DNA of 38,422 bases from Candidatus Methylomirabilota bacterium. Lineage in GTDB: Bacteria > Methylomirabilota > Methylomirabilia > Rokubacteriales > DASRDR01. Under the pieces are notes generated by a model. That model was not told where the DNA came from. It did no database searches and saw only the letters and a list, made by a program, of their open reading frames with translations. The stretch is taken from positions 1-38,422 of the forward strand of contig DASYQW010000162.1 in assembly GCA_036005065.1 (NCBI GenBank), in the 5' to 3' direction. Each line of letters begins with the position of its first letter. The first letter of the stretch is position 1. Both the position numbers and the translations under genes were made by a program. Shown here piece after piece: positions 1 to 38,422 of the stretch.

Positions 1-125
1 CCGAACGCCCCGATCACGGCGTAAGCGAAGCCCTCGCGCTGGAAGAATCCAGCGAGGGTGTTCAGGACCCGGGCGAAGTCCAACGCCGATTCATCCCTGA
101 AAGCGACGGCCACGCCAGACAGCAT
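1..125 (-). CDS. Nucleotidyltransferase-like protein, N-terminal part (runs off the window)
   Basis: The minus strand is open from an ATG at 125 to the window edge, giving 41 full codons. The N-terminus contains ALDFARVLNTLAGFF and then REGFAYAVIGAFG. An amphipathic helix followed by a hydrophobic strand ending in a V-I-G-A-F/G turn is the usual start of minimal nucleotidyltransferase-fold proteins, often annotated as nucleotidyl transferase AbiEii-like or MNT-type, where this Gly leads into the catalytic Asp pair. The catalytic residues would lie beyond the window, so the assignment rests on a short stretch. No clear Shine-Dalgarno sequence precedes this ATG and an upstream start cannot be excluded. 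It is transcribed away from the small gene at 333. Confidence 0.45.
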   Translation of the reverse strand, partial: MLSGVAVAFRDESALDFARVLNTLAGFFQREGFAYAVIGAF

Positions 126-332
126 AACACCGGCCAGCCCAGGAGAGCGCCTGCAGCCCGCGCGCCCCGGTGGGCCTCCGCCCGCTGAGCGCCTGGGCCC
201 TGCTCACTGCCCGACGGCTCGTCTTCCGGGGGACACGGTCGGATCATCGTCTCCGATTGATGCGCACACCGGCTCGCGGCCGGCATTGGGTTTGCACCTG
301 CTTGGCGTGATCCTGAAGGAAGGAGGTGTCGA
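126..332. other. Intergenic region between divergent genes
   Basis: About 200 bases between the leftward gene starting at 125 and the rightward gene at 333. It should hold promoters for both, but I see no convincing -35/-10 pair. A strong ribosome binding site (GGAAGGAGGT, 318-327) closes it and serves the gene at 333. Open frames on both strands here show no recognisable protein character. Confidence 0.4.
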
Positions 333-554
333 ATGGACGTCGCACGTCAGGCCGGACAGATGATTCCGGAGCGTCTCACGGAGACCGTCGAGCGTTATAC
401 GCCTCGAATGCCGTCCACGGCGTACCTCGGCATCGCGCTCGGCGCGATGACGCTTGCGCTGTGGGCCATGATCGGGGCGTACCTGCGGTTCAGCGATTAC
501 CACGCCTCTGCCGACCGGTGGCGCCGCGGAGACATGCATCCCCCGGGCGTCTGA
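333..554 (+). CDS. Small single-pass membrane protein, unknown function
   Basis: A 73-residue protein beginning MDVARQAGQM. The start is well supported by GGAAGGAGGT at 318-327, 5 nt before the ATG. Residues about 28-50 (STAYLGIALGAMTLALWAMI) form one hydrophobic membrane helix, followed by a basic, polar tail (DRWRRGDMHP). There is no signal-peptidase-like cleavage site or lipobox, so it looks like a membrane-anchored small protein. I do not recognise the family. It lies 134 bp upstream of the formate dehydrogenase genes on the same strand, but a 13-bp perfect hairpin (574-603) separates them, so an operon link is unproven. Other short frames over this region overlap it and lack a ribosome binding site. 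Confidence 0.6.
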   Translation: MDVARQAGQMIPERLTETVERYTPRMPSTAYLGIALGAMTLALWAMIGAYLRFSDYHASADRWRRGDMHPPGV

Positions 555-573
555 GCCATCCTGAACCTCGGTG

Positions 574-603
574 GCTGGCCGGCGAGGGCGCTCGCCGGCC
601 AGC
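574..603 (+). terminator. Strong GC hairpin after the small membrane protein gene
   Basis: GCTGGCCGGCGAG (574-586), loop GGCG, CTCGCCGGCCAGC (591-603): a perfect 13-bp stem with a 4-nt loop, 20 nt after the stop at 554. No T-tract follows, so it could be a weak terminator or an mRNA-stabilising hairpin. Confidence 0.5.
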
Positions 604-688
604 GGCGCCTTCCAGACCCTCGTCCACGTCGTCGTTCCACGAGCCCGGCCAGGAGTGATCGCGACCTCGGGGTTCCCTCTCCCACAAG

Positions 689-3403
689 GTGCGGTATCAT
701 CTGTCCGTGCCCTTCAAGCTGGACGGCGCGCGGACGGTTCCGTCGGTGTGCCCCTACTGCGCGGTGGGGTGCGGCCTACTCGTCCACGTCCGGGACGGCC
801 GCATCCTCAACATCGAGGGCGACCCGGCTTCGCCCATCAACGAGGGCACCGTCTGCCCCAAGGGGGCCGCCGCCTTCCAGCTGGCGGTGAACCCGAACCG
901 CCTGACGAAGCTCCTGTACCGCCCGCCGCGGGCCCGCGCGTGGGAGGAACGCCCGCTCGACTGGGCCATGGACCGCATCGCCCGGCTCGTGCGCGAGACG
1001 CGCGAGCGCACCTTCGTGCGCGAGTCGGGGGGGATGCCGGTCCACCGCACGACGGCCATCGCGTCGATCGGGGGCGCGGTCTTCGACAACGAGGAGAACT
1101 ACCTTCTCGTGAAGCTCATGCGCGGCCTGGGACTCGTCGGGATCGAGAACCAGGCCCGGGTCTGACACAGCTCCACGGTGCCCGGTCTGGGCGCCTCGCT
1201 GGGACGCGGTGGGGCGACCACCTACATGCAGGACCTCGTCAACGCCGACGCCATCCTGATCATGGGCTCCAACATGGCCGAGGCGCACCCGGTGGCCTTC
1301 CGCTTCGTCATGATGGCGCGGGAGCGCGGCGCCGAGGTCATCCACGTGGATCCCCGCTTCACCCGCACGAGCGCCTGCGCGTCGTTCTACGCGCCCATCC
1401 GGCCGGGCACCGACATCGCCTTCCTGGGCGGGCTCATCCGGTACGTGCTGGAGCGCGGGCTCTTCCGGGAGTACGTCGAGGCATACACGAACGCGGGCTT
1501 CATGGTCCGCCAGGACGGCCAGCAGCTCGAGCGCGGCCCCGACGGCCGGCCGGTGCGGGTGGGGGTGGACCACCCCGAGAGCGTGCTCTCGGTGCTGCGC
1601 CGCCACTACGCGGGCTACACGCCCGAGCGCGTGAGCGAGGTGTGCGGGACACCGGTCGCCGACTTCCTGCGCGTGGCCGAGGCGCTCGTACGCGCGAGCG
1701 GCCGCGAGCGCACGGCGTGCATCTGCTACGCGGTGGGCTGGACGCAGCATACCTACGGTGTTCAGAACATCCGGGCAGCGGCCATCCTGCAGCTTCTGCT
1801 CGGCAACGTCGGCCGCCCCGGCGGCGGCATCCTGGCGCTGCGCGGTCACGCCAACATCCAGGGCGCGACGGACCTCGCCTCCCTCTACCATGTGCTTCCG
1901 GGCTACCTCCCGGCGCCGCGGGAGGCGCCCGAGCACGCGACCCAGGCGGCCTATCTTGCGCGGGAGACCAAGCGCGCGGGGCTGTGGAGCGGCCTGCCGC
2001 GCTACCTCGCCTCGCTCCTCACCGCCTGGTACGGCCGCCCGGACGCCTACGACCTCCTGCCCAAGTCGGACCGCGACCGCTCCTTCCAGGCGATCCTGGA
2101 GGCCATGGACGCGGGGGAGGTGAAGGGCTGCCTCGTCATCGGCCAGAACCCGGCCGCGGGCGCGCCCAACGCCGCCTTCGCCCGGGGCGCGCTGCGGAAG
2201 CTCGAGTGGCTCGTCATCCGGGACTATTACGAGCTGGAGACCGCCGCGGTCTGGAAAGAGGAGGGCGGCGGGACGCCCGAGGAGTGCGCCACCGAGGTGT
2301 TCCTGATGCCCGCGGCCATGGCGGCGGAGAAGGCCGGCTCCCTCACGAACACGATGCGGCTCGTGCAGTGGCACGAGAAGGCCGTCGAGCCGCCGGGCGA
2401 CGCGCGCTCGGAGCTGTGGTTCGTCCACCAGCTCGCCCGCCGCCTGCGCGACGTCGTCCCGCATCTCCGCTGGGAGTACCCGGAGGACGCCCGCGGCGAG
2501 CCCGACGCGCGGGCGGTGCTCCGCGAGATCAACGGCTTTCGCGTCGCCGACGGCTCGGGCCTGGAGGCCCCCGCCGATCTCGCGGGCGACGGCTCGACCG
2601 CCTGCGGGTCGTGGATCCACGCGGGCATCTTCCCGGCCCCGGACAGGCTGCGGGCGGCCGCGCGGTCGGCCGGCGGCCCTGAAGACGCCGGTTGGGCGTG
2701 GTCGTGGCCCATGAACCGGCGCATGCTCTACAACCGCGCGTCAGTGGACCCGGAGAGTGGACAGCCGTGGAGCGAGCGCAAGGCGTGGAGGGGCGAGGTC
2801 CCGGACGGCAGCGCCGAGCACCCGTTCGTGATGCTGGAGGACGGCGTGGCGCAGCTCTTCGCGCCCGGACTGGCCGACGGCCCGCTGCCGCGCCATTACG
2901 AGCCGGTCGAATCGCCGGTCCGGGACAACGTGCTCGAGGCGACGCGCGAGAATCCGCGCTACCGCCGGTTCGCCCCGCACGGCAACCCGCTGGCCGAGCC
3001 GGCCGACCCGAGGTGGCCGTTCGTGCTCACGACCTACCGCCTCACGGAGCACCACCTCACGGGCGTCATGACGCGCTGGCTGCCATGGCTCGCCGAGCTC
3101 ATGCCGGAGCTCTTCTGCGAGATCTCACCAGAGCTCGCCGAGGAGCGCGGCATCCGCAACGGCGACCGCGTCGTCGTCGCGACGCCGCGCGGCGAGGTGC
3201 GCGCGAAGGCGCTCGTCACGCTGCGCCTGCGGCCGTTCCGGCTCGGAGCGCGCACCGTGCACGCCGTGGGGCTGCCCTGGCACTTCGGGTACAAGGGCCT
3301 CGTGCGGGGCGATGTGGTGAACGACCTGTCGGCCATGGTGGCCGACCCGAACGTGTCCATCCAGGAGACCAAGGCGTTCGTGTGCGACGTCCGGAAGGCG
3401 TGA
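689..3403 (+). CDS. fdhA: Formate dehydrogenase catalytic (alpha) subunit, selenocysteine-containing, molybdopterin oxidoreductase
   Basis: Catalytic subunit of a respiratory-type formate dehydrogenase: oxidises formate to CO2 at a Mo/W-bis-MGD centre with selenocysteine as metal ligand. The reading frame is interrupted only by TGA at 1163-1165 (residue 159 counted from GTG 689) in the context ENQARV-U-HSSTVPGLG, the Sec position of FdnG/FdoG-type enzymes, and continues in frame to TGA 3403 (904 residues). A SECIS hairpin follows the TGA. Near the N-terminus a [4Fe-4S] motif C21-x2-C24-x3-C28-x27-C56 is visible; later blocks include GTDIAFLGGLI, GWTQHTYGVQNIR, GNVGRPGGG and the C-terminal MopB dinucleotide-binding domain (TTYRLTEHH). 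An in-frame TGA at 656-658 limits the N-terminus, so there is no twin-arginine signal peptide. GTG 707 (see the -10 element) is the alternative start. The beta and membrane subunits follow. Standard gene callers would split this gene at the Sec codon. Confidence 0.95.
695..709 (+). promoter_or_regulatory. Candidate -10 element of a leaderless formate dehydrogenase transcript
   Basis: TATCAT at 695-700 is followed by exactly six bases and then an in-frame GTG at 707. There is no Shine-Dalgarno sequence before either GTG 689 or GTG 707. The arrangement fits transcription starting at or next to the GTG, giving leaderless translation. The -35 region (about 672-677) is poor, so this is a moderate call. 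Confidence 0.4.
1163..1200 (+). promoter_or_regulatory. Selenocysteine UGA codon and bacterial SECIS hairpin
   Basis: TGA at 1163-1165 is followed by GGTGCCC (1177-1183), loop GGTCT (1184-1188) and GGGCGCC (1189-1195). The seven-pair stem carries a GGUCU apical loop, the same loop that SelB recognises in E. coli fdhF mRNA. It lies 11 nt after the UGA, within the usual bacterial distance. This is seen directly; the SelB role is known for the family. Confidence 0.93.
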
Positions 3404-3436
3404 CCGCCGCGCCTGGGCACCTGCTCGGCTCCGTCC

Positions 3437-4213
3437 ATGACGGTCGGCTTCCTCACTGACGTCACGCTCTGCATCGGCTGCAAGGCCTGCCAGGTGGCCT
3501 GCAAGCAGTGGAACGCGCTGCCTGGCGCTCCCGAGGCTGCGTGGCTCAGCGGCCAGTCGTACGACAACACGATGCGGCTTTCGGGCGACAACTGGCGTCA
3601 CGTCGCCTTCGTGGAGTCGTTCGATCCGGCGTCGCGCCAGGGAAAGTGGCAATTCCTGTCCGACGTCTGCAAGCACTGCGAGGTCGCCGGCTGCCTGGAG
3701 GCCTGCCCCACCCACGCCATCGTGCGGACCGAGTTCGGCACGGTGCTCGTGCGCGACGACGTGTGCAACGGCTGCGGCTACTGCGTGGCCGCCTGCCCGT
3801 TCGGCGTGGTGGGGCGCTCGGAACGGGACGGCGGCGCCCACAAGTGCACCTTCTGCGTGGATCGGCTCGGACACGGGATGGAGCCGGCCTGCGCCAAAGC
3901 CTGCCCGACCGACGCGATCGTCGTGGGCGAGCTCGAGACGCTCCGCGGCCGCGCCGAGAAGCGCGTGACCGCGTTGCGCGCGCGCGGAGAAGCCGGGGCG
4001 CGCGTCTACGGCGACCACCGCCTGGGCGGCGCGCGTCTCGGCGGGCTGCACGCGCTGTTCGTCCTCACCGACGCGCCTGAGATCTTCGGACTTCCGGCGA
4101 ATCCGGAGCGGCCGGCTGCCCACCTCCTGAAGGACATGCTGCTCTCGGGCGCGTGTGCCGCCGGCCTCGTCGCCGCCCTGGCCGCCTGGTTCGTCGCATG
4201 GCCTACCGGGTAG
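3437..4213 (+). CDS. fdhB: Formate dehydrogenase iron-sulfur (beta) subunit
   Basis: A 258-residue electron-transfer subunit with four ferredoxin-type cysteine groups: CIGCKACQVACKQW, CKHCEVAGCLEACP, CNGCGYCVAACP and CTFCVDRLG...CAKACP. These would bind four [4Fe-4S] clusters that pass electrons from the catalytic subunit towards the membrane. The C-terminus has a hydrophobic stretch (residues about 232-254, MLLSGACAAGLVAALAAWFVAW), the single anchor helix typical of FdnH/FdoH-like subunits. It starts 34 nt after the alpha stop without an obvious Shine-Dalgarno sequence, so translation may depend on the upstream gene. It overlaps the membrane-subunit gene by 16 nt. Length and motif order match the FdnH/HybA family. 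Confidence 0.92.
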   Translation: MTVGFLTDVTLCIGCKACQVACKQWNALPGAPEAAWLSGQSYDNTMRLSGDNWRHVAFVESFDPASRQGKWQFLSDVCKHCEVAGCLEACPTHAIVRTEFGTVLVRDDVCNGCGYCVAACPFGVVGRSERDGGAHKCTFCVDRLGHGMEPACAKACPTDAIVVGELETLRGRAEKRVTALRARGEAGARVYGDHRLGGARLGGLHALFVLTDAPEIFGLPANPERPAAHLLKDMLLSGACAAGLVAALAAWFVAWPTG

Positions 4214-5025
4214 GCACTCCCGGCCCGCCCTGGGGCCGCGAGATCGTGGCCGACTTCACGCTGAGCGCCCTGAGCGCCGGCGCCCTGTGGGTCGGGGCCG
4301 CGGCGCATCTGTTCGCCGGAGACTCCCGCGTCTGGCAGCCGGCGACGCTTCTGGGCTTTCCCTCCATCGCTCTCGCGCTCGGGATCCTGGTGCACGACCT
4401 CGGCCGGCCGCGCCGTTTCCACCACATGATGATGGCGTTCAACGCCACCTCGCCCATGTCGTGGGGTGTCTACCTCGTCTCGGCCTACGCGGTCGTCGCC
4501 TTCGTGGCGCTTCTCGGACCCTCGCAGCGCTGGACGGCGTGGGCACTCCTCGCGCTCGCGCCGGCCGTGCTCGCCTACAAGGGCCTCTTGCTCTCGGCGA
4601 CCGCCGTCCCGTTCTGGCGGCGCGGACGGCTCCTGGGGCCCCTGCTCCTGGTCGCCGGCGTCGTGCTCGGCGCGAGCGCCATCGCGCTCGTGGATGCGCG
4701 CTCACCGCGGCTCGCGCCGGTCATCGTCGCCGCGGGGCTTCTGCAGGCGGCCGGGGTCGTCGGGGTGTGGCTCGGTGCCGGGGCCGAGCGCTCGGTCCTC
4801 AAGGGGACGCACGCGGGTCTGTGGTGGCTGGGAGGCGCCGGGGCGGGCGGACTCGGCCCCGCGCTCGGCATCGTCGCGGGCGTGGATCTGCGTTCCTGCG
4901 CGGTGCTCGCGCTGGCCGGCGGCGTGGCGCTGCGGTGGGCGCTCCTGCGCGGCCCGGTGGAGGGACTGGCTGCGCCGGCACGGGGGGTGACCCCGGAGCC
5001 CTCGTCGACCGTCGCTCGGCCCTGA
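4198..5025 (+). CDS. NrfD-family membrane subunit of the formate dehydrogenase
   Basis: A 275-residue polytopic membrane protein of the NrfD/PsrC family, the quinone-interacting membrane subunit used by many molybdopterin and multiheme complexes. About eight hydrophobic helices are visible. The family hallmark VHDLGRPRRFHHMMMAFNATSPMSWG is present near residues 64-89 (split as VHDLGRPRRFHHMM and NATSPMSWG). The ATG at 4198 overlaps the end of the beta gene (stop 4213) by 16 nt, implying translational coupling; an upstream in-frame ATG (4153) would add a basic stretch read through the beta-gene anchor and is unlikely. E. coli FdnI is a heme-b cytochrome of a different family, so electron exit here is through an NrfD-type, probably heme-free, module. 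Confidence 0.9.
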   Translation: MAYRVGTPGPPWGREIVADFTLSALSAGALWVGAAAHLFAGDSRVWQPATLLGFPSIALALGILVHDLGRPRRFHHMMMAFNATSPMSWGVYLVSAYAVVAFVALLGPSQRWTAWALLALAPAVLAYKGLLLSATAVPFWRRGRLLGPLLLVAGVVLGASAIALVDARSPRLAPVIVAAGLLQAAGVVGVWLGAGAERSVLKGTHAGLWWLGGAGAGGLGPALGIVAGVDLRSCAVLALAGGVALRWALLRGPVEGLAAPARGVTPEPSSTVARP

Positions 5026-5177
5026 TCCGGGGTGACTAGGAGGCCGACGGCGAACCCGAGTGCGCTGGACCTCGAAAACTTGCCGCTTTACCTGTCCCTC
5101 GAAGGGCGGAAAGTACGACTCGGCGTCCCCGGCGTCCCGGCGATTCGACTCGGGACATTCCCAAGGGCGGGACCGGG

Positions 5178-5206
5178 TTGAAAATTCCCATGGCCGAGGG
5201 GATAAT
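5178..5206 (+). promoter_or_regulatory. Sigma70-type promoter of the glycine cleavage operon
   Basis: TTGAAA (5178-5183), 17-nt spacer, GATAAT (5201-5206): five of six matches in each box with ideal spacing. Transcription would start near 5213, giving a leader of about 95 nt before gcvT. I looked for a glycine riboswitch in this leader and did not recognise its conserved core. Confidence 0.7.
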
Positions 5207-5306
5207 GGCGCACGCTCGTCGCGTCCAGCCGGGACCGGGCTGCCGCGCGCCGAGCTGCGGACCCGCCGCCGAAACCTGGGCTGGACACGAAGAGGAGCGC
5301 CCCGAT

Positions 5307-6425
5307 ATGGCTGAGCCTGAGGCCGCTGCCCTCAAGCGCACGCCGTTGCACGCGGCGCACGTGCGTCGCGGGGCACGGATGATCGGGTTCGGGGGGTGGG
5401 ACATGCCGGTGCAGTACACCGGCATCGTCGAGGAGCACCGGACCGTCCGGAGCGCGGTCGGCTGCTTCGACGTGAGCCACATGGGCGAGTTCGAGTTCCG
5501 GGGCCCCGACGCCGAGCGCGCGCTCCAGCGCCTGACGACGAACGACGTCTCCACGCTCGAGGTCGGCCAGGTCCAGTACTCGCTCCTCTGCTACGAGGAC
5601 GGCGGCATCGTCGACGACCTGACCCTCTACCGCCTCGCCCCGGACCATTACATGATGACGGTCAACGCCGCCAACATCGAGAAGGACTGGGGATGGGTGA
5701 CCGAGCATCTCGACGGGCGAGTGGAGGCAACGAACGTCAGCGCCGAGACGGGCCTGATCGCGGTCCAGGGGCCGAGGGCCGAGGCGCTGGTCGGTCGGCT
5801 CGCCGACATCGACGTCACGGCGATCCGCTACTACCACTTTTCGCGCGGGCGGGTGGCCGGAGCGCCGAGCATCGTCTCGCGGACGGGCTACACGGGGGAG
5901 GACGGCTTCGAGCTGTACCTGGCGGCGTCGAGCGCCGAGCGGGTCTGGGACGCGCTCCTCGCCGAGGGCAAGCCGGACGGGGTGGCGCCGATCGGGCTCG
6001 GGGCGCGAGACACGCTGCGGCTCGAGATGAAGTACGCGCTCTACGGGAACGACATCGATCAGACCACCAACCCGCTGGAGGCCGGCCTCGGCTGGGTCGT
6101 CAAGCTGGCCAAGCCCGATTTCTTCGGCAGGCCGGCGATCGAGCGGGTCAAGGCGGCCGGCCCGACGCGCCGCCTGGTCGGCTTCGAGATGGTGGACCGG
6201 GCGGTGGCGCGGCACGGGTACCGGCTCCTGAAGGAGGGCGCCGCGGTGGGCCAGGTGACCTCGGGCTCCTACGGGCCGGCGGTGGACCACTACATCGGCC
6301 TGGGGTACGTGCCGGTGACGCTGAGCGCGGTCGGAAGCCTGCTCGAGGTCGAAGTGCGGGGGCGCCCGCAGCAGGCGCGGGTGGTGAAGACGCCCTTCTA
6401 CCCGCCGAAGGTGAAGAAGGCGTAA
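5307..6425 (+). CDS. gcvT: Aminomethyltransferase, glycine cleavage system T protein
   Basis: A 372-residue T protein: transfers the aminomethyl carbon from lipoyl-GcvH to tetrahydrofolate, giving methylene-THF and ammonia. Family signatures are LHAAHVRRGARMIGFGGWDMP near the N-terminus (given in part: GARMIGFGGWDMPVQY), CFDVSHMGE, and SRTGYTGEDGFELY, with a C-terminal barrel ending ARVVKTPFY. The ATG at 5307 is preceded by AGAGGAG (5291-5297, 9 nt spacing); in-frame upstream ATGs (5178, 5190) fall in the promoter region. gcvH follows after 17 nt. Length is normal for the family (about 360-375). Confidence 0.96.
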   Translation: MAEPEAAALKRTPLHAAHVRRGARMIGFGGWDMPVQYTGIVEEHRTVRSAVGCFDVSHMGEFEFRGPDAERALQRLTTNDVSTLEVGQVQYSLLCYEDGGIVDDLTLYRLAPDHYMMTVNAANIEKDWGWVTEHLDGRVEATNVSAETGLIAVQGPRAEALVGRLADIDVTAIRYYHFSRGRVAGAPSIVSRTGYTGEDGFELYLAASSAERVWDALLAEGKPDGVAPIGLGARDTLRLEMKYALYGNDIDQTTNPLEAGLGWVVKLAKPDFFGRPAIERVKAAGPTRRLVGFEMVDRAVARHGYRLLKEGAAVGQVTSGSYGPAVDHYIGLGYVPVTLSAVGSLLEVEVRGRPQQARVVKTPFYPPKVKKA

Positions 6426-6442
6426 GGAGAGGAAGGCGCGGC

Positions 6443-6847
6443 ATGGCGACGTATCCGGCGGATCTCCGCTACACCCGCGAGCACGAGTGGGCGCGGGTGG
6501 AGGGGGCCCGCGCCCGCGTGGGGATCACGCACTACGCCCAGGACCAGCTCGGGGACGTGGTCTTCGTGGAGCTGCCGAAGGTCGGGACGCGGGTCCGCCA
6601 GATGCAGACCTTCGGGGTCGTCGAGTCGGTCAAGGCGGTCTCCGACCTTTTCGCCCCGCTCTCCGGTGAGGTGGTCGAGGTGAACTCGAGCCTGACCGAG
6701 CATCCGGAGCAGGTGAACCAGGACCCGTACGGCGGCGGTTGGATGATCATCATCGCCAACGCGGACGGCAAGGAGCTGGACGCGCTCATGAGCGCCGCCG
6801 AGTACGAGAAGTACCTCCAGACGGCCGGGGGTCCCGGAGGACACTAA
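6443..6847 (+). CDS. gcvH: Glycine cleavage system H protein (lipoyl carrier)
   Basis: A 134-residue lipoyl-carrier protein that shuttles the aminomethyl group between the P, T and L proteins. The lipoylation site is Lys64 in VVESVKAVSDLFAP, with the surrounding GcvH motifs REHEWARVEG, GITHYAQDQLGDVVFVELP and a C-terminal YEKYLQ helix. GGAGAGGAAGG (6426-6436) acts as ribosome binding site, about 6 nt before the ATG. The tail overlaps the ribosome binding region of gcvPA, suggesting coupled translation. No dihydrolipoamide dehydrogenase (L protein) or lipoate-attachment gene is in the window. Confidence 0.96.
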   Translation: MATYPADLRYTREHEWARVEGARARVGITHYAQDQLGDVVFVELPKVGTRVRQMQTFGVVESVKAVSDLFAPLSGEVVEVNSSLTEHPEQVNQDPYGGGWMIIIANADGKELDALMSAAEYEKYLQTAGGPGGH

Positions 6848-6848
6848 A

Positions 6849-8210
6849 TTGCGCCACGGCGAGACGATGCGCTATATCGCGAACACCGCGGCCCAGCGGA
6901 CGGAGATGCTGCGGACGATCGGGGCCTCCGACGTCGAGGCGCTGCTCGAGCGCATCCCGTCGAAGGCCCGGCTGGGCCGGGAGCTGGGGATCCCGGCGGC
7001 CCTGGCGGAGGGGGACCTCGTCGCCCACGTCCGGGCGCTCGCCGGCCAGAATGCCGACGGCGGGGGCTACGTCTCGTTCCTGGGCGGCGGCGCCTACGAC
7101 CACTACGTCCCCAGCATGATCAACCACATGCTGCTTCGCTCCGAGTTTTTCACCGCCTACACGCCGTATCAGCCCGAGGCCAGCCAGGGCACGCTGCGGT
7201 CGATCTACGAGTACCAGACGATGATCTGCGAGCTGACCGGGATGGACGTGACCAACGCTTCGGTCTACGACGGCGGTTCGGCGCTGGCCGAGGCCGCGCT
7301 GATGGCCCACGGGGTGACCGAGCGCGAGCAGGTGGTCGTGTCGGGCGCGGTCTCGCCCCTGGCCCGCCGGGTGGTGGCGACTTATTGCGCAGGCCCGCGG
7401 CTGCCGCTCAAGACGGTGCCGTGGGCCGAGGGCGTCACCGACCTCGACGCCCTCCGCAAGGCGGTGACGGGCAAGACGGCGGCGGTCATGGTCCAGTACC
7501 CGAACTTCTTCGGCTGCCTGGAGGATCTGGACGCGGCAGCGCGGATCGCCCACGACCGCGGGGCCCTCTTCGTGGTCTCGGTCGATCCGATCGCCCTCGG
7601 GGTCCTGCGACCTCCCGGCGAGGCGGGGGCCGACATCGTCGTCGGGGAGGGGCAGGGACTCGGCAATCCGGTGACGGGCGGGGGCCCGTACCTCGGGCTC
7701 TTCGCCTGCCGCGCGGCACTGGTCCGCCGGATGCCGGGGCGGCTGGTCGGCCAGACGGTCGACAGGCAGGGCCGCCGCGGGTTCGTCCTCACGCTCCAGA
7801 CGCGGGAGCAGCACATCCGGCGGGAGAAGGCGACGTCCAACATCTGTACCAACGTCGCGCTGGTCGCCCTCGGCGCCACGATCTACCTGGCGCTCATGGG
7901 CAAGGAGGGGCTCCGGAAGGTGGCGAGCCTCTCGACCGCGAAGGCCCACTATGCGGCGGACGCGCTCGGGCGGGTGCCGGCGGTCAGCCGCCGCTTCGGC
8001 GCGCCCTTCTTCAAGGAGTTCGCTCTGCGTCTGCCAAAAGCGCCGGATCGCGTCCTGCGGGCGCTGCGGAAGCGGAAGATCCTGGGCGGGGTGGCGCTGG
8101 GCCACTTCGACCGGACGCTCCGCGACTGCCTGCTGGTGGCCGTGACCGAGAACCGCACGCGCGCGGAGATCGACGCCTACGTCGAGGCGCTCGGCGCGGC
8201 GCTGGCATAG
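6849..8210 (+). CDS. gcvPA: Glycine dehydrogenase (decarboxylating) subunit 1
   Basis: N-terminal half of the split P protein, which with GcvPB decarboxylates glycine and loads the aminomethyl group on lipoyl-GcvH. Characteristic blocks: GGGAYDHYVPSMINHML, TPYQPEASQGTLRSIYEYQT, MDVTNASVYDGGSAL, VQYPNFFGCLED and a C-terminal LGHFDRTLRDCLLVAVTE. Start choice: GGAGGA (6836-6841) lies 7 nt before a TTG at 6849, whereas the ATG at 6867, which gives the usual family N-terminus MRYI, has no ribosome binding site of its own. I report the TTG start; 6867 shortens the protein from 453 to 447 residues. It follows gcvH by one base. Confidence 0.94.
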   Translation: MRHGETMRYIANTAAQRTEMLRTIGASDVEALLERIPSKARLGRELGIPAALAEGDLVAHVRALAGQNADGGGYVSFLGGGAYDHYVPSMINHMLLRSEFFTAYTPYQPEASQGTLRSIYEYQTMICELTGMDVTNASVYDGGSALAEAALMAHGVTEREQVVVSGAVSPLARRVVATYCAGPRLPLKTVPWAEGVTDLDALRKAVTGKTAAVMVQYPNFFGCLEDLDAAARIAHDRGALFVVSVDPIALGVLRPPGEAGADIVVGEGQGLGNPVTGGGPYLGLFACRAALVRRMPGRLVGQTVDRQGRRGFVLTLQTREQHIRREKATSNICTNVALVALGATIYLALMGKEGLRKVASLSTAKAHYAADALGRVPAVSRRFGAPFFKEFALRLPKAPDRVLRALRKRKILGGVALGHFDRTLRDCLLVAVTENRTRAEIDAYVEALGAALA

Positions 8211-8219
8211 AGGGACACC

Positions 8220-9722
8220 ATGAACGAGTACGACAAGCTCATCTTCGAGCTGTCGGTGCCCGGGCGGGTCGGCTTCTCGCTCCCGGATGCCGACGTGCCC
8301 GAAGCCGACCCCGCCCGCCTGCTGCCGGCCGAGCATCTGCGGACGACCCCGCCCGCCCTCCCCGAGGTCAGCGAGTTCGACGCGGTCCGCCACTACACGC
8401 GGCTGTCCCGCATGAACTACGGGGTCGACACCCACTTCTACCCGCTCGGCTCCTGCACCATGAAGTACAACCCGAAGGTCAACGAGGACATGGCGCGGCT
8501 GCCCGGCTTTGCGCGCCTTCACCCGCTGACGCCCGACGAGGCGATGGCGGGGGCGCTCGAGCTGATGGTCCGGCTCGGCGAGATGCTGGCCGAGGTGGTG
8601 GGGATGGACGCGGCGTCGCTCCAGCCGGCCGCCGGGGCCCAGGGCGAGCTGGCCGGGGTGCTGATGATCCGGGCCTTCCACCTCGACCGCGAGGGCAGCC
8701 CGCGGAAGAAGGTGCTCGTGCCCGACTCGGCCCACGGGACGAACCCGGCGTCCACGACGATCGCCGGCTATCAGACGATCCAGCTCAAGTCCGACGCCCA
8801 CGGCGAGGTCGACCTCCTCGACCTCGAGCGGAACCTCGACGAGGACGTGGCGGCGTTCATGATCACGGTGCCGAACACGCTCGGGCTGTTCGAGTCGAAG
8901 ATCCTCGAGATCACCGGGATCTGCCACGCCAAGGGCGCCCAGGTGTACATGGACGGCGCCAATCTGAACGCGCTCCTCGGCATCACCCGGCCGGGCGACC
9001 TCGGTTTCGACGTCGTCCACATGAACCTCCACAAGACGTTCACGACGCCCCACGGCGGCGGGGGCCCCGGTGCCGGCCCGGTCGGAATCAAAGAGCACTT
9101 GAAGCCGTTTCTTCCGGTCCCCGTCCCGAGCCGCGACGGGGAACGCTATCGCCTCGACTGGAAGCGGCCGAAGTCGATCGGGAAGCTCCAGTCGTTCTGG
9201 GGCAACTTCGGCATGCTGGTCCGCGCCTACACCTACATCCGCACGATGGGCCCCGACGGGCTGCGGGCCGTCTCCGACAACGCGATCGTCAATGCGAACT
9301 ACGTGAAGGCCCGCCTCGCCCCGCACTACGACCTCCCGTACGCCGGGCACTGCATGCACGAAGTGGTCTTCTCGGCCCGGCGGCAGAAGCGGCAGGGGGT
9401 GGTGGCGACCGACATCGCCAAGCGGCTCCTCGATCTCGGCTTCTACGCCCCCTCGATCTACTTCCCGATGATCGTCGAGGAAGCGCTGATGATCGAGCCC
9501 ACCGAGACGGAGGCGAAGGAGACGCTCGACCAGTTCTGCGACGCGATGATCCAGATCGCCCACGAGGCGGAGACGGCCCCCGAGACGGTCCACGCGGCGC
9601 CGGTCACGACGCCGGTCAACCGCCTCGACCAGACGCTGGCCGCCCGCCAGCCGAACCTCCGCTGGAGAGCGGGGACCTCCGGGCCGGTGGGGGTACCGCC
9701 GGCCGGACGGGCCGGGCCCTAG
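8220..9722 (+). CDS. gcvPB: Glycine dehydrogenase (decarboxylating) subunit 2
   Basis: C-terminal, PLP-binding half of the split P protein, 500 residues. The PLP lysine is Lys272 in [17 protein letters not shown]; other signatures are [38 protein letters not shown] and the C-terminal [22 protein letters not shown] (in part). AGAGGGA lies about 6 nt before the ATG, 9 nt after gcvPA, so all four gcv genes form one operon. The last 20 or so residues ([16 protein letters not shown]) are low-complexity and just precede repeat copy A, a possible sign of stop-codon drift at the gene end. Confidence 0.95.
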
Positions 9723-9724
9723 GA

Positions 9725-9852
9725 CCCTGTCGGAGTAACTCGGGAGCTCGCCCCGAGCGCGCGCCCCGTCGGGCAGCGCTCCGAGCGGCGGCTGTGCCGC
9801 CGCAACCGAAGGGGGGCATCGGGGGGTCTTCCGAGACCCCCCCGAGCAACTA
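9725..9852 (-). repeat. Dispersed intergenic repeat, copy A
   Basis: Read on the minus strand it begins CTAG (containing the stop of glyQS), then a hairpin CGGGGGGGTCT/AGACCCCCCG, then GGCGGC...GCCGCCGCTCGGAGCGCTG, and ends GAGTTACTCCGACAGGG near 9725. It fills the gap between the convergent gcvPB and glyQS genes and could act as terminator for glyQS. Related copies are at 18109, 24244, 29532, 33386 and 38141. Confidence 0.8.
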
Positions 9853-11340
9853 GCCGCTGGCGCTCGGCTGGCTCGGGTACCGCTCAGCGATGCTCGTCCA
9901 CGCGGTGCCCGTGAGGAGCGCCGCGCACACGCTCTCGAGCTCCGCGATCGGAACGCGGATCTGGCCCATCGAGTCGCGGTCCCGAACGGTCACCCGCTCG
10001 TCCCCCACCTCGCCCTTGGTCGGATCCCCGACCGTCTGGACGTCCACGGTGACGCAGTACGGTGTGCCCACTTCGTCCTGGCGCCGGTACAGCCGCCCGA
10101 TGGCGGCCGTGTCGTCGTATACCGTGACCCAACGCTGGGCAAGCCGGTCGCGGAGCTCCCAGGCGCGGGCGACGATATCCTCCCGCTTCCTGAGGAGGGG
10201 AAGGACGGCGATTTTGACCGGCGCCACCTCGGGGTGGAACCGGAGGACGACCCGCCTTTCGCCGCGGACCTCTTCGGTCCGGTAGGCGTCGGTCAGGAAC
10301 GCCAGGAGGCTCCGGTCCACGCCGGCCGAGGGCTCGATCACGTAGGGAACGACGTGAGCCTTCCGCTCTTCGTCGAAATACGTGAGCGTCTTACCGCTGA
10401 CGGCGGCGTGCTGCTTGAGGTCGAAGTCGGTCCGGTTGGCGATCCCCTCGAGCTCGCTCCAGCCGATGGCGAACTGGTACTCGATGTCCACCGTGCGCTT
10501 GGCGTAGTGGGATAGCTCGTCTTTGCCGTGCTCGCGGATCCGCAGGTTCTCGGCCCGGATGCCGTACCGCTGGTACCAGCCGAAGCGCTCCTCGATCCAC
10601 CGCTCGTGCCAGTACTCGTCGGCTGGTTGCCCTCCCACGGTGTCGTGCGGGTTCACGAAGAACTCGATCTCCATCTGCTCGAACTCGCGCGTGCGGAAGA
10701 TGAAGTTCCCCGGGGTGATCTCGTTCCGGAAACTCTTGCCGATCTGCGCGATCCCGAACGGCAGCTTCCGCCGCACCGCCTGGAGCACGTTGTCGAAGTT
10801 CACGAAGATCCCCTGGGCGGTCTCCGGCCGGAGGTAGGTGACGGCGGCATCCTCCTCGACCGGCCCCATGAACGTCTTGAACATGAGGTTGAACTGCCGG
10901 GGCGGCGTCAGCTCGCCCTTGCCGCATTCGGGGCACAGTGTCCGCCGGGTGCCGCAGTGCTTGCAGGGCTCTCTCGCCGGCACCTCGAACCTGTTGTCCG
11001 TCTTGGCCGGGCAGTAGTGGACCCACGGCTGCTCGTCGAGCTTGTCGGCGCGGAAGCGCCGCTTGCACGCCCGGCAATCCACCATGGGGTCGGTGAAGTG
11101 GTCCAGGTGCCCGCTCGCCTTCCACACGCGGGGGTGCATCAGGATCGCCGCGTCGAGCCCCGCCATGTCGCGGCGGCGGAGGACGGTGTCGCGCCACCAC
11201 AGCTCTTTGATGTTCCGCTTCAACTCGACGCCAAGCGGCCCATAGTCCCAGCACGACCCGGTCCCTCCGTAGATCTCGCTGGACTGGTAGACGAAGCCGC
11301 GACGCTTGGAGAGCGAGACGAGGGTGTCCATCTCGACCAT
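9850..11340 (-). CDS. glyQS: Glycyl-tRNA synthetase, dimeric (alpha2) class II type
   Basis: A 496-residue class II synthetase charging tRNA-Gly. Visible features in order: N-terminal [19 protein letters not shown]; a cysteine-bearing insertion ([25 protein letters not shown]); [12 protein letters not shown]; motif 2 [13 protein letters not shown] with [11 protein letters not shown]; motif 3 [15 protein letters not shown]; and a C-terminal anticodon-binding domain ([12 protein letters not shown]). This is the eukaryote/Thermus-like type, not the alpha2beta2 type of E. coli. The ATG at 11340 has no Shine-Dalgarno sequence but TAGCCT lies exactly 6 nt upstream, fitting a leaderless mRNA; Met4 (11331) is an alternative. 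It converges on the gcv operon across repeat copy A. Confidence 0.96.
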
Positions 11341-11352
11341 GTCATGAGGCTA
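11341..11352 (-). promoter_or_regulatory. Candidate -10 element of a leaderless glyQS transcript
   Basis: On the minus strand TAGCCT (11352-11347) is followed by six bases and the glyQS ATG at 11340. It is preceded by TGC, giving an extended -10 look. No -35 box or ribosome binding site is evident. Confidence 0.35.
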
Positions 11353-11475
11353 GCACAGGCTCCCGTCGGCGGCCACGGCGGCGTCGCGGCCCTCCGGCGA
11401 CCGCGGCCGGAGCCGCCTGAACGGCGCAGGCAAGGCCTTGACGGCCTCCCCGGCATCCGCATAGACTGCCTTCAC
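11350..11475 (-). CDS. Possible small ORF or gene remnant upstream of glyQS
   Basis: A 41-codon frame with a GTG start (11475) and the purine-rich sequence GAGGAGG just 3 nt before it, inside a small inverted repeat (CGGTGCCTCC/GAGGAGGACCG). The product begins VKAVYADAGEAVKALP and then becomes arginine-rich. I do not recognise it. It may be a peptide, a decayed gene start, or chance coding in GC-rich DNA. It shares its stop codon with the proposed glyQS -10 element. Confidence 0.2.
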   Translation of the reverse strand: MKAVYADAGEAVKALPAPFRRLRPRSPEGRDAAVAADGSLC

Positions 11476-11715
11476 GGTCCTCCTCGGAGGCACCGTGTCC
11501 CATGCTCTCGGTTCGTGGACACGTTCGACCAACCTCCTTACCTCGGGATGTTCGGCGGTGCGACGGGAGGGGGCCGGCTGCGGCGTTCTTGGCGAGGCCG
11601 ATCGGGTCGGCCTCGGCGACGCGAGGATCGGTCCGCTGCGCTTGCCCGGCCGCCGGGGCCAATCCGGCATACTCTGGCGCGTGGCGTAGAGGCGACAATG
11701 GAGGGACGGGCGACT
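11353..11715. other. Divergent intergenic region between glyQS and glyA
   Basis: About 360 bases containing the possible 41-codon frame above and the expected glyA promoter. CATACT at 11668-11673 is a plausible -10 for glyA but no good -35 lies at the right distance. No repeat copy and no RNA gene is recognised here. Confidence 0.35.
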
Positions 11716-13044
11716 ATGGCACTCCGTGAGTCGGACCCCGAGGTCTTCGGCATCCTCCGGCGGGAACGGGAGCGGCAGCGCGAGGGCATGGAACTCATCC
11801 CTTCGGAGAACTACGTCTCGGAGGCGGTCCTGGAGGCGATGGGCAGCGTCTTCACGAACAAATACTCCGAGGGATACCCCGGGCGGCGCTACTACGGCGG
11901 CAACGAGAACGTCGATGACGTCGAGCGGCTGGCGCAGGAACGGGCCAAGGCGCTCTTTGGCGTGCCCCACGCCAACGTGCAGCCGTACTCCGGGAGTCCC
12001 GCGAACCTGGCCGTCTACGTGGCCACCTGCCAGCCCGGCGATCCCATCATGGGGCAGAACCTGCCCGACGGCGGACATCTCACCCACGGGTGGAAGGTGA
12101 GCGTCACCGGCACGTACTACCGCAGCATCCCCTATCACGTGAAGAAGGACGGCTACATCGATTTCGAGGACGTCTGGCGGTTGGCCCGTGAGCACCGGCC
12201 CCGGCTCATCTGGTGCGGGGCCACGGCATACGTCCGGGAATTCCCCTTCGAGAGGTTCGCGGAGGTGGCCGACGAGGTCGGCGCCTTCTTCGCCGCCGAC
12301 ATCGCGCACATCGCGGGGCTGGTCATCGCCGAGGCTCACAAGAGCCCGGTGCCGTACGCGCACGTGGTCACCACCACGACCCACAAGACGCTGCGCGGCC
12401 CGCGCGGCGCTATGATCATGGCCACGCAGAAGGGACTGAAGAAGGATCCCGAGCTGGCCGACCGGATCGACCGGGCAATCTTCCCGGGGCTGCAGGGTGG
12501 CCCCCACGACCACACGACAGCGGCCATCGCGGTGGCGCTGAGCGAAGCCGCCCAGCCCTCGTTTCGGGAGTACGGCCATCAGGTCGTCGCCAACGCCAAG
12601 GCTCTGGCCGAGGGACTTCTCCGCCGGGGCGTCCGGCTCGTGACCGGTGGGACCGACAACCACATGATGCTGATCGATCTCACCGCGGGCGGCCCGGGCC
12701 GCGGCGTCTTCCTGCAGGAGGCCCTGGACCGCGTCGGGATCACGGTGAACAAGAACACGATCCCCGGCGAGCCATCGTCGGCGTTCTATCCGTCGGGCGT
12801 CAGGCTGGGGACTCCCGCGGCGACGACTCGGGGCATGCGGGAGCCCGAGATGGATCGGATCGCGGCGTGGATCGCCGCGGTGGTGGACGAGCTTCGCGAG
12901 TTTCAGCTTCCCGAAGGACGGGAGGAACGGACCGCCCGCCTCGAAGCGTTCCGTCGCGCGATCGAGAAGAACGCTCGGTTGGCCGCCATGCGGGAGGACG
13001 TCCGGAGCTTCTGCCTGAAGTTCCCGGTTCCTGGCACGGCCTGA
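11716..13044 (+). CDS. glyA: Serine hydroxymethyltransferase
   Basis: A 442-residue PLP enzyme interconverting serine plus THF with glycine plus methylene-THF. Signatures are MELIPSENYVS, NKYSEGYPGRRYYGGNE, the PLP-lysine segment TTTTHKTLRGPRG with Lys224, and PGLQGGPHDHTTAAIAVAL. The ATG at 11716 has GAGGGA (11701-11706) at 9 nt; an in-frame ATG at 11698 would add six residues (MEGRAT) and overlap that ribosome binding site. It is monocistronic but lies two genes from the glycine cleavage operon, with which it shares methylene-THF and glycine. Length is slightly above the usual 415-430, mostly through a longer C-terminal helix. Confidence 0.96.
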   Translation: MALRESDPEVFGILRRERERQREGMELIPSENYVSEAVLEAMGSVFTNKYSEGYPGRRYYGGNENVDDVERLAQERAKALFGVPHANVQPYSGSPANLAVYVATCQPGDPIMGQNLPDGGHLTHGWKVSVTGTYYRSIPYHVKKDGYIDFEDVWRLAREHRPRLIWCGATAYVREFPFERFAEVADEVGAFFAADIAHIAGLVIAEAHKSPVPYAHVVTTTTHKTLRGPRGAMIMATQKGLKKDPELADRIDRAIFPGLQGGPHDHTTAAIAVALSEAAQPSFREYGHQVVANAKALAEGLLRRGVRLVTGGTDNHMMLIDLTAGGPGRGVFLQEALDRVGITVNKNTIPGEPSSAFYPSGVRLGTPAATTRGMREPEMDRIAAWIAAVVDELREFQLPEGREERTARLEAFRRAIEKNARLAAMREDVRSFCLKFPVPGTA

Positions 13045-13123
13045 AGAGGTTGGCCTCAGCGACAGCCCGACCAACCATCCGAGGAAGCGCGGCTCCGCCA
13101 AGCCGAACGGTGTGTCTCGCCGT

Positions 13124-13145
13124 CGCCCGCCCTCGGGTGCGGGCG
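13124..13145 (+). terminator. Hairpin downstream of glyA
   Basis: CGCCCGC (13124-13130), 8-nt loop, GCGGGCG (13139-13145), about 80 nt after the glyA stop. No T-tract. Possible terminator. Confidence 0.35.
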
Positions 13146-13305
13146 GAACGGCCTGTAACCCTGTGCGGTTGAACGGGAAATCGACACTCCCGGCGGATGG
13201 CCGGCGTTCCGTGCCGGGCCCGATCCTCCGGGCCTCCTCGTGCCGGGCGGGTCGTCTCGATCGGCGGTACCGCTCGGCAAAAGGCTGAACGCGACGAGAA
13301 GGGGC

Positions 13306-13335
13306 TTGACAGGTTTTTGCCGGACGTGATATGCG
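13306..13335 (+). promoter_or_regulatory. Sigma70-type promoter of the CoA-transferase operon
   Basis: A perfect TTGACA at 13306-13311 is followed by TATGCG at 13330-13335 (18-nt spacer). The downstream gene starts at 13591, so the leader would be about 250 nt. Confidence 0.6.
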
Positions 13336-13590
13336 GTAACGCACCTGGCTCACGGATCGGGACCCCACCCCACCATCGGTGTCATGACAGCTGGTCGCGC
13401 GGCGCGCGTGACCGGCCAAGGAGGCGGGGAGAGCTAACGAGATCGATCCCCTCCCGTGGCCTGAGGCACCTGGCTCCCAGCGCTGCCCGAGGCCAGTCTC
13501 CCGGTTCGCATGGTTTGAAGAAGGAGGCCAAGACAAGGGCGAGGACGTGTCGCCTGGCGCTTCAACGGCTCCAGTGACAAGGAGGTCAGC
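13336..13590 (+). other. Long untranslated leader of the CoA-transferase operon
   Basis: No recognisable protein. It contains an 11-base direct repeat GCACCTGGCTC at 13341-13351 and 13466-13476, purine-rich ribosome-binding-like runs (CCAAGGAGGCGGGGAG near 13418, GAAGAAGGAGG near 13517) and finally AAGGAGG just before the CaiB gene. No known riboswitch class is recognised. The rest of the 13045-13590 gap holds only the hairpin and the promoter. Confidence 0.4.
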
Positions 13591-14994
13591 ATGTCGAAGA
13601 GCTATCCGGTGTTAAATTGGCCCGCCGTTCCGACGCCGACCCCGGAGGACGTCTACAAAGGGGAGAGCGACAAGGCGAAGGAGTACGCCTTGTGGCTCGA
13701 GGACAATCTCCGCCAGAGCAAGAACTTCGAGAAGCCCGAGGCGCTCGACACCATCCGGGTGCTGGACTGCACCAGCCAGATGATCATCGGCCACTGGTGC
13801 TCGTCGCTCTTCGCCGAGCTGGGGGCCGAAGTCATCATGGTCGAGCCGCCCGGCGGGGATCCCCTCCGCAAGCTGACCCCCTTCGGCCGGAAAGAGTACA
13901 TGTTCAAGGATTCCGTCAGCGGTGAGGAGGTCGGGGCCCGGTTCCTGGCCGAGGCCCGCAGCAAAGAGTCCGTCACCCTGGACCTGACCAAGCCCGAGGG
14001 GCGTGAGATCCTGAAGAAGCTCGCCACCCACGCCGATGTCATCATCGAGAACGCGCCCCCCGGCCAGTGGGACGAGTGGGGGATCGGCTATCGGCAGCTC
14101 TCCCAGATCAATCCCCGTCTGGTCTACTGCTGGGTCGGTCAGCTCGGCCAGTGGGGGCCCCTGAAGGACAAGCCGGGCAACCTCGATCCCACCGCGCAGG
14201 CCGCCTGCGGCTTCGTCCACGGGACCGGCGCGCCGGTGGCCTTCGGCGGCACCCCCACCCGGTCCGGCTGGTGGATGTGCGATCAGGTCGGGGGCACCGG
14301 CGCGGCCATCGGGATCATGACGGCCCTCAACTACCGGGACAAGGTCTCGGGGCGGGGTCAGTTCGTCGAGGCCACCGGCGCCGCCGGGGTCATCCGGATC
14401 CTGGACTACAACTGGGGCTGGTATGGGATCGACGGCAGCATCCGGCCCCGCTACGGCAACTGGGACCTGGCCATCTGCATCTACGCCGTGAATCCCTGCA
14501 AGGACGGCCAGATCATGGTGGGGGGCGGCCACGACCGGCTCTGGTACCGGATCTGGCGGACGGCCGGGAAGGATCGCCCGGAGGTCGAGGAGCACATCGT
14601 CGAAGACCCCAAGATGAAGGAAGTGACCAACCGGCTGCCCCATTACGCGCAGGTGGAGACCTACACGTCGCTCTGCGAGTGGATGAAGGACAACACCCGC
14701 TCGGAGGCGGAGACCAAGCTCCAGGCCGAAGAGGTGGCCTCGGGCGGCGTGTCCTTCCTCGATGAGGTCTCCGAGTTTCCGCACTACAAGTACCGGGGGC
14801 ACCTGGAGGTCATCGATGACGTCTTTTACGGCAGGGTCCTGATCGGGGCCTCGGCCTTCCTCGGCCAGCGGACTCCGGGCCGGGTGAAGTGGATCGGCCG
14901 GCCGACGGCGTATGACAACGAGGGTGTGTATCGCCGGCTCCTGGGCTTCACCAAGGCGGACATGGACGGGCTCAAGCAGAAAGGGGTGATCTGA
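13591..14994 (+). CDS. CaiB/BaiF family (class III) CoA-transferase, first subunit
   Basis: A 467-residue family III CoA-transferase, moving CoA between acyl-CoA and a free acid through an aspartyl-CoA intermediate. Family blocks: RVLDCTSQMIIGHWCSSLFAELGAEVIMVEPPGGDPLR (in part), SVTLDLTKPEGREILKKL, ADVIIENAPPGQWDEWGIGY, and YRDKVSGRGQFVEATGA. The probable catalytic Asp is Asp231 in GWWMCDQVGG, aligned by motif with the active-site Asp of this family. AAGGAGGTC lies 5 nt before the ATG. An N-terminal extension of about 55 residues precedes the usual start. Its TGA overlaps the ATG of the next, homologous gene (TGATG), which points to a heteromeric enzyme of the benzylsuccinate CoA-transferase (BbsEF) kind. 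The substrate is not readable from sequence. Confidence 0.88.
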   Translation: MSKSYPVLNWPAVPTPTPEDVYKGESDKAKEYALWLEDNLRQSKNFEKPEALDTIRVLDCTSQMIIGHWCSSLFAELGAEVIMVEPPGGDPLRKLTPFGRKEYMFKDSVSGEEVGARFLAEARSKESVTLDLTKPEGREILKKLATHADVIIENAPPGQWDEWGIGYRQLSQINPRLVYCWVGQLGQWGPLKDKPGNLDPTAQAACGFVHGTGAPVAFGGTPTRSGWWMCDQVGGTGAAIGIMTALNYRDKVSGRGQFVEATGAAGVIRILDYNWGWYGIDGSIRPRYGNWDLAICIYAVNPCKDGQIMVGGGHDRLWYRIWRTAGKDRPEVEEHIVEDPKMKEVTNRLPHYAQVETYTSLCEWMKDNTRSEAETKLQAEEVASGGVSFLDEVSEFPHYKYRGHLEVIDDVFYGRVLIGASAFLGQRTPGRVKWIGRPTAYDNEGVYRRLLGFTKADMDGLKQKGVI

Positions 14995-16340
14995 TGGCTG
15001 AGACCCTGAGCTTCGAAGAGTTCTGTCGCGACGTCTTCGATCCGAAGAAGCTCTTCTCGAAGCCGGAGCCGTTGAAGGGGACGCGCTTCCTCAGCTGTAC
15101 CCAATACATCCTCGGGCCCTCCTGTGCGAACTATCTGGCCGAGCTGGGGGCCGAGGTGATCAAGATCGAGCTGCCCCGCCGGGGCGAGCCGATGCGCCAC
15201 ACCACCCCCTTCAACGAGCCCAAGCTCTATCCGCTGTCCAAGCAGATGCCGGAGATGGGGACCGGGCTCGGCTTCTACGGGGCCAACCACAACGAGTACT
15301 TCCTCTCGGTCGATTTCCACAAGCCGGAAGGCCAGGCCATCGTCAAGATGCTGGCGTCCAAGTGCGACGGCGTCGTGGAGAACTACCGGGCCGGGACCTT
15401 CGACCGGTGGGGGATCGGCTACCGGCAGCTCAGCGAGATCAATCCCCGGCTCATCTACCAGTGGCTGGGGGGCTTCGGGGGCTGGGGGCCCGGGCGGAAG
15501 CGCGCGAGCTACGACATCCTGGGTCAGGCCCAGGGCGGCTGCTTCTCGGTCACCGGCTGGCCGCTCGACAAGGGCGGCCTCCCGGCCAAGCAGACCATCT
15601 GGATCATGGACTACTGGGGCGGCATGATGGGGGCCTTCCAGGTCCTGGCCTGCATGTACTGGCGGGACAACGTCTCGGGCCTGGGGAACTTCATGGAATA
15701 CTCCCAGGTGCAAGGCGCCCAGCGGCACCTCTCCGACTGCATCGCCCTCTTCGGCCGGTACGGCCTGGTGGCGCAGCGCTGGGGGAACTGGGACACGCTG
15801 CTTTGCGTCCACGGGATCGTCAAGTGCGGTAAGTCGTCGTATCCCGACTCCAAGAACCCGCAGGAGATGGAGGAGGGGTACATCCTGGTCAGCGCGTATA
15901 CGGACGCCGACTTCGCCAAGCTGATGCGGCTCATCAAGCGGGACGACCTAGCGACGAAGTACAAGACCCACGACGAGCGGGTGAAGGCCGAGAGCCAGTA
16001 CGAGATCTACCCCGCGATCGAGGCGTGGGCCAAGGACAAGACCAAGGAGCAGGCCCGTGATATCCTGACCAAAGAAGGGATCAACAACCAGCCGGTCTGG
16101 AACTCGAAGGAGGTGTCGAACCAGGAGCACTTCCACCTCCGCGGGGAGCTGGAATGGCTGGACGATCCCACGTTCGGCGAGGTCCAGAGCCAGGGCCCTG
16201 CCTTCCACCTCTCGGAGTCCCCGCCCCGCCACAAGTGGGCGCTCAAGCCGGTGGGGGCGGACAACGAGTACATCCTCGGCAAGCTCTGCGGCTTCTCCAA
16301 GACGAAGATCGCGGAGCTCGAGGCGGACGCGATCATTTGA
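14994..16340 (+). CDS. CaiB/BaiF family (class III) CoA-transferase, second subunit
   Basis: A 448-residue paralogue of the preceding gene with the same plan: FLSCTQYILGPSCANYLAEL, GAEVIKIELPRRGEPMRH, EYFLSVDFHKPEGQ, GVVENYRAGTFDRWGIGYRQ and YWRDNVSGLGNFMEY. The likely catalytic Asp is Asp206 in IWIMDYWGGMM. Start and stop of the pair overlap by one base (TGATG), so the two chains are probably made in equal amounts and assemble together. Both copies keep the family Asp, so neither is an obvious dead subunit. A C-terminal segment (KDKTKEQARDILTKEGI) is the usual variable substrate-side domain. The zinc-ribbon gene follows after 31 nt. Confidence 0.88.
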   Translation: MAETLSFEEFCRDVFDPKKLFSKPEPLKGTRFLSCTQYILGPSCANYLAELGAEVIKIELPRRGEPMRHTTPFNEPKLYPLSKQMPEMGTGLGFYGANHNEYFLSVDFHKPEGQAIVKMLASKCDGVVENYRAGTFDRWGIGYRQLSEINPRLIYQWLGGFGGWGPGRKRASYDILGQAQGGCFSVTGWPLDKGGLPAKQTIWIMDYWGGMMGAFQVLACMYWRDNVSGLGNFMEYSQVQGAQRHLSDCIALFGRYGLVAQRWGNWDTLLCVHGIVKCGKSSYPDSKNPQEMEEGYILVSAYTDADFAKLMRLIKRDDLATKYKTHDERVKAESQYEIYPAIEAWAKDKTKEQARDILTKEGINNQPVWNSKEVSNQEHFHLRGELEWLDDPTFGEVQSQGPAFHLSESPPRHKWALKPVGADNEYILGKLCGFSKTKIAELEADAII

Positions 16341-16371
16341 CGCCCGGCCCTGACGGGAAAGGAGGAGATGC

Positions 16372-16794
16372 ATGGCGGAGGTCAGCTACGCCCACTGTTC
16401 GCTGCTCTTGGAGTGTCCCAAGTGTCATGTGGTCAACTACATGGACCCGTTCAGCTTCTGGAACTTCTCGGGGAAGATCAAGTGCGCCGGCTGTGACGGG
16501 ATCTATGCCGTTGCCTTCACGAACGGCCAGCGGGTGAAGGGGCCGGAGCCGGCCGAGGGGCCGCACGACCGGTTGCCGGGCTACGCTCAGACCAAGGACT
16601 TCAAGACCGACTACAAGACGACGGACAAGGTGAGCCCGCCGGCCTACGCCCGGGCCCCGGACCAGAAGCACGGACCGACCTACAAGAACGTCCGGGGCAA
16701 GCTGGTGTCGGCCGGCAAGCTGACGGCTAGCGACCTGGTGGGGAGCCGGCCGCGCTTCATCATCGAGGGCAAACCGTATCAGCCGGCGAAGTAG
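16372..16794 (+). CDS. Small zinc-ribbon-like protein of the CoA-transferase operon
   Basis: A 140-residue protein with a four-cysteine ribbon at its N-terminus: C15-P-K-C18 and C38-A-G-C41, separated by 19 residues including the aromatic stretch DPFSFWNFSG. The rest is lysine-rich and hydrophilic with no membrane segment (KDFKTDYKTTDKV; FIIEGKPYQPAK at the end). AAAGGAGG lies about 7 nt before the ATG. It directly follows the paired CoA-transferase genes, so a role as accessory or third subunit of that enzyme is plausible by position only. I do not recognise the family. Confidence 0.75.
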   Translation: MAEVSYAHCSLLLECPKCHVVNYMDPFSFWNFSGKIKCAGCDGIYAVAFTNGQRVKGPEPAEGPHDRLPGYAQTKDFKTDYKTTDKVSPPAYARAPDQKHGPTYKNVRGKLVSAGKLTASDLVGSRPRFIIEGKPYQPAK

Positions 16795-17119
16795 GCGACG
16801 ACCGGGACGCTCCGGACCTGGCCGAGTGAAGGGGCGTTCCGCGTCTAAGCGAACGAGGGGGCATTCCGGATCTAGCCGCCCCGGCGGACCGGCGGAGAGG
16901 AAGCCTGCCCGGCCCAGCCGAGGCGGCGGACCGGCGGAGAGGAAGCCTGCCCGGCCCAGCCGAGGCGGCGGACCGGCGGAGAGGAAGCCTACCCGGCCCA
17001 GCCGAGGCGGCGGACCGGCGGAGGCGAAGCGTGCCCGGCCCGGCCGTGTCGCTGGGGGCGCGGAAAAGAAGCGTTCCGCGTCTGGCGGCGGCGAAGCCGT
17101 GGAGAGGAGACAATCCAAG
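16795..17119 (+). other. Gap with repeat-rich, possibly coding DNA
   Basis: The 325 bases between two small genes consist of imperfect copies of a GCGTTCCGCGTCTA-like phrase (16834, 16861, 17070) and the 42-bp tandem repeat listed separately. The plus-strand frame of the following gene is open from a GTG at 16826 through the whole stretch, so it may encode a Lys/Arg/Pro/Gly-rich N-terminal extension rather than be untranslated. Confidence 0.4.
16881..17044 (+). repeat. 42-bp tandem repeat (about 3.7 units)
   Basis: The phrase GAGGAAGCC recurs at 16897, 16939 and 16981, with a degenerate fourth unit (GAGGCGAAGC) near 17021. The period is exactly 42 bp, that is 14 codons; the first three units differ by one base in the compared region (CTGCCC versus CTACCC). 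In the frame of the downstream gene each unit reads approximately GGGPAERKPARPSR. The multiple-of-three period keeps the frame open. Confidence 0.85.
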
Positions 17120-17332
17120 ATGGCAGAACGGAGCTGGCCAGCCGACACCTACCCCTTCGAGTGTCCGCACTACACGCGGGCGCTCGACCCCCACATCGCG
17201 CAGGCGTACTGGGGATACGATGCGGTGACCGAGTGGCCATACACGCGGATCATCCCCAAGGGGAACGAGCCGAAGCAGTGTGACTACTGCGGAGGGGCGA
17301 GCCCGATTCGGAAGGGCTTCCCCTTCTCGTAG
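17120..17332 (+). CDS. Small Cys-rich protein, unknown function
   Basis: A 70-residue protein with CPH near the N-terminus (Cys15, His17) and CDYC at Cys54/Cys57, consistent with one metal site. Conserved-looking aromatic segments are ADTYPFECPHYTRALDP and HIAQAYWGYDAVTEWPY. GGAGAGGAGA (17101-17110) lies 9 nt before the ATG. The same frame is open upstream to a GTG at 16826, which would add 98 residues containing the 14-residue repeats, so the real protein could be 168 residues. It lies in the same direction as the CoA-transferase genes and is followed by a strong hairpin. Family not recognised. Confidence 0.6.
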   Translation: MAERSWPADTYPFECPHYTRALDPHIAQAYWGYDAVTEWPYTRIIPKGNEPKQCDYCGGASPIRKGFPFS

Positions 17333-17364
17333 CCGTTCCAATCGTTCGAGGGATAGTCATCCCA

Positions 17365-17397
17365 CCTCACGACCGCCGAGGCGGTCGTGAGGGTTTT
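17365..17397 (+). terminator. Intrinsic terminator or leader hairpin before the gene at 17411
   Basis: CCTCACGACCGC (17365-17376), loop CGAG, GCGGTCGTGAGG (17381-17392), then GTTTT: a perfect 12-bp stem with a short T-run. It ends two bases before the GGAGG ribosome binding site (17399-17403) of the next gene, so it could end the CoA-transferase transcript or control the next gene. Confidence 0.65.
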
Positions 17398-17410
17398 CGG
17401 AGGTATCTCG

Positions 17411-17785
17411 ATGAAGGTCGAGTTTTACTACAGCAGCAAACAGGAGCCGGGGCCCCAGTTCCGCTGCGACAACAAGAAGGCGCTCGATCTCCTGAAGCAG
17501 CTGGAGCAGAAGGGGGTCAACGTCAAGGTCCAGGACACCGCCGAGGAGGCGGCCGCCTTCAAGACCTACAATGCCGCGGTGACGGGTCCCCCCTCGGCGA
17601 AGCGCGCGGTCTTCGGGGCCAAGGGCGCGCTGGAGGAGGACTTCGGGAAATCGGTGCCCGCCCTCCTCGTCTTCGACAAGGACGGGGACCGGTACCCGTC
17701 CGAGGTTTTCCCCAGGACGGATCGGGAGCTGGATCGGATGGTTGGTGTCGAGGAGGCCGTGCAGAATCTTCTGAGCAAAGCCTGA
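17411..17785 (+). CDS. Small soluble protein, possibly thioredoxin-fold, unknown function
   Basis: A 124-residue protein starting MKVEFYYSSKQEPGPQFRCD. GGAGG at 17399-17403, 7 nt before the ATG, fixes the start; an upstream in-frame ATG at 17387 falls inside the hairpin. The pattern of an N-terminal beta strand, a helix (KKALDLLKQLEQKG), a second strand (NVKVQDT) and a late SVPALLVFDKDGDRYP segment with a Pro before a strand recalls thioredoxin-like folds, but there is no CxxC motif. That fold call is only a guess. It is bounded by hairpins on both sides, so it may form its own transcript or the last cistron of the operon at 13591. Confidence 0.65.
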   Translation: MKVEFYYSSKQEPGPQFRCDNKKALDLLKQLEQKGVNVKVQDTAEEAAAFKTYNAAVTGPPSAKRAVFGAKGALEEDFGKSVPALLVFDKDGDRYPSEVFPRTDRELDRMVGVEEAVQNLLSKA

Positions 17786-17806
17786 ACCGATTCCCCGAGC
17801 GGAGAT

Positions 17807-17844
17807 GAAGGGGCCCGTCGAGTCGGCGGGCCCCTTCTCCTTTG
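17807..17844 (+). terminator. Intrinsic terminator
   Basis: GAAGGGGCCCG (17807-17817), 9-nt loop, CGGGCCCCTTC (17827-17837), followed by TCCTTTG. An 11-bp perfect stem 21 nt after the stop at 17785. Confidence 0.8.
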
Positions 17845-17866
17845 TTGGATGATGCAGGAGGAGGTC

Positions 17867-18112
17867 ATGGTGTGCAGGCGGTGCGGGAGCGGCGCGGTGG
17901 TGCAGTTTCACCGCGTGGATAGCTTCGAGCGAATCTCGCTGGCGGATGATCCCGCCGACGCCAATTGTGGCCACTACTACATCGACATGGTCCATGTGAT
18001 GCGATGTTCGGCCTGTGGCCATCGACAGGAGGCGGTGGTCAAGCGGTCCCCGTTTCTGACCTTGAAGGAGAGCCAGAGGGAGCTGGAGAGTCACATCCTC
18101 GGCAAGGGCTAG
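17867..18112 (+). CDS. Small zinc-ribbon protein, unknown function
   Basis: An 81-residue protein with two CxxC knuckles, MVCRRCGSG at the start and RCSACGHRQEAVV later, plus Cys and His in DANCGHYYIDMVHV; a single zinc-ribbon fold is likely. AGGAGGAGG (17856-17864) sits immediately before the ATG at 17867; an in-frame ATG pair at 17849/17852 lacks a ribosome binding site. It follows a terminator at 17807, so it needs its own promoter or read-through. The TAG stop lies inside CTAG, the first bases of repeat copy B. Family not recognised. Confidence 0.65.
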   Translation: MVCRRCGSGAVVQFHRVDSFERISLADDPADANCGHYYIDMVHVMRCSACGHRQEAVVKRSPFLTLKESQRELESHILGKG

Positions 18113-18188
18113 GTCATTTCGGGGGGGTCTCGGAAGACCCCCCGATGCCCCCCCGTCGTGGCGGCGGCGAAGCCGCCGCTCGGACCGG
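18109..18188 (+). repeat. Dispersed intergenic repeat, copy B
   Basis: Begins CTAGGTCATTTCGG (its TAG is the stop of the preceding gene), then the GGGGGGTCT/AGACCCCCC hairpin and GGCGGCGGCGAAGCCGCCGC, after which it diverges. The first 58 or so bases are nearly identical to copy D at 29532. The remaining bases to the promoter at 18367 show nothing recognisable. Confidence 0.85.
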
Positions 18189-18366
18189 ACCACCGCCAGC
18201 GCGGCGGCTCGGCTGCACGGTACGCGCGATCACGCCGACAGCCTCGTAGCCAAGGTATCGGAGCGGTCCGGTGCCCGTCCGAAGCGCCGTCGCGCGGGAC
18301 AGGTCGCCAAGGGCCGAAGGTCGTCTCGACGCGACGGCCCGCGCGTCGCTGGCGCCGGGCCACTCC

Positions 18367-18395
18367 TTGCCTCGCCAGACGGCCTTCTCTATAAT
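18367..18395 (+). promoter_or_regulatory. Sigma70-type promoter of the giant carboxylase gene
   Basis: TTGCCT (18367-18372), 17-nt spacer, consensus TATAAT (18390-18395). The start would fall near 18402, about 30 nt before the ATG at 18431. Confidence 0.7.
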
Positions 18396-18430
18396 ACCGC
18401 CGACGTTCCGCACGAGACTGGGGACTGGCC

Positions 18431-21400
18431 ATGATGCGCGAAGTACAGACCGCCCTGAAAGAGCTCCGGACCGCGAACCCCCTTCTCGACAGACCCAGGC
18501 CGCCGGCGCTCGAGCGGCGCCACCGGCTGCAGAAGGTACTCGTCGCGAACCGGGGCGAGATCGCCAAGCAGTTCTTCTTCGTCCTGAAGGAGGAAGGGAT
18601 CTCCTCGGTGGCGGTCGTAACGGATCCCGACCGCAGGCAGTCCTGGTACGAGTTCGCCGACGAGGTCGTGTATATCGGCGATGCCCGGAACTACACGAGC
18701 ATCCCCGTCGTCCTGGCCGCGGTTCTTCTGTCGAAGGCGAACGCCGTCTATCCCGGCTACGGATTCATCTCCGAGAGCCACCAGTTCGTCGAGGCGATCT
18801 CCGAGTTGTCCCGAGCCCAGGGGCGGGACATCGTGTTTCTCGGGCCGCGGGCGGAGGTGATGCGCCGGGTGGGAAACAAGCTCGACGCCCGCGCTCTGGC
18901 CAAGGCGAACGGCGTCCCTGTGCTCGAAGGGACGGAGTTGATCCGCGATCTGGACCATGCGAAGGCCGAGGCCGCGCGGATCGGATATCCCGTCATGGTC
19001 AAGCTGAACGCCGGCGGCGGCGGAAAAGGGATGGTCGCCGTTTACGACGAGGCCGAGCTCGCGAATGCCTACGAATCAGCCGGCCGGATCGGGCAATCGA
19101 TCTACGGCGACGGCTCCCTCTACCTGGAGACATACATCCGGCGCCCCGTGCACATCGAGGTGCAGATCTTCAACGAGGCGGCGGTGGGCATCCGGAAGTG
19201 CGCCGTTCAGCGGCGGAACCAGAAGATCATCGAGGAAACGGGCGATTTCTTTCTCGACACCCGAACGATGCTGAAGCTGTTGGCAACCGCCGAAAACATG
19301 GCGGCGATCTCGGGCTACGCGGACGGAGGCGGAGTCGGCACCGTGGAGTTCCTGTTCGACGCCGCCACCCGGGATTTCGGCTTCCTCGAGATCAACACCC
19401 GCCTCCAGGTCGAATACCCCGTGACCGACCAGAGCCTGGGCATCGACCTGGCGAAATGGCAGATCCTCTACTTCGACGGCCGGGAAAGCGAGATACCGTA
19501 CTATCAGGTCCGCTTCGCGGAAAAGGACCACGCGATCGAATGCCGTATCTACGCGGAAGACCCCTGGAACAACTACGCCCCGAGCCCGGGCGTCATTCAG
19601 GACCTCGATCTACCCACCTTCAACGGAATCCGCTGCGACGTCGGCTTCAAGAAGGGAGACACCGTACTGCCCGATTACGATCCCATGATCGGGAAGCTCA
19701 TCGCGCGCGGCACGAACCGAAAAGAGTGCCTCCTGCGGTTGGAGCGAGCCCTGAGCGAGCTGTACATCCGCGGGATCACCACGAACGTCGATCAGCTTCT
19801 CAAGATCGTCCGGCATCCCGAGTTCAAGAGCGGCACCTACACGAACCGGCTCCTGGAGGACTCGGAGGAGCTTCAGTCCCCGGAAACGGACGCCGAGCGA
19901 CCCGTCGATGCGGCGGTCTTCTGCGGTCTGGCCGAGCTGGCGCACACCATTCACCAGGCGCTGGAGGACTGTCTGTCCTCGAAGGACCTCGAAGATATCC
20001 TGCTGGAAGGGAGTCTGTCCCTGTCGCCCTCTTTCTACGCCGAGGTCCACGGGAAGCGAATCCGCGTGGACGTCGTGCAGCTCGGGGTCGAGACGTTCGG
20101 CGCCTTCGTGAACAACGTCTACTTCGGCGAAATGCAGATCTCGCGGCGAGTCGAGGGGTACGACGATTTCTTGATCCTCTTTCACGGGCGATCCTACCCC
20201 GTCCGGATCGACCGCCGGCCATCCTTTCACATGCTGCGGGTGATGGAGGAAGATGGCCGGATCCACTATTACCGGATCAAGCTGGAGGCGGCGGGGACCA
20301 GGCGGAAGGCCGATTCTCCGGGGACGGTCCGGTCGCCCTTCCAGGGCTCTTTCGTCGAGTTCGCCGCCGACAAAAGCGGCCAACGGATCCGAATCGGCAG
20401 CCGGATCGAGCGAGGAGAGCCGTTGATCGTGATCGCGGCGATGAAGATGGAGACCGTCCTCTCGTCGCCCGTATCGGGGGTCGTGAGCTATCTGGTGGAG
20501 GACGGCGATCTCTCCCGGCTGGTCCGAGGCACGACCTCCCAGGGGCTGATCCTCGGAAAGGCCCTGACCGAAGGCGAGATCCTGATCATCGTCGACGAGG
20601 AATCGGCGAGGCCGGCGAAGGACCCCGAGCCGGACGCCGTCGAGATCCGCGGGGAGCCCCACGAGATTCTGGGGCGCCTGCGAGATCCGGAGCTGCCGGA
20701 TGGGGGCCTCGGCGAAGCCGCTCGGGTGAATCCCTCCGGCGCCGTGCCTTCGATCCTGTCCCTGGTCCGGTCCTTCTACCTGGGATACCTCCAGGACGAC
20801 GAGATCCCGGCACGACTGGGACGGTTCCTCGAGGACCTGAAGGGGTCCGGGATCCCGATCGACACCTGCGAAGAGATCATCACCGACATTCTCGATGTCT
20901 ATGCCTCCCTCAAGCAGATCTATTCTCCCACGCTGGGAGGCAGCCAGACCTGGTTCGGGGAGATGAATCGCCTGGTGCTGGAATGGGAGAACGAAACCTA
21001 TACGCCTCCCGACTTCTTCCGTTCCGTCCTCGGCTTCCTCTTGCGGAGATACGGGATCTCGTGGTCCGGAGGCAAGCGAAGCGCCGAGATGAAGCTCGCC
21101 CTCTTTCACATCCTTCGGGCCTATTGCGCCATCCGCGACGGGAGAAGCTTGATCGCCGCGCTCCTCGAGCTTCTTCGGGAACGCTCCTTTACCGCGCCGG
21201 GTGTGCTGGCTTCCGTGAGCAACCTTGTCCGCCAGGAACAGTCGGAACGGGACGATTCTCTCGTGGTGCTCGGTCGGGCGTTCCTTTTGGGCGCAGCGGC
21301 TCGGGACCCTGGCCGCGTCGTTCTCGAAGAGAGCGGGGCGGCCCGACCCCACCCGAGCGAGCTGGAGGACGTCGCGCAGAACCCCTTCCTTACCCTCCCG

Positions 21401-24247
21401 GGCGACGACGGAAGCTTCCGCGAACGGGCGATGGCCGCTCTGCGGAGCCCCGAAGCGGATCCCGTTCCGGCGGCTCTTCCCTCCTGGGTGCGGCAGGAGC
21501 TCGACGCGCGAATGCGACTGTGGTCCGGTCGATTTCGAATCGAGCGCCTGCCGTCTTCGAGTCCCACCGTCGTCGTGTATCGACTGACGCCGCTCGAGCG
21601 GGGAGTTCCCGCTTATGCGAGCATCGCCTGGCTCGAGGACGGGGCGCCGTTGCCCGTCTCCGATTCCCGGGGACGCATCGTCTCCGCCCCGAACCTGGAG
21701 AAGGCGGCCGCCCAGGCGGGTCGTTTCCTGGCGGCCTACGACAGGCTGGCCAGAGGCGAAAAGAACCTCGTGGAGATTCTCGCCTGCGGACGGCCGGTCG
21801 AGATGGATCTCGCGGGAAGCGATCCCTCCGTCTTCCAGTACGAGAACCTCGGCCAGATCATGGGGAGGGCCGTCCGCCTCGTGCGCCACGCGAGGCCGGA
21901 GTGGGTCCTTCTGCAGGTCGACGCGAGGCGGCCGGGCCGCCCGAAGGCGGAACGGAAGGTCCTGAACGTCGATCTCGAGCACGGCCGGCCGCGCCTGGAC
22001 CTTCTGCACGAAACCGACCGCCTGAATCCCCTCTGGAACGGCGTCCTCGACGAGAAGAACCAGCGGCTGTTCGATCGGCGCAAGTGGCCCGCTGAGGTCT
22101 GGGCGCAGGAGTGCTTCGACCCGGGCACGGTGCGGGAGGTCCTGATCGAGTCCATCGACGGGATCGGCGAATCGGCGAATCGAAACGCGGGGAGGAACCC
22201 CGTGGCGGCGAAGATCTATGAGGGCCTGATGGCGGGCCGGCCGGCCGTATTCTTCGTCAAGGATTCGCGCATCAGCGGCGGCGCCACCGGGGACCTCGAA
22301 GGGCGGAAATACGCGGCGGCCTGTTACTATGCCTATCTCAAGGACACGCCCCTCTACGTCTGGAACGACGGCGCGGGCGCGAACGTCCGGCAGGGCATGG
22401 TTTCGCTCAACCGCGCGGCCGAGGGCTTCATGCTGAACAGCCTCATCGCCCACGGCGTGAGCTACGACCGGTTCCTGTCAACCGCTCGAAGCTCCGACGA
22501 CCCCGTGCTTCGCGACCTCTTCCACGAGCTCGACCGCGCCTTCGGGCTCGCGAAATCGGCGAACGCGAAACGAGGGCCGCGCTCCTTCTTCCTGGTAGCG
22601 GTGGGCGTCGGCTCCTCGAGCGGGCTGGACGTGTACGGATCCTCCCAGGCCGCCATCCAGATCATCCTCGACTCCGAGCAGTCCTACCGCGTTCTGACGG
22701 GGTCGAACGTGATCCGGTCCGTGACCGGCGAGCAGCTGACCAACTACGAAATCGGGGGCGCCCGGGTCATGGGCCAGTGGACCGGCACGGTGGATCTGGT
22801 CGCTCGCGACCGGATCGACCTGCTCGGCCGGATCCGGCGCATCCACGAGCTGTTCGCGGACGGTGCGAGCCGAGCCGGAATCGCCCGGGCGCCCGGCGGA
22901 TCCTCCCCAGATCCGGATAGCACCACCGACGCCGTGCTGAACGAGCGCCGGATCAGCGCCAACGTCGACAGCGGGACCTTCATGCCCTTCAAAGGGGAGT
23001 ACGTGGAGGCTGGAGCCCTGGTCGGCGGCTTCGCGAAACTCGGGCGGAAACACGTCCTCCTGATGGGCCCGCGGACAGACTCGGGCATTCGCTCCTTCGC
23101 AAGCGTCGTGCGGGCCAAAGAGCTTCTGCAAATCGCGAACAAGACCCGGTCGCCGAAGATCCTGGTCTTCGGCCGAAGATGGTACCGAAGCATCGAGGGC
23201 GAGGACGAGATGGCGATCCAGGCGCGGATGGATTTCGTCCGTCTCCTCTTCGGTCCGGGGCCGCCCCGCGTCCACATCGTCACCCATCCGGAGGGCCTCC
23301 GGCTCGTCACCCTCAACAGCCAGGCGGACGCGGTCATCTACGTGAAGCGGACCGACGATTCGGAGAAGGATCGGCGGCTCGCCCTGAGGACTGCGCCCTT
23401 CCAGGCCGACAGCCTGGAGGACGCCTTCGATCTGGCGAACCGTGTCCTCGGCCTTCTCGGCGCCAAGGGCGGGTCTCTCGCATTCGATCCGCCCACGGGG
23501 GCTCCAGACATCCCGGCCGAGACGTGGCGACCCTACGACATGGTGACGGCCGTCATCGAGGCCGTGTTCGACGCTGGCACGTTCCTCGAGTTCTACGGTG
23601 AAGGACGGCGGGCTGGAGCGTCGACGCTCATCACCGGGCTGGCCACGCTGAACGGGAAGGTCGTCGGCGTGATCGCGGACCAGCCGCTCGGCGGCGGTGC
23701 TCCGGACGCGCCCGGAACCGAAAAGTTCCGCGTGTTCATGGAGTTCCTCGACCGGAACGGGATCCCGCTGGTCATGCTCTCGAATGCCCCCGGTTTCGTT
23801 CCCGGCACGAAGCAGGAGCGCCTTCGCATCCAGCAGATCGGCGGCGAATCTCTGGATGTCAACGTCCTCAGCCGCGTCCCCGTCGTCTCCGTTGTCCTGA
23901 ACCAGAACTTCGGCGGCCGGCAGATCCACGCGTTCAGCCGGTTCCTGAGGCCCGGCATCACCTACATCGCGCTCGACCGGGCCATCCTCGCCGTCATGGG
24001 GGGATCGGCGGCCTTCGACCTCTTCCACGGGGCCCGGTACGCCGAGCTCGTGTCGCAAGGCAGAAAAGAGGAGGCCGACCGGCTCCGGAACGAGTACCTC
24101 GAGGAATTCAACCGCAGGAGCCGGGCCGATCGCGACGCGATGGAAACCGGCGCCCTCGACTGGACCGTGCCCGACCTCGCGGATCTGCGGTCACACGTCG
24201 TTCGCGCGCTGGAGGTCGCCGAGGCGAAAGCCCGGGCCGCCTTCTAA
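18431..24247 (+). CDS. Single-chain multidomain biotin-dependent acyl-CoA carboxylase
   Basis: A 1938-residue protein uniting all carboxylase steps. Residues about 34-475: biotin carboxylase, with LVANRGEIA, the ATP-grasp loop VKLNAGGGGKGM, HIEVQIF, EINTRLQVEYP and IECRIYAEDP. In the QRRNQKIIEE segment an Asn replaces the usual His of QRRHQK. About 490-630: linker/BT-like region. About 633-715: biotin carrier domain with AAMKMETVLSSP; the biotinylated Lys is Lys672. About 720-1130: a largely helical middle region without a recognised domain. About 1230-1938: carboxyltransferase halves (FFVKDSRISGGATGD, VWNDGAGANVRQGM; IADQPLGGGAP, NQNFGGRQIHAFSRF). The order BC-BCCP-middle-CT resembles eukaryotic acetyl-CoA carboxylase more than the usual multi-subunit bacterial enzymes. 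The CoA substrate (acetyl, propionyl or longer) cannot be read. It is monocistronic with its own promoter and lies between repeat copies B and C. Confidence 0.9.
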   Translation: MMREVQTALKELRTANPLLDRPRPPALERRHRLQKVLVANRGEIAKQFFFVLKEEGISSVAVVTDPDRRQSWYEFADEVVYIGDARNYTSIPVVLAAVLLSKANAVYPGYGFISESHQFVEAISELSRAQGRDIVFLGPRAEVMRRVGNKLDARALAKANGVPVLEGTELIRDLDHAKAEAARIGYPVMVKLNAGGGGKGMVAVYDEAELANAYESAGRIGQSIYGDGSLYLETYIRRPVHIEVQIFNEAAVGIRKCAVQRRNQKIIEETGDFFLDTRTMLKLLATAENMAAISGYADGGGVGTVEFLFDAATRDFGFLEINTRLQVEYPVTDQSLGIDLAKWQILYFDGRESEIPYYQVRFAEKDHAIECRIYAEDPWNNYAPSPGVIQDLDLPTFNGIRCDVGFKKGDTVLPDYDPMIGKLIARGTNRKECLLRLERALSELYIRGITTNVDQLLKIVRHPEFKSGTYTNRLLEDSEELQSPETDAERPVDAAVFCGLAELAHTIHQALEDCLSSKDLEDILLEGSLSLSPSFYAEVHGKRIRVDVVQLGVETFGAFVNNVYFGEMQISRRVEGYDDFLILFHGRSYPVRIDRRPSFHMLRVMEEDGRIHYYRIKLEAAGTRRKADSPGTVRSPFQGSFVEFAADKSGQRIRIGSRIERGEPLIVIAAMKMETVLSSPVSGVVSYLVEDGDLSRLVRGTTSQGLILGKALTEGEILIIVDEESARPAKDPEPDAVEIRGEPHEILGRLRDPELPDGGLGEAARVNPSGAVPSILSLVRSFYLGYLQDDEIPARLGRFLEDLKGSGIPIDTCEEIITDILDVYASLKQIYSPTLGGSQTWFGEMNRLVLEWENETYTPPDFFRSVLGFLLRRYGISWSGGKRSAEMKLALFHILRAYCAIRDGRSLIAALLELLRERSFTAPGVLASVSNLVRQEQSERDDSLVVLGRAFLLGAAARDPGRVVLEESGAARPHPSELEDVAQNPFLTLPGDDGSFRERAMAALRSPEADPVPAALPSWVRQELDARMRLWSGRFRIERLPSSSPTVVVYRLTPLERGVPAYASIAWLEDGAPLPVSDSRGRIVSAPNLEKAAAQAGRFLAAYDRLARGEKNLVEILACGRPVEMDLAGSDPSVFQYENLGQIMGRAVRLVRHARPEWVLLQVDARRPGRPKAERKVLNVDLEHGRPRLDLLHETDRLNPLWNGVLDEKNQRLFDRRKWPAEVWAQECFDPGTVREVLIESIDGIGESANRNAGRNPVAAKIYEGLMAGRPAVFFVKDSRISGGATGDLEGRKYAAACYYAYLKDTPLYVWNDGAGANVRQGMVSLNRAAEGFMLNSLIAHGVSYDRFLSTARSSDDPVLRDLFHELDRAFGLAKSANAKRGPRSFFLVAVGVGSSSGLDVYGSSQAAIQIILDSEQSYRVLTGSNVIRSVTGEQLTNYEIGGARVMGQWTGTVDLVARDRIDLLGRIRRIHELFADGASRAGIARAPGGSSPDPDSTTDAVLNERRISANVDSGTFMPFKGEYVEAGALVGGFAKLGRKHVLLMGPRTDSGIRSFASVVRAKELLQIANKTRSPKILVFGRRWYRSIEGEDEMAIQARMDFVRLLFGPGPPRVHIVTHPEGLRLVTLNSQADAVIYVKRTDDSEKDRRLALRTAPFQADSLEDAFDLANRVLGLLGAKGGSLAFDPPTGAPDIPAETWRPYDMVTAVIEAVFDAGTFLEFYGEGRRAGASTLITGLATLNGKVVGVIADQPLGGGAPDAPGTEKFRVFMEFLDRNGIPLVMLSNAPGFVPGTKQERLRIQQIGGESLDVNVLSRVPVVSVVLNQNFGGRQIHAFSRFLRPGITYIALDRAILAVMGGSAAFDLFHGARYAELVSQGRKEEADRLRNEYLEEFNRRSRADRDAMETGALDWTVPDLADLRSHVVRALEVAEAKARAAF

Positions 24248-24312
24248 CTAAATCGGGGGAGGTCGGAACACCGCCCCGATGTCGTCGCGGCGGCCAAGCC
24301 GCCGCTCGGACT
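24244..24312 (+). repeat. Dispersed intergenic repeat, copy C (degenerate)
   Basis: Starts CTAACTAAATCGGGGGAGGTC at the carboxylase stop codon (TAA), keeps a shortened G/C hairpin and GCGGCGGCCAAGCCGCCGCTCGGA, then diverges. It lies between the convergent carboxylase and TPR genes. Confidence 0.65.
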
Positions 24313-24349
24313 CTGTCGCCATCAGGGCAGGCATCCCGCCGTACACTCG

Positions 24350-25357
24350 TTAGTCCGAGGGGCTCCTGGTACTATCGCGCTGCCGGTCCAGCTTCTCTCG
24401 AATCCTGCCGAAGGCCTCGAGATCCCGCCGGAGGTCGGGATGGCCGATCCGCTTGTCGATGGCGACGACCTCCTCCATGAGGCGGAGGGCCTCCCGATAC
24501 TCCCCCCGCGCTTCGTGGATCAGGGCCATATTATGGGCGGGGATGGTGGCCCGGAGCAGGTCGCCCGACGCCTCGATCAGGCGCCGGGCCGTGGCGTACC
24601 GTTGATAAGCCCCCTCGAGGTCTCCCAGTCGCCGCTGGACCAGGCCGAGGCTGTTGAGCGTCACGGCCACGCCCGTGGGGTCTTCTGCCCTCTCGTAGAG
24701 CGCCAGGGCCTGCTCGAGAGCCCCGAGGGCCTCTGACCAATTCTCGCGGCGGAGATGTAGACCGCCGATGTTCGCCAGGGTGACGGCCCGACCGAGCGTA
24801 TCCCCGAGCCTTTCCTGCATCTGGAGACTTTTCGTGAAGGCCTCCAGAGCTCCCGAGACATCGCCCATCCGCGCCTTCACCGTCCCGATGTTGTTCCAGG
24901 TCAGCGTGAGGCCCCGCTCGTCTCGGAGCTCCGTCTTCAGCGCGAGGCTTTCCTCGTAGGTTTCGAGGGCCTTGCGAAAGGCGCCTTTCCCCTGGAAGGC
25001 CTCGGCGATCGCGCCCAGTGTGATGGCGGTCCCCACCCGGTCACCCGCCTGCCCGTGCAGAGCCAATGCCCGATGATACAGCTCCAAGGCCCGGTCCCAG
25101 CCTCCCTGCAGATAATAGAGAAAGCCCAGCCGGTGGAGCGCCGGCGCCATCCCCGGCTCATCGGCGATGGTCCCGGCGACTCGGTAGGCCTGCTCCAGGG
25201 CGCTTCGCGCCAGTGCCTCGTCGGGCCCTTCCCTCAGAATCGTGGCCAACTGGGCGAGGGTTTCGACGAGGCCGACCCGGTTCCCATCGGCCTCCTGGGC
25301 CCGGGCCTGGGCCTCCAGGGCCTCCACCGCCTCCCGGGGAGCCTGCGGCGCCGGCAT
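24350..25357 (-). CDS. Tetratricopeptide repeat protein
   Basis: A 335-residue, nearly all-helical protein containing about six TPR-type units of roughly 40 residues (for example ALHRLGFLYYLQGGWDRALEL, TLGAIAEAFQGKGAFRKALE, TWNNIGTVKARMGDVSGALE, TLANIGGLHLRRENWSEALG, TLNSLGLVQRRLGDLEGAYQ). TPR arrays mediate protein-protein contacts. No signal peptide, enzyme domain or DNA-binding motif is visible. Its ATG overlaps the stop of the upstream 451-residue gene (TGATG), so it is translationally coupled to it and is the last cistron of the AAA+/VWA operon. A scaffold or adaptor role is inferred from that context. Confidence 0.85.
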   Translation of the reverse strand: MPAPQAPREAVEALEAQARAQEADGNRVGLVETLAQLATILREGPDEALARSALEQAYRVAGTIADEPGMAPALHRLGFLYYLQGGWDRALELYHRALALHGQAGDRVGTAITLGAIAEAFQGKGAFRKALETYEESLALKTELRDERGLTLTWNNIGTVKARMGDVSGALEAFTKSLQMQERLGDTLGRAVTLANIGGLHLRRENWSEALGALEQALALYERAEDPTGVAVTLNSLGLVQRRLGDLEGAYQRYATARRLIEASGDLLRATIPAHNMALIHEARGEYREALRLMEEVVAIDKRIGHPDLRRDLEAFGRIREKLDRQRDSTRSPSD

Positions 25358-26712
25358 CAGCCCTCCTCGGGCGCCGGGGCAAGCCGAAGGCCGGTCCCGA
25401 TGACCTCCCGGATTGCCAGAAAGCGGCCGGGCCTTTCCGCGTCCGGCACCATCTCCTCCAGCTCCAACATCATTCGAGTGACGTGCCGGTTCAGGCTCTG
25501 GAGATCGTCGGCATTCCGGAGCTCCATCATGCAGCGGTCGAGGGCGCGCTGATAGATCGGCTGGTGCGTCAGGCCGACCTGATAGGCTGGGTCGAAGAGG
25601 AGTTCGTACCGCTCCGTGAGCAGGAGGCGAGACAGGTGTCGGGCGGCTTGAAGCGAATCCATCGCCTCGTTGTCCGCCTCCAGGACGATGAACTTGTCCT
25701 TGAAGGGGAGGAGCTTCCACACCTGCGGGTTGATCGGTTCCCTTACCCACAGGCGTCCTGAGCGGTATCGAAGCGCGAAATCGCAGATCGTGCGGTCTCC
25801 AAGCCGCATCGACAGCCGGGGCAAGAGGGCGGTGAGTGCTTCCACGGGAATTTCGCCGAGGCTCTTGTACCTCGACCGGATGGGCGCGAGCTCTCGTCGT
25901 TGCTCCTCGAGCCCCATGAGCTCGAGAAGGACGCGGAGAGAGCTCTGGAGCTGCGAGAGATTCATCCCCCCGACCGCGTCCCTGATCTGTGGATTCAGCA
26001 CCTCGGGCAGTTCGGTCGGCGGCGTGCGCGGCCACGGCGCCATTCGCTCCCCGAAGAGATGGTCGAAGGGCGGAGTGAGGCCGACCCCCCGGCCAATCGC
26101 CTCCCGGAGGGTGGTCAACACGGGATCCACGGCCGAGGCGTCGCGGAAATCGCGACCGCTCAAGGCGGCGAGAGCCTGCTCCTTCAGTTCCTCGATTGCC
26201 GTGTCGCCGAGGCGTTGCAAGCTGTCGAGGACGTCGAGGTAGGCATTGAACTCGACCGCCGCCTCTCCGAGGCCGGGATCGTGGAAGAGGTTGAAATGGA
26301 GGCAGACGAAGAGCCTGGCCAGCTCCCGTCGAACCTGGTAAGGCTGCAAGGCTCTCGCATCCTGCTGCAAGAGTCCCCACTTCTCGGCGGCCGACATCGA
26401 CTGAAGCTCTTCATTGGTCAAGTCCTGCAGGCTCGTTCCGGGCGTGAACCGCTTCGCCTCCAAGGCCTGCAGGGCATGCGCGGTGTACCGCGAGACGAAG
26501 CCCTGCGCGACGTGCCGCATCTGATGCAGCTCGAGGTGTTCGCTGAAGTCGCCGAGCATCTCCTGCGCCGCCGTCGGGGAGAGGCAGTCCCGAAGCACTC
26601 GGACGGTCCACCGGAGCTCGGCTTCCTCCATGAAGGGAATCCGCTCCAGCAGCTCTTCGGCCCGCCGCTCGATGTACCGGCGCTGCGGGGCGATCCGTGA
26701 CGGCTCTTCCAT
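25357..26712 (-). CDS. Unknown 451-residue helical protein of the AAA+/VWA operon
   Basis: A long, predominantly helical soluble protein from ATG 26712, the first Met after the previous gene (38 nt gap). N-terminal region: RYIERRAEELLERIPFMEEA, then LSPTAAQEMLGDFSEHLELH and NLSQLQSSLRVLLELMG. The C-terminal third has a mixed segment (MRLGDRTICDFALRYRSGRL, LLPFKDKFIVLEADNEAMDS). No known catalytic motif, cysteine cluster or membrane helix. The start has only a weak ribosome binding site (GAG), so coupling to the upstream gene is likely. I do not recognise the family; its fixed place between the VWA gene and the TPR gene suggests a partner of the ATPase. Confidence 0.75.
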   Translation of the reverse strand: MEEPSRIAPQRRYIERRAEELLERIPFMEEAELRWTVRVLRDCLSPTAAQEMLGDFSEHLELHQMRHVAQGFVSRYTAHALQALEAKRFTPGTSLQDLTNEELQSMSAAEKWGLLQQDARALQPYQVRRELARLFVCLHFNLFHDPGLGEAAVEFNAYLDVLDSLQRLGDTAIEELKEQALAALSGRDFRDASAVDPVLTTLREAIGRGVGLTPPFDHLFGERMAPWPRTPPTELPEVLNPQIRDAVGGMNLSQLQSSLRVLLELMGLEEQRRELAPIRSRYKSLGEIPVEALTALLPRLSMRLGDRTICDFALRYRSGRLWVREPINPQVWKLLPFKDKFIVLEADNEAMDSLQAARHLSRLLLTERYELLFDPAYQVGLTHQPIYQRALDRCMMELRNADDLQSLNRHVTRMMLELEEMVPDAERPGRFLAIREVIGTGLRLAPAPEEG

Positions 26713-26750
26713 CTCACGCGCCTCGTTGGTCGTCTGTCGAGATTCGACGG

Positions 26751-27092
26751 TCAGATGGAGTCGGGACAGAAGATGGCCCAGGGGAAGTTGTAGTAGTCCT
26801 CGCCCATCCACTCGTCGATATGGGCCCCGTGCTCCCCGCGATAGGCGAAGTCGGCGTCGAACTCGTACGCGACGATCATCCGCTCTTCGAAATCGAAGTA
26901 GCGGATGGCGAAGCGCTCGCAGCCGTCGACATAGTGGGCGTCGATGGGACGGATGTCGGCGTGATCCATCCCCACCGCCCTCAGCAACTGGTAGAGGTCG
27001 TACCGCGTCCCCTGAATGGTCAGCTCGGTGAGGCCGCGCCCGATCTCCCCGAACCGCTCTTCCATGCGTTTCCGTTCCTGCCCTGGAACCAT
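26751..27092 (-). CDS. Unknown 113-residue acidic protein of the AAA+/VWA operon
   Basis: A short acidic protein, start ATG 27092 supported by GGAGGA 8 nt upstream. Conserved-looking segments are GLTELTIQGTRYDLYQLLRAVGM, the aromatic FAIRYFDFEERMIVAYEFDAD and the C-terminal DEWMGEDYYNFPWAIF (each given in part). There are no cysteine pairs, membrane helices or known motifs. It lies 65 nt after the VWA gene and 38 nt before the 451-residue gene on the same strand, so it belongs to that operon. Family not recognised; Met10 (27065) is a possible internal start. Confidence 0.7.
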   Translation of the reverse strand: MVPGQERKRMEERFGEIGRGLTELTIQGTRYDLYQLLRAVGMDHADIRPIDAHYVDGCERFAIRYFDFEERMIVAYEFDADFAYRGEHGAHIDEWMGEDYYNFPWAIFCPDSI

Positions 27093-27157
27093 TCTGGCTG
27101 TCCTCCGGGTTTCTTGCGGCGCGACGCTTCTCGGGCTGTCGCCCCGCGTCGCGCGGG

Positions 27158-28267
27158 TCAGTCGTCGAAATGGCGATCGCGGCCGATCGCCTCCAAGATG
27201 CGCTCGGCGCTGATCTCGTCCATGGGATAGAACTCGCCCCCCATGGCCGCGGCCAGTTCTTCGGCGGGCGCCAAGACATGCGGGTCTGACGTCCGCCGGC
27301 CCTGGCCGGCCGTGCCGAGGACGATGCTGCGGATCTTTCCGGCCCGGATGATCTCCCCGAGCCGAGCGGCTTCCTGGCCGGGCGCCGTGTCGCCCATCGA
27401 CACATTGGCCCGGCCGTCACTGATGAGGATGAGCACGGGGTTGAGCTTCCGTTCCTTGCGACGCTCCTGCTGGATCAGCTCGTAGCCGGTGAAGAGCCCC
27501 CTGGAAAGGGGCGTCGTGCCTCCGGTGGCCAGGGATTGGAAGGCCCTCTTGGCCAGCTCCACACTCGACGTCGGGCGCAGGATGACGGCGGCCGACTGCT
27601 CGCGAAAGGTGACCAGGCCCACCCGATCCCGGCGCTGGTAGGCATCTACCAGCAGGGACAGGATCGCCCCTCGAGTGGCGAGGAGCCGCCGCTGCGTGCC
27701 CATGGAGCCGCTGCAGTCCACCACGAAGAGGAGCAGATGGCCGACCTTGCGCTCTCGGACCTTGGCGTGGAGGTCCGAGGGCTCGACCTGGACAGCCATA
27801 TCCCGCGGCTCTCGGCGTTGCCGGTGCAGGGCGGCCGTACGGATCGTCGCATCGAGGGCAACGTCCCGGCTGAGGGGGCCGGCATGGAAGGCGCGGATGT
27901 AGCGGCCGCGGGCGAGCTCGGTCCGGGCGGTGCCCCGCTTGCCCGGCGTGTCCCGGCGTTGCCGCTCCTTCCGGGAGGTGAGCAGATGGGGGTTATGGCC
28001 CTCCATGATCCGCTGGAGTAGGACCTCGTCGAATTCGATCCTTTGCATCTCCCGATCGTAGGGTCGGTAGGGGCAATCATCCTGATCGCAGTGACACAGG
28101 CGGGCCGCTGCGCCGACGCTCCCCGCCCCGCCGGAGCCTCCACCCCCGCCTGGTCCCTCCCGGGGTCGGCGATCCGTGCTGTCGTGCGCCGTCCGGGACG
28201 CGCGGCTGACACCCGGGGAGTCTCTCGGATCGATGGCGGCCGAGACCGACGAGGCAGGCTCCGCGTC
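27158..28267 (-). CDS. VWA-domain part of an AAA+-VWA (ChlD/BchD-like) protein, reached by +1 frameshift
   Basis: Open from Asp codon GAC 28267 to the stop at 27158. It first encodes a 73-residue linker that turns Pro/Gly-rich (GPGGGGGSGGAGS) and ends with a Cys cluster CHCDQDDCPYRPYDRE, then 296 residues from Met 28048. The VWA domain shows the MIDAS signature DCSGSM (Asp111 from that Met), the Thr motif GGTTPLSRG and ISDGRANV. This matches the C-terminal half of Mg/Co-chelatase D subunits. The ATG at 28048 has no ribosome binding site except GGGAG directly against it; no ATG, GTG or TTG occurs in this frame between 28267 and 28048. Reading through the site at 28265-28280 would fuse it to the AAA+ protein (716 residues). 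An independent, shorter product from 28048 cannot be excluded. Confidence 0.85.
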   Translation of the reverse strand, partial: DAEPASSVSAAIDPRDSPGVSRASRTAHDSTDRRPREGPGGGGGSGGAGSVGAAARLCHCDQDDCPYRPYDREMQRIEFDEVLLQRIMEGHNPHLLTSRKERQRRDTPGKRGTARTELARGRYIRAFHAGPLSRDVALDATIRTAALHRQRREPRDMAVQVEPSDLHAKVRERKVGHLLLFVVDCSGSMGTQRRLLATRGAILSLLVDAYQRRDRVGLVTFREQSAAVILRPTSSVELAKRAFQSLATGGTTPLSRGLFTGYELIQQERRKERKLNPVLILISDGRANVSMGDTAPGQEAARLGEIIRAGKIRSIVLGTAGQGRRTSDPHVLAPAEELAAAMGGEFYPMDEISAERILEAIGRDRHFDD

Positions 28268-28280
28268 AAAGATGCCTCCT
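28265..28280 (-). promoter_or_regulatory. Programmed +1 ribosomal frameshift site, prfB-like
   Basis: Minus strand AGG AGG CAT CTT TGA C: a Shine-Dalgarno-like AGGAGG, a 3-nt gap, the slippery CTT and an in-frame TGA followed by C. The E. coli prfB (RF2) recoding site is AGGGGG TAT CTT TGA C, so only two bases differ. A +1 slip from CTT to TTT places the ribosome on GAC (28267), exactly the frame of the VWA gene, with 73 open codons before its first Met. Observed directly; frameshifting itself is inferred from the match. Confidence 0.88.
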
Positions 28281-29309
28281 TTCCAGGAATGCGCCGGTCA
28301 GACGATCCAGTGTCTTGGCATCCAGGGCGCTTTCCTGGAACGGCAGACGCTTGACGCGGTGGCGGAGGCTCAGCTCGACGATGTCCCGAAGATCCTGCGG
28401 GGCCGGCTCCTGCTGCCCCCGAAAAGCGGTCGCGGCCAGGCTCGCCTTCAGCATGGTGATCTCGGCCCGATGGCCGTCCACCTTCATCTCTTCGGCCACC
28501 TCGGCGACGAGTTCGATCAGCTCGTCGGCCGGGGTCAGAGCGGGGAGAAGCTCCCGAGCCCTGGCGATCTCGGCTTGGAGTATCTCTTGCGAGGCCTGCC
28601 ACTGCAGCCGGAACGCGTCCGCGTCGGTCTGGAAGGCCAGCGCGCGACGGGCGATCTCCTTGCGGTGCTCCCGGGACCGCTCGGTCTGGATCTCCACACA
28701 GAGGCCGAACCGGTCCAGGAGCTGTGGTCTCAGTTCCCCCTCCTCGGGATTCATGGTCCCCACCAGAATGAACCGGCACGGGTGGGCATAGCTCACGCCT
28801 TCCCGTTCCACCAGGTTGATCCCGGTGACGGCGACGTCGAGCAGGAGATCGACGATGTGGTCATCCAGGAGGTTCACCTCGTCGACGTACAGAATGGCCC
28901 GATGGGCCCGGGCCAGGATGCCGGGCTGGAAGGCCTTCTGCCCCCTCTTCAGTGCCGCCTCGATGTCGATGGATCCCACGACTCGGTCTTCCGAGGCATT
29001 CAGGGGGAGATCCACCACCGGAGTGGAGGTCTCGCTGAGCGATAGTGCTTCTCCCCTTTCCACCTTGGCCTGACACTCCGGGCAGAGGCCCTCTTTCTGG
29101 TCGGGGTGACAGGCGAACGCGCACCCGTGCACGACGAGGCGTGGCGGGAGGAGCTCGGCGATGCCCCGGACGGCGGTGGACTTGGCAGTGCCCTTTTGCC
29201 CGCGGATCAGAACCCCTCCGAGGCCAGGATCGATGGCATTGAAGACGAGCGCCTTCTTCATCGTGTCCTGGCCGAGGATCGCCGAGAACGGAAAGAGGGG
29301 TCGCTTCAC
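28266..29309 (-). CDS. AAA+ ATPase, Mg/Co-chelatase I-subunit type (ChlI/BchI-like)
   Basis: A 347-residue AAA+ ATPase of the chelatase I family. Walker A GQKGTAKST (residues 37-45), Walker B AILYVDEVNLL (138-148), the chelatase insert SIDIEAALKRGQKAFQPG and sensor region ILVGTMNPEEGELRPQLLDRFGL (in part). Four cysteines C63, C67, C76 and C79 (GCAFACHP, LCPECQ) form a probable metal site not needed for the core ATPase. The start is GTG 29309 with AAGGAG 6 nt upstream. The frame ends ERRHL-TGA at 28266, inside the prfB-like recoding site, so it can either terminate here or continue into the VWA part. No CobN/ChlH-type large chelatase subunit is in the window. Confidence 0.93.
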   Translation of the reverse strand: MKRPLFPFSAILGQDTMKKALVFNAIDPGLGGVLIRGQKGTAKSTAVRGIAELLPPRLVVHGCAFACHPDQKEGLCPECQAKVERGEALSLSETSTPVVDLPLNASEDRVVGSIDIEAALKRGQKAFQPGILARAHRAILYVDEVNLLDDHIVDLLLDVAVTGINLVEREGVSYAHPCRFILVGTMNPEEGELRPQLLDRFGLCVEIQTERSREHRKEIARRALAFQTDADAFRLQWQASQEILQAEIARARELLPALTPADELIELVAEVAEEMKVDGHRAEITMLKASLAATAFRGQQEPAPQDLRDIVELSLRHRVKRLPFQESALDAKTLDRLTGAFLERRHL

Positions 29310-29494
29310 GGGGATCTCCTTTTTTTCCCGCGTCTGCTCCCGGTATCTGTGCCTCCGCGTGGAGGTTCTACCCCCAGGCGGGCGTTGGCCGGCTCTCGAT
29401 GACCAGCCTCGGAGTGCGAGAGACGGCCGGCACGCGATCTGCCATCCGTGTGCGGGGCCCGTCGTCTCACCGGATTCATCCGGGGAGTGCCTGG

Positions 29495-29524
29495 ATTCTA
29501 TCGGTTGCGGGGGATCGAGGTCAA
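29495..29524 (-). promoter_or_regulatory. Candidate promoter of the AAA+/VWA operon
   Basis: On the minus strand TTGACC (29524-29519), 18-nt spacer, TAGAAT (29500-29495). It lies just inside repeat copy D and would give a leader of about 180 nt to the GTG at 29309. Confidence 0.5.
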
Positions 29525-29531
29525 CGGCGCG

Positions 29532-29725
29532 CTAGGTCATTTCGGGGGGGTCTCGGAAGACCCCCCCGATGCCCCCCCGTCGTGGCGGCGGCGAGCCGCC
29601 GCTCGGAGCACTCCTCGATGCACCACACGCTCGGTGGCCGGTGCCGGGATACTCACGCTCGAAGCGGAACACCAACCCGCGGCGGCGGGGCGATTCGTAG
29701 CGCCCGGTTACTCCGACACCGTCCT
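29532..29725 (+). repeat. Dispersed intergenic repeat, copy D
   Basis: Begins CTAGGTCATTTCGG like copy B, with the hairpin TCGGGGGGGTCT/AGACCCCCCCGA, GGCGGCGGCGAGCCGCCGCTCGGAG (in part), CTCGATGCA and GCCGGGATACTCAC. A second tail TTACTCCGACACCGTCCT ends near 29725, so this copy may carry an internal insertion or a double tail. Confidence 0.8.
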
Positions 29726-29812
29726 GGAAGCTGAACGGCGTTCGCCGGCTCCGCGAATCCACTGCAAGGAAGCGGGATTGCGGCGGCCCGGGGCCAGGCC
29801 GTCGGCGGGGGC

Positions 29813-29841
29813 TTGACAAGACCGGGGACGCGTGGTATCAA
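29813..29841 (+). promoter_or_regulatory. Sigma70-type promoter of the MFS transporter gene
   Basis: Perfect TTGACA (29813-29818), 17-nt spacer, TATCAA (29836-29841). Transcription would begin near 29848, leaving a leader of about 450 nt before the ATG at 30300. Confidence 0.7.
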
Positions 29842-30299
29842 CGCGCCACTACTTTTCGGGTCGGGCCTTGCTGAGGATCACCCCAATTCATTCGACGGCC
29901 TCAGCGTCAGAGGAGCGAGCGGCCGGGTCACGGGCGCGGTGTCGGGCAGGCTCCCGCCCGAGTCGATCCCGCCGGCGACCCTCCTCCCCGGCTACCTCCT
30001 CGAACGTCGTTCGATTGCGCCGTCTGGCTTCCGTCCAGGCAGCCCTCGGTGCGGATACAGCGAATCACCGGTACGCCCGTCGGAACCGTGAGAGGAGGTG
30101 AGGGGAGGAAAGAGAGATCATCTCTCGGGGTATGGCCCGCTCGCGGGGCAGGGACTGAGGACTGCTACTCGGACGAGGTTGTTCCACGAGTTGTCCCGAA
30201 GGTGTCGTAGTCGACGAAGACATCCCGCGGTCAACGGTCGGGTCCGCGGGGGGCCCGGCACCTTCGGAGAATGGTGCGGCGACCGGAGAGGAGGAGGAG

Positions 30300-31538
30300 A
30301 TGGCCGCAGAGGAACACATCAATCGATGGTGGAGGGTCGTGGGCGGACTCTTGATGAACCTCGCCCTCGGCTCGCTCTACGCGTGGAGCGTGTTCGTCGC
30401 GCCGCTCGAGAAGGAGTTCGGGTGGAAGCGCGCGGACACCTCCACGATCTTCACGATCGCGGTCGTCGTCTTCGCGATCTCGTTCGTCCTGGCCGGGCGG
30501 CTCCAGGACAAGAAGGGGCCGTTCTGGGTCTCGGTGACCGGCGGCGTGCTGGTCAGTGTCGGGTTCTTCCTCAGCGCCTGGACCACGACGCTCGGCTGGA
30601 TCTTCTTCGTGTTCGGCGCGCTGGGCGGAATCGGGAACGGCTTCGGCTACGCGACGCCGATCCCGGTCATGGCCAAGTGGTTCCCGGATCGGCGGGGTCT
30701 GGCGGTCGGTCTCGCGGTCGCGGGCTACGGCGGCGGATCCGCTATCTTCGGCCCGCTGGCCCTGAACTGGCTCATCCCGAGCTACGGGTGGCGGGCAACC
30801 TTCCAGATCCTGGGGGTCATCTTCTTCATCATGACGATGGTCGGGGCGTTCCTCCTGAAGAACCCGCCGGCGGGCTACCGGCCGCCCGGCTGGGCCCCGG
30901 CGCCCGCGGCCAAGGCCGCCGCGACGACGCACGAGTTCACCCCCAGCGAGGCCCTGCGCACGCCGACCTTCTACTTCATGTGGATCGCCTACTGCCTCGG
31001 CACCGTGGCGGGCTTCATGGCGATCAGCCAGCTCGTCCCGTTCTTCCGCGGCGTGGGATTGGGTGCGATTGCGGGCACGGCCATCGTCGTCGGCGCCGTC
31101 GGCAACGCCGCGGGGCGGATCCTGTCGGGCTGGATGTCCGACGCGATGGGCCGCCTGAACGTGTTGCGGCTGATGATCGCGGTCTCGGCGGTGGCCATGC
31201 CGCTGGTGTACCTCGCGGGCGGCAATGCCGCGCTTCTCTTCATCCTGGTGTTCGTCATCTACTGGTGCTACGGCACCCAGCTCTCGGTGAACGCCTCGAC
31301 GACCTCGGACTTCTGGGGGACCAAGAACGCCGGCCTCAACTACGGCCTGCTGTTCACGGCGTGGGGCGTGGCCGGGATCATCGGCCCGCGGATCGCCGGC
31401 GTGCTCTTCGACAAGTACCAGAACTACCAGGTCGCCTTCTACTGGGCGGCGGCTCTGGCGGTGGTCGCGCTGATTTTCGAGTTTCTGGCGCGGCGTCCCG
31501 CGGTGCCCGAGGGGGCGCCGGTGAAGGCGGTGGCGTAG
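30300..31538 (+). CDS. MFS transporter, oxalate/formate antiporter (OFA) family type
   Basis: A 412-residue, twelve-helix major facilitator. The N-terminus RWWRVVGGLLMNLALGSLYAWSVF with EFGW and the DKKGP loop after helix 2 are typical of the OxlT-like OFA family; another family-like block is GIGNGFGYATPIPVMAKWFPDRRG (in part). GAGGAGGAG lies 4-6 nt before the ATG. OFA members exchange small carboxylates (oxalate/formate, pyruvate, lactate), so the substrate is only narrowed to an organic acid. It has its own upstream promoter. A large hairpin and an acyl-CoA ligase gene follow on the same strand, which suggests uptake of an acid that is then CoA-activated. Confidence 0.88.
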   Translation: MAAEEHINRWWRVVGGLLMNLALGSLYAWSVFVAPLEKEFGWKRADTSTIFTIAVVVFAISFVLAGRLQDKKGPFWVSVTGGVLVSVGFFLSAWTTTLGWIFFVFGALGGIGNGFGYATPIPVMAKWFPDRRGLAVGLAVAGYGGGSAIFGPLALNWLIPSYGWRATFQILGVIFFIMTMVGAFLLKNPPAGYRPPGWAPAPAAKAAATTHEFTPSEALRTPTFYFMWIAYCLGTVAGFMAISQLVPFFRGVGLGAIAGTAIVVGAVGNAAGRILSGWMSDAMGRLNVLRLMIAVSAVAMPLVYLAGGNAALLFILVFVIYWCYGTQLSVNASTTSDFWGTKNAGLNYGLLFTAWGVAGIIGPRIAGVLFDKYQNYQVAFYWAAALAVVALIFEFLARRPAVPEGAPVKAVA

Positions 31539-31573
31539 CCCTCCGGTCAGGCGACCGACGACCACGGGCGCAA

Positions 31574-31621
31574 GCTGCCCTCCGGTCCCGCCGTCGAGCT
31601 GCTTGGCGGGCGGAGGGCAGC
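31574..31621 (+). terminator. Large bipartite hairpin after the MFS gene
   Basis: GCTGCCCTCCG (31574-31584) pairs with CGGAGGGCAGC (31611-31621); inside it CCCGCC (31587-31592) pairs with GGCGGG (31605-31610). No T-tract. It may attenuate read-through into the ligase gene or protect the MFS mRNA end. Confidence 0.55.
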
Positions 31622-31713
31622 GGCGTCCACCGGCTCTCGATCCTCGGACACTCCAGCCTCGGTCCGTTTTCGGAGAGGCGCAACCGAACCTGCTGAAGGA
31701 GTAGGGGGAGACG

Positions 31714-33384
31714 ATGGGTAAGATCCCTGCCGAGTACCTGCCGCCGCGGGAGCTCTGGCCGCAGCGCATCTATACGCTTCCGGAGTTCAAGGAGATCCCT
31801 CAGCGGTTGAACAGCACCGAGGAGCTGCTGGACAAGACCGTCGCCGCCGGCAAAGGGGACCGGGTGGCGCTCTGTTTCGAGGACAGGCGGATGCCTTACA
31901 AGGCCCTCCTGGCCCAGGTCAACAAGCTGGGGAGCGCCCTGAAGCGGCTCGGCATCGAAGAGGCGGATCGGGTCGCGCTCCGCCTGCCGAACATCCCGCC
32001 GGCCATCGTGGCCAACTTTGCCGTGATCAAGATCGGTGGCGTGATCTTGCCGACCTCCGCCCTCTTCTCCCGTGCCGAGATCGCCCACGTTTTCAACAAT
32101 GCCGAGGTCAAGGCGGTCATCGTGGCCGCGGCCCTGCTGGACGAGCTCGAGAAGGCGAGAGCCGAGCTGAAAACGGTCAAGCACGTCATCGTCGTGGGGG
32201 GAGAGCCGGAGGAGATCAAGAAGAAGGGCTACGTGCCCTATCAGGAGCTGCTCGACTCCGGCGAGCCGACGTGCGACCCGGTGCGCCGGGATCGGATGGA
32301 CGTGTCGGTCCTCCTCTACACCTCCGGGACCACCGGCCTGCCGAAGGGAACGGCCCACTTCATGGAGGAGGCCCTCATCGTTCCGGATGGCTTCGGGAAG
32401 TCCTGTTGGCGCCTCGCCGACAGCGACGTCCTGCTCAGCGCCGCCCCCCTGGCGCTGGCGGCCGGGTACTCGGCCGCGGCCACCATCCCCTACCGATTCG
32501 GCACCGCGCTCTCTCTCCTGCCCCGCTTCACGCCGGAGGGGATGCTCGAGACCATTCAAAACCACAAGGTCACCGTCCTGTCGGCCCTTCCGACCGCCTA
32601 TCGGAAGCTGCTGCAGGTGCCCGACGCCGAGAAGCGGTACGATCTCAGCTCCCTGAAGATCTGCACCGGTGGCGGAGAATCCTTGACGGCCCAGACGTAT
32701 CTCGACTGGAAGGCCAAGTTTGGCCAGGAGATCTACGAGGGGCTCGGAACGACCGAGATGATGTTCGTTTTCATCAGCTCGGCCGTGACGCGGAAGGTCA
32801 AGCCGGGATCGATCGGGCCGGTGGGTCCCGGGTACGAGCTCCGGGTCGTCAACGAAGAGGGAAAGGATTGCAAGCCCGGCGAGACCGGCCAGCTGTGGGC
32901 GAGAGGCCCCACGGGGACCATTTACTGGCGCGATCCGGAAAAGCAACGGAGTTCCGTGAGGGACGGCTGGTGTCGCGCGGGTGACATGGTCAGCATGGAC
33001 GAGGACGGGTACATCTGGTTCCTCGCCCGAGAGGACGATCTGATCAAGAGCTCCGGGTACCGGATCGGTCCCGAGGAGATCGAGGACGTGCTGGTGACCC
33101 ATCCCGCCGTGGCCGATGCAGGCGTTGTCGGCGTCCCCGATCCGGTCATGGGGCAGAGGACGAAAGCCTTCGTCGCGCTCAAGCCCGGCCAACAGCCGTC
33201 CGAAGGCCTCAAGACCGAGCTGGTGGAATTCTGCAAGGGGAAGATTGCCGTGTACAAGCTCCCCCGGGAGGTCGAGTTCACCGACCAGATGCCACGCGCC
33301 CCGGGGCCGGGCGGCCCGGGAACGGGCAAGCTTCTCCGACGCATCCTCCGGCAGCGGGAGCCGGACAAGCCCAAAGCGCCGTAG
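31714..33384 (+). CDS. AMP-dependent acyl/aryl-CoA ligase
   Basis: A 556-residue ANL-superfamily enzyme forming an acyl-adenylate and then an acyl-CoA. Motifs: the P-loop-like LLYTSGTTGLPKGTAHF, YEGLGTTEM, GWCRAGDMVSMDEDGYIWF (in part), the hinge region REDDLIKSSGYRIGPEEIE and the C-terminal GTGKLLRRIL with the catalytic Lys. An unusual Pro/Gly insert (MPRAPGPGGPG) sits just before that Lys, where most members have a short PRT turn. The N-terminus resembles benzoate/2-aminobenzoate-CoA ligases, so an aromatic or branched acid is possible, not proven. AAGGAG and GGGGGA precede the ATG. It follows the MFS gene and may use its product. Confidence 0.9.
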   Translation: MGKIPAEYLPPRELWPQRIYTLPEFKEIPQRLNSTEELLDKTVAAGKGDRVALCFEDRRMPYKALLAQVNKLGSALKRLGIEEADRVALRLPNIPPAIVANFAVIKIGGVILPTSALFSRAEIAHVFNNAEVKAVIVAAALLDELEKARAELKTVKHVIVVGGEPEEIKKKGYVPYQELLDSGEPTCDPVRRDRMDVSVLLYTSGTTGLPKGTAHFMEEALIVPDGFGKSCWRLADSDVLLSAAPLALAAGYSAAATIPYRFGTALSLLPRFTPEGMLETIQNHKVTVLSALPTAYRKLLQVPDAEKRYDLSSLKICTGGGESLTAQTYLDWKAKFGQEIYEGLGTTEMMFVFISSAVTRKVKPGSIGPVGPGYELRVVNEEGKDCKPGETGQLWARGPTGTIYWRDPEKQRSSVRDGWCRAGDMVSMDEDGYIWFLAREDDLIKSSGYRIGPEEIEDVLVTHPAVADAGVVGVPDPVMGQRTKAFVALKPGQQPSEGLKTELVEFCKGKIAVYKLPREVEFTDQMPRAPGPGGPGTGKLLRRILRQREPDKPKAP

Positions 33385-33385
33385 A

Positions 33386-33571
33386 GCTTCGGGGGGCATC
33401 GGGGAGGTTTTCCGAGACCCCCCGAAGTCCTAGTCGATCGGAGGGGGCCTCAACGGCCCCCTCCGAAACCTCCCCCAGGAAAAGTTGCGCGGGCGAAGCC
33501 CGCGCTCGGAGCGCTGCTCGACGCATGGCCTGCTCGGGGCGAGCTGCCGGGATACTCCGACACACTCCTAG
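33386..33571 (+). repeat. Dispersed intergenic repeat, copy E (composite)
   Basis: Two units meet at CTAG (33430-33433). The left one is inverted: GGGGGGCATCGGGG...CCGAGACCCCCCGAAG, as in copy A read on the plus strand. The right one has a variant hairpin CGGAGGGGGCC/GGCCCCCTCCG, then GCGGGCGAAGCCCGCGCTCGGAGCG (in part), CTGCTCGACGCAT and CTGCCGGGATACTCCGACAC. It fills the space between the ligase and the hydrolase gene. Confidence 0.8.
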
Positions 33572-33576
33572 GCGCG

Positions 33577-34344
33577 ATGCACGTCCGCCGGGTCGCTGAT
33601 CTTCGGGCTTCTGACGGCTACTCGATCCCCGCCTATCTCCTCGAGCCTGATGCGGTGGCCCGCGGCGCGGCCGTCATCTGTCACGGCTACGGGAGCGCGA
33701 AGGCGGAGATGTTCGCGCTCGCCCTGGCCGTGGCCGAAGGCGCTCATTGCCGCGCGCTGTGCATCGACCTCCGGGGCCACGGGGAGAACCGCGCCCCGAT
33801 CGGCGCCGGGGTCCTGACCGACGTGCAGGCCGCGCTCGGCTACCTCTCGGCCGACGGTCCGGTCGTGGCCATCGGCCACAGCCTGGGTGGCCGGCTGGCC
33901 CTGATGACCGATGCCGACCTGGCGGTGGCCGTGTCGCCGGCGGCCGTGCAGGAGGTTTCCCCGCAGGGCCGCTGGATGTTCGAGAATTTCCCCAGCCCGC
34001 TCGTGCGAGAGCCCTACTCGGGTTACGTCGTCGAGCTACTCGAGCGCCTGGGCGACGTTCCGTCGCGCGCCGGGCCGTGCCTGCTGGTTCACGCCGCGCG
34101 CGATATCCCCAACATCATCGCCGGCACGCGGGAGCTCGCGGAGCGGCTGCCGGGGGCCACGGTGCATGAGGTCCGGGGTCATCTCCGGCCGGACGTCTCC
34201 TCCGAGAACGGGCTCGTCCGATACCTGCCCCGGTGGTACAACCACCTCGAGTTGAAGGTGAACCCGGAAGTCTTGTCGGTGGTGTCCGAGTGGGTGGGGG
34301 CGCGGCTGGGGGGACGTGACGCCGGCCGTCAGCCCGGCCGCTGA
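33577..34344 (+). CDS. Alpha/beta hydrolase
   Basis: A 255-residue alpha/beta-hydrolase-fold protein. The nucleophile elbow is GHSLGG (Ser in VVAIGHSLGGRLAL), the oxyanion region HGYGSAKAE and IDLRGHGENR precede it, and candidate acid and base are Asp in LLVHAARDIPNI and His in EVRGHLRPDV. These place it with small serine esterases/lipases or acyl-CoA thioesterase-like hydrolases; the substrate is unknown. No signal peptide. The ATG at 33577 lies directly after the tail of repeat copy E and no ribosome binding site is apparent. The C-terminus overlaps the convergent citrate synthase gene by 16 nt. Confidence 0.82.
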   Translation: MHVRRVADLRASDGYSIPAYLLEPDAVARGAAVICHGYGSAKAEMFALALAVAEGAHCRALCIDLRGHGENRAPIGAGVLTDVQAALGYLSADGPVVAIGHSLGGRLALMTDADLAVAVSPAAVQEVSPQGRWMFENFPSPLVREPYSGYVVELLERLGDVPSRAGPCLLVHAARDIPNIIAGTRELAERLPGATVHEVRGHLRPDVSSENGLVRYLPRWYNHLELKVNPEVLSVVSEWVGARLGGRDAGRQPGR

Positions 34345-35459
34345 TCGATCGGCACGTACGTCGCCTGGACCGGGCCCGAGTACTCCGCGCGAGGCCGGAT
34401 GAGCCGGTTGTGGGCGTGCTGCTCCAAGACGTGGGCGGACCAGCCGGCGATTCGGCTCATGGCGAAGACCGGGGTGAACTGGTCCGTGAGGATCCCCATG
34501 GCGGCATAAGCGGCGCCTGAGTAGAGGTCCACGTTGGGGTAGATGCGCTTTTGCTCGGTGACGACCCGGGCCACCGTGTCGAGGATCTCGACGTACCGAC
34601 TCTTTCCCGCTTGCTGGCCCAGCTCCATAGCGAGCCGGCGGAGGTGCTTGGCTCGTGGGTCCTCTACGCGGTACACGCGGTGCCCGAAGCCCATGATGCG
34701 GACCTTGTCGGCCAGAGCCTTCTTGATCCACCCCTCGGCCCGGCCCGGCTCCGTGATCGACTCGACCATGCGCATCACGCCTTCGTTGGCCCCACCATGG
34801 AGCGGGCCCTTCAGGGCCCCGATGGCGGACGTCACGGCGGAGTAGAGATCAGACAGAGTCGCGGCGGTAACCCGGGCGGCGAAGGTGGAGGCGTTCAGCT
34901 CGTGGTCGGCGTGCAGGATCAGGGCGACGTCGAGCGTCCTGGCGGCAAGCTCGGATGGCTTCTTGCCCGATATCATGTAGAGGAAGTTGGCGGCCAGGCT
35001 GAGGCGCGGGTTCGGCGCGACTGGAGTCTTCCCGTGCCGGATTCGCTCCCAGGCCGCCACCAGTGTAGGCATCTGAGCCGTGAGCTGGATGGCCCTGCGC
35101 AGGGTGGCTTCGCGGGAGTCGTCGGCGGGATCGGGATCATAGGTCGCGAGGGCGGAGACGCCGGTCCGCAGGACATCCATGGGGACCGCCTTCTTCGGCA
35201 GTGCCTTCAGGAGCCCCGTCAGCCGGGGAGGAAGCTTCCGAGCCCCCGCCAACGCCCTGAGGTGGCGGTCCAACTCCTTTCGGGAGGGGAACGTCCCGTG
35301 CCAGAGAAGGTAGGCGACCTCCTCGAAGGTGGAGTGAGCGACGAGGTCGTCTATGTCGAAGCCGCGGTAGAGGAGCCGCCCTCGTTGTCCGTCGATGAAA
35401 CAGATCTCGGAGGTCGAGACGACCACGTCTTCGAGGCCGGCCTTCACTGCCGTGTTCAT
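34329..35459 (-). CDS. gltA: Citrate synthase (citrate/2-methylcitrate synthase family)
   Basis: A 376-residue citrate synthase of the short, archaeal/Gram-positive-like type. Catalytic residues are visible: His in KGPLHGGANEGV, His in MGFGHRVYRVEDPR and Asp in YPNVDLYSGAAY. It condenses acetyl-CoA with oxaloacetate; 2-methylcitrate synthases share these motifs and cannot be excluded. I choose ATG 35459 (MNTAVKAGLEDV) because GGAGGG lies 4-5 nt upstream; an in-frame ATG at 35489 would add ten residues and fall within the promoter. It ends inside the hydrolase gene (34329-34344 overlap, convergent). Confidence 0.93.
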   Translation of the reverse strand: MNTAVKAGLEDVVVSTSEICFIDGQRGRLLYRGFDIDDLVAHSTFEEVAYLLWHGTFPSRKELDRHLRALAGARKLPPRLTGLLKALPKKAVPMDVLRTGVSALATYDPDPADDSREATLRRAIQLTAQMPTLVAAWERIRHGKTPVAPNPRLSLAANFLYMISGKKPSELAARTLDVALILHADHELNASTFAARVTAATLSDLYSAVTSAIGALKGPLHGGANEGVMRMVESITEPGRAEGWIKKALADKVRIMGFGHRVYRVEDPRAKHLRRLAMELGQQAGKSRYVEILDTVARVVTEQKRIYPNVDLYSGAAYAAMGILTDQFTPVFAMSRIAGWSAHVLEQHAHNRLIRPRAEYSGPVQATYVPIDQRPG

Positions 35460-35479
35460 GTGGCCCTCCGTGGCGCCTC

Positions 35480-35508
35480 TTTCTATCACACTCCGGTAGC
35501 CCCTTCAA
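35480..35508 (-). promoter_or_regulatory. Promoter of the citrate synthase gene
   Basis: On the minus strand TTGAAG (35508-35503), 17-nt spacer, TAGAAA (35485-35480). The transcript would start about 13 nt before the ATG at 35459, leaving just enough room for the GGAGGG ribosome binding site. Confidence 0.55.
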
Positions 35509-35554
35509 GGGCGTCTGGCACGCGGGGCCTGGTCGCGCGTGTCGGCTCGCGTGG

Positions 35555-35637
35555 TAGACTCTCCACCGATGGGGGAGAGGGAAATGGGGCGAAAGCCGCT
35601 TCGCGTATTTGCGTGGGGTGAATCGGATCCGCCCTAG
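35555..35637 (+). promoter_or_regulatory. Possible promoter and 22-codon upstream ORF before the ROK kinase gene
   Basis: TAGACT (35555-35560) lies 8 nt before an ATG at 35569 that opens a 22-codon frame (MGEREMGRKPLRVFAWGESD...) ending at TAG 35635-35637. This frame overlaps the kinase start (35618) in another frame. It could be a leader peptide or coincidence; the -35 region is weak. Confidence 0.25.
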
Positions 35638-36688
35638 CCCGCCCGCGCCCGACCCGGTGATCATCGGGGTGGACCTCGGAGGAACGAACGTCCGGGCCGC
35701 CGCCGTGGCCGAGGACGGGCGGCTCCTGAGCCCGCCGGTCGAGAACCCGTCAGAGGCGGCGGCCGGCTTCGAGCGGACGCTCGAGGCGATCGTCGGGACC
35801 ATCCGGGAGGCGATCCGTCGCGCCGGAGCCCCTTCGACCGGGACCGCCGTCGGGATGGCCGTCCCCGGGCACGTGGACGGCCCCACCGGCACCGTGCGCT
35901 GGGCCCCCAACTTCGGGGAGACGCGTGGGGGCCTCTTCGAGGCCTGGCGCGACGTCCCGCTCGGCCCGTCGGTCCAACGCGCCCTGGCTTGTCCCGTCTA
36001 CATGGGCAACGACGCCAACCTGGCCGCGCTCGGGGAATACCGGTTCGGGATCGGCCGGGGCCTGGCCCAGGGCTTCGTCCTGTTGACTCTGGGAACCGGG
36101 ATCGGCGCCGGCGTGGTGCTCACTCGGGCGCAGGTCCAGGGACCGGCCGACTGGGAGGGGGGCGTGCTGCTGGTCGGGGCCGAGGGGGGTGGCGCCGAGC
36201 TGGGCCACACGGTGGTGCTGGCGGGCGGCCCTCGCTGCGGCTGCGGCGCCAGTGGCTGCCTGGAGGCGCTGGCCAATCGGGACGCCATCATCGCGCGCGC
36301 GCGCGAGAAGCTGCGCCGGGCGGGGCAGAGCCGGCTGGCCGAGCTGTGCGAGGGCGACCTCGGGCGCCTCTCGCCGCGGCTCGTCGCCGAGGCCGCGGCG
36401 GAAGGTGACCCGGTGGCGCTCGAGGTCTGGGACGAGACCGGCTGGTATGTCGGGCTGGGCGTGGCGAACTTCATCAACACGTTCAACCCGGAAGCCGTCG
36501 CGGTCGGCGGTCAGATCGCCAAGGCCGGGGAACCCCTCTTCCAGGCCATCCGGCGCGCCGCTCGCGACCACGCCATCCCGACCCTGTTCGCGGCCTGTCG
36601 GATCGTGCCGGCCGAGCGGATCGAGGACGCCGGCATCATCGGGGCCGCGGCGCTCGCCTCGGCGCTGCGGCCGCGCGCCCGCACGTGA
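35618..36688 (+). CDS. ROK-family sugar kinase (glucokinase-like)
   Basis: A 356-residue ROK protein. ATP-binding VIIGVDLGGTNVRAAAV, second phosphate motif LLTLGTGIGAGVVL, catalytic Asp in MGNDANLAALGE, substrate-side GAELGHT and the ROK zinc motif CGCGASGCLEA are all present. No N-terminal helix-turn-helix domain, so it is a kinase rather than a repressor; glucose or another aldose is phosphorylated at O6 in the characterised relatives. Start choice is uncertain: GTG 35618 (MNRIRPSPPAPDP) or TTG 35609, neither with a ribosome binding site. TATTTG lies six bases before GTG 35618, a weaker version of the leaderless pattern seen elsewhere in this window. Confidence 0.9.
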   Translation: MNRIRPSPPAPDPVIIGVDLGGTNVRAAAVAEDGRLLSPPVENPSEAAAGFERTLEAIVGTIREAIRRAGAPSTGTAVGMAVPGHVDGPTGTVRWAPNFGETRGGLFEAWRDVPLGPSVQRALACPVYMGNDANLAALGEYRFGIGRGLAQGFVLLTLGTGIGAGVVLTRAQVQGPADWEGGVLLVGAEGGGAELGHTVVLAGGPRCGCGASGCLEALANRDAIIARAREKLRRAGQSRLAELCEGDLGRLSPRLVAEAAAEGDPVALEVWDETGWYVGLGVANFINTFNPEAVAVGGQIAKAGEPLFQAIRRAARDHAIPTLFAACRIVPAERIEDAGIIGAAALASALRPRART

Positions 36689-36707
36689 GCGCGGCGCTGT
36701 CGGCCGT

Positions 36708-37484
36708 TCACGCCCCCGGAATCGACCCGGGCAGGCCCGGCGCCAGGCGGTCGAGGACGGGACGCAGGAGCTCTGGCCGGTCCGTGATGATGCCGGCGAC
36801 TCCCCATTCGGCGACCTCGCGGGCGCGGGCCGGGTCGTTCACCACCCAGAGATAGCAGTCCAGGCCGGCCTCCCGGGCGGCGCCCACGTCGGGGGCCGTC
36901 GTCAGCTCGGCCGGGAGGCACAGGGCGTTCAGGACTCCTGCGGGCGCCAGTGCCGACGGCGCCAGGAGCCGGCCGACCACCAGCGCGCCGAGTCGGATGT
37001 CTGCATCGAGGTCGCGGCACTTCCGGAGCGCGTGGTGGTCGAACGAGGCGACGAGCGTCCGGTCGGTCACGCCATAGATCTGAAGCACCGTGAGGAGCCG
37101 CTCCTCGATCGCCGGGTAGAAATGGGAGCCTCCCTTCAGCTCGATCCCGAATGCCGACCGGTCCCGGAAGCGCTCGAGGACCTCAGGGAGCGTCTGGATC
37201 CGCTGGCCGCGGAACTGCCGGCCGAACCAGCGGCCGGCATCCAGGCGCTTGAGCTCGCGCGCGGTGTGCTCTCGCACCACACCGCGCCCGTTCGTCGTCC
37301 GCTCGAGGCGCCCATCGTGGATGACGACGAGCTGGTCGTCCGCCGTCAGGTGGACGTCCAGCTCCAGCGCGTCGGCCCCGGCCTCGATGGCGGCCTCGTA
37401 GGCCGCGATGGTGTGCTCCGGCGCGACGGCGCAGGCGCCGCGGTGCGCGATCAGGAGGGGCCGCCGGCCACTCGTCGTTGTCAT
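36708..37484 (-). CDS. Glycerophosphodiester phosphodiesterase
   Basis: A 258-residue GDPD-family TIM barrel hydrolysing glycerophosphodiesters to glycerol-3-phosphate and an alcohol. Motifs: LLIAHRGACAVAPEHTIAAY, ALELDVHLTADDQLVVIHDG, LERTTNGRG, FGIELKGG and the late DCYLWVVND and GIITDRPELL. The usual PENT box reads PEHT here, an Asn-to-His change next to the active site. No signal peptide, so probably cytoplasmic (UgpQ-like). ATG 37484 gives the normal length; the frame upstream to 37580 is non-conserved. It is divergent from plsC with only 29 nt between the start codons, and its start codon overlaps the proposed plsC -35 box. Confidence 0.9.
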   Translation of the reverse strand: MTTTSGRRPLLIAHRGACAVAPEHTIAAYEAAIEAGADALELDVHLTADDQLVVIHDGRLERTTNGRGVVREHTARELKRLDAGRWFGRQFRGQRIQTLPEVLERFRDRSAFGIELKGGSHFYPAIEERLLTVLQIYGVTDRTLVASFDHHALRKCRDLDADIRLGALVVGRLLAPSALAPAGVLNALCLPAELTTAPDVGAAREAGLDCYLWVVNDPARAREVAEWGVAGIITDRPELLRPVLDRLAPGLPGSIPGA

Positions 37485-37516
37485 GTCGGGCCCGCTCGTG
37501 GCAAGATGGCGGCGTG
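37478..37516 (+). promoter_or_regulatory. Promoter and leaderless start of the acyltransferase gene
   Basis: TTGTCA (37478-37483), 18-nt spacer, CAAGAT (37502-37507), then exactly six bases and GTG 37514. There is no Shine-Dalgarno sequence. This is the best-supported of the leaderless candidates because the -35 is also good. Confidence 0.5.
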
Positions 37517-38140
37517 CGCCGCGCTCCGCTCTGGTTCCTCGAGATCCTCCGCCCGTTCGTCTGGCTCGCCACCCGGGCACTCTTCCGGATCCGGTTCGAG
37601 GGCGTCGAGCACGTCCCGGCGGCCGGCCCCGTCCTCCTCACCCCCAACCACGTCTCGTACATGGACCCGCTGCTGATCACGATTCCTGTCCATCGGCCCC
37701 TTCACTACATGACGCTCGAGCCGTTCTTCCGGGTGCCCGGGCTCGGCGCCATGATCCGCTGGTGCCGCGCGTTCCCGGTGCGCGAGGACCTGGACCGTCA
37801 GGCGGTGCGGACCGCGATCCGTACGCTCCGCGCGGGCGAGCCACTCGTGATCTTCCCAGAGGGCGGCCGGTCGCGCGACGGGCGGCCCCTGCCGTTCCGC
37901 CCCGGCGCCTTCCGGATCGCGCTCCAGACCGAGACCCCGGTCATCCCGGTGACCATCGCCGGGGCCTTCGAGGCGTGGCCCGCCCACCGGCGCCTTCCGC
38001 GCCCCGGCCGCGTCACCGTCACCTACCACGCGCCGCTCACGCGGAAGGACCTGCCGCCGACCGCCGACCGGAAGTCGCAGCCGGAAGTCATGGCCGAGCT
38101 CGTCCGGGACCGGATCGCCGAGCGGCTCTCGATCCGCTGA
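37514..38140 (+). CDS. plsC: 1-acyl-sn-glycerol-3-phosphate acyltransferase (PlsC family)
   Basis: A 208-residue membrane-associated acyltransferase that makes phosphatidic acid from lysophosphatidic acid. It has the HX4D catalytic box TPNHVSYMDPLL, the FPEGGRSRDG block and VIPVTIAG, with an N-terminal hydrophobic helix (LWFLEILRPFVWLATRALF). GTG 37514 (VRRAPLWFLEIL) is chosen because a promoter-like TTGTCA/CAAGAT ends six bases upstream; an in-frame ATG at 37478 would add twelve residues overlapping that promoter. Its stop is immediately followed by repeat copy F. Together with the divergent phosphodiesterase it forms a small phospholipid pair. Confidence 0.9.
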   Translation: MRRAPLWFLEILRPFVWLATRALFRIRFEGVEHVPAAGPVLLTPNHVSYMDPLLITIPVHRPLHYMTLEPFFRVPGLGAMIRWCRAFPVREDLDRQAVRTAIRTLRAGEPLVIFPEGGRSRDGRPLPFRPGAFRIALQTETPVIPVTIAGAFEAWPAHRRLPRPGRVTVTYHAPLTRKDLPPTADRKSQPEVMAELVRDRIAERLSIR

Positions 38141-38287
38141 GTCCTTCGGGGGGGTCTCGGCAGACCCCCCAGAGGCCCCCCCTCTCGGGTTGGGTGGGTG
38201 GGCCCGGCGGCGGAGCCGCCGCTCGGAGCGCCGCTCGACGCATCGCTCGCTCGGGCAGGCTGCGGGGTTACGTCGACACCCCCGCTA
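38141..38287 (+). repeat. Dispersed intergenic repeat, copy F
   Basis: Directly follows the plsC stop: TTCGGGGGGGTCT/AGACCCCCC hairpin, a CCCCCCCTCTCGGG spacer, GGCGGCGGAGCCGCCGC, CTCGGAGCGCCGCTCGACGCAT and TTACGTCGACACCCCCGCTAA. It separates convergent plsC and the methyltransferase-like gene. Confidence 0.8.
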
Positions 38288-38422
38288 AGCCGGCTCGCCG
38301 CCGACCACGAGGCGGTAGCCCAGGTCGATCTCGTCGAGTCGGCGCAGGCGGCCGAAGCGCGCGTCCCACCGGCCCGACTGGAGATCGGCGGCCAGCCGCC
38401 CGAGTCCTCCGGCGACGGAGGC
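38285..38422 (-). CDS. C-terminal part of a probable SAM-dependent methyltransferase (runs off the window)
   Basis: The last 45 codons of a minus-strand gene ending in TAG at 38285-38287: ...LGRLAADLQSGRWDARFGRL then RRLDEIDLGYRLVVGGEPA. A C-terminal L-x-x-D-L-x-S-G-x-W-D-x-R-x-G-x-L-R-x-L-D-E-x-D-L-G-Y-R-L-V pattern is common at the end of class I methyltransferases of the UbiE/Methyltransf_11 sort in GC-rich bacteria, as I recall it. The SAM-binding motifs would be beyond the window, so the assignment is tentative. Its stop codon lies at the end of repeat copy F. Confidence 0.5.
   Translation of the reverse strand, partial: ASVAGGLGRLAADLQSGRWDARFGRLRRLDEIDLGYRLVVGGEPA

Follow-up and report, generated by a model that had tools for sequence, protein, structure and literature searches.

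A bacterial single-chain acyl-CoA carboxylase family, mostly of spirochaetes, with a middle region probably related to, but shorter than, the eukaryotic ACC central domain

The window (the whole stretch of DNA analysed, 38,422 nucleotides) encodes a single-chain carboxylase. We take it, with a probability of about 0.75, to belong to a distinct bacterial family that combines a shortened central domain with a PccB/AccB-type carboxyltransferase (CT) and has a role in malonyl-CoA supply. The family is mostly one of spirochaetes, and its member in the window was probably acquired by transfer.

The carboxylase gene, its domains and its carboxyltransferase

The carboxylase frame is ATG-initiated and free of internal stops. 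Reverse-strand open frames lie opposite it, as expected at such GC, and no separate gene was seen on that strand, where similarity to relatives only mirrors the carboxylase gene. The features are as follows.

18367..18395 (+): tentative sigma-70-type promoter-like site, TTGCCT-17-TATAAT, shortly upstream of the ATG (pattern scan: 1 found, 0.4 expected)
18431..24247 (+): whole coding sequence, single-chain acyl-CoA carboxylase, 1938 aa (open frame; relatives align along it)
18518..19870 (+): biotin carboxylase (BC) domain, residues 30–480 (Pfam; solved BC chains to E 6.5e-92)
19208..19225 (+): QRRNQK, residues 260–265, with Asn263 where other BCs have His (family alignment)
19928..20305 (+): BT-like region, residues 500–625, between BC and BCCP (9tps_G aligned over residues 27–688)
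20318..20515 (+): BCCP, residues 630–695 (Pfam Biotin_lipoyl)
20444–20446 (+): biotin Lys672 within BCCP (motif AMKMET)
20708..21304 (+): CDN/CDL-like helical part of the central region, residues 760–958 (AlphaFold model; PDB fold matches)
21317..21406 (+): disordered linker, residues 963–992 (pLDDT <50)
21533..22006 (+): single CDC-type alpha/beta domain, residues 1035–1192 (strand-helix order, fold matches, profile alignment)
22148..22870 (+): CT N half, residues 1240–1480 (PccB/AccD-type)
22928..23365 (+): third, degenerate crotonase-fold unit inside the CT, residues ~1500–1645 (relatives, profile match, model)
23393..24244 (+): CT C half, residues 1655–1938 (Pfam, CT profile, family alignment)
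23924–23926 (+): putative selectivity residue Ile1832 in the CT C half (equivalent of PccB D422 / AccB I420)

Pfam places Biotin_carb_N at residues 33–144, CPSase_L_D2 at 151–345, Biotin_carb_C at 370–476, Biotin_lipoyl at 632–692, and Carboxyl_trans in three stretches, the best being 1694–1935. The biotin-accepting lysine is conserved throughout the 35-row family alignment, in which the BC residues E320, N322, R324, and E328 are likewise invariant. With a BC, a BCCP lysine, and a CT in one chain, the protein has, judged from its sequence, what defines a biotin-dependent acyl-CoA carboxylase. The initial annotation had read BC, BCCP (Lys672), and both CT halves in one open frame, and the frame, the Pfam matches, and the AMKMET motif agree with it. 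It had also pointed to QRRNQK in place of the usual QRRHQK. This is confirmed, and it is the family norm rather than a quirk of the window gene (Asn in 33 of 35 rows, His in two). In CT-N, Leu1399 (22625–22627) replaces the second oxyanion Gly, at a position invariant in 35 rows. Given this change and the Asn for the BC His, substrate or kinetics could differ.

By sequence, the BC and the CT both belong to bacterial types, the CT being PccB/AccB-type in both halves. The family CT profile matched PccB/AccD-type subunits in the PDB at 6e-53 and the CT of LCC at 1.4e-13, and returned no eukaryotic ACC below 1e-3; without the insert described below, it matched PccB at 1e-57 vs 0.025 for the human ACC1 CT. 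These scores suggest that the CT lies outside the eukaryotic ACC clade. The architecture had been called eukaryote-like, a description that holds for the order of domains and for the middle, but not for the BC or for the PccB-like CT.

The two CT halves are separated by a conserved insert of ~150 residues, which is present in all relatives that reach that far. Profile comparison aligned the insert with the beginning of CT-C (probability 84, E = 7.6e-6; controls 0.06–0.14), and in its model the crotonase strand/helix order appears a third time. Because the profile match and the repeated order agree, we interpret the insert as a degenerate third crotonase-fold unit, presumably a partial copy of CT-C with a structural or regulatory part to play. 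We know of no description of a third crotonase-type unit inside a carboxyltransferase.

Substrate and role

At the site of PccB D422 / AccB I420, an Ile is associated with the use of acetyl-CoA and an Asp with that of propionyl-CoA (PMC7835884). This site (Ile1832) is Ile in 35 of 35 family rows. Ketosynthase-type neighbours occur in 13 of 34 loci of relatives and include type I KS-AT-ACP-KR-DH proteins directly upstream of the carboxylase gene; in five distinct genomes a gene of biotin-ligase type sits just upstream, and seven loci have a starter-transacylase-type gene nearby (typed by Pfam on representatives only, with the remaining loci assigned by blastp grouping). Among 393 sampled Spirochaetota genomes, accA was found in 124 and the single-chain carboxylase, detected by a profile of its middle region, in 31 (one additional marginal match left out), and only one genome carried both (9.8 expected, P = 7.5e-5, a statistic that ignores kinship). 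Strong accA matches were obtained in the window's genome and in three Burkholderiales-labelled genomes; among the other carriers searched, only G093 had one. The ketosynthase, biotin-ligase, and transacylase neighbours, together with the near mutual exclusion with accA, point to malonyl-CoA supply. We infer that the family is an acetyl-CoA (perhaps propionyl-CoA) carboxylase that would provide malonyl-CoA.

In the proposed mechanism, the BC would carboxylate biotin on Lys672 with ATP and bicarbonate, and the BCCP arm would swing carboxybiotin to the PccB/AccB-type CT, where a short acyl-CoA would be carboxylated; acetyl-CoA, yielding malonyl-CoA, is the most likely substrate and propionyl-CoA a possible one. 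The middle, with its helical part and one CDC-type domain, would serve as a non-catalytic scaffold that places BC and BCCP over the CT, and the enzyme is probably a homodimer. In Spirochaetota the family appears to replace the usual multi-subunit AccABCD and would stand in for it as the main enzyme; free PccB-type CTs in these genomes could be another source of malonyl-CoA. Since the window's genome has accA, the carboxylase there would be an extra enzyme, an accessory source of malonyl-CoA.

It is unlikely, in our judgement, that the enzymes instead carboxylate propionyl-, longer, or polyketide-type acyl-CoA, specialised per host. Such a specialisation would suit a PccB-type CT and the changed residues in BC and CT, as well as the polyketide or polyunsaturated-fatty-acid-type synthases that adjoin the carboxylase in several relatives, the nonribosomal-peptide-type ORF that adjoins it in L080, and, in the window's genome, two class III CoA-transferases in the window with accA elsewhere. 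However, the invariant Ile favours acetyl-CoA, accA is nearly absent from the spirochaete carriers, and malonyl-CoA is the extender that type I synthases usually require, all of which argue for acetyl-CoA carboxylation. The two adjacent CoA-transferase genes (CaiB/Frc family; 13591–16340, +) lie upstream of the carboxylase, and their nearest models, succinyl-CoA:mesaconate and formyl-CoA transferases, are far below cut-off. No fatty-acid or biotin-ligase gene adjoins the carboxylase in the window, and a gene-neighbour comparison of the window with its closest relatives found no conserved neighbours.

In a 2011 survey, none of the three spirochaete genomes included had an enzyme of the AccABCD type (PMC3199775), which left the source of malonyl-CoA in such bacteria open. 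For a portion of the phylum, the family offers a concrete answer that can be tested.

The region between BCCP and CT

The stretch of ~500 residues between BCCP and CT that the initial annotation had found unrecognisable indeed has no Pfam match (residues 695–1240), including to any common bacterial domain, an outcome that it had also considered, and with the middle region as query, sequence searches of Pfam and the PDB gave no usable match. In the AlphaFold model of the middle (15 sequences, pLDDT 76.8), helices at residues 760–958 are followed by the disordered linker and then by the alpha/beta domain at 1035–1192, whose strands and two long helices are modelled in CDC1/CDC2 order, the helices falling between strands 3/4 and 4/5. 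The middle had been described as mainly helical, which is right for residues 760–958 but not for the last ~160 residues (1035–1192), predicted to form a beta-sheet domain with two long helices.

A Foldseek search of the middle model against the PDB (350,542 chains) ranked eukaryotic ACC structures holding the central domain in all of the top 23 places (best E = 3.7e-6). The fold matches of the helical part are to the yeast/human ACC central domain, and those of the CDC-type domain include the AC3-AC5 fragment 5cs4, with its profile aligning to human CDC2. Comparison of the 35-row family profile with the eukaryotic central domain, represented by three sequences (human, yeast, and Chaetomium) from PDB alignments, gave an alignment of 322 columns that ends on CDC2, with a score of 41.0 (E = 3.3e-4); controls scored ~21 when reversed and at most 24.3 in 120 column shuffles. 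The local hhalign match was weak with 15 family sequences and higher with 35, and global mode returned nothing for the middle vs the eukaryotic central domain. The AlphaFold models, built on 15 sequences, have mean pLDDT of 77 and 75 and low global TM-scores to yeast ACC (~0.2), so that the case for homology to the central domain comes from the local fold and from profile scores that are modest.

Because the fold search and the profile comparison agree, the middle is likely related to the eukaryotic ACC central domain but shorter than it, with one CDC-type unit adjoining the CT and without CDC1. The model thus has a related fold with a single CDC-type domain in place of the CDN-CDL-CDC1-CDC2 layout. 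The initial annotation had suggested an independent analogue instead, that is, an unrelated helical plus alpha/beta spacer in the position that the central domain has in eukaryotic ACC. We regard such a coincidence as quite improbable. Pfam ACC_central gave no above-threshold match in any family member scanned (best 0.045, in one member), hmmsearch of the middle profile against PDB sequences found no ACC, and the CT is not eukaryote-like, so the context of the middle differs; yet that sole sub-threshold ACC_central match is in the correct place and order, the highest-ranked PDB chains are without exception eukaryotic ACC, the profile score far exceeds its controls, and the CDC fold has no close structural relatives outside ACC (PMC4833862).

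The likely kinship with the eukaryotic central domain, a regulatory region considered characteristic of animals and fungi, bears on where that domain originated. CDC1 and CDC2 have been proposed to have arisen by duplication (PMC4833862), a proposal on which a shorter form of the domain, with only one CDC unit, bears. It is conceivable, and we offer it tentatively, that the family keeps the ACC central domain in its state before the CDC1/CDC2 duplication, joined to PccB-type catalytic domains. Were this true, the central domain would be a bacterial invention, neither eukaryotic nor actinobacterial, that has been joined to different carboxylase halves on two or more occasions, and the CT, with a third and degenerate crotonase unit, would represent a new architecture for this domain.

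Distribution, origin and comparison with known carboxylases

A scan of genome contigs found full-length relatives (40–66% identity) in Spirochaetota MAGs, one unclassified bacterial MAG, and two Burkholderiales MAGs, as well as relatives cut by contig ends in one Desulfobacterales MAG, a third Burkholderiales MAG, and one further spirochaete. The Spirochaetota frames are mostly 1771–2097 codons long, with one of 1416 codons near a contig end, and one member sits on a 4.3-Mb contig. Genome G097 carries two different full-length copies, L023 and L083 (frames of 2013 and 2097 codons). A 992-aa protein encoded next to a divergent family member (L077:1393–4368, −) combines diverged BC domains with a biotinyl domain at its C-terminus (LEVMKMF). 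In the BC+CT tree, the window protein clusters with L009 and L010 (99% support).

Within the window's own phylum, the single-chain carboxylase occurs once among 81 searched genomes. The gcvPB on the window's contig is 73–79% identical to that of most genomes of the same order, and the third-position GC of the carboxylase gene is 0.85 vs 0.92–0.96 in the gcv and CoA-transferase genes. These observations indicate that the contig fits its genome and that the carboxylase gene looks acquired, probably by transfer. Recent local joining of ordinary acc genes through a simple linker (the outcome that the initial annotation had set against its own reading) or a chimeric assembly might be read from the single occurrence in the phylum, but is ruled out, as is a frame open by chance, by the full-length relatives, which share the architecture end to end across several phyla, and disfavoured by the fit of the contig to its genome, and we reject it.

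Elsewhere in the window, a formate dehydrogenase alpha subunit (~680–3403, +) is encoded by a frame that passes an in-frame TGA at 1163–1165 in a selenocysteine-like context (RVUHSSTV), the listed ORF 1178–3403 being only the portion after the TGA, and an FdhB-like gene follows at 3437–4213. The split glycine dehydrogenase genes gcvPA and gcvPB adjoin a glycyl-tRNA synthetase gene (6849–11340), and a second gcvPB, 88% identical, is on contig C34 of the same genome. Genes with TPR repeats, a von Willebrand A domain, and a MoxR-like AAA ATPase lie downstream of the carboxylase (24350–29309, −).

A literature search that covered few subscription journals found no paper on a spirochaete enzyme of this kind. 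The nearest known system is SACE_4237 of Saccharopolyspora erythraea, a bacterial multidomain ACC of ~200 kDa with BC, BCCP, central region, and CT in one chain (PMC6491548). It is an acetyl-/propionyl-CoA carboxylase, active as a dimer and essential in its host, and its CT falls into group V together with eukaryotic ACC (PMC6491548). A bacterial multidomain ACC with a central region is therefore already known, and the window family is a variation on it that keeps the order BC-BCCP-central-CT. Its PccB-type CT would set it apart from SACE_4237 as described, the human ACC1 CT (0.025) serving as proxy in our comparison. Searching plasmids for SACE_4237-type sequence returned only ordinary beta subunits.

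Eukaryotic ACC (human ACC1, yeast Acc1) has in common with the family the order BC-BT-BCCP-central-CT and the central fold. The family differs from it in having one CDC-type domain instead of two, and hence no CDC1 with its phospho-regulatory loop, in its PccB-type CT, and in the extra third CT unit. PccB, AccB, and AccD5 beta subunits belong to the same CT sequence family (1e-53 to 1e-57), and the Ile of the window family is as in AccB I420, but they are separate subunits with neither the inserted third crotonase unit nor a fused BC/BCCP. LCC (PDB chain 4rcn) also carries BC, BCCP, and CT in one bacterial chain; at 1093 residues, however, it has no room for such a central domain, and its CT is far more distant. 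The window protein, with its 500-residue central region, is not of this type (chains of ~1100 residues without a central domain), and the initial remark that it is much longer than known LCCs is correct. The Shewanella oneidensis AccADCB (PDB 9kkm; 1517 residues) is likewise a bacterial single-chain ACC holoenzyme, but its AccA-type CT lies near the N-terminus (residues 133–288), so that both domain order and CT type differ from those of the window family.

What the first reader, a model, noticed from the sequence alone, without database searches (positions are those of the whole stretch)
28265..28280. prfB-like programmed +1 frameshift joins a chelatase-type AAA+ ATPase to a VWA domain
The AAA+ frame ends AGG AGG CAT CTT TGA C on the minus strand, two bases different from the E. 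coli RF2 recoding site AGG GGG TAT CTT TGA C, including the Shine-Dalgarno-like hexamer at the same 3-nt distance. A +1 slip at CTT lands on GAC (28267), which is in frame with the VWA gene; I translated all 73 intervening codons and found no stop. No ATG, GTG or TTG exists in that frame before 28048. One locus thus appears to make a 347-residue I-like ATPase and a 716-residue I-D fusion, in a ratio set by release factor 2 competition. Frameshifting in chlD-type genes that yields two cobalt-chelatase subunits has been described, as far as I recall; a near-perfect copy of the prfB cassette used for it is worth documenting. A sequencing indel is an unlikely explanation because the full cassette is present.
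Basis: partly seen in the sequence, partly recalled or inferred. Interest (0 to 1): 0.92.

Follow-up and report, generated by a model that had tools for sequence, protein, structure and literature searches.

The report
prfB-type +1 frameshift in chelatase-like gene
One bacterial gene appears to make two proteins, a short motor ATPase and a longer version with an extra metal-binding (VWA) domain, by using the ribosome-slipping signal otherwise known mainly from the release factor 2 gene; the signal is preserved in all five relatives whose junction could be read, so it is not a sequencing error.

Summary
On the minus strand the ChlI-like AAA+ frame (29309-28266) ends AGGAGG-CAT-CTT-TGA-C, and a +1 slip at CTT enters the VWA frame (to 27158), giving 347- and 716-residue products. 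The VWA frame has no ATG/GTG/TTG before 28048, yet a conserved Cys motif is encoded upstream of that codon. Five relatives in the same phylum (61-81% AAA identity) keep GG[A/G]GG-N3-CTT-TGA at exactly this junction with VWA in +1. Of 164 residues invariant across five loci, His346 CAT and Leu347 CTT are the only codons identical in all five that end in A or T. The genome's own prfB carries GGGGGCATCTTTGAC. Indel or chance is excluded in practice; frameshifting itself is not measured. Programmed frameshifting in chlD is known (mostly -1 on A-runs; +1 reported as rarer). A prfB-type site there was not found in the papers I could read, but the key 2020 paper was not available. Relatives in other phyla are fused, -1, separate, or lack an adjacent VWA hit. 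No CobN/ChlH large subunit was detected in the seven genomes, and the gene sits in an unannotated conserved cluster, so a cobalt-chelatase role is not supported. RF2 dependence of the product ratio is inferred.

The parts
28266..29309 (-). Zero-frame ORF: ChlI/BchI-like AAA+ ATPase, 347 aa, GTG start at 29309, preceded by AGGAG (29320-29316)
   Evidence: Pfam Mg_chelatase / AAA_lid_2; TIGR02442 E=1e-141, TIGR02030 E=1.3e-123; PDB ChlI/BchI matches
28275..28280 (-). Internal Shine-Dalgarno-like AGGAGG, 3 nt before the slip codon
   Evidence: predicted anti-SD duplex -11.6 kcal/mol against -10.6 for an E. coli prfB segment entered from memory
28272..28274 (-). Spacer codon CAT (His346), identical codon in five loci; CCC in L030
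28268..28271 (-). Slippery CTT_T; Leu347 codon CTT identical in all six loci although CTT is a minor Leu codon in most of them
28265..28268 (-). TGA stop of the zero frame followed by C (weak termination context); C in the window, L002 and L032, G in L028, L029 and L030
27158..28267 (-). +1 frame: linker plus VWA domain, 369 codons, then stop
   Evidence: Pfam VWA_2 E=3.7e-13; TIGR02442 C-terminal part E=5.9e-70
28073..28096 (-). Conserved Cys motif (CHCDQDDC) in the linker, upstream of the first in-frame ATG (28048); indicates that the +1 frame is translated before that ATG
   Evidence: difference rates at codon positions 1/2/3: 0.22/0.27/0.47 in close pairs
27701..27718 (-). MIDAS motif DCSGSM (DxSxS) of the VWA domain
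26751..27092 (-). N113: 113-aa unannotated protein, downstream neighbour conserved in the cluster
25357..26712 (-). About 451-aa unannotated protein of the same cluster
   Evidence: 44% identical to the L128 homologue; no Pfam family
24350..25330 (-). TPR protein of the same cluster (start approximate)

Best explanation
This is a programmed +1 ribosomal frameshift site of the prfB (release factor 2) type in a chlD-like gene. Ribosomes that terminate at TGA make the 347-aa AAA+ (I-like) protein. Ribosomes held by AGGAGG pairing with 16S rRNA, with CTT in the P site and TGA waiting in the A site, slip +1 to TTT and make a 716-aa AAA+-linker-VWA (D-like) protein. One gene thus supplies both subunits of an I/D-type AAA+ ring in a set ratio. 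Shown: frame architecture, conservation of the cassette elements, lack of alternative starts in three loci, and coding constraint upstream of the first ATG. Inferred: that slipping occurs, its efficiency, its dependence on RF2, and assembly of the two products together.
For: Six loci of the phylum keep GG[A/G]GG-N3-CTT-TGA at the end of the AAA frame with VWA in +1. His346 CAT and Leu347 CTT are the only A/T-ending codons identical in all five full-length loci among 164 invariant residues; in L032 the site is the only CTT among 38 Leu codons of the AAA frame. L030 changes the spacer codon to CCC but keeps CTT-TGA. The host's prfB has GGGGGCATCTTTGAC, and the prfB of all seven genomes appears to use a CTTTGA +1 site (L114 and L117 read partly from the printed frames). 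The tree groups the six +1 loci as one clade, support 100/99. The frame change falls between the two halves of TIGR02442. No second ChlI-like gene was found in the genome; the only other hit is weak, 30% identity in a 518-aa frame. A prfB motif gives 52.7% frameshifting in B. subtilis (PMC12421855).
Against: No expression data. TGA is followed by G, not C, in L028, L029 and L030, which should terminate better. L002, L032 and L029 have GTG or TTG codons in the VWA frame near the site, so local initiation is not excluded there. Most loci come from draft MAGs.
Confidence: 0.9

Rival explanations
1. Translational coupling: the VWA protein is made separately by reinitiation after the TGA, the AGGAGG acting as a ribosome binding site.
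For: AGGAGG is a good SD; L032 has a GTG 10 nt after it, and L002 and L029 also have early GTG codons.
Against: The window, L028 and L030 have no ATG/GTG/TTG before the conserved Cys motif. Reinitiation would not explain why CTT is fixed in a GC-rich gene. The in-frame ATC within the cassette sits 1 nt from the SD and is absent in L030.
Confidence: 0.06
2. Assembly or sequencing indel, or a pseudogene with a real frameshift mutation.
For: Loci are mostly from draft MAGs.
Against: The same frame break at the same place in six loci from different genomes, relatives being 61-81% identical to the window in the AAA part; Walker and MIDAS motifs intact; constraint on both halves.
Confidence: 0.01
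3. Two independent genes: AAA+ alone, and a VWA protein starting at ATG 28048; the linker is untranslated.
For: Simple ORF calling gives exactly this.
Against: The Cys motif lies before 28048 and shows codon-position bias in the +1 frame; L028 and L030 have no ATG/GTG/TTG at that place.
Confidence: 0.03

Closest known systems
prfB (release factor 2) programmed +1 frameshift
   Same: Internal SD-like hexamer, 3-nt spacer, CTT_T slip, in-frame TGA, C after TGA (window), continuation in +1; the genome's own prfB carries GGGGGCATCTTTGAC
   Different: Sits after 347 codons of a folded, presumably functional ATPase instead of near the start of the gene; the product is not RF2, so there is no autoregulatory loop; SD is AGGAGG, a variant also seen in some prfB genes (PMC5009743)
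fs-chlD genes with -1 frameshifting (Antonov 2013, PMC3711429; Kuznetsov 2022, PMC9227772)
   Same: AAA+ and VWA halves of one chlD-like gene in two frames; short product I-like, long product D-like; separate small-subunit gene absent
   Different: Those sites are A-runs (A_AAA_AAR) and -1; 21 of the loci fetched here have the -1 frame relation with an A-run nearby, mostly Chloroflexota. PMC9227772 says +1 chlD cases exist but are less frequent, without giving their motif in the main text read
Fused putative cobaltochelatase subunit (TIGR02442), e.g. L033 and L035
   Same: Same domain order; best-scoring NCBIfam model for both halves
   Different: A single continuous ORF in those loci
Mg-chelatase ChlI/BchI and ChlD/BchD
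   Same: AAA+ fold, Walker motifs, VWA with MIDAS
   Different: Separate genes that work with ChlH, which was not detected in these genomes

Membership tests
prfB-type +1 recoding site | SD-like purine stretch 3 nt before the slip codon | tested here: met
   AGGAGG here; GG[A/G]GG in all six loci; duplex energies -8.6 to -11.6 kcal/mol
prfB-type +1 recoding site | CTT_T slippery sequence and RF2-specific TGA | tested here: met
   All six loci
prfB-type +1 recoding site | C after TGA | tested here: met
   Met in the window, L002 and L032; not met in L028, L029 and L030, which have G
prfB-type +1 recoding site | Slip efficiency depends on RF2 level | not testable with these tools
   Needs a reporter with RF2 depletion or overexpression
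fs-chlD (programmed-frameshift chelatase subunit gene) | AAA+ half and VWA half of a TIGR02442-like protein in two frames | tested here: met
fs-chlD (programmed-frameshift chelatase subunit gene) | -1 slip on an A-rich site (the experimentally tested form) | tested here: not met
   No A-run at the junction; direction +1
fs-chlD (programmed-frameshift chelatase subunit gene) | No separate small-subunit (ChlI) gene | tested here: met
   Only a weak 30% second hit in G000
Aerobic cobalt chelatase or Mg chelatase | CobN/ChlH large subunit in the genome | tested here: not met
   0 of 7 genomes match PF02514, three of them only 63-73% complete; positive in 5 of 14 control genomes

The most novel reading that the evidence does not exclude
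A prfB-type, RF2-sensitive frameshift cassette has been recruited outside prfB to fix the subunit ratio of an AAA+/VWA machine. Because RF2 holds itself at the level where its own cassette slips at a set rate, a near-identical cassette in another gene would read out that set point as a stable ratio. The machine belongs to an unannotated gene cluster and is not a tetrapyrrole chelatase.
Probability: 0.35. Interest if true: 0.78.

Novelty: new variant of a known kind. Interest (0 to 1): 0.62.

Why it matters
The CTT-TGA type of +1 frameshift is best known from prfB, where the product controls its own slip rate. A conserved copy of that cassette at a domain junction of an unrelated gene would show that the signal is portable, that the chlD family solved the same two-products-from-one-gene problem by two mechanisms (-1 A-run, +1 prfB-type), and that RF2 level could affect another protein's stoichiometry. 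It gives a simple, testable reporter system.

Tried and rejected
Composite pattern (AAA C-terminal codons plus cassette; matches all six known loci) in 400 Chloroflexota genomes and 395 of the Syntrophaceae locus's phylum: 3 hits, none chlD-like. L040, scored +1 by frame arithmetic, appears to be a separate gene with its own RBS and TTG, read by eye. The N113 model (pLDDT 79) gave no PDB match with E<=0.001. The model of the roughly 270-aa neighbour was too poor to use (pLDDT 41.5), so my impression that it is E2-like is unproven. Antonov 2020 (10.1093/molbev/msaa081) is not held. Folding energies of the 80 nt downstream were computed without a shuffle control, so no claim is made on a stimulatory structure.

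Full report
Observation. The minus strand of the window carries, at 28280-28265, AGG AGG CAT CTT TGA C. The AAA+ ORF (29309-28266, 347 aa) ends at this TGA; the +1 frame entered at GAC (28267) is open for 369 codons and encodes a VWA domain. The bare motif GGRGGNNNCTTTGA is not rare by itself: 4 hits in the 5.63 Mb assembly against 12 for the reversed control. Only two of the four lead into a long +1 coding frame: this gene and the genome's own prfB, which reads GGGGGCATCTTTGAC.

What it encodes. [quoted passage not shown] the VWA half matches the C-terminal part of TIGR02442. The frame change thus lies between the two domains. Scores are below the whole-protein cut-offs of these models, as expected for half proteins.

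Conservation. A search of 95 genomes of the phylum found the AAA gene in 7. I infer Methylomirabilota/Rokubacteria from the title of one relative, Candidatus Rokuibacteriota (L032). The junction is readable in the window and five others: L002, L003/L032, L028, L029, L030 (L031 is truncated). All end the AAA frame GG[A/G]GG-N3-CTT-TGA and continue in +1 into a VWA-type protein (L030 is cut by its contig end before the VWA core). In the five with a complete AAA frame, 164 residues other than Met and Trp are invariant; 32 use an identical codon in all five, and the only two of those ending in A or T are His346 CAT and Leu347 CTT, i.e. the cassette. CTT is a minor Leu codon in most of these genes, and the site is its only use among 38 Leu codons in the L032 AAA frame. 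L030 replaces CAT by CCC but keeps CTT-TGA, so the slip codon and not the spacer is what is held.

Against separate initiation. The window, L028 and L030 have no ATG, GTG or TTG in the +1 frame between the site and a conserved CxCDxDDC motif. In close pairs this motif region shows differences of 0.22, 0.27 and 0.47 per site at codon positions 1, 2 and 3, like a translated frame; the first part of the linker is weakly constrained (0.35, 0.35, 0.41). L002, L032 and L029 do have nearby GTG or TTG codons, so initiation there is not excluded by sequence alone.

Wider family. The 80 loci fetched from GTDB species include one of the six (L032); the others are fused ORFs, -1 arrangements with A-runs (mostly Chloroflexota), separate genes, or have no VWA hit within reach. 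The no-VWA class rests on a tblastn with the window-type VWA and may hide divergent ones, and the A-run label did not check the reading frame of the run. The six +1 loci form one clade with 100/99 support. A composite pattern found no chlD-like match in 400 Chloroflexota genomes and 395 of the Syntrophaceae locus's phylum.

Literature. PMC3711429 reports -1 frameshifting of 63, 40 and 10% for three magnesium-chelatase fs-genes in E. coli. PMC9227772 states that -1 is more frequent than +1 in chlD and does not describe the +1 motif in the text read. PMC12421855 gives the prfB consensus (SD approaching AGGGGG, CTTT three nt downstream, TGA in 98.6%, C after it) and 52.7% slipping in B. subtilis. 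The central paper, Antonov 2020, could not be read; the possibility that it already lists this motif is the main uncertainty on novelty.

Function. None of the seven genomes has a PF02514 (CobN/ChlH) match, while 5 of 14 control genomes do; three of the seven are only 63-73% complete. In the window the gene is followed by N113 (26751-27092), a roughly 451-aa protein and a TPR protein; homologues of these, with an alpha/beta hydrolase and another unannotated protein in some, cluster in several genomes of the phylum. N113 occurs in 21 of 95 genomes, the AAA gene in 7; in six N113 regions taken from genomes without the AAA gene, no AAA or VWA homologue lies on the stretch fetched. The cluster's biochemical role is unknown; I infer an AAA+/VWA machine acting on something other than a tetrapyrrole.

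Mechanism and limits. The best reading is prfB-type +1 slipping that yields I-like and D-like subunits from one gene. If the rate is like that of a prfB motif in B. subtilis, the two would be made in roughly equal amounts. Sequence shows the signal and its conservation; slipping, its rate, RF2 dependence and complex assembly are inferred.

Noticed in passing
window 24350-27092 (-); L128, L131, L151, L153: Unannotated conserved cluster: alpha/beta hydrolase, about 270-aa protein, N113, about 450-aa protein, TPR protein, with or without the AAA/VWA gene; apart from the hydrolase and TPR protein the members tested have no Pfam family above cut-off.
   Followed up: partly
L151:3427-5231, L153:2526-4294: Next to that cluster in two genomes lie a 388/378-aa protein with no Pfam hit (E2-like by eye only) and, in L151, a weak Prok-JAB match (E=0.011, below cut-off); a homologue of the latter is also in L129. 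A ubiquitin-like pathway link is possible but untested.
   Followed up: partly
window 33577-34344 (+): Alpha/beta hydrolase 45% identical to the hydrolase of the cluster in L128, here on the other strand several genes away.
   Followed up: no
window 18431-24247 (+): 1938-aa ORF joining biotin carboxylase, biotin carrier and carboxyltransferase domains in one frame.
   Followed up: no
L030 (G076:C215): The AAA N-terminus appears frame-broken (match starts at residue 43; the first part is in another frame), possibly an indel in that assembly.
   Followed up: no
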